DNA from: a virus
DNA: 29,524 bases
IMG/VR virus record: IMGVR_UViG_3300031886_001092
Coordinates: 1 to 29,524 of that record
Reading direction: 5' to 3' (one strand)
A model generated the notes under the pieces. That model did not search any database, was not told the origin of the DNA, and worked only from the letters and a program-made list of their open reading frames with translations. The position numbers and the translations under genes are program-made. How positions within the stretch are numbered: the first letter of the stretch is position 1; every line of letters begins with the position of its first letter. Shown one piece after another: positions 1 to 29,524 of the stretch.

Positions 1-773
1 CGGCCGCACCGGCAGTACAAGCCGCGGCATACCAATTAATACTTAACCGTAGAGTTGGTACTTATACACTTCCAGACAACGTTTTGATTGTTGCCGCAGG
101 TAACAGAGAAGCTGATAAAGGCGTTACATATAGAATGCCTGCTCCGTTGGCAAACAGATTCGTCCACTTAGAAATCAAAGTTGATTTTGATGATTGGTTT
201 GAGTGGGCAGTTAAGAACGATCAGCACCAAGATGTTGTTGGTTATTTGACATTTAGCAAGAAGGACTTATACGATTTTGATCCAAAATCCGCAAGCCGTT
301 CATTTGCTACACCCCGTTCATGGTCATTTGTTTCCGAACTTTTGGAAGATGATGACGATGAAAATACCACTACAGATTTAGTTAGTGGTGCAGTCGGCGA
401 AGGACTTGCTGTAAAATTCATGGCTCACAGAAAAGTAGCCGCACAACTTCCTAACCCAAGCGACATCTTAAATGCGAAGGTTAAGAAGCTAGAGACTCGA
501 GAAATCAGTGCCATGTATTCCTTGACAGTCTCTTTATGCTACGAATTGAAAGAAGCTTGTGATAAGAACGATAAGAAGTTTGACGACAAAGTTAATAACT
601 TCTTAAGGTTCTCAATGGACAACTTTGATACTGAATTGGTTGTCATGGGTATCAAATTAGCTCTTACACAATATCAACTTCCAATCGATCCAGATGAAGT
701 TGAGTGCTTTGATGAGTTCCATGAACGATTTGGCAAGTATATTAAAGCCGCACAAGGCGAGGCGTCGGCCTAA
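1..773 (+). CDS. MoxR-type AAA+ ATPase, C-terminal part (5' end outside window)
   Basis: The reading frame is open from the first in-frame codon (base 3) to the TAA at 771-773, so the gene begins upstream; 256 residues are visible. The segment after base 66 (LPDN, then VLIVAAGNRE) is a sensor-1 strand of a MoxR/CoxD-like AAA+ ATPase. It is followed by APLANRF with the arginine-finger region, then by a lid domain with a sensor-2-like PRSW around base 316. The Walker A and B motifs would lie upstream. MoxR ATPases are known to work with VWA-domain proteins as chaperone or metal-insertion machines, and the next gene encodes a VWA-like protein, which supports pairing. A hairpin terminator follows directly, so the partner is transcribed from its own promoter. 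The family call is firm; the phage role is unknown. Confidence 0.88.
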   Translation, partial: AAPAVQAAAYQLILNRRVGTYTLPDNVLIVAAGNREADKGVTYRMPAPLANRFVHLEIKVDFDDWFEWAVKNDQHQDVVGYLTFSKKDLYDFDPKSASRSFATPRSWSFVSELLEDDDDENTTTDLVSGAVGEGLAVKFMAHRKVAAQLPNPSDILNAKVKKLETREISAMYSLTVSLCYELKEACDKNDKKFDDKVNNFLRFSMDNFDTELVVMGIKLALTQYQLPIDPDEVECFDEFHERFGKYIKAAQGEASA

Positions 774-786
774 CAGACGCTATTTT

Positions 787-820
787 GGAGGGGGATTTTA
801 ATTAATCCCCTTCCATTTTT
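787..820 (+). terminator. Rho-independent terminator
   Basis: An 11-bp stem (787-797 with 804-814, one G-T wobble) encloses a 6-nt loop and is followed by A and five Ts (816-820). It sits 14 nt after the ATPase stop codon and just before a separate promoter, so it should end the upstream transcript. Confidence 0.9.
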
Positions 821-823
821 CGG

Positions 824-852
824 TTGACAATGAACATTAAATATAGTATAAT
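824..852 (+). promoter_or_regulatory. Sigma70-type promoter for the metallopeptidase gene
   Basis: A perfect -35 TTGACA (824-829) and a perfect -10 TATAAT (847-852) are separated by 17 bp. The predicted transcript starts near 859, giving a leader of about 27 nt before the likely start at 886. A host-sigma70 consensus suggests early or middle expression, unlike the late-type octamers farther on. Confidence 0.88.
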
Positions 853-885
853 ATACATATAATAAGAAATTGAGGAATGGCACAG

Positions 886-2178
886 ATGACTACAGTTACT
901 TTAGAAAACCCAAAAACAGAAGAAGTTAAACTTACACCAGAAGAGTTAAAAGATCTTCGGGCAGAAGTTTTGGACAAAATTATTGTAGCACGAGTTGGGC
1001 TACTTTTACGCCACCCATTTTTTGGTAATATGGCCACAAGGCTTATTATTAAAGAGTGTGATGACTGGTGTGGTACTGCCGCAACTGATGGTAGACACTT
1101 GTTTTATAATTCACAGTTTTTCGCTAAAATGACAAACAAAGAAATTGAGTTTGTTATAGCCCATGAAATTCTTCATTGCGTTTTTGATCATATGACAAGA
1201 CGTGAAGATAGAGAACCGCAACTTCATAATATTGCATCAGATTATATTGTTAATAATACTTTGGTGCGAGATCATATTGGAACAAAACCAAAAGATATTC
1301 AAATTTTCCAAGATTTTAAATATGAAGGTTGGACTTCAGAAAAGGTTTACGACGAGCTTTATAAGAAATATGATGACGAAGAGCTTAAACAATTAGGCGA
1401 ATTGCTTGACGAACATATTGATTGGGATAAAGATAACCAGGCAAGCCAGGGTAATTCTAAAAAGGGCAAAGGCAAAGATAAAAAAGAAGGTAACGGACCT
1501 CCAAAATATTCTAAAGATGAGCTCCGTAAAATCCGTGATGAAGTTAAGGAAAGTATGTTAGGTGCGGCACAGGCCGCAGGTGCTGGTAATGTTCCTGGCG
1601 AAGTTGATCGTTTTATTAAAGAACTTACTGAACCTAAAATGAACTGGCGTGATTTATTGCGTCAGCAAATCCAAAGCACTATTAAAAATGATTACTCTTT
1701 CCAACGTCCTTCACGCAAGGGATGGCATACAGGAGCAATTCTTCCAGGTATGACTTTTGATACAACTATTGATATTTGTATTGGAATTGATATGAGTGGT
1801 TCGATCGGAAACGCACAAGCTACTGTATTCTTAAGTGAGATACAAGGTATTATGCAAGAGTACCAGGACTACAGAATTAAGCTATGGTGCTTTGATACTA
1901 AAGTATATGGTGAAGCTGACTTTACTGCTGACAATGGTAGCGAACTTGAACACTACGAAATTAAAGGCGGTGGTGGAACAGACTTCATGGCTAATTGGAG
2001 ATATATGCAAAACGAAGGCATTAATCCAAAACGTTTCATTATGTTCACTGATGGTTATCCTTGGGATAGCTGGGGCGATGAAAACTACTGTGAAACAGTA
2101 TTCATCATTCACGGACATCATGATAAGAACTTAACGGCACCGTTCGGAGTAACGGCGCATTACGAAGACGCTAAATGA
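886..2178 (+). CDS. DUF2201-like putative metallopeptidase with VWA-like domain
   Basis: This 430-residue protein has an N-terminal zinc-peptidase-like domain with HEILH (about residues 93-97 from this start), preceded by EFVIA and followed by a further His and an SDYIVNN segment. A Lys/Gly/Asp-rich linker follows (about 180-220). The C-terminal half is von Willebrand A-like, with the MIDAS-type motif DMSGS at about 302-306. This order matches the predicted metallopeptidase/VWA-like proteins (DUF2201 type) known to pair with MoxR ATPases. I chose the ATG at 886 rather than 877 because GAGGA (872-876) directly touches the 877 ATG but lies 9 nt before 886. The last bases form an ATGA overlap with the next gene. 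Proteolytic activity is predicted, not shown; a metal-dependent chaperone role with the ATPase is possible. Confidence 0.82.
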   Translation: MTTVTLENPKTEEVKLTPEELKDLRAEVLDKIIVARVGLLLRHPFFGNMATRLIIKECDDWCGTAATDGRHLFYNSQFFAKMTNKEIEFVIAHEILHCVFDHMTRREDREPQLHNIASDYIVNNTLVRDHIGTKPKDIQIFQDFKYEGWTSEKVYDELYKKYDDEELKQLGELLDEHIDWDKDNQASQGNSKKGKGKDKKEGNGPPKYSKDELRKIRDEVKESMLGAAQAAGAGNVPGEVDRFIKELTEPKMNWRDLLRQQIQSTIKNDYSFQRPSRKGWHTGAILPGMTFDTTIDICIGIDMSGSIGNAQATVFLSEIQGIMQEYQDYRIKLWCFDTKVYGEADFTADNGSELEHYEIKGGGGTDFMANWRYMQNEGINPKRFIMFTDGYPWDSWGDENYCETVFIIHGHHDKNLTAPFGVTAHYEDAK

Positions 2179-2381
2179 GTCAGGCTTGGAGTTTCAAACT
2201 CAAATTTATGCATCCGGCCAAAGTTAGAACTATTAAAACTTTTGTATATAGCGATACAGGAGAAGATATCGAACAACGGTTTGCACCTAACATGGTTAGT
2301 AATATTAAACGGATAAAGGACCCATTAGCAGATCTTACCACTGACGGATGGTCTAAAAAGAAAGAATTTAAATACATTTAA
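2175..2381 (+). CDS. Small basic hypothetical protein
   Basis: A 68-residue protein whose ATG overlaps the preceding stop by four bases (ATGA), indicating translational coupling. It is rich in Lys and aromatic residues, ends in KKKEFKYI, and has no signal peptide, membrane segment or recognisable motif. Position and coupling suggest expression together with the metallopeptidase/VWA protein. Function unknown. Confidence 0.65.
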   Translation: MSQAWSFKLKFMHPAKVRTIKTFVYSDTGEDIEQRFAPNMVSNIKRIKDPLADLTTDGWSKKKEFKYI

Positions 2382-2398
2382 ACGGTATGGAGACGTTC

Positions 2399-2680
2399 AT
2401 GCTACACAAAACAGGGCAACCAAATGCCCTCAATTACTTTGACATTAGGCAACTTACTGTGGCTCCACCCCACTTTGAATATATTACCTTAAAGCAAAAC
2501 TATAATTTGGAAGACGCAATTACAAAATGGATTATGAAGAACTTAAAAGGAAGATTCTTTATTGGTAAAAGAGTAGATTTGGACAAAGAAAATGCGGTTG
2601 CAACTCTAGTTAATCTAGGTTTTGAAGATCCAAAAGAGCTTTCTTATTTCATGTTGGCGTGTCCACTTTTAAAGTACTAA
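2399..2680 (+). CDS. Small hypothetical protein
   Basis: A 93-residue protein with no motif I recognise; it looks like one compact alpha/beta domain. I chose the ATG at 2399 over the in-frame ATG at 2387 because GGAGA (2389-2393) lies 5 nt before 2399, whereas nothing SD-like precedes 2387. It follows the previous gene by 17 nt in the same direction. The stop codon overlaps a late-promoter-like octamer that serves the next gene. Function unknown. Confidence 0.65.
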   Translation: MLHKTGQPNALNYFDIRQLTVAPPHFEYITLKQNYNLEDAITKWIMKNLKGRFFIGKRVDLDKENAVATLVNLGFEDPKELSYFMLACPLLKY

Positions 2681-2686
2681 TAAATA
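2679..2686 (+). promoter_or_regulatory. T4-late-type promoter octamer (AATAAATA)
   Basis: AATAAATA matches the T4 late consensus TATAAATA at 7 of 8 positions and lies about 41 nt before the ATG at 2728, overlapping the stop codon of the previous gene. Transcription would start near 2692. An AT-only octamer arises easily by chance, so support comes mainly from its placement in a short gap. Confidence 0.5.
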
Positions 2687-2700
2687 TATGCGTATATAAT
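2685..2700. repeat. 16-bp element, inverted copy at 13035-13050
   Basis: TATATGCGTATATAAT occurs here and, as its exact reverse complement, at 13035-13050. Both copies are in intergenic gaps just upstream of transcription units. In this AT-rich sequence a chance 16-base match is possible, but both copies falling in the tiny intergenic fraction is notable. The role could be a promoter element or a protein-binding site. Confidence 0.45.
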
Positions 2701-2727
2701 ATATATTACATCTAAAGGAGAACATAT

Positions 2728-3081
2728 ATGTCAGATGGAAAACAAGCGATGGCAACAGAAGGAACTTCGGCTACTCCGCCTAAGGCGGCTCCGACGGCTC
2801 CAACTATGCCACCAGCACCAACAGTACCTCCTACAGGAGCACCAGCCGACGGGCAGGCACCTGGAAACCCTGAATTAACAGTTCAAGATTTAGGAGTACT
2901 AAAAACAATTATCGAAGTTGCACAGACTCGTGGGGCATTTAAGCCTAACGAAATGGAAGCTGTCGGTAAAACTTATACGAAATTAGATACATTTCTAACG
3001 AGTATACAAAATCAACAAGTAGCGGCACAAGGTAATGCTCCGGCAACACCAGCCAAGCCAGCTACAACTGGAGACAAATAA
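2728..3081 (+). CDS. Pro/Ala-rich small protein, possible virion-associated
   Basis: A 117-residue protein in three parts. An N-terminal Pro/Ala/Thr-rich low-complexity region (about residues 7-48) is followed by a compact helical segment starting ELTVQDLG and containing RGAFKPNEME (about 49-95), and then by an Ala/Pro/Thr-rich tail. AAAGGAG (2714-2720) lies 7 nt before the ATG. From memory, proteins with this helical segment occur beside structural genes in T4-like cyanophages; I could not check this. The gene overlaps the next by one base (TAATG). It may be a structural or assembly protein; function not established. Confidence 0.68.
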   Translation: MSDGKQAMATEGTSATPPKAAPTAPTMPPAPTVPPTGAPADGQAPGNPELTVQDLGVLKTIIEVAQTRGAFKPNEMEAVGKTYTKLDTFLTSIQNQQVAAQGNAPATPAKPATTGDK

Positions 3082-3686
3082 TGGCAAACTTAAAACATAT
3101 CGGACGATTTAAAGAGACCGGTCGTAAAGTTGCTGTTGTGTTTCGTACACTACCTAATGAGCCAGACAACTGTTTGGTCGTTAGAACTGAAGGCTTACCT
3201 GATTCTGATCATGATTTATTAATCAGATTAATCGAAAGCAATACAGGTCAAGTTGCACATGAATTAGCTGATGCTATGCAACGTACACCATTAAATGATG
3301 GTAGTATTATGTTAGCACGGTTTCATGCAAGAGGTAACCTAGTTAAAGCAGGGACTTCTGAGATTGAAATGACGCCAGACACACAAACTACAATTAGTCT
3401 TGACGAACTTAATAAGACTATTGCAGACCAAAAAGGTGTCCAAGTTAAGGATCTTGCAGTCGGTGGAACACAAGTTGAAGAAGTGGGATCGGTAAATGAA
3501 GTACCAATACCAACCGTTGCCGCTGAATCACAAACAGCTAAAGTTGACGACCCGTTAACAGATGATGCTTTAGCTACTAAACTACGAGCAGATGCTGACG
3601 GTTTATTCAAAGAAGCAACAGACCTCCGAAAACAAGCAGAAGACCTGAGCCCTACTAAAAAGGGTACGGCTCGTGTCAAGGAATAA
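3081..3686 (+). CDS. Conserved hypothetical protein of T4-like marine phages
   Basis: A 201-residue protein. The N-terminal ~100 residues form an alpha/beta domain beginning with a KHIGRFKETGRK segment. The C-terminal ~60 residues are acidic/Lys-rich and probably helical or coiled. GGAG (3070-3073) precedes the ATG by 7 nt, and TAATG couples it to the upstream gene. The domain resembles, from memory, a small protein conserved near structural genes in cyanomyoviruses, but I cannot assign an activity. The next gene starts inside its last codons. Confidence 0.7.
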   Translation: MANLKHIGRFKETGRKVAVVFRTLPNEPDNCLVVRTEGLPDSDHDLLIRLIESNTGQVAHELADAMQRTPLNDGSIMLARFHARGNLVKAGTSEIEMTPDTQTTISLDELNKTIADQKGVQVKDLAVGGTQVEEVGSVNEVPIPTVAAESQTAKVDDPLTDDALATKLRADADGLFKEATDLRKQAEDLSPTKKGTARVKE

Positions 3687-3993
3687 GAAGAGGCTACCCC
3701 AAAGCGTAATTGATAAATGGCCTGAAGTATTTAAAGACATAGATATTAAGGCCATTCCACTTCAATATTTGCATTCAATTAGGGTGCAATTCTCTAATGG
3801 CAAAATATGGGATGTTATGGTTAAGGACGATGCCAAAGCAAAAAACCCTATGTCAAGGCTTGAAAATACCCTACAAACCCTGTTCGATACATATGATACG
3901 AGTATCAAACACATAGATTTTAGAGTTGATACTGATCGTGTGAAAAAAGATGTACAAAAACGCACCCGTGGCTTCTTGAAGAAGAACAAATAA
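3673..3993 (+). CDS. Conserved small phage protein, GTG start
   Basis: A 106-residue basic protein starting at GTG (3673-3675) and overlapping the previous gene by 14 nt. Its middle contains PLQYLHSIRVQFSNGKIWDV, and it ends in a strongly basic RTRGFLKKNK tail. It resembles, from memory, a short protein found next to structural genes in T4-like marine phages. The basic tail could bind nucleic acid or an acidic partner, but that is a guess. Confidence 0.7.
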   Translation: MSRNKKRLPQSVIDKWPEVFKDIDIKAIPLQYLHSIRVQFSNGKIWDVMVKDDAKAKNPMSRLENTLQTLFDTYDTSIKHIDFRVDTDRVKKDVQKRTRGFLKKNK

Positions 3994-4006
3994 ATAATGT
4001 TAATGG

Positions 4007-4014
4007 CATAAATA
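4007..4014 (+). promoter_or_regulatory. T4-late-type promoter octamer (CATAAATA) for tail fibre
   Basis: CATAAATA differs from TATAAATA only at the first base and lies in the 48-nt gap before the tail-fibre gene. Transcription would start near 4020, leaving about 22 nt of leader that includes AGGAG (4027-4031). A second weaker match (AATAAATA, 3989-3996) overlaps the previous stop codon. A late promoter suits a virion gene. Confidence 0.6.
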
Positions 4015-4041
4015 CATATAGAATCCAGGAGTTAACAATAA

Positions 4042-5403
4042 ATGGCTTTAAGACTTAGAAGAGGTACAAACGTTGAACGATCGTTAATTACACCAGCAGA
4101 TGGTGAATTAATCTACACTACAGATACCAAAAGACTATATATTGGTGATGGTACCACAGCTGGCGGAAACCCTGTTGATACAGCAGGCGAGTTTTTAGGG
4201 TCTGATATAGATCTAAATAACTACAACATTACAGGTACAGGTAACATTAATACAACAGGTAATATTAATGTAACAGGTAGCATTACAGCAGATGGTAATC
4301 TTACACTTGGCGGAAACCTTACAATAGGTGATGCTTCAAGTGATACTGTTAGTTTTCTTGCTAAAGTAGAAAGTCACGTTATTCCAGATGTTGACGGAGC
4401 AAGAAACCTTGGATCTTCTAGTAATAAATTTAATCAAGTTTGGGCTAATACTGTTCATGTTTCTCAAGATGTTAATGCTACAAACATTAATGCTAATATT
4501 ATAGCTGACGATAGTACTGTAGTAATTAATAAAGCAACAGGAGCCATAAATGCCGCTGGTGTTTTTCAAGGCGAAGTTCAAGCAACTGATAACCAAGTAT
4601 TAATTAATCCAGCAACTAAGGCAATTGATGGTGCTACAATAACTGCTACTGTCAAATTGGTAGCTCCAGTTTTTGAAGGAACAGTAGACGGTGATATGAA
4701 CGGCTCTATATTTGGAGACGACTCAACACTATTAGTTGATGGCGTTAATAGTAGAGTTACACTTAACAACGGTACAGTTAATATTGATGGTGATCAAATT
4801 CAAACTACTACAACAGAATTGAAGCTAGGTGAAAAAACAGATGCGGTTGGTAAGACATTACAAATTACTAATACTGATGGAAGTTCACCAGTAGAACTAT
4901 TAGTAAAAGGATCAGCATCATTTGGTGGTGTAAGTAAATCAACTATTTCAAGTTATCACGGTTCAATGACAACTCCAGTTCAAGCAACTGATGGTGATTG
5001 GATCGGAGCATTCAACTCAGAAGTATGGGATCCTGGAACGTCATCTTGGATAGGATCAAGTTTGATTGCATTCAGATGTGATAACAATGAAACTGTAGCG
5101 TCTGATACAGCTAAAGGAAAAATTGCATTCATTAATAATGGTGGAACAGGTTCTACGCCAGCATTAAAAACAATGTCATTTGATTCTAGAGGATACCTAG
5201 CAATTAATAATACTCTTGACTATATTGCAACTGCGGCACTTGATGTTACAGGTGACTCAGTAGTAACTGGATATTCTAGAATGGGTAACTTAACAACTGT
5301 CCAACGAGATGCATTAACTCCTGAGGCAGGTATGATCATTTATAATACTACCGATAATGAATTCCAAGGACGCACAGGTGCGGCTTGGGTAGCATTACAC
5401 TAA
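4042..5403 (+). CDS. Tail fibre / receptor-binding virion protein
   Basis: A 453-residue protein. Residues 4-42 (LRLRRGT, then GELIYTTD and RLYIGDGTT) match the N-terminal domain common in phage tail-fibre and tropism-determinant-like proteins. Residues 66-95 are five tandem hexapeptides, a likely short beta-helix stalk. A long Thr/Asn/Gly-rich beta region follows, and the C-terminus (LTTVQRDALTPEAGMIIYNT, ending GAAWVALH) resembles fibre tips of marine phages. AGGAG lies 10 nt upstream, behind a late-type promoter octamer. It should bind a cell-surface receptor. It is the last clear virion gene before the enzyme-rich region, so it is one candidate target of those enzymes. Confidence 0.88.
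   Translation: MALRLRRGTNVERSLITPADGELIYTTDTKRLYIGDGTTAGGNPVDTAGEFLGSDIDLNNYNITGTGNINTTGNINVTGSITADGNLTLGGNLTIGDASSDTVSFLAKVESHVIPDVDGARNLGSSSNKFNQVWANTVHVSQDVNATNINANIIADDSTVVINKATGAINAAGVFQGEVQATDNQVLINPATKAIDGATITATVKLVAPVFEGTVDGDMNGSIFGDDSTLLVDGVNSRVTLNNGTVNIDGDQIQTTTTELKLGEKTDAVGKTLQITNTDGSSPVELLVKGSASFGGVSKSTISSYHGSMTTPVQATDGDWIGAFNSEVWDPGTSSWIGSSLIAFRCDNNETVASDTAKGKIAFINNGGTGSTPALKTMSFDSRGYLAINNTLDYIATAALDVTGDSVVTGYSRMGNLTTVQRDALTPEAGMIIYNTTDNEFQGRTGAAWVALH
4237..4326 (+). repeat. Five 18-nt tandem repeats coding hexapeptides in the fibre
   Basis: Five units of 18 nt (4237, 4255, 4273, 4291, 4309) encode TGNINT, TGNINV, TGSITA, DGNLTL and GGNLTI. DNA identity falls along the array, from nearly identical first units to diverged last ones. 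The pattern suggests a short beta-helical or triple-beta stalk that could change length by repeat gain or loss. Confidence 0.8.
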
Positions 5404-5448
5404 TTTCAACTTCAACTACATTCTAACTAAAACCAAATAAGTAAGAGT

Positions 5449-6120
5449 ATGAGCCTTACGTTATATACATCAGGTAGTACTGATGAACCAAAATTAATTA
5501 CTCATTCCTGGGACTTTATTAAAAGAAGTGCCCACAGGTCAGCAACCGAAATTGGATTAACTAAAGACGATATAGTACTAGATGTATTTCCTGCGAACAC
5601 TATAGCACACTACACAATCACCGGTCTTCCTGCGTTTGTAAGCGGCGCACAATACGTTTGTAGCAACTTTAATGCCTATACCTACCCTAAACTTTTTAAG
5701 CACGTTAAACCGACGTACATTAGCTTAATACCCCGTCATTTAGAATTATTAAACAAGACTAAAGACTTTAAAGATTTAGATATGAGTTGCGTCCGATATA
5801 TGGTTACAGGTAGTGCCAAAATAGAACAAGAATTTATTGATACGTTTAAAGCTAAAGGTGTACAAACTATTGCAAATTGGTACGGCATGACTGAGGTTCC
5901 ACCTCCTGTATTAATTGGATATGATTCTGTAAAATTTAATATGAAATCTGTAAGTAATGATCACGTAATGTTTCAATCTATTCATGACCCGTACCCTTTT
6001 AATTTAGCTGAATGTATTATTAACGGTAAATCTACAGGTGATATATTCGACATGGATAAACAAGAATTTTCACATAGACGAAAAGAGGCAAATGGACAAA
6101 CTTGGAAAACTGACGTTTAG
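5449..6120 (+). CDS. Truncated adenylate-forming (ANL superfamily) domain protein
   Basis: A 223-residue protein beginning almost at the ANL phosphate-binding loop: YTSGSTDEPK at residues 6-15 (motif A3; the usual Gly after Thr is Asp here). It continues with VTGSAKI (119-125, A4-like), NWYGMTEVP (143-151, motif A5) and STGD (195-198, A7-like), and stops at the hinge-like RRKEANG. Usual family members have about 150 residues before A3 and a C-terminal domain of about 110 residues with the A10 lysine; both are absent. It may still bind ATP and an acid, or be a degenerate remnant. SD-like TAAGAG lies just upstream. The next gene overlaps by 29 nt, suggesting joint translation with the GNAT-like protein. 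Substrate unknown. Confidence 0.72.
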   Translation: MSLTLYTSGSTDEPKLITHSWDFIKRSAHRSATEIGLTKDDIVLDVFPANTIAHYTITGLPAFVSGAQYVCSNFNAYTYPKLFKHVKPTYISLIPRHLELLNKTKDFKDLDMSCVRYMVTGSAKIEQEFIDTFKAKGVQTIANWYGMTEVPPPVLIGYDSVKFNMKSVSNDHVMFQSIHDPYPFNLAECIINGKSTGDIFDMDKQEFSHRRKEANGQTWKTDV

Positions 6121-6664
6121 ATTTGCAACTAATAATGATAAACCTTTAGTCGAAGATTTTTGCAAACTACAAAAAGATAATAATAATACCAGCCTAGAAA
6201 AAATGAAATGGGACTGGTGCCTAAAGAACGGTACGTGGACTGTTGCAATTTACGAAGATAAGATTGTTAGTATTGCAGGTATACACGACTTACCTGAAGT
6301 AGGATTTAATTGTTATAGATGTTTATTTCGTGGTGCTCAGCTTCCAGGATATACATTAGGTACCGGAAGAGACATTTTTAAAACAGGAATACACTTAACT
6401 CATTTATTAAACTTACAAATTGACTGGGCACCTAAGTCAGCAGACTTATTCATTAGCACCAATATAAATGATGACGGTGGCAAGAGCCAGCGTATGAACA
6501 ATACAATAATGCCGTTATTAGCTAAACGTGGTATATGGACTTTAGATAAAGAAATGGAATTATATAATGTACCACAGAACTTGTGGCGTATTAATGTTGA
6601 ACGGTACAAGGAAGAGCGTAACCGCTCGCTAAACAGCGATAAGAATACTGATCAAAAATCGTAA
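6092..6664 (+). CDS. GNAT-like acyltransferase family protein
   Basis: A 190-residue protein. I chose the ATG at 6092 (preceded by AGAGG) over an upstream in-frame ATG at 6038, which would overlap the previous gene by 83 nt and add residues that read like shadow sequence. The start (FRFATNNDKPLVEDFCKL) and the strand WTVAIYEDKIVSIAGI resemble a GNAT N-acetyltransferase beta-alpha-beta core. The later FISTNINDDGGKSQRMN segment is also compatible. No firm acetyl-CoA pyrophosphate loop is seen, so the fold is likely but the activity unsure. With the preceding ANL fragment it might form an activate-and-transfer acyl pair. Its end overlaps the convergent halogenase gene by 74 nt. Confidence 0.6.
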   Translation: MDKLGKLTFRFATNNDKPLVEDFCKLQKDNNNTSLEKMKWDWCLKNGTWTVAIYEDKIVSIAGIHDLPEVGFNCYRCLFRGAQLPGYTLGTGRDIFKTGIHLTHLLNLQIDWAPKSADLFISTNINDDGGKSQRMNNTIMPLLAKRGIWTLDKEMELYNVPQNLWRINVERYKEERNRSLNSDKNTDQKS

Positions 6665-7700
6665 AAGGTTTCTTTTTAATTACAACTTCTTTAACTTGGT
6701 TTTTCCAGTAGCTTGTATCTTTACTTGTAGCAGTATAATGTAGGTCTAAAAATTCTTCTATATGTTTAACTACGTTTAACCATTGCTTATTATACACTTT
6801 AGATTTACCTAGAAGTTTAACTAGCATTTCTATTTGATATTGTATAAGCCATATTGCTTGTGCTTCTAATGGTTCTATAAATCCTGCACTTAATCCTATA
6901 TTTAAAATATTACCTTCATAAGGGTTTTCACAATATTGACTTTCCCACTCAATTACTCTTAACTGAGCTAGTTCTAATTGATGTGGACACTTTTCTATAA
7001 ACTCTGCTTTAGCACTTTCTATTGATTGATGTTCTTTACTAAACACATACCCATTACCTATACGATTCTGCAGGTATATATTCCACATCCAACCATTGCT
7101 TAATGCAGTAGTTTCTGTATAGTATTTTAGCATCTTATCATAACTAGGTGCAACTATGGCACAATTATTCTTTAAGTTAGTTTTAACCATAGTCTTTGCA
7201 GGAAATAAGTTACTAAACCCTGCACAATTAATAATTAAATCTGCTTCAATATCGTCTATTGAGGTAAGTGTTTTATTAATAAGTTCTACGCCATTTGGTA
7301 ATGCTACTTTATCTCTAAGCATAATACCAAACTTATTAGCATCTATATGATAAGCATGGCGCCATTTTTTGTTAGGCTTTGCATAATTACGCATCCACTC
7401 TATTTGTTCTTTATGCTCTGATTCATCAAAGCAAAAATGATGCCACCATTGTTTATTATGCCAATCTCTATGACATATAGTATACTTCCTAACTGCATCA
7501 CAATGGTCAAATAAGTCTTGTTCTGTAAGTCCTATTTCAGTAATAAAGTCATACACACTAGGTAATGTACTTTCGCCGACACCTATTGGAGGGATATCTT
7601 CGCTTTGTATTACAGTAATTTTCCAGGTAGTTTTTTTAGAAAGGTAAGCGGCTGTCATCCATCCTGCGGTACCACCACCTACAATAGTGATGTTAGCCAT
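6591..7700 (-). CDS. Flavin-dependent (tryptophan-type) halogenase family protein
   Basis: A 369-residue protein with the family's main landmarks: GGGTAGWM (8-15, FAD site); IGVGESTLP (39-47); Lys72 in RKYTICHRDW, which aligns with the catalytic lysine of PrnA-type enzymes; GWMWNI (203-208), matching WxWxIP except that Pro is Tyr; GNGYVFS (215-221); and FIEPLEA (274-280) with the conserved Glu but Ala for the usual Ser. These enzymes use FADH2, O2 and halide to halogenate indoles or phenols. Marine phages are known to carry relatives, for example VirX1 of cyanophage Syn10. It is shorter than bacterial enzymes (about 500-540 residues). No flavin reductase is nearby, so reduced flavin must come from the host. 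It overlaps the upstream propeller gene by 8 nt and ends the - strand unit. Confidence 0.86.
   Translation of the reverse strand: MANITIVGGGTAGWMTAAYLSKKTTWKITVIQSEDIPPIGVGESTLPSVYDFITEIGLTEQDLFDHCDAVRKYTICHRDWHNKQWWHHFCFDESEHKEQIEWMRNYAKPNKKWRHAYHIDANKFGIMLRDKVALPNGVELINKTLTSIDDIEADLIINCAGFSNLFPAKTMVKTNLKNNCAIVAPSYDKMLKYYTETTALSNGWMWNIYLQNRIGNGYVFSKEHQSIESAKAEFIEKCPHQLELAQLRVIEWESQYCENPYEGNILNIGLSAGFIEPLEAQAIWLIQYQIEMLVKLLGKSKVYNKQWLNVVKHIEEFLDLHYTATSKDTSYWKNQVKEVVIKKKPFTIFDQYSYRCLASGYALPCTVQH
6614..6638. other. Overlapping hairpins between convergent gene ends
   Basis: GAGCG-TAAC-CGCTC (6614-6627) and the overlapping CGCT-AAAC-AGCG (6627-6638) can form alternative small stems where the GNAT-like and halogenase genes converge and overlap. 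Neither has a T-run immediately after it, so a terminator role is only possible. Confidence 0.3.
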
Positions 7701-8937
7701 TAGGTTCTAATGATAAATCAACCGATAATAGTTTAGAATTTTTAGAAGTTAAATTAACAATAGCAAGTTCACCGTTTAACTTATCATCTTGTAAATTAAA
7801 TTTGTAAGGTGCTAACACTGAAATATGTTCTACATCATTAATTGCACCTGAAGTAATATTTGAAGTTCCAATATCAAATGCTTCTTCAATTGATTTGTCT
7901 AATACTTTAAACACTTTTGATGGTGCGTTAGTTGTACTTGGATTCTGAATTGAAGGGAACAAATAAACAATACCTTCGTTAATTACAGGTTTAGTACCTA
8001 AAGAATGATTAGTTTTTAATGTTTCTAATGTTGCATTATCTAAATTAACATAGACTAAATCTTGTGATCCGTCCCAACAAGTATGTGTAACTAAAGTGTT
8101 ACCATGAATTGTTCCATACTTGAATCCCATATTGCCGCCCATGTCATCATTGCTTTCGGGAATATACTCAACTGATTTAACTTCAGTACCGTCATAAATC
8201 CAAAAATACATTTTGTCCGATTCGTCCATTATTAATGGAGCCCCAACCGCTTTAGAGCCGTTAGTGTTAACATGATAGAACGCACCGTTAGTTGGTGCTA
8301 TATGTGATGTAAGGCTGTTAGTTTCAAGGTTTAATGTTAACAAAGTATTTGTTGTTTTACCATATGGAAAAAACACAACTTCGTTTAAATCTTTTACATA
8401 TACACTATGAATAGAAGCAAACTTTTCGTCTGTTTCATGTACCGTGAATGTCTTATCAACTGCATCAAATACAACAACCATTCCGCTATTAATAGGAGGA
8501 TAAATGATTTTGTTGTCTACTGTGATAGGACGACCAAAGTTAAAATGTCCACAAAATGTTTTAGGAGTTTCTGAACCGTGTACTGTGACACCTTTTTCTT
8601 GAATCATTGTAACTTCATTAGTATCTAAGTTAACAGATGCTACTCTTACAATGCTGTCTACTTTGTCTTTTTGAGTACGCATTACGTATGCTGTATTTCC
8701 TACAACTGCAACGCCACGATATTTGTCACCTGGCTCACTATGTTCATAAAAATCAACAAATGTAGTTGTTCCTTCGTTTGCATTTACTCTAAGCAAACCT
8801 GGTCTTGCACCAGCATCTTTATTAAAATCTCTTGTTAATTCGCCGTCCTGACGAACCTTCCCATTAGTAATTACAGACAGAAACTCACCATTATTAATAT
8901 AATGTGGTTCATCTAAAACTTGTGTAAAGTACGTCAT
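7693..8937 (-). CDS. Beta-propeller-like repeat protein
   Basis: A 414-residue protein made of irregular beta repeats of about 45-55 residues. Each pairs a strand such as IIYPP, VVFFPYG or IVYLFP with a following strand ending in an Asp-containing turn (for example VVVFDAVDKTFTV and LLTLNLETNSLTS). This is typical of Kelch/WD-like propellers and resembles the two propeller proteins at 15578-17942, though less regular. No signal peptide or membrane segment is seen. AGGAGA precedes the ATG, and a late-type octamer lies 20 nt upstream, so it may be expressed late. The gene overlaps the halogenase by 8 nt. It could be a virion adhesin, or a scaffold or substrate for the tailoring enzymes; function unknown. 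Confidence 0.7.
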   Translation of the reverse strand: MTYFTQVLDEPHYINNGEFLSVITNGKVRQDGELTRDFNKDAGARPGLLRVNANEGTTTFVDFYEHSEPGDKYRGVAVVGNTAYVMRTQKDKVDSIVRVASVNLDTNEVTMIQEKGVTVHGSETPKTFCGHFNFGRPITVDNKIIYPPINSGMVVVFDAVDKTFTVHETDEKFASIHSVYVKDLNEVVFFPYGKTTNTLLTLNLETNSLTSHIAPTNGAFYHVNTNGSKAVGAPLIMDESDKMYFWIYDGTEVKSVEYIPESNDDMGGNMGFKYGTIHGNTLVTHTCWDGSQDLVYVNLDNATLETLKTNHSLGTKPVINEGIVYLFPSIQNPSTTNAPSKVFKVLDKSIEEAFDIGTSNITSGAINDVEHISVLAPYKFNLQDDKLNGELAIVNLTSKNSKLLSVDLSLEPNG

Positions 8938-8956
8938 TATTATCTCCTATTACGTA

Positions 8957-8964
8957 TATTTATC
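8957..8964 (-). promoter_or_regulatory. T4-late-type promoter octamer (GATAAATA), - strand
   Basis: Read on the - strand, GATAAATA lies at 8964 to 8957, overlapping the stop codon of the upstream oxygenase gene and about 20 nt before the propeller ATG at 8937. It could start a late transcript covering the propeller and halogenase genes. The following leader holds AGGAGA. Confidence 0.5.
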
Positions 8965-9685
8965 ATGCAATATGACATTTCAAATCTAGAAGTGATTGCA
9001 TAAAATCATTATCTACCCTAGATAACAAGTGAACACGCTCAGTTGAGCCTGTATTTGCGGTGCCATGCTGGATCATAGTATTAATTATGTAGGCTTTGCC
9101 CAGTTCCATATGGTATTTTCGATCACGATTTTCACCAAAAGTAAAGACCGCGTCTTTATTTGTATAAAATGGAATATGTAGCTTTTTAACGTTACCGTCA
9201 GAGTGAGTATCAACTGATAATCCGCTTGGATGTAATGCCATTAACATCTGTCGTAATGCTGACAAACTAAGACTATCTATTAAAGAATTTAGTATACCAA
9301 ACTTGTACTTCTCTTGTGGTACTGATTTATAATAAAAATCCTGCTCTGATAATCCTTGCAACTCAGGATACATATCAAAATTTGCTTGGGATTTTGAAGG
9401 ACACGGAATATCTCTATTAACAGGCCAACTTATACTCCATCCTTGAATGTTACCTAAATAATTTCCAACACGCCCTTGTGTTTTATAAGTTTCGTAGATA
9501 TCCGGGCGTAAACATTCCTGCGAATCAAAACTAAAATTAAATTTGTACAAGTCTGTTTTTAATTTATTGTAGTATTCATTTAATGCATCAGGATCAATAG
9601 TAAAATCTAATTCTACTATATCCCAATCAAGATTATCAAACAGAATAGTCACATCTTCAATATCACTAGGCTTTAATACTCTCAT
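8963..9685 (-). CDS. AspH-like 2OG/Fe(II) oxygenase
   Basis: A 240-residue protein whose C-terminal half carries the aspartyl/asparaginyl beta-hydroxylase pattern. It has a HSD iron-binding pair followed by LHIPFYTN, then LGKAYIINTMIQHGTANTG with the distal His, and an Arg in TERVHLL that would bind 2-oxoglutarate. The family couples 2OG decarboxylation to substrate hydroxylation. The N-terminal half has a GWSIS segment followed by IPCPS, also seen in the next upstream paralogue. It overlaps that gene by four bases (ATGA). The substrate may be a protein side chain or a small molecule; unknown. Confidence 0.78.
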   Translation of the reverse strand: MRVLKPSDIEDVTILFDNLDWDIVELDFTIDPDALNEYYNKLKTDLYKFNFSFDSQECLRPDIYETYKTQGRVGNYLGNIQGWSISWPVNRDIPCPSKSQANFDMYPELQGLSEQDFYYKSVPQEKYKFGILNSLIDSLSLSALRQMLMALHPSGLSVDTHSDGNVKKLHIPFYTNKDAVFTFGENRDRKYHMELGKAYIINTMIQHGTANTGSTERVHLLSRVDNDFMQSLLDLKCHIA

Positions 9686-10233
9686 TGATAATCCTTTGCT
9701 GGCACTTTGAAAAATAAATGAACTCTGTCAGTAATGCCATTGTTAATAGTGCCGTGTGGTTTGGTAGTATTTATTAGATATGCTTTTCCAACTTTTAAAC
9801 AGTATTGCTGATCACCAAATACAAAAAATGATTCAGAATTTGCTATAATAGGAATATGTATTTTAATATATTTGTCAGTATCGGTGTGTTGTTGAATTAT
9901 AGTTCCAGGTGGATGTCCACTTAAACTAAATTGTCTTGAATTCGGAAATATGTTTTTCAATTCATCAATAATACCAAACACCAGGACAGTATCTCTATAA
10001 TTATCGGTTCTGTTTTTGTGTACATTCCATGGAGGACATGGCACAGTTAAATCTTCTAAATTACTTTGTATTCCCCAACCATATACACTTGTAACATTAT
10101 GCTTTTCTGAATCAACAACGTCTTTTATATTAGTAAACTTAAGATGTTGAAATTTTATACAGACTTCGTTATAATAATTTCTAAGATTACTATAATCAAT
10201 ATCAACATCTATTTCTTTTACATTAAAGTTCAT
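9682..10233 (-). CDS. AspH-like 2OG/Fe(II) oxygenase
   Basis: A 183-residue protein with HTD (iron pair), IKIHIPI, VGKAYLINTTKPHGTINNG (distal His) and Arg in TDRVHLF (2OG). It shares the GWGIQ...VPCPPW region with its downstream neighbour, so these two look like a tandem duplication. I chose the ATG at 10233 because it overlaps the upstream stop codon by 11 nt. A longer reading to 10290 would start far inside the upstream gene and add residues unlike the paralogues. Likely an active oxygenase of unknown substrate. Confidence 0.76.
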   Translation of the reverse strand: MNFNVKEIDVDIDYSNLRNYYNEVCIKFQHLKFTNIKDVVDSEKHNVTSVYGWGIQSNLEDLTVPCPPWNVHKNRTDNYRDTVLVFGIIDELKNIFPNSRQFSLSGHPPGTIIQQHTDTDKYIKIHIPIIANSESFFVFGDQQYCLKVGKAYLINTTKPHGTINNGITDRVHLFFKVPAKDYQ

Positions 10234-10897
10234 TTGTCCATACCTTACCATACAGGTGTATTCTATTTGTACTACCTTTATTTTCCACACTATGTGGAAT
10301 AGTAGTATTTACAAGATACGCCCAGCCCGGTTCCATATGAACCTCTTCATCTCCTATGATCCAGTTACTATCTTGATTAGTATGTATAGGTATATGAACT
10401 CTAATTTTATCTGGACTGTCTTGATGTGTAATTAATTTTGTATTAGGTGTATGTACAGTTACTACCCACTTCTTGCTACGCATAGGTAATTGTTTAACAA
10501 GTTCTAATCCGTATCCTGTAAAACATTTACGAGGATTTAATTCATCATTATCATTATCTCTGTACTCTGGTTTTGCACAACCCTGTTCAAATGGCTTAGG
10601 TCCTGGATCATCACTATTCCAACAAAGTGTATAATATGCCGCATCGTTGGGGAGATAATGTCCTGTCTTTGCTTCTGGATCACTAATAGGAAATTGCCAT
10701 ACATGATTATTCTCACCAATAACAAACTTCCAATCGGAATAATTTTCTTCAAGGTCTTTATACCATGCTTGTATTTTTTCTACATCTACTTCAAACAACT
10801 TTCGAACTTTAAAGCCTAAGTCAAGAGAGGTATGTTTTTCAATATATGGTTTAAAATCTTGGATGTGTTGTTTGTTTTCCATTCCTAACTCTTTCAT
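10223..10897 (-). CDS. AspH-like 2OG/Fe(II) oxygenase
   Basis: A 224-residue protein with HQD (iron pair), IRVHIPIHTN, PGWAYLVNTTIPHSVENKG (distal His) and Arg in TNRIHLY. This is the third AspH-like gene in an uninterrupted row, with a more diverged N-terminal half than the other two. The start could be 10897, or the in-frame ATG at 10882, which has GAG 6 nt upstream. Either way it overlaps the end of the upstream gene by more than 30 nt, so translation is probably coupled. Substrate unknown. Confidence 0.76.
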   Translation of the reverse strand: MKELGMENKQHIQDFKPYIEKHTSLDLGFKVRKLFEVDVEKIQAWYKDLEENYSDWKFVIGENNHVWQFPISDPEAKTGHYLPNDAAYYTLCWNSDDPGPKPFEQGCAKPEYRDNDNDELNPRKCFTGYGLELVKQLPMRSKKWVVTVHTPNTKLITHQDSPDKIRVHIPIHTNQDSNWIIGDEEVHMEPGWAYLVNTTIPHSVENKGSTNRIHLYGKVWTNEL

Positions 10898-12314
10898 TTA
10901 TATCTACTGCAACGTAATCATGTCCGTATAATATTAAATCTTCTGGTATTAAAGTTTCAAATATTTTCCACTTTTCTTCTAACACTTCAGGTTCAACGTT
11001 CCAATGTAACATTTCACTCGACCATATATTAGTAGTCCATAACACTTTTGTACCTTTAGTACTTCTTATTTTTTCAAATAATAACTGAGGATTATTAACG
11101 ATATCTATCAAATGAAACTCATGTTTTAAATTTTTATATCTATCCCATAGTGTTTTAAACACTTCTCTACCACCATGTTCAGCAACTTCTTGTTGCCAAA
11201 ATGACTCGTAATTGCCTCTATACGTTGAGGAGAAGTTGTATTCTAGGTCATGTTCGAGTAACCATTCATGTAAATCGTAGCCATCCCACGTCTCTAATAG
11301 ATGCTTTTTATATTTTAAACTTGCTTCACACCAATCAAAGTAATGTATTTGTGTTCCTTCATGAAAGCCGTTTGTATTTAAAATAGCAAGTGGTTTAAAT
11401 CCTGCCGCGGCACTAAACAATACATCAATAGGTTTATTTGTACGCACACCTTCACTACTGAGTGTTTCTGTATTAAACGCATACACTCTATCTTTTTCTA
11501 TTTCTTCTTGGTATGCTAATTTTCTTATCCATCCTCGTTGCGCCTGATTAGTTAACTTATCAACTGTCGGCGATTGCTTATTATACCAAACTGATTCTAA
11601 TTTTTCTGTATCAGTATACGGATATAAAAATACTTTACAAGCCCGCATATCATTATCTAAATTATCAATACGAACATTATTTTTACAAGCAATATCAATC
11701 CAATTACTTCCATCACTAGTTACGCTATGGTCAGCACTTCCTTCGGTACCTTCTATCCAAGACGGAGTATAATTACTATGTATTGTTTCTTCACTTAACT
11801 TATAATTTCTTAAATTTTGTTTTCTATCCCAAAAGAACCCTATTTCATCAAATGATGGTTTACCTAGTTTAGTCCAAGTATCTAAATTAACAAACAAATA
11901 TTGTCTATGCAATCCTGGATACGCACCATTAGTTAAATAATGTTGTGCTTGTTTGTCCATAATATGAGCTATTACAAAAAAATTAGGATTCTTATCTGCA
12001 TAATCTAAACTTTGTACTATAAGACTTTGCCCTCGAAATAATAACAATCCTTGACAAGCAACCATACAATACTTTTTACCCTTTTGTACTGCTTCGTCTA
12101 GCATTTCTTTAACACTTTTATACGACCCTATATAATCACTTAACCCTGCTTTTACCATACGATTAATATAAAAGTATGTCATATCAAGTGTACGTTTATT
12201 AATAGTATTACTGTTGATATCTCTACTAATATTAAGGATACCTATAGCTACTGTACTAGGTACTCTTATCCCTTCGTAATATCTATCAACAGTAATACTA
12301 TTCCAATCTTTCAT
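10851..12314 (-). CDS. Large two-domain protein of unknown function
   Basis: A 487-residue protein I do not recognise. Residues about 80-160 (KKYCMVACQGLLLF, FVIAHIMD, GLHRQYLFVNLDTW) look like an alpha/beta domain and could be glycosyltransferase-like. Around 297-345 (VLFSAAAGFKPLAIL, then IHYFDWCEASLKYKKHLLE) there is a weak likeness to a SAM-methyltransferase fold, without a clear glycine-rich loop. No signal peptide or membrane segment is seen. I chose the ATG at 12314 because GAGGAT lies 5 nt upstream and the preceding gene's stop is one base away; an in-frame ATG at 12344 lies inside that gene. It sits between AspH-like oxygenases, so it probably works on the same product. Confidence 0.7.
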   Translation of the reverse strand: MKDWNSITVDRYYEGIRVPSTVAIGILNISRDINSNTINKRTLDMTYFYINRMVKAGLSDYIGSYKSVKEMLDEAVQKGKKYCMVACQGLLLFRGQSLIVQSLDYADKNPNFFVIAHIMDKQAQHYLTNGAYPGLHRQYLFVNLDTWTKLGKPSFDEIGFFWDRKQNLRNYKLSEETIHSNYTPSWIEGTEGSADHSVTSDGSNWIDIACKNNVRIDNLDNDMRACKVFLYPYTDTEKLESVWYNKQSPTVDKLTNQAQRGWIRKLAYQEEIEKDRVYAFNTETLSSEGVRTNKPIDVLFSAAAGFKPLAILNTNGFHEGTQIHYFDWCEASLKYKKHLLETWDGYDLHEWLLEHDLEYNFSSTYRGNYESFWQQEVAEHGGREVFKTLWDRYKNLKHEFHLIDIVNNPQLLFEKIRSTKGTKVLWTTNIWSSEMLHWNVEPEVLEEKWKIFETLIPEDLILYGHDYVAVDINERVRNGKQTTHPRF

Positions 12315-12315
12315 C

Positions 12316-13011
12316 TTATCCTCTATTTGTAAAATAACTTTCACGCAATACGTAAAAGAAATCTCTAACCCTACGCCCTATTTCATAATGTATAATTATA
12401 TGGATTCTTGGCTTATCACTACAATTCCAAACACTATGTACATTACTAACATCCATTAAAAAAGCACTTCCTTCATTTTTAAAAGGAACACGCCCTTTAT
12501 CTTTTAATGCAAAATTACACCCTTCAGGATTATTCAAACTAATATTACAAACACTTAATCGTTTTTCGTGATCTTGTCTATCTTGATGTGGCAATATATA
12601 CCCACCGGGTTCTAACAACATAAAACGAACACGATTAAAAAATTCAGCTGGCCATACATCAGTTAAAAACTTTTTAGTTACTGGACACTTATCTGCTACC
12701 CAAGTCCAATCTAATTGTTTAAGTGTATCTTGTCGATCACCATATGTGTCAAGACTTTGAGTATCTTCGTCTAATCCGTGTAATGTTAAACTCTTCCAAC
12801 CGTCACCATAAGTATCTCTATGAACATGAAATTTATCACTTAATGCTTCTGCTTCTTTATACATTTCTTTCCACGGTTGACCATCTAATGAACTAAGATG
12901 AAAGTAGGGCCAACCACTTTCAGTAACTATCCATTTAGGATCAAACACTTCAGGATACTTTTGCTGTACTACAGTATTATTTTCGGTGTGAAATTTCTCC
13001 AATTCTAGCAT
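12316..13011 (-). CDS. Aspartyl/asparaginyl beta-hydroxylase family oxygenase
   Basis: A 231-residue protein with a clear AspH pattern in its C-terminal half: a PHQD iron pair preceded by LLEPGGYI, LSVCNISLNNPEGC, then SAFLMDVSNVHSVWN (distal His), and Arg in KPRIHIIIH (2OG). The long N-terminal extension is Trp/His-rich. It is the first gene of the leftward unit. No SD is seen before the ATG; instead a late-type octamer ends 6 nt upstream, so the mRNA might be leaderless. The protein differs clearly from the three tandem AspH-like proteins downstream, so it may act on another position or substrate. Confidence 0.82.
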   Translation of the reverse strand: MLELEKFHTENNTVVQQKYPEVFDPKWIVTESGWPYFHLSSLDGQPWKEMYKEAEALSDKFHVHRDTYGDGWKSLTLHGLDEDTQSLDTYGDRQDTLKQLDWTWVADKCPVTKKFLTDVWPAEFFNRVRFMLLEPGGYILPHQDRQDHEKRLSVCNISLNNPEGCNFALKDKGRVPFKNEGSAFLMDVSNVHSVWNCSDKPRIHIIIHYEIGRRVRDFFYVLRESYFTNRG

Positions 13012-13016
13012 AGCAA

Positions 13017-13024
13017 TATTTATC
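13017..13024 (-). promoter_or_regulatory. T4-late-type octamer (GATAAATA), - strand
   Basis: On the - strand GATAAATA (13024 to 13017) ends 5 bases before the ATG at 13011. With T4 late promoter spacing (octamer at about -13 to -6) transcription would begin at or next to the start codon. No SD is present, which fits a leaderless message, but the motif is short and AT-rich. Confidence 0.45.
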
Positions 13025-13034
13025 GGCCAGGTTA

Positions 13035-13050
13035 ATTATATACGCATATA
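13035..13050. repeat. 16-bp element, inverted copy of 2685-2700
   Basis: ATTATATACGCATATA is the exact reverse complement of 2685-2700. It lies in the centre of the divergent gap between the two enzyme units. It also contains TATAA-type sequences that could act as -10 elements on either strand. Confidence 0.45.
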
Positions 13051-13056
13051 AAGACT

Positions 13057-13064
13057 GTTAAATA
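13057..13064 (+). promoter_or_regulatory. Late-type promoter octamer (GTTAAATA), + strand
   Basis: GTTAAATA matches TATAAATA at 6 of 8 positions and ends 4 bases before the ATG at 13069, mirroring the divergent octamer at 13017-13024. No SD precedes 13069. An alternative is a -10-like TATAAA at 13047-13052, which would give a leader of about 10 nt. Confidence 0.35.
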
Positions 13065-13068
13065 CAGT

Positions 13069-14046
13069 ATGCCATTTTTGAAAATTGAAGAACTTAAGAC
13101 CCTTATTATAGATTTTACAAGTCATTGTAACGCTATGTGTGGCAATTGTAGCCGTAATATTTCCGGCGTTGAAGTTAATCCTAATATGCCATTAGAGCAT
13201 ATGAGCTTAGATACTTGGAAGAAAATAATTGATAATAGCGAACATATTGATGAAATAATTTTTAATGGCAGTTATGGTGATGCAATGATGAATCCTATTT
13301 TATTAGAAGCATTAGAATATGCTAGTTCAAATAAAATTAGTATTATGATTCATACTAATGGCGGTATTGGAAAACCTGAATTGTATATTGAGTTAGCAAC
13401 TATTCTAAAAAATTTTAAACAACCTAGCGGTGTAACTTGGAGTATTGACGGATTGGAAGATACTAATCATTTGTATCGTAGAGGTGTTATATGGCAAAGA
13501 ATTATAGACAATGTACAAGCATTTATTAAAGCAGGCGGATTAGCTCGTTGGCGTATGTTAGTATTTGAACACAATGCACATCAAGTAGAAGAATGCGAAC
13601 GTCTTGCATTTAGTATGGGTTTTAAAAAATTTGATATTAATGGTGGGTATACTTTTAGTGCTATTAATAGTGTTGTAGGCGAAGCAATAGAGAAGTTTAA
13701 GGCAAATAAAAAAGAAGAAGCACGTACCGTTGCGTATGATAAAAAATATTTAAACAATGTAGAACGTGTAAAAGGATTGTTAGAAAAAGGATTCGATAAA
13801 GGTCATATTACTTGTAAGTGGCAAAAGAAACGTAAAGTGCAAATAAGTCATATTGGTGAAGTGTTACCTTGTTGCTATTTGTTAAGCGAAAGATATCCTA
13901 AAGATCCTAACAGTCTTTATACTATAGATATGAAGTGGCCAAATATAAACACAGAATCATTAAAAAATATTGTACAAGGTGAAACACTTACATATCCAAA
14001 AGATAATAGATTTAAAATTTGCGAGATTACCTGCGGTGAAGTGTAA
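13069..14046 (+). CDS. Radical SAM enzyme (sub-family A)
   Basis: A 325-residue protein with the radical SAM cluster motif CNAMCGNC at 20-27. It has a matching core: IDEIIFNGSYGDAMMNP in place of the usual GGEP strand, then IMIHTNGG and WSIDGL. C-terminal Cys residues (ITCKW, LPCCYL, FKICEITC) could bind a second Fe-S cluster as in SPASM/twitch domains. It would reductively cleave SAM to start a radical reaction on a peptide, sugar or small molecule. It is a close paralogue of the protein at 22437-23435: both share a DGL-DT-LYR stretch followed by AGG-ARW-MLVF-HN. It leads a six-gene overlapping unit. The absence of an SD suggests leaderless or weak initiation. Confidence 0.85.
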   Translation: MPFLKIEELKTLIIDFTSHCNAMCGNCSRNISGVEVNPNMPLEHMSLDTWKKIIDNSEHIDEIIFNGSYGDAMMNPILLEALEYASSNKISIMIHTNGGIGKPELYIELATILKNFKQPSGVTWSIDGLEDTNHLYRRGVIWQRIIDNVQAFIKAGGLARWRMLVFEHNAHQVEECERLAFSMGFKKFDINGGYTFSAINSVVGEAIEKFKANKKEEARTVAYDKKYLNNVERVKGLLEKGFDKGHITCKWQKKRKVQISHIGEVLPCCYLLSERYPKDPNSLYTIDMKWPNINTESLKNIVQGETLTYPKDNRFKICEITCGEV

Positions 14047-15109
14047 ATATTTAGAAAATCAAATTTGTGTAAGATCAGACGGTCAATATCGTTTGTGTTG
14101 TGTTAGTCTTGAAAAAGATAATAAAGAAAACATTAAAGATATGAATCCACAAGAATGGCACGACAGTGAATTTCATACAAAAACTAGAGAACAGCTTGAT
14201 CGAAATGAATGGCCTGATGCTTGTACTAGATGTGAACAACTCGAAGCAAAAGGATTAGATAGCCAACGTACCAGAGTAAAAGAAGACGGTACTAGATACG
14301 TTAGAAATCAATATGGTCCAGGACTTTCTCACTTTGATATTAGATTTGGTAACAGTTGTAATCTTAAATGTATTAGTTGTTTTCAGATGTCTAGTAGTAG
14401 TCTTGCTCAAGAAGCCATCGAAATGTCAAAAGCAGGAGTACAACCATTACACTTACCTCTATTAGATGATCCTAATTTTAATTGGGCAAGTGACGAAACT
14501 ATGAAACGCTTTGAGAACTTGCCTATTAGAGAAGTTTACTTAACAGGTGGCGAGCCAATGGTTGTAAGACATTTACCCAAGTTTTTAGAAAAACTAGATT
14601 CTAGTGTAGTAATTAGATTTAATACTAACGGTACAATATGGAACCCTATAGTATCAAAGATGTTAAAAAGATTTCACTCAGTAATTATGAGCATGAGCCT
14701 TGATGCTGTTGATAAAAAAATAAATTATATACGTTACCCTAGTAAATGGGATGAAATTGAAATTAATACCCAACGGTATGCAGAATTTTGTACTGTTGAT
14801 ATTACACCAACGATAAGTATTTTAAATGCTTCTTACTATAATGAAATTATAGAATGGGCAAATAACAATCACTTTAGATTATATAACGAAAATTTATTAC
14901 TAACTCCTGATTGGTTACACGTTAAAAATGCACCAGACGAATTAAAGAAAAATTATAAATTACCAGAACTATCTAAATGGGCTGACGAGCCTGCTGATCC
15001 TAAATGGATTGAACACTTTAAAAGACAGATAACAAGATTAGATAGCTGGAGAAAAATATATATAAAAGATTACTTACCGGAGGTAGCAAAAGCATATGAA
15101 CTTAATTAA
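14036..15109 (+). CDS. Radical SAM enzyme with N-terminal twitch domain (sub-family B)
   Basis: A 357-residue protein. An N-terminal Cys cluster (KCKYLE at the start, LCC at about 20-22, CTRC at 63-66) precedes the radical SAM motif CNLKCISC at 108-115 and GGEP at 171-174. This is the order of the N-terminal-twitch radical SAM family, where the extra cysteines hold an auxiliary Fe-S cluster. I chose GTG 14036 because the protein then starts MKC, as its paralogue at 17939 does, and overlaps the previous stop by 11 nt; upstream in-frame codons lie deep in the neighbour. It pairs with sub-family A, as 21134-22444 does on the other strand. Substrate unknown. Confidence 0.84.
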   Translation: MKCKYLENQICVRSDGQYRLCCVSLEKDNKENIKDMNPQEWHDSEFHTKTREQLDRNEWPDACTRCEQLEAKGLDSQRTRVKEDGTRYVRNQYGPGLSHFDIRFGNSCNLKCISCFQMSSSSLAQEAIEMSKAGVQPLHLPLLDDPNFNWASDETMKRFENLPIREVYLTGGEPMVVRHLPKFLEKLDSSVVIRFNTNGTIWNPIVSKMLKRFHSVIMSMSLDAVDKKINYIRYPSKWDEIEINTQRYAEFCTVDITPTISILNASYYNEIIEWANNNHFRLYNENLLLTPDWLHVKNAPDELKKNYKLPELSKWADEPADPKWIEHFKRQITRLDSWRKIYIKDYLPEVAKAYELN

Positions 15110-15578
15110 AGAAAATAAAGAAAAACACAGAGCGATCTTTAAACTTGACGATCGTTACAGAAAAGTTTGGTACGTTAACCCAGACCTTGGTCCTTTTGCT
15201 GAAGCTGTTGACGAACACATAGAAATCTTAGAAAAATTTATGCCTGGCTATGTTCTTGACCATGGGTATACTACTGAAAGTATATACATAGATTATAAAA
15301 TTTTACCAGGCACACCAGCAAGTAAATTTCCACATACTAAAGAATTTGCGGAGAAAATTTATAATTTTTGTATCGAGAATATTAATAAGACATCACCTTA
15401 TGCTCATGGCGATTGGGTTTTAAGTAATATTCTTATTGACGGAGATAATATGCAAATAATAGATTGGGATAATTTAGCTGTACACGAAATTAAAGATGTA
15501 CTAGAGAAATTAAAGAGTGATTTGAAATCAGCATTCGGAGAAAAATTCGATGAATTTTTACCAGGAGAGAAATTTTAA
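15096..15578 (+). CDS. Small kinase-fold phosphotransferase-like protein
   Basis: A 160-residue protein with the catalytic signature of aminoglycoside/choline-kinase-type phosphotransferases: HGDWVLSN at 104-111 (catalytic Asp and Asn) and IIDWDN at 121-126 (metal-binding Asp). The N-lobe is much reduced; Lys23 in RYRKVWYV may be the ATP-binding lysine. Usual members are about 250-350 residues, so this is a minimal version. It overlaps the upstream radical SAM gene by 14 nt and the downstream propeller by one base (TAATG). A sugar or small-molecule phosphorylation step is plausible; the target is unknown. Confidence 0.75.
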   Translation: MNLIKENKEKHRAIFKLDDRYRKVWYVNPDLGPFAEAVDEHIEILEKFMPGYVLDHGYTTESIYIDYKILPGTPASKFPHTKEFAEKIYNFCIENINKTSPYAHGDWVLSNILIDGDNMQIIDWDNLAVHEIKDVLEKLKSDLKSAFGEKFDEFLPGEKF

Positions 15579-16801
15579 TGATCGCACAAGCATTTAGTTA
15601 CGCAACTCTTAGTAATAACGGATTTATCTACATTCCTCCATATGGACTTTCAGAACCTCTTGATTATATGTTAAAAATGGATCCTAATACTTATGAAATT
15701 ACTACGATAAAATTAAAAATTAATACATCATGTGAAAAGTGGCAACGTGGTATTGCATATCGTAAGAAAATATATTTTTTACCATATAATGAAGAAAATA
15801 TTTTAGTTGTTAATACAGATGATGATAGTATTGAGTATATTAAAGTAGAACAGCCTGGGCAAGGAAAATATATACAAGGCCACATATATCGTAATAAACT
15901 AATTGCATTACCTTATGGTGAACATACACCATATGATTATGTTCTTAAATTAGATCTAGAAAGCCATGAAATAGAATTACAAAAACTAACATTACCACAT
16001 AATGATTGTAAAAAGTGGCATACTACACAAATACTAGACGGAATAATTTATGGATTACCTAGAGGTGAAGATTTGGAAAAGTATTTCCCATATAGAATAC
16101 GATACGATTGTACTACTAGTAACTATGTATTTACAGATATGTCTCCATTATGGTTAGACTACGATCAAGAACCGATGACTAATAAAAAATTTACTACAAT
16201 GGCTAAGGTAGGTAATAAATTGTTCGCACCACCATATAGCGAAAATCCTAACTTTGATACTTTAATTAAATTTATAGACGGTGAATGGTTTAGCGAAAGA
16301 ACAGGATTAAAAGCAACTAGTAGAAAGTATTATACTCATACTGTTGCTCGTAATGGTAAAATATTTTGCCCTCCAGCTGGACATGATGAGAATTGGAGTT
16401 CAATGCTTGTAATAGATAGTGTTACTCATAAGTGGCATACTATTGAATTAGGTATTGGGAAAGAAAGTAAAAAATATTTTGCTGGTGTGGAAAACTCCCA
16501 AAACAAAATTTATTATATTCCACGAGGTGGTTGTGTTTGCGAACCTACTGATACTTGGAAAAAACAAGGTGATCTTGCAGAAGTACTTGTAGTTGATACT
16601 ATATCAGAACAATTTTACACTATAGATATTAGTGAATACTTTAAAGATTCAACTACTATTGAAAAATATAATAACTGTATTATTAAAGATGATATTATAT
16701 ATGCATTTCCATATGGACAAAGTGATAGTTTCCAAACTGTATTAGTTTTTGATACTATTAAAGAACAAATTATACATACGACAGACTTAAATGACTTATA
16801 A
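15578..16801 (+). CDS. Beta-propeller protein with PPYG-type repeats
   Basis: A 407-residue protein with eight repeats of a (L/F/I)P-x-(Y/R)G-type motif, at about residues 20, 69, 112, 161, 219, 266, 315 and 378. Each is followed by a strand ending in (V/L)-x-D and then a second strand, consistent with a seven- or eight-bladed propeller. No signal peptide or catalytic motif is seen. It is coupled to the kinase upstream (TAATG) and to a second propeller downstream (11-nt overlap). The placement between radical SAM genes makes it a candidate substrate or docking scaffold; a virion or receptor-binding role is the other reading. Confidence 0.76.
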   Translation: MIAQAFSYATLSNNGFIYIPPYGLSEPLDYMLKMDPNTYEITTIKLKINTSCEKWQRGIAYRKKIYFLPYNEENILVVNTDDDSIEYIKVEQPGQGKYIQGHIYRNKLIALPYGEHTPYDYVLKLDLESHEIELQKLTLPHNDCKKWHTTQILDGIIYGLPRGEDLEKYFPYRIRYDCTTSNYVFTDMSPLWLDYDQEPMTNKKFTTMAKVGNKLFAPPYSENPNFDTLIKFIDGEWFSERTGLKATSRKYYTHTVARNGKIFCPPAGHDENWSSMLVIDSVTHKWHTIELGIGKESKKYFAGVENSQNKIYYIPRGGCVCEPTDTWKKQGDLAEVLVVDTISEQFYTIDISEYFKDSTTIEKYNNCIIKDDIIYAFPYGQSDSFQTVLVFDTIKEQIIHTTDLNDL

Positions 16802-17942
16802 AGCCTTTGAAGATTTTTACCGCGAAGCAAAAATTAAACATCTAATACTAGAAAAACATAATGATGTTTTAATATCACCTCCGTTTGCTACAGAACGTTG
16901 TAGAGATTATAGTAGCATAGCAGTATATGACGGTAAAGATTATCTATCATATATTGATCTTAATTTACCTGATGCAACAAGTAAAATTAATGCTGTAGCT
17001 CAAGTTAATAATAGTAGTTGGTTAATTCCTTATGGTATATGGGATGACTTAAACATTGTTATAGAGTTAAAAGACTTAACACCTATATACCATACATTAA
17101 ATAGACCAGGAAAAGGACAATTTTATAGCATAGCATCAAATGGAACTAGTGCTTGTGGTTTTCCTCTTGGATATGAAGATACTAATTATATAATTTATAT
17201 TGATAGAACTGGGTTACGCACAATTAACTTTATAACTAATAATAAAAAATGTCATATGGGAACTGTATACTGCAATGGAAAATATTGGAGTATGCCTAGA
17301 GGTGACTGGAGAAATTATAATTCATTAGTTAGTTACGATGGTGACACTATTCAGCAATATGAAATACCTGTTGATCCTCATATACCTAGAAAGTTTACGG
17401 ATTTAATTCCTGTGGATAATACTTTATACAGTTTACCATACGGAGAAGAGGCTGGACTTAATAGTGTTGTAGAATTTGATACTAATAGTAAAGAAATTAA
17501 CTTGCATGAACTTGACGTTCCAGATTTTGCTAAAAAATATAATGCTCAAGTACTAGTTGAAGATACTATTATTGGATTACCATACGGAGATGAACATAGT
17601 ATGGATAGTGAAACGGGTGTTTGCTTTAATACTGTAACCAAAAAAAGCAAAGCATTTAACCTTGGATTATGCTGGGGTGGAAAATATAGATTTCGTTCGG
17701 GTATAGCATATAGAGGTAAAGCAATTTTTCTTCCAACTGGTTCACCCAGTTGTCCTATTATAAGTGTAGATGTTTATGATGGTTCAATAAGATATGATAC
17801 AATTTCTCCTGATAAACTATTCGGACGACCTATTATTTTCCAAGACAAATTACTTACAATAGTATATGATCTTAAAACTACATCATCAACTATAGTAGAA
17901 ATTGGTGAAGATTTATCGCTAAAAGAGGTAATCAAAATATGA
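16791..17942 (+). CDS. Second beta-propeller protein with PYG-type repeats
   Basis: A 383-residue paralogue of the preceding protein, with repeat motifs at about residues 30 (PPFA), 80 (IPYG), 125 (FPLG), 169 (MPRG), 216 (LPYG), 264 (LPYG) and 315 (LPTG), spaced about 45-51 residues, suggesting seven blades. It starts inside the last codons of the previous gene and ends in an ATGA overlap with a radical SAM gene. The repeat sequences differ enough that the duplication is not recent. No catalytic residues or export signal are seen. Confidence 0.76.
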   Translation: MTYKAFEDFYREAKIKHLILEKHNDVLISPPFATERCRDYSSIAVYDGKDYLSYIDLNLPDATSKINAVAQVNNSSWLIPYGIWDDLNIVIELKDLTPIYHTLNRPGKGQFYSIASNGTSACGFPLGYEDTNYIIYIDRTGLRTINFITNNKKCHMGTVYCNGKYWSMPRGDWRNYNSLVSYDGDTIQQYEIPVDPHIPRKFTDLIPVDNTLYSLPYGEEAGLNSVVEFDTNSKEINLHELDVPDFAKKYNAQVLVEDTIIGLPYGDEHSMDSETGVCFNTVTKKSKAFNLGLCWGGKYRFRSGIAYRGKAIFLPTGSPSCPIISVDVYDGSIRYDTISPDKLFGRPIIFQDKLLTIVYDLKTTSSTIVEIGEDLSLKEVIKI

Positions 17943-19066
17943 AATGTTACGCACCTTGGCATAGTATTTTGGTACGCTTTAATGGTGATATCACACCCGA
18001 TGGTGTGTATACTAAACGCTATGGAAACGTACTTAAAACACCTTTAAAAGACGTCTTAGACAGCTTTACAGCGTCATACACAAAGGATTCTATACGCATG
18101 GATATATTGCCCCCAGAATGTGAACAATGCCCACGTAAAGAAGCTGTAGTAGGTCATAGCCGAAGATTATTCTTCCGTGATATTTTAAATCCTATGCTTG
18201 AAGGCAAGGATTACGATTACTCAAAAAACTTCCATGACATATACTTTTTGGAATTTAATATGAGTAATATTTGCAATCTTAAATGCAGAATGTGTAATGG
18301 TATAAGTTCTAGTACCTGGATTAAAGAAGAACTTAAATTGGATGCACTTTCAAAAGACTATATGCGTCCGGTAGATAATCCGGAATTTGGTTATACTAAT
18401 TTAAGTGAGGAAATAGTTGATAGACTATTTGAAACTCCAGAAGTGTTTACTAATTTAGCATACCTTAGTATTAAAGGCGGTGAACCTTATATGGAGCCTG
18501 CAAATAAAAAAGTATTTAAAAAACTCATTGATATGGGGATAGCAAAAAACATAACGTTAGACGTTACGACTAATGGAACAATTGTTGACGAAGAATTTCA
18601 CGAACTTGCACACCAATTTGGTCATACTAAATGGACTGTTAGTATTGAGGGGACTGGAAAATTATACCAATATATTAGAGGTGGTGAACATTTTACAATA
18701 GAACAATTAACAGAAAACTTAAAATCATTTGAACAATTTGACAGAGTTATTATTGCTGTTACTGTTCAAACATATAATATTGCACACTTACATAAAATAA
18801 AAGACTGGTATAGAGGGGTTTGTAAAAGCAACTATTCAATTTACTTTAATAATGTGGTTGCAACTCCACCATATCTTAATCCTAGAGTACTTCCTGATAA
18901 TATATTAAAAAAGATAAAGTTTAAATTACCAAATATAAACTATATACAAGATCCTAAATTAGCATCACAACTTAAGACGTTTATTAACTTTACAAAAGAT
19001 TTAGATAAAATTAGAAATACAAATATATTAGAAGTATGCCCAGAATTTTCTAGCTTGTTTGAATAG
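17939..19066 (+). CDS. Radical SAM enzyme with N-terminal twitch-like domain (sub-family B)
   Basis: A 375-residue protein. It starts MKCYAPWHSI with Cys3, has CEQC at 61-64, then the radical SAM motif CNLKCRMC at 112-119 and GGEP at 180-183. The usual CC pair of the N-terminal twitch (present in the other two sub-family B proteins) is replaced around residues 19-22 by a sequence without Cys. Its auxiliary cluster would therefore have one fewer obvious ligand. It is the last gene of the + unit, coupled by ATGA to the second propeller. Its 3' end overlaps the convergent SDR gene by 17 nt. Substrate unknown. Confidence 0.84.
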   Translation: MKCYAPWHSILVRFNGDITPDGVYTKRYGNVLKTPLKDVLDSFTASYTKDSIRMDILPPECEQCPRKEAVVGHSRRLFFRDILNPMLEGKDYDYSKNFHDIYFLEFNMSNICNLKCRMCNGISSSTWIKEELKLDALSKDYMRPVDNPEFGYTNLSEEIVDRLFETPEVFTNLAYLSIKGGEPYMEPANKKVFKKLIDMGIAKNITLDVTTNGTIVDEEFHELAHQFGHTKWTVSIEGTGKLYQYIRGGEHFTIEQLTENLKSFEQFDRVIIAVTVQTYNIAHLHKIKDWYRGVCKSNYSIYFNNVVATPPYLNPRVLPDNILKKIKFKLPNINYIQDPKLASQLKTFINFTKDLDKIRNTNILEVCPEFSSLFE

Positions 19067-19592
19067 GATCTAATGATATATAATGTATATTATATGTGTT
19101 AGGTGAATCTATAACCCATTTAACAATTTTTCCAGCTTCTTCTAAACTAATTTTCTTTCTACCATCTTTTCTTTTTTGTTGACCTTCTGAAGCTAATTGT
19201 CCAAATGCAATATTAGTTATTCTAATTGAACTAGGTCCCCAACAAATATTTTTACATAAACGTTTACTTACATCATCTAAGTGAGTTTTATTCCTTATAT
19301 AATCTTCTGAACTTCCGTCGCCCCAATAACTACTTGTACTACTAATATTAATAATATGTCCTGTTCCAAATTTTTTATAAACAGCTTCTAAAATTTTTAA
19401 TTGTTGTCCATCAGGACCATATTGACTGTTTATAAATATTTCAAAATTCTTCGCATAGTCGGCAATTTTTTCTACGTCATTAATGTCCCAACCATTATAC
19501 CTACCAATACATTCTATACCGCTTTCGCTAGTACGAACAATGCCTTGAGTTAAACCTTGATAACTGGGATTTCCTGTTATAAGTATTCTCAT
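19050..19592 (-). CDS. Short-chain dehydrogenase/reductase-like protein
   Basis: A 180-residue protein with a Rossmann start (ILITGNPSYQGL, residues 3-14), NISSTSS at 82-88 containing the catalytic-type Ser, and YIRNK at 98-102 as the SDR YxxxK. It is shorter than classic SDRs (about 250). The glycine motif is irregular (TG followed by five residues, then G), so the cofactor site may be unusual. ATGA overlap couples it to the upstream radical SAM gene, and it is the last gene of the long - unit. With the NDP-sugar dehydrogenase and glycosyltransferase upstream, a sugar oxidation/reduction step is plausible. Confidence 0.72.
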   Translation of the reverse strand: MRILITGNPSYQGLTQGIVRTSESGIECIGRYNGWDINDVEKIADYAKNFEIFINSQYGPDGQQLKILEAVYKKFGTGHIINISSTSSYWGDGSSEDYIRNKTHLDDVSKRLCKNICWGPSSIRITNIAFGQLASEGQQKRKDGRKKISLEEAGKIVKWVIDSPNTYNIHYISLDPIQTS

Positions 19593-20491
19593 ATTTCTTT
19601 CCTAACGTATATATCACTTAAACAAGCACATATTTCTTTTCCACAAGTAATAGGACCATCTGGTAATTTATAACGTTCGAGATTCCCTATAGGGCCTCCA
19701 TATTGACAATCGGCTCTATACATATTACCCCACATATCAATATTAATCATATGTAATCCTGCCCAACATTTCCAACCTGAATATTTATTCTGACCATTAA
19801 TAATTAAATCATTTGCATTAACAGACTTATCATCTAATAATAATTCGCCTCTATGTAAATGATGAATATTAATAGGTCTAAAGTAAGGCCAATTTTTAAT
19901 AATATCTAATTGCTTAGGTGTATAATATGACATTTCATTAGATATATTGTCTATATTACTTTTATCTAAAATAACTTTAGGCCATACTGCCAACTTGTCT
20001 GTATTTTTATATAAAAATTTTGCAGTTTCAACTAGATCATCAAATTGATCTTGCACCATCATTAAATTAATGCCAACTTGACTCTTTACACTATTTGCTA
20101 TATCAACAATATGATTAAGATCAGCATACTTAGGATGGTAACTAATAATCATCCCATCTGTATATTCACTTATTTCCTTAAAATACTCTATAGATTGACT
20201 ACCATTAGTAATAAAACTAAAAATATGGCCTTGTTCTTTTACTAATTTTGCCAAGTCTATAAAATGTTTCCAGTATGTTGGTTCACCACCACTTATTCTA
20301 TAGCATATTTCTTTACCTGGACGAGTGAATCCTTCAACAAACCGTTTAACAGTTTCCCAACGAGGCTGTCCGGTACTACCACTATGAAGATGTTCTGGAC
20401 AATAGTCACAACTATAGTTGCACTTGTTAGATAATGTCCAACTAACAAGAAACCAATTTTCTTTTTCAGGTTTTGCATAAGTTAATTTCAT
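19589..20491 (-). CDS. Radical SAM enzyme (sub-family C, SPASM-like)
   Basis: A 300-residue protein with CNYSCDYC at 24-31, SGGEP at 67-71 and FITNGS. Five Cys lie in the last ~62 residues (GWKCWAG, RADCQYG, ITCGKEICAC), consistent with a SPASM or twitch auxiliary-cluster domain. It shares the opening V-SW-L then CNY-C-YC with the protein at 25458-26417, so the two form a paralogous pair. It overlaps the upstream gene by one base (TAATG) and the downstream SDR by four. SPASM radical SAM enzymes modify peptides or sugars; no precursor peptide is nearby. Confidence 0.85.
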   Translation of the reverse strand: MKLTYAKPEKENWFLVSWTLSNKCNYSCDYCPEHLHSGSTGQPRWETVKRFVEGFTRPGKEICYRISGGEPTYWKHFIDLAKLVKEQGHIFSFITNGSQSIEYFKEISEYTDGMIISYHPKYADLNHIVDIANSVKSQVGINLMMVQDQFDDLVETAKFLYKNTDKLAVWPKVILDKSNIDNISNEMSYYTPKQLDIIKNWPYFRPINIHHLHRGELLLDDKSVNANDLIINGQNKYSGWKCWAGLHMINIDMWGNMYRADCQYGGPIGNLERYKLPDGPITCGKEICACLSDIYVRKEI

Positions 20492-21141
20492 TAGTTCATT
20501 GTATTATTCATAATAATATCATGCGTTCTTTCATTTAATTTAACAGTTAGTATTAATGCATATAATCCATCACTAAAACTAAACACACTATGATCTAATT
20601 GAAAATTTAGCCAATATAAGAAACCAGAATCTGGATAAAATGCTTTGCCATCTAGCATATGAACAAAATTTTCTGGTTTACAATTTCCAAACACGCATAA
20701 CAATCTAAAATACTCCGGTCCAAGTCCAGGGAAATCTCTATGAGGCGGAAAGAAACCTCCTTTATCAATTCTTAATAAATGTACTCTACCTATATCAGGT
20801 CTAAATACATCTACTAATTTTTTTAGGTCAGGTACACTATCATAAACAGCCGTAGGCATGACAAAGTCTTCTTCATTCATTGTTACATCATTATATTTTT
20901 GCATATATCCAAAACTATTCAAATGATAATTGTCCATTACATCACCTGAATGACTTGTAACAGGTAATCCCCATCTATTGTTTACTGTATCTTTATTAGC
21001 ATTATAAGGACACCAGTTATCTTTAAACTTTTCAAGTTGATGGATGACTTCATACCCGTTTATATTAAATTTAAGTTTAGCTGTTTGGCCTAAATTACAT
21101 AAACTGCTATACAGTTGTGCTCGTATTTGTCTTTTATTCAT
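20491..21141 (-). CDS. 2OG/Fe(II)-oxygenase-like protein, Arg ligand not evident
   Basis: A 216-residue protein with PPHRD (possible iron His/Asp pair), RLLCVFGNC, then GFLYWLNFQLDHSVFSFSDG (possible distal His) and YALILTV. The layout resembles AspH/phytanoyl-type double-stranded beta-helix oxygenases. However, the Arg that normally follows the distal His by about 10 residues is missing, with Tyr/Leu there. It may bind a different co-substrate, use another residue, or be inactive. It is coupled to radical SAM genes on both sides (8-nt and 1-nt overlaps). Medium confidence in the fold, low in the activity. Confidence 0.6.
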   Translation of the reverse strand: MNKRQIRAQLYSSLCNLGQTAKLKFNINGYEVIHQLEKFKDNWCPYNANKDTVNNRWGLPVTSHSGDVMDNYHLNSFGYMQKYNDVTMNEEDFVMPTAVYDSVPDLKKLVDVFRPDIGRVHLLRIDKGGFFPPHRDFPGLGPEYFRLLCVFGNCKPENFVHMLDGKAFYPDSGFLYWLNFQLDHSVFSFSDGLYALILTVKLNERTHDIIMNNTMN

Positions 21142-22444
21142 TTATAAATTCACCTATCTCTTTAAACGTCTCTTTATAATTAGTTCCTCTTCGTTTATCA
21201 CATATATCTAAGTACTCACGAAGTGATGGCAGTTTTTGGCTCCAATCATCTTCCATCATATATTTAATAAGTCCATGCCATCTGTTTTTTCCAAATGGAT
21301 TGTTATTAAATTCCAAATTAAACTTTTGCCTATCGATAAACGTTTCTAACTTATTTTTAACCCATTCTTTTGCTGGCTGTGGTAAAACTTTTACGTTTAA
21401 ATGACTTGGAAGATAAACTAAATGCGTTCCTATAACTCCGCCACCAAATGGTGCTGGGTTAATTTTAGTAAAACCTTGGTCCATTTTCCATTCAGCAAGT
21501 TCATTAATATAAGGAATATTTAATAACTGTACTGCACAAGCAATATTAATTATTGTATTATTTTTTGTATTAAGATCTAGTCTTTTTAAACTTGCTTCAA
21601 CATCTTTCCATTTGCTAGGATAACGTATATAATCATTACGTTCTCCAACACCGTCAATACTAAAATTAAATCGTACTTCTTTAAAATGTTCCCAAAGTTT
21701 AAATAGTCTATCAGATAACTCTAAACCATTTGAATTATATCTTAAATTACAGCTTTCTGCATAACCTTCATCAACCATAAATTCTAATATATTATAATGT
21801 TCAGGAATCATTAACGGTTCACCGCCTGCAAAATAAAGTTCTTTAATATATTGTGCTTGATCTTTCATTGACTCAATAAAGGAACCTTTTTTATACCAAG
21901 TATAATCATAACTTGAGTCCCAAGATTGATCTTGTTTAAGTTGTGGATTAGTATACAATGGATATTGTACCTTCCATTCTTCAATCCAACCTGAACTATC
22001 ATGTGGACTACACATTATACATTTAAGATTACATAAATTACCAAGCCTTAAATCAAAGTATGGAATATTAACTGGAGCAGTACCATCATGTTTTGTATCT
22101 TTAACTAGTTTTTGCAAATCTAATCTTTGTGCCCACTCTCTAGTTTCCCATTGACGCTTACTTGTAATACCTTTTGATTCTTCTTCAAAACATTTTTTAC
22201 AACTACTTGGAATTTCTCCTGCAATCATTTGTAGTCTTGTTCTACGCATATGGTGACTATTAAATACTTCTTCTATTGTATGATCACGCAAGTTCATAGC
22301 AATACCATCTTGCTTAACTAGTCCAACAGTTTTATCATCGTTTAGACCTGCACCACTGGCATTAGCAGTACAACATACTCTAACATCTCCATTAGGTCTT
22401 GTTGCTAAATGTATCCAAGGTAAAGGACAAAATGTTTTACTCAT
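21134..22444 (-). CDS. Radical SAM enzyme with N-terminal twitch domain (sub-family B)
   Basis: A 436-residue protein. It opens with FCPLPWIHL (Cys6), CC at 24-25 and CKKC at 82-85 (N-terminal twitch), followed by CNLKCIMC at 138-145 and GGEP at 207-210. I chose the ATG at 22444, which has AAAGG 7 nt upstream; ATGs at 22450 and 22459 are also in frame. It is a paralogue of the protein at 14036-15109, sharing YIRYPSKW and a C-terminal LD--R pattern. It overlaps the upstream sub-family A gene by 8 nt, the same A-then-B order as on the + strand. Confidence 0.85.
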   Translation of the reverse strand: MSKTFCPLPWIHLATRPNGDVRVCCTANASGAGLNDDKTVGLVKQDGIAMNLRDHTIEEVFNSHHMRRTRLQMIAGEIPSSCKKCFEEESKGITSKRQWETREWAQRLDLQKLVKDTKHDGTAPVNIPYFDLRLGNLCNLKCIMCSPHDSSGWIEEWKVQYPLYTNPQLKQDQSWDSSYDYTWYKKGSFIESMKDQAQYIKELYFAGGEPLMIPEHYNILEFMVDEGYAESCNLRYNSNGLELSDRLFKLWEHFKEVRFNFSIDGVGERNDYIRYPSKWKDVEASLKRLDLNTKNNTIINIACAVQLLNIPYINELAEWKMDQGFTKINPAPFGGGVIGTHLVYLPSHLNVKVLPQPAKEWVKNKLETFIDRQKFNLEFNNNPFGKNRWHGLIKYMMEDDWSQKLPSLREYLDICDKRRGTNYKETFKEIGEFINE

Positions 22445-23435
22445 GCTCATGCCTTTCAAACTGTTTGTTTAGTTTATCAAAAGTACCGCATTGTTTCGAA
22501 CATTCTTTTAATCCGGTTGTTGTCCAACACCCACTAATGGTACTAAAGAAGCCACTATCAAATATTTCACGCAAACTTGTATTATGTAAATTAGGAAATT
22601 TTTTAACCTTTGTCATATAGTCCATGCGTGTATTTGCTGTTTGTGGTACCCATTCTAAATCTAACCAACAACAAGGTGAAACATTTCCAGTAGCACTTAT
22701 ATATAATTGACTATCTTCTTTTGCCTTACAAGTAATAGTTGGTAATAATTCACTTTCAGCAGTTTTTACTTTCCCAATCATATCTTCGCTTCTCTTTGTA
22801 GGATAAAGCGTATGGGTAATATTATAGTCATCATCAATAACATCTAATTTACCATCCCTAAATCTTGTAGTGTGTTTAATACTAAATCCTTTAAATCCTA
22901 GCTCTTTACTTAACTGTTCACAAGCATCAACTTGATGTTCATTATGTTTAAAAACTAACATATCCCAACGAGCATCTCCTCCTGCACTAATAAACTCTTG
23001 TGCATTAGCTATAATTCTTTCCCAATCTGTGCTAATTCTGTATAAAGAGTGTGTATCTTTTAATCCATCAATCCCAAATATAACTTTAACTTTATAAAAC
23101 GCAAGAGCTTGCCACCATCCTTTATTTCTACCACTACCGTTGGTATTCATTACTAGTGCCATATGAGGGTTATGTTCACGCAAATAATTAAAAATCTTAA
23201 GAGTATCTTCTGCTATCATTGGATCACCTAAATTACCGCACATACTGAGATGGTCTAATTGTTTAATAAAGTCAATATCGAACCAGTCTATAAAATTTGC
23301 TAATGAAACTTCTTCTAAATCTACTCCATCTCTTAACGGACCACCATTAATTCTTCTGGGACACATAGGACAACGAGCTTGACATTTACTTGTCACCTCA
23401 AAGTGTATTGATGTTATGTCGTCTATCTTATACAT
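22437..23435 (-). CDS. Radical SAM enzyme (sub-family A)
   Basis: A 332-residue protein with CQARCPMC at 18-25, MCGNLGDPM in place of GGEP, VMNTNGSG and FGIDGL. Extra Cys lie in the C-terminal third (ITCKAK, SPCCWL, GCWTT, CSKQCG). It is a close paralogue of the protein at 13069-14046 with the same AGG-ARW-MLVF-HN--QVD stretch. It overlaps the upstream SGNH-like gene and the downstream radical SAM gene by 8 nt each. A shared substrate class with the + strand copy is likely; the substrate itself is unknown. Confidence 0.85.
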   Translation of the reverse strand: MYKIDDITSIHFEVTSKCQARCPMCPRRINGGPLRDGVDLEEVSLANFIDWFDIDFIKQLDHLSMCGNLGDPMIAEDTLKIFNYLREHNPHMALVMNTNGSGRNKGWWQALAFYKVKVIFGIDGLKDTHSLYRISTDWERIIANAQEFISAGGDARWDMLVFKHNEHQVDACEQLSKELGFKGFSIKHTTRFRDGKLDVIDDDYNITHTLYPTKRSEDMIGKVKTAESELLPTITCKAKEDSQLYISATGNVSPCCWLDLEWVPQTANTRMDYMTKVKKFPNLHNTSLREIFDSGFFSTISGCWTTTGLKECSKQCGTFDKLNKQFERHEHE

Positions 23436-24201
23436 CTAAATTACCAGCTATTCTTTCTGCAACAAGTCTTATAGTTTGCCTACCAGGATGAATATTGTCT
23501 CTTCCTTTATCCGATACATTAGGACGAGGAGAACCTAAATCATCACATCTCATAACCTTAGCAGTTTCTTGGAAGTAACTTGCTTCATAATACTCAATAT
23601 CTTCCCATAGTTGCTTACTAGTTAAACTAGCAAATAAGGCGTGTATCTCTCCGTGTTCTTTAGATTCTGTCCAACGACCTATATAGTTACTAGGCGTTAC
23701 GTTCCACGGACCATAAAAAGTTAAATCTTTACGATGATAATATACTGTTCGATCATATCCTGTCCACAGATGAACTACTGCTTTAGGAGTTGGATAGTTA
23801 GCATTTAAAATTATTGAATTATGCAATGAATAGGTAATAGAACTTCCACCAACGCCCATATTGATTACAGGTCGATTAAGTATACTAGATAATTGACTAC
23901 TAACAGTATCAGCATCATCAACTCCAACACCAAATACCGCACTACACCCAAATATAACTACTGATTCTGCCCAGTCAATATCTGCAAATTGTTCTGTTCG
24001 GTAATGATGTTTATTAAGAGTGTAATTAACTGGCTTGGTTCTATACTCCCAATCGTTAGATTGTGTTTTAAGATTCTTTTGATATAACTCGTTAGAATCT
24101 GTACCACCAGCAGTAAAATTATTAATTATATCATTATTACCAGCAGTTGGTAAGAACTTCCCAGACCTAATAGATTTTTGTATACTAGCAAACATCTTCA
24201 T
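23428..24201 (-). CDS. SGNH hydrolase / acyltransferase-like protein
   Basis: A 257-residue protein with SGNH-type motifs: block I as GCS (85-87, nucleophile Ser87 kept, usual Asp changed to Cys), NMGVGGSS (114-121) and DNIHPG (235-240) supplying the Asp-His pair. SGNH enzymes remove or transfer O-acyl groups on sugars and other molecules. About 80 residues precede block I, more than usual. AGGA lies 8 nt before the ATG. It overlaps the PCMT gene upstream by 17 nt and the radical SAM gene downstream by 8. A glycan O-acetyl function is plausible. Confidence 0.75.
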   Translation of the reverse strand: MKMFASIQKSIRSGKFLPTAGNNDIINNFTAGGTDSNELYQKNLKTQSNDWEYRTKPVNYTLNKHHYRTEQFADIDWAESVVIFGCSAVFGVGVDDADTVSSQLSSILNRPVINMGVGGSSITYSLHNSIILNANYPTPKAVVHLWTGYDRTVYYHRKDLTFYGPWNVTPSNYIGRWTESKEHGEIHALFASLTSKQLWEDIEYYEASYFQETAKVMRCDDLGSPRPNVSDKGRDNIHPGRQTIRLVAERIAGNLDV

Positions 24202-24847
24202 CTAAGACATCCTTTACAAATGGGACAAATCTTACTCCTATTAAAGATTGTTGCTCAATCAATGGAACCCCAGCAATTTCCTTTTTCTTTGTAACTAATA
24301 ATAATTTACCCTTAACAGGTATAATCATTTTTCCACCATCTACTAATTGTTTTGTTAATTCAGTTGGGATTTCGTCTGCCATAGCTGTTACCATAATTCT
24401 ATCATAAGGTGCAAATTCTTTCCACCCTTTATAACCATCGCCAACTTTACTAATAATATTTTCATACTTTTTAAGTTTTGGTGCAGTCATTTCATATAAT
24501 TCTTTAATTCGTTCTACAGTATAAACTTCTTGTACTAATTCAGATAATATAGCGGCTTGATAACCTGAACCCATTCCTATTTCTAATACTCTATGCAATG
24601 GTTGGAGTTGAAGCATATCAGTCATATATGCTACAATGAAAGGTTGGGAAATAGTTTGTCCGTGACCGATTGGAACTGGCATATCTTCGTAAGATAATTC
24701 TTTAACAAAATGATGCCTTGGTATTAAAGTCATAGCATATATAACTCTTGAATCAATAGCTTTTCCTTTTCCATAACTTAAAGCATGAGCATTAATTGTT
24801 TGTAACATTTCGTTCTGTAACTGTTTATCTATTAATCTAGTTTTCAT
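24185..24847 (-). CDS. pcm: Protein-L-isoaspartate O-methyltransferase
   Basis: A 220-residue protein with the full family pattern: GHGQTISQP at 61-69, VLEIGMGSGYQAA (about 87-99, SAM loop), EVYTVERI, GDGYKGW, PYDRIMVTA and GGKMIIPV. PCMTs methylate isoaspartate in damaged proteins to allow repair. Length and motifs are normal, so it should be active. In this setting it may be re-used to methylate another carboxylate, as PCMT-like enzymes in some peptide-tailoring clusters do; here that is only an inference. It overlaps the methyltransferase upstream by four bases and the SGNH gene downstream by 17. Confidence 0.9.
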   Translation of the reverse strand: MKTRLIDKQLQNEMLQTINAHALSYGKGKAIDSRVIYAMTLIPRHHFVKELSYEDMPVPIGHGQTISQPFIVAYMTDMLQLQPLHRVLEIGMGSGYQAAILSELVQEVYTVERIKELYEMTAPKLKKYENIISKVGDGYKGWKEFAPYDRIMVTAMADEIPTELTKQLVDGGKMIIPVKGKLLLVTKKKEIAGVPLIEQQSLIGVRFVPFVKDVLDEDVC

Positions 24848-25461
24848 TTTCTTCCAATTATCATATACCTATCATATTCAGGTAATTCTAATGTGCCTGA
24901 ATAAAAAGGTTTACTAATTTTAGAGTTCCATTTAAAATCATCAAGGCTAGCAGAACAATTAATATGTTCTTTATGTGATGCAAAATTATTACTTTGTACA
25001 ACTATCCATGTATCAGGATCTATTTTTTCTAACCAAGCATCGTATTGTTTTTGCGTAATATGTTCACAACTTGAATTAATAACAATCTGCGGATGTTCTG
25101 TATATTCGTAATCACACATATCTGCTGTAACTGCCTTAAAAGCAGACGGTTCAGCCATTTCATATTTTTTATTCATCTTTATTGCTATCTCTTCACATCT
25201 AGGATCAATATCAACACTCGTAATATGTCTAACACCAAGCTCACTATTAAAAAGCATTGTTGATAATACTCCATACCAACCGCCAAAAATAACTATTTTA
25301 TTTGTTGTTGCATGAGTAACTTTAGGAAGTTCGTCACATAACCAAACTTTACTTTTAAGTTGTCCGTGCCAGAAGCTTTCTAGCATATGATAACGTTGAT
25401 GATTATCTTCATCACGGATTGCATCCATCCAATAAGCTATATCATTAATATCTATTTTCAT
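24844..25461 (-). CDS. SAM-dependent methyltransferase-like protein
   Basis: A 205-residue protein with a class I methyltransferase core: IVIFGGWYGVLSTML (motif I, with GGWYG for the usual GxGxG), ITSVDIDPRCEEIA (acidic motif II), ADMCDY and IVINSSCEHI. It may instead be a distant Rossmann-like enzyme because motif I is irregular. ATGA-type overlaps link it to the radical SAM gene upstream and to pcm downstream. Substrate unknown. Confidence 0.7.
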   Translation of the reverse strand: MKIDINDIAYWMDAIRDEDNHQRYHMLESFWHGQLKSKVWLCDELPKVTHATTNKIVIFGGWYGVLSTMLFNSELGVRHITSVDIDPRCEEIAIKMNKKYEMAEPSAFKAVTADMCDYEYTEHPQIVINSSCEHITQKQYDAWLEKIDPDTWIVVQSNNFASHKEHINCSASLDDFKWNSKISKPFYSGTLELPEYDRYMIIGRK

Positions 25462-26417
25462 ACACTTTCTTTTGGTATTTTACTATCTGCACTACTTACA
25501 CAAGTCGGTGTTATACAAACCTTAGGTTCTTTAAATAAAGTAAATCCATCTTCAATAGTACCTAAAGGATCATCATGACAGCTATATCCTCTTTTAATTT
25601 CGCCGCCTGGTTCGCGAACAATACAACTTTGATAACCTGCATTACACATCCACCCTTTAAATTTATTAAACTGATGAGCATTTAATCTTTCTGCTTGATC
25701 TAAAGTATATTCTTTTCCTTCTTTATCATATAATGCAACTTGATTCGTTTCTTGTTCCATATCATTTTGTAATATTTCCCATTGATCAAAAGTATATCCT
25801 TCAACTACTGCACTTGCTGTATCATTACTTTGTGGTTTAAGAGTAACGTGTAATCCTTGATCTTTAAAACGTTGAGCTCTTGCACGATATTCATCAAACA
25901 TAGCAGGAACCATAACTTGATTGATTGTTACTAACACTCCTTGATCTTGCAAGAATACAAGTTTCCCTGCAAATTCTTTTTCATCAGAAAATTCTGCATG
26001 ATAACTTGCTGTTATACTTTTACGATCTAATCCCTCTGTTGCTGTTAACCATTTGTTCCACCAATTAAATCCTGGACTAGCATTAGTAGTCATATGTAAA
26101 CTAAGATAATTACTAACAGGTTCTTTATATGCTTTAAGTAAACCCATTAAATCTTTATATACTGTAGGTTCACCTCCACTAAAACTAAAATGAAACTGAT
26201 CAAATCCATGTGCCCTAGCTTGACTTTTAATTTCATCCATTGTACGAATGTATTCTAAAAGCGGCCTATGGTCTACAACTTTGCTTTTAGCATACGGCCA
26301 GCAATAGCTACAATCATAATTACAAAATCTTCCTAAGATCCAACTAACTGAAAAAATATTATTTTCCAGCATAGTTCTTTGCCCTAGTTTAACTATATCT
26401 TCAAATGGAATTGTCAT
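25458..26417 (-). CDS. Radical SAM enzyme (sub-family C, SPASM-like)
   Basis: A 319-residue protein with CNYDCSYC at 32-39, SGGEP at 80-84 and TTNASPG. A C-terminal segment with five Cys (GWMCNAGYQSC, GYSCHDD, VCITPTC) suggests an auxiliary Fe-S cluster. It is a paralogue of the protein at 19589-20491 in the same unit. Its start overlaps the end of the glycosyltransferase gene by 17 nt and its end overlaps the methyltransferase gene by four bases. Substrate unknown. Confidence 0.86.
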   Translation of the reverse strand: MTIPFEDIVKLGQRTMLENNIFSVSWILGRFCNYDCSYCWPYAKSKVVDHRPLLEYIRTMDEIKSQARAHGFDQFHFSFSGGEPTVYKDLMGLLKAYKEPVSNYLSLHMTTNASPGFNWWNKWLTATEGLDRKSITASYHAEFSDEKEFAGKLVFLQDQGVLVTINQVMVPAMFDEYRARAQRFKDQGLHVTLKPQSNDTASAVVEGYTFDQWEILQNDMEQETNQVALYDKEGKEYTLDQAERLNAHQFNKFKGWMCNAGYQSCIVREPGGEIKRGYSCHDDPLGTIEDGFTLFKEPKVCITPTCVSSADSKIPKESV

Positions 26418-27081
26418 ATTGTTCCTTCAACCATTTAAAATCATTAATTTTAAATAATGCTTCTTTATTACCTTGGTTTGCTTCTCCATACTTCTTACCT
26501 GCATTTGCACCTTGGATAGCATAATCGCCATTTGGTTTATCCATCCCTTCATTACACCACACTAATAATCGCATCTCAGTTTCTTCATCTACTTGTCCTC
26601 TAATAAGTTTACTTGATAACTTAACACATTCACGAAATGCACTTTTCCACGTATTAAAAGGATCTGTATTAAATGCTGTAGTATTACTAATTTCCTCATG
26701 AGCATAAAATTTATTACTAATACTAGTTGTCATATCAGGATGACTAACATCCATATCTATTGTAAGTTGCCTTGGCAATAACTTTACACCGCCATGTCCA
26801 TATTCTAAAAAGTTAATAGGATTCTGACAACGCCATACATGAACAGCATCATGATCCCATTCACTTGCAATATAATCAAACTTCCAATCTTCTTTTAACT
26901 GAGCATCTCCGTCTACTACCCAAAACATTTTTGTAAAACACTTTTTAGCCGCGGCTATATGTGCTTGATGTATTCCTTTCACCCCATGGACACGCTTGGC
27001 CATAGGAAACCTTGCCTTTAAATCTTCGTAAACTTTATCTGCATTAGGTTCTTCATAGCTTATAAAAACAATATCATACAT
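26401..27081 (-). CDS. Glycosyltransferase-like protein (GT-A type) of marine phages
   Basis: A 226-residue protein opening MYDIVFISYEEPNADK, then RVHGVKGIHQAHIAAAK and MFWVVDGDA, where D57-G-D59 is a GT-A DxD-type metal/nucleotide-sugar motif. From memory, similar short proteins occur in T4-like cyanophages annotated as glycosyltransferases. I chose the ATG at 27081 because GAGGA lies 5 nt upstream; an upstream TTG at 27093 would put the SD inside the gene. It follows the cupin gene by 8 nt. It likely transfers a sugar to a virion or cell-surface acceptor. Confidence 0.75.
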   Translation of the reverse strand: MYDIVFISYEEPNADKVYEDLKARFPMAKRVHGVKGIHQAHIAAAKKCFTKMFWVVDGDAQLKEDWKFDYIASEWDHDAVHVWRCQNPINFLEYGHGGVKLLPRQLTIDMDVSHPDMTTSISNKFYAHEEISNTTAFNTDPFNTWKSAFRECVKLSSKLIRGQVDEETEMRLLVWCNEGMDKPNGDYAIQGANAGKKYGEANQGNKEALFKINDFKWLKEQYDNSI

Positions 27082-27089
27082 CTTATTCC

Positions 27090-27632
27090 TCAATCAAAAT
27101 TAATTGATAACGATAATCTTTCTTCAGGAACAGTAACAACCTGATGTTGTGTTCCTGTAGGTATAACAATAACATCATTTTTATGTGTAACTAATGATTT
27201 GCCTCCAACTAACCAATCAGACGAACCATGTAACTGTTTAACTATAACCTCATACTCATGCTGGTGGGCAGGAAAACTTGCAGTTTGCGTTTTATTACCT
27301 TTTGATATATAAAAATTAGCATTAATAGGAGATCCGAATCCTAAAGTTAATTTTCTTTCTAATGAACGTAATTCAGCAGTTAAATCTAAGACATTAGAAA
27401 TAATAGCAGTAAACCCTTCATCATAGTAACTTTTAAATATGTCAAAATTTATAAATCCATCATGTTTAAATAAATCATAATGATTAACTGATTCCCCCTT
27501 ATTAGTAATAATTTCAATTGCTGGCTGTCCCCAAGGATATGAATGGGGCCATCTACGTCTTACTTTTAAGAAGTTTAAAACATCTGCATTTTTTAAATTT
27601 ATTTTATGGTCAATAATAATATTTTTAAACAT
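27090..27632 (-). CDS. Cupin / JmjC-like protein
   Basis: A 180-residue protein whose C-terminal half is a small beta-barrel: FPAHQHEYEVIVKQLHG (119-135), with His123, His125 and acidic residues as metal-ligand candidates, GSSDWLVGG, then NDVIVIPTGTQHQV with distal His163. The pattern recalls cupin-4/JmjC-type Fe/2OG oxygenases, but a 2OG-binding Lys/Arg cannot be named with confidence. It could instead be a sugar isomerase/epimerase-type cupin. It overlaps the upstream SGNH gene by 8 nt. Confidence 0.68.
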   Translation of the reverse strand: MFKNIIIDHKINLKNADVLNFLKVRRRWPHSYPWGQPAIEIITNKGESVNHYDLFKHDGFINFDIFKSYYDEGFTAIISNVLDLTAELRSLERKLTLGFGSPINANFYISKGNKTQTASFPAHQHEYEVIVKQLHGSSDWLVGGKSLVTHKNDVIVIPTGTQHQVVTVPEERLSLSINFD

Positions 27633-28476
27633 AAGGCTCCAATTCTTTTGCTAATTGCTCGTGCAATATCCGTCCTGGATGGGCATTATCAGGAAAATCA
27701 TCTGACTCTTTCATATAATTAACAATTTCTTCATAGTCATTTACTATTTTTTTAAATTCTTCTGTTTCCGCTAAATCAGATCTTAGAGAACTAATATTAT
27801 TAATTGCTTCCCAAGATGTAATTAAAGGTATATCTCTACCTAGTATTTTTTTCAACCAATCTTTATGAACGTGCTTAATAAAAGAATAATCGTTTTCCAT
27901 TCCCCATGTACGTCCCCATCCTTCTATTACAATCCAAGGAATGTTTGTTTCATCATAAACACGTTGAGCACCTTCAAATGCAACTTGCATTAAAGTACGA
28001 TCCAATTCACGAATTGTTTTAGTATAATCTATACCAGCTTTATAACTTGTTTGAAAATGTTTTTCTAAATCAACTAACCCTGCCTCTACTGCCGTCTCAC
28101 GTTTATCTTTAATTCTTGTATAATTTCTAGCAGGTTCTGTTAACATCCAAATAATAACATCGGGATTATAAAATACAGGAGATGTAAAAGGAGGTGCTAA
28201 TCCTAAGGCTTCTTCTGCTCTAAAAATTGCTTCAAAGTTTCCAGCACCGCCAAAAGAATAATTAGCAACTGCATGACCAAACAATTTTTCTAAAGAATAA
28301 CCAAAGCCAGGCCAAACTAATTGAAAGGGTTTAGGATATTTTATCTCAAGATATTGATCTTGATTAAACGGTCTAAAAATAGTATTATCTCTTAGTGAAG
28401 CACACCCAGGGCCAGGAGTAATTGTACCCCATTCACCTAATCCGTTACTGTCTCCAACTATTAATATTCTTTTCAT
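27625..28476 (-). CDS. SGNH hydrolase-like protein
   Basis: A 283-residue protein with a canonical start MKRILIVGDSNGLGEW (nucleophile Ser10), YSFGGAGNFEA (block II Gly) and DNAHPG near the C-terminus (Asp263, His266). It lies next to the NDP-sugar dehydrogenase (four-base overlap) and is the second SGNH protein of the unit, but it is not closely similar to the one at 23428-24201. A role in acylating or deacylating a sugar is plausible. No signal peptide is seen, so it would act in the cytoplasm. Confidence 0.77.
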   Translation of the reverse strand: MKRILIVGDSNGLGEWGTITPGPGCASLRDNTIFRPFNQDQYLEIKYPKPFQLVWPGFGYSLEKLFGHAVANYSFGGAGNFEAIFRAEEALGLAPPFTSPVFYNPDVIIWMLTEPARNYTRIKDKRETAVEAGLVDLEKHFQTSYKAGIDYTKTIRELDRTLMQVAFEGAQRVYDETNIPWIVIEGWGRTWGMENDYSFIKHVHKDWLKKILGRDIPLITSWEAINNISSLRSDLAETEEFKKIVNDYEEIVNYMKESDDFPDNAHPGRILHEQLAKELEPYV

Positions 28477-29524
28477 CGTGTGTTGCCATAATAAATTACC
28501 TTGTGTTTAGTTGATTTATACTTCCTCCAAGGATCTACTACAATACTATCGTCATTCAAGAAGCAATATAATTCAGAATGTGCTAATAAAACAATTGCAC
28601 TAAAAGGTCCTTTCTGCGGACTTACCAATGGATCGACATGGATACAATGATATCCGATATCTAAACAATAATGACCAACTAATAAACTATAACTACCATC
28701 TGTTATTTCTACTCCTGGCTTATAACTAACTCCATTTAAGAGTATTGGCAGTTTAGTTTCATTGGCTAAATTAACTAACTTCTTAGCCATATTTTTAGCT
28801 TGTACTTCTCGTGTCTTCATTATAGCATCAAACAGATCATATTGCAAGTCCAATTTTTTGGCCATATGCCGTAATGCAATATTATCTCTTGGATGACAAG
28901 ATCCACCATCACCCATTCCTGCTGTCATATATTTTGAACTAATAATCCGTTTTTTACTTTTTGAAAGAGCGTTAGTGACTACATCGACATTAATGTTACC
29001 TTGCTTTTCAGCAACATCTTGGATCATGTTAACAAAACCAATTTTCATACTAATAAAAGTATTATAAAAGATTTTAATACACTCAGCTTCGTCCCACGTT
29101 CCTACTTCATAACGTGGTTTATTTTCCATTATAGTTTTATAGAACTCTACTAACTGTTCTGCATCAGAAGTTAATTTTCCATCTTCAGTTCCTATAATTA
29201 CCATTTCAGGATTTATCATATCCCACGCCACAGTTCCCATAGCTATAAAATAAGGATTATAAACAAACCGTGTGTTAGTAACTAATGGAACAAACTGACT
29301 ACGAGTAGTACCTGGCAAAACAGTACTAATAAGAACTAATAATTGATCCTTGTTCATATGAAGATTTGCTTCACGTAAAACATCAATAACAATATCGTAA
29401 CTAAAATCTTTAGGTTCTAAATGTGCCGTAGGGGCTTTACCGTCATAATCAGGATGATGCGGTGTAGGAACAGCAACAAAAACAATATCCCTATCTTGAA
29501 CTGTTTCAACAATATTAGCTTTAA
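28473..29524 (-). CDS. UDP-glucose/GDP-mannose dehydrogenase family protein (5' end outside window)
   Basis: The frame stays open from the stop at 28473 to the window end (last full codon 29522-29520), giving 349 visible residues; the true start and the N-terminal NAD loop lie outside. Visible landmarks are DIVFVAVPTPHHPD (Rossmann end), LISTVLPGTTR, the hinge SMKIGFVNMIQDVAE with the active-site-type Lys, GDGGSCHPRDN with the catalytic Cys, and LLNGVSYKPGVEITDGS of the C-terminal nucleotide domain. These enzymes oxidise NDP-hexoses to uronic acids in two steps. It feeds the glycosyltransferase/SDR set downstream and overlaps the SGNH gene by four bases. The exact sugar cannot be told. Confidence 0.87.
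   Translation of the reverse strand, partial: KANIVETVQDRDIVFVAVPTPHHPDYDGKAPTAHLEPKDFSYDIVIDVLREANLHMNKDQLLVLISTVLPGTTRSQFVPLVTNTRFVYNPYFIAMGTVAWDMINPEMVIIGTEDGKLTSDAEQLVEFYKTIMENKPRYEVGTWDEAECIKIFYNTFISMKIGFVNMIQDVAEKQGNINVDVVTNALSKSKKRIISSKYMTAGMGDGGSCHPRDNIALRHMAKKLDLQYDLFDAIMKTREVQAKNMAKKLVNLANETKLPILLNGVSYKPGVEITDGSYSLLVGHYCLDIGYHCIHVDPLVSPQKGPFSAIVLLAHSELYCFLNDDSIVVDPWRKYKSTKHKVIYYGNTR

Follow-up and report, generated by a model that had tools for sequence, protein, structure and literature searches.

We found that the leftward gene unit at 13011-6591 (minus strand) of the window, an entire IMG/VR virus record of 29,524 bases, carries two oxygenase modules and not one family of four: an array of three 2-oxoglutarate (2OG) oxygenases, AspA, AspB and AspC, and a pair made up of another oxygenase, AspD, and its partner U497. 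We hold the enzyme class and this two-module structure with high confidence. Our best explanation of their function is that the unit lies in an island for surface tailoring, adjoining the tail-fibre gene of a T4-type jumbo marine phage, and for this whole chain we estimate a probability of roughly 0.35; of its parts, amino-acid-type chemistry is somewhat favoured and surface decoration is plausible at a little under even odds. Phage 2OG oxygenases are mostly without an assigned role, and the family described here has undergone duplication and fusion and is retained, along with a fixed set of partner genes, in no fewer than 42 distinct phage islands.

Organization of the leftward unit

The unit consists of seven minus-strand genes in the order AspD (12316-13011; 231 residues), U497 (10851-12314; 487 residues), AspC (10223-10897; 224 residues), AspB (9682-10233; 183 residues), AspA (8963-9685; 240 residues), prop1 (7693-8937; 414 residues, propeller-like in make-up by reading) and, as the final gene, a flavin-dependent (tryptophan) halogenase (PF04820; 6591-7700). 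Neighbouring genes overlap, by 11 bases in AspC/AspB and by 4 bases in AspB/AspA, or are separated by no more than a few tens of bases. The start of AspB is probably the ATG at 10233 rather than the GTG at 10290, because its orthologues begin there; in the GTG-10290 numbering its iron-site residues become H135/D137/H179/R189. A terminator-like stem lies where the halogenase gene ends, such stems hardly exceeding their number in shuffled sequences, and promoter-like sites in the sequence were not above shuffle expectation. A candidate T4 late promoter ahead of AspD was dropped, having one mismatch and leaving no space for a ribosome site.

The plus strand encodes a protein of tail-fibre type at the island's edge (4042-5403; assigned by reading and by its position in relatives, with no family hit), a compact AMP-binding (adenylate-forming) enzyme of 223 residues with the conserved motifs TSGST..PK, WYGMTE and TGD (5449-6120), a GNAT-like acyltransferase candidate with no Pfam hit and a weak profile match to a GNAT structure (6062-6664), and two repeat proteins, prop2 and prop3 (15578-17942), which are related to each other, contain P-Y-G motifs and remotely resemble prop1. 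The repeat proteins near the array (7693-8937 and 15578-17942) are candidate repetitive substrates.

Family membership and conservation of the iron site

Against the curated cut-off of 22.6 bits for PF05118 (Asp_Arg_Hydrox), AspA scored 31.6 bits (E 1.8e-7), AspB 47.0 (E 3.2e-12), AspC 48.3 (E 1.3e-12) and AspD 55.8 (E 6.3e-15); a search of the whole record returned the same four proteins, and 14 control genomes gave none. The first-pass annotation of this DNA had reported that the proteins at 8963, 9682, 10223 and 12316 keep H-x-D, a distal His and an Arg in this order, and we located these residues in all four, as H161/D163/H207/R217 in AspA, H116/D118/H160/R170 in AspB, H158/D160/H202/R212 in AspC and H142/D144/H192/R202 in AspD. 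It had named loss of the iron ligands in alignments as evidence against this claim; in the alignments of relatives the ligands are kept almost without exception. H-x-D, the distal His and the Arg are invariant in alignments of 33 A-C sequences and of 22 D sequences. Among 238 distinct A-D domains the iron-binding His, Asp and His occur, single gapped rows excepted, in every aligned domain of A (43), B (72), C (50) and D (73), and one A and one C carry another residue in place of the Arg; among extra copies left unassigned the Arg position is Trp in 12 of 46. Median dN/dS between relatives was 0.07-0.09 for AspA-D, indicating purifying selection on each of them. Judged from their sequences, AspA-D are under selection as enzymes, with the predicted 2OG/Fe(II) oxygenase site intact.

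The same annotation had spoken of four AspH-type oxygenases in one leftward unit. The four PF05118 reading frames and the single unit stand, and 'AspH-type' is loose, naming the fold and not the subfamily, since human AspH lacks the iron carboxylate: its iron is held by two His (His679/His725), with water replacing the carboxylate (PMC13168262). Human AspH shares the PF05118 fold and 2OG dependence with the phage proteins, but it has a TPR domain in its solved constructs, for which the phage proteins are too short, and its subfamily is marked by a two-His site without carboxylate, whereas the Asp is found in all aligned A-D domains. AspA-D are therefore not AspH.

A fifth, degenerate member overlooked earlier, AspE (20491-21141, minus strand), falls below the PF05118 cut-off with no Pfam hit for this frame, and matches AspD by hhalign at E 4.1e-5. 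H134, D136 and H184 of AspE are retained in 22 of 22 sequences; the Arg is absent, its position being occupied by Ala, Ser or another residue.

Duplication of AspA-C and separate lineage of AspD

A GW...PCP region common to two neighbours had been noticed before and taken as a sign of tandem duplication. This region is real in AspA and AspB (GWSISWPVNRDIPCP and GWGIQSNLEDLTVPCP, respectively), and profile comparison by hhalign aligned A with B (E 5.5e-35) and B with C (E 1.5e-27) over most of their length, while C versus D gave a weak match (E 6.7e-5). In a tree of 96 rows A, B and D formed single supported lineages and C formed one side of a branch at 74; the AspD lineage was remote, with a branch of ~2.3 changes per column on each side of the root. 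Because the labels A, B and C in this tree were assigned with profiles derived from the groups themselves, the clustering is partly by construction; independent evidence for the lineages comes from the branch supports and from the fused B-B proteins. On these comparisons AspA, AspB and AspC are full-length old paralogues, whose duplication predates the split of the sampled phages. A fused B-B protein occurs in nine of the 42 distinct islands and extra copies are also present, indicating that duplication continued later; DNA direct repeats inside the unit are negligible, and duplication is therefore not recent at the DNA level.

Tandem duplication thus describes AspA-C, with later B-B fusions, but not AspD, which is set apart by a 487-residue gene and by its remote lineage. 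The first-pass annotation had further treated the four oxygenases as one set; this we abandoned because AspD is paired with U497 and occurs without A-C in other phages. Comparison of copy number in relatives, suggested there as a check, gave one to six PF05118 copies, with a single copy in 6 of the 19 records searched. One relative, of 267 kb, has six PF05118 genes, all of them inside a 15-kb stretch (162.8-177.8 kb).

AspD and U497 form a two-part unit

Of 73 distinct cases, AspD and U497 are same-strand neighbours in 56, form one fused protein in 7 and converge in 2. The two are a two-part unit, an oxygenase with a predicted GT-A-fold protein, their genes linked closely enough to be fused in some phages. 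U497 has no Pfam hit; its predicted model (pLDDT 86.6) matched GT-A glycosyltransferases over the first 230-276 residues at a modest Z of ~9-10, the matches including PBCV-1 A064R, LH3 (at residues 293-553), ColGalT1 and mimivirus R699. The C-terminal domain may be methyltransferase-like. No D-x-D (an Asp pair two apart) was conserved in 24 U497 sequences and, given this and the modest GT-A match, U497 may not transfer sugar. Like LH3 and mimivirus L230/R699, where a hydroxylase is joined by a GT-A domain within a single protein or a pair, AspD-U497 places an oxygenase and a predicted GT fold in one chain (as in L058-L069) or in a fixed pair. It departs from the LH3 type in the GT domain, where the conserved D-x-D is missing, and LH3, L230 and R699 involve another oxygenase family; no collagen-like substrate was seen at the phage locus.

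Phage DNA hypermodification also features oxygenase and GT-like pairs together with tailoring enzymes, and a pair of this kind might hydroxylate and then glycosylate bases in the TET/JBP fashion. We consider this very improbable, as neither a Tet_JBP family hit nor a thymidylate-synthase-type enzyme was found in three close relatives, one of them of 267 kb, and DNA is not, to our knowledge, a substrate of any PF05118 member.

Structural relatives and possible substrates

The predicted model of AspB (pLDDT 88.7) is a 2OG-oxygenase jelly-roll. Its best match was Cpz10 (7v4m; Z 18.8, rmsd 2.4, 160 aligned), and AspH (5jqy; Z 16.5), proline 3-hydroxylase (1e5r; 15.3) and proline cis-4-hydroxylase (4p7w; 14.1) were also matched. 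The substrates of all these structural matches are amino acids or aminoacyl groups. The A-C sequence profile found Cpz10 and proline cis-4-hydroxylase, AspH being absent among the matches listed, and the AspD profile found all three. Cpz10, the caprazamycin beta-hydroxylase (PDB 7v4f/7v4m), shares fold and size with AspB and leads the structural and sequence-profile matches of AspB and A-C; its triad His115, Asp117 and His160 with Arg170 (PMC9814697) has nearly the His-x-Asp...His...Arg spacing of AspB. It differs in being a lone antibiotic-pathway enzyme acting on an aminoacyl-glycyluridine, with 16% identity and neither an array nor a GT-like partner. Since the structural neighbours differ in substrate, the fold of AspB does not settle its own.

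Two alternatives bear on this question. Hydroxylation of host-envelope lipid or LPS in the manner of LpxO or OlsC, for example in superinfection exclusion, would agree with matches of AspD to the OlsC NCBIfam equivalog model (22.1 bits) and of AspC to the LpxO model (13.7 bits), and with the LPS glycosyltransferases carried in host-recognition regions of pelagimyophages (PMC7029224); these scores lie far under the curated cut-offs of 450 and 500, respectively, and we judge such a role improbable. Tailoring of free amino acids or small molecules into a soluble phage-made metabolite, with no surface role, would suit both the nearest solved structures, Cpz10 and the proline hydroxylases besides AspH, and the joint presence of the AMP-binding enzyme, the GNAT-like protein and the halogenase. 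Yet no synthetase was recognised among the genes of the window, and the position beside the fibre gene suggests recognition, so that we give this alternative, too, a small chance.

Islands in related phages

Collapsing 126 loci left 42 distinct islands, each carrying two to six A-C-type domains, with A, B and C each forming its own lineage. The compact AMP-binding enzyme was found in 38 of the 42, that is, in 38 of 38 long enough to tell, the other four ending less than 2 kb downstream of the last oxygenase. The GNAT-like gene (a weak assignment, E 0.012) was present in 39 islands, the flavin halogenase in 31, prop2 in 34, prop3 in 32 and prop1 in 12; near some arrays prop2/prop3 were not observed. 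In 24 of the 42 islands the array had a fibre-type gene within reach, many of the remaining islands being incomplete. Used as queries in PDB profile searches, the propeller-like proteins gave no usable matches. Many of the 42 islands share descent, and gene neighbourhood is no proof of a common pathway. Conservation of the modules beside a tail-fibre gene in dozens of related phages suggests a dedicated chemical tailoring pathway.

The first-pass annotation had supposed several positions hydroxylated on one repetitive or polymeric substrate. Several distinct hydroxylations by AspA-C are likely, because each paralogue was kept as its own lineage; a single repetitive or polymeric substrate is a guess. 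A related possibility is maturation of a protein or peptide, in which the oxygenases, radical SAM enzymes, halogenase and PCMT would act on residues of a RiPP-like peptide or of a phage protein, whether the fibre or the propeller-like repeats. The window encodes a PCMT, the flavin halogenase and seven proteins of the radical SAM type, of which four have SPASM domains; prop1-3 lie near the array, and the AspB fold matches AspH, which modifies protein repeats. However, the overlapping or abutting genes leave little space for a stand-alone precursor peptide, islands can do without the propeller-like proteins, and the two-His iron site and TPR domain of AspH are not common to the phage proteins; we regard maturation as less likely than not.

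In the surface-tailoring explanation, AspA, AspB and AspC would each hydroxylate a different position of an amino-acid-type group, in reactions dependent on Fe(II), O2 and 2-oxoglutarate. These groups would be activated by the compact AMP-binding enzyme and then passed on by the GNAT-like protein, and some might additionally be halogenated. AspD would hydroxylate a side chain for subsequent handling by U497, which would probably attach a sugar in the manner of lysyl hydroxylase/glycosyltransferases. The product would most likely decorate a phage adhesin or the host envelope and thereby alter recognition. A bolder proposal, which we offer as a long shot, is that an expandable oxygenase array places several hydroxyl groups, and a paired or fused hydroxylase-glycosyltransferase a sugar, on a surface adhesin or envelope polymer and that oxygenase copy number tunes recognition; if true, this would parallel, in a bacterial virus, the hydroxylation and glycosylation of collagen. 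The defined gene set lends itself to expression and assay, and offers a testable route into the role of enzyme-rich regions beside tail fibres.

Distribution and relation to known phages

In 50,697 phage records AspD and U497 had no tblastn match; AspB had one marginal match in phages, and the DNA showed no similarity to phage records. U497 and AspC profiles found no relative among bacterial genome contigs, and plasmid matches of AspC were short and at most 38.5% identical; the mixed A-C alignment was too diverse for use as a search query. A VWA gene matches jumbo phages and close relatives encode gp23; the phage is likely a T4-type jumbo myovirus, and we infer a marine origin from the kinship of its relatives with marine phages.

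We found no description of the oxygenase array, the B-B fusions or the AspD-U497 unit in the open-licence literature. Pelagimyophages, marine T4-type phages, have an aspartyl/asparaginyl beta-hydroxylase as a core gene and a hypervariable host-recognition region with tail fibres, glycosyltransferase and radical SAM genes, and in both respects resemble the locus studied here; a paralogue array, fused di-domains and a paired GT-like gene are not described in the available part of that report (PMC7029224). VirX1 of cyanophage Syn10 is a phage flavin halogenase, and the part of its report available to us does not place it beside oxygenase arrays (PMC8407142). A phage-borne flavin halogenase is thus common to Syn10 and the leftward unit, whose halogenase is ~30% identical to the Syn10 tryptophan halogenase gene.

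Oxygenase copies with an altered arginine position

Alignment of AspE, a remote oxygenase-like member encoded in the window (20491-21141, minus strand), with its relatives showed that H-x-D and H were kept in 22 of 22 distinct relatives; the protein is conserved but lacks the Arg that binds 2OG. Trp replaced this Arg in 12 of 46 unassigned extra oxygenase copies. An extra copy with Trp at the Arg position in a related phage (L025:13612-14382, minus strand) adjoins a fibre gene, named by reading, and its relatives are alike.

Genes neighboring the oxygenases

Seven radical SAM proteins, four of them with SPASM domains, are encoded in the 13 kb adjoining the oxygenases (13069-26417); the same 13 kb carries PCMT (24185-24847; E 4e-56). 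The T4 late-promoter core TATAAATA occurred once in the whole window vs. 8.8 occurrences expected from shuffles. In related phages, radical SAM genes adjoin lone relatives of the PF05118 oxygenase AspB at L202:6799-7995, where the protein carries an HMPTM N-terminal zinc ribbon (PF23545), and at L199:8576-9730, and in L203 desaturase-like and sulfotransferase-like genes were seen by eye nearby. In L039 and L040, rSAM5-like radical SAM genes form tandem arrays around AspD, a separate PF05118 lineage, and its partner U497.

The oxygenase array of L110 (IMGVR_UViG_3300017752_004327) encloses hemC (7268-8014; PF01379, E 5.2e-61) and hemE (9262-10197; PF01208, E 8.6e-67), accompanied by a small ORF (10781-11071) judged HemJ-like by eye and lacking a Pfam match. 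hemC was not detected in 8 related records. Heme genes including hemC have been reported in pelagimyophages (PMC7029224).

Small and candidate partner proteins

A small protein of ~150 aa recurs between oxygenase genes at L147:1394-1852, where it weakly resembles dual-specificity phosphatases (E 8e-5), L075:8668-9135 and L192:7570-8004. A protein of 316-348 aa stands before AspD or an AspD-U497 fusion in three distant phages (L058:9016-9978, without a Pfam match; L064:3298-4248; L068:8950-9996) and is possibly a third partner.
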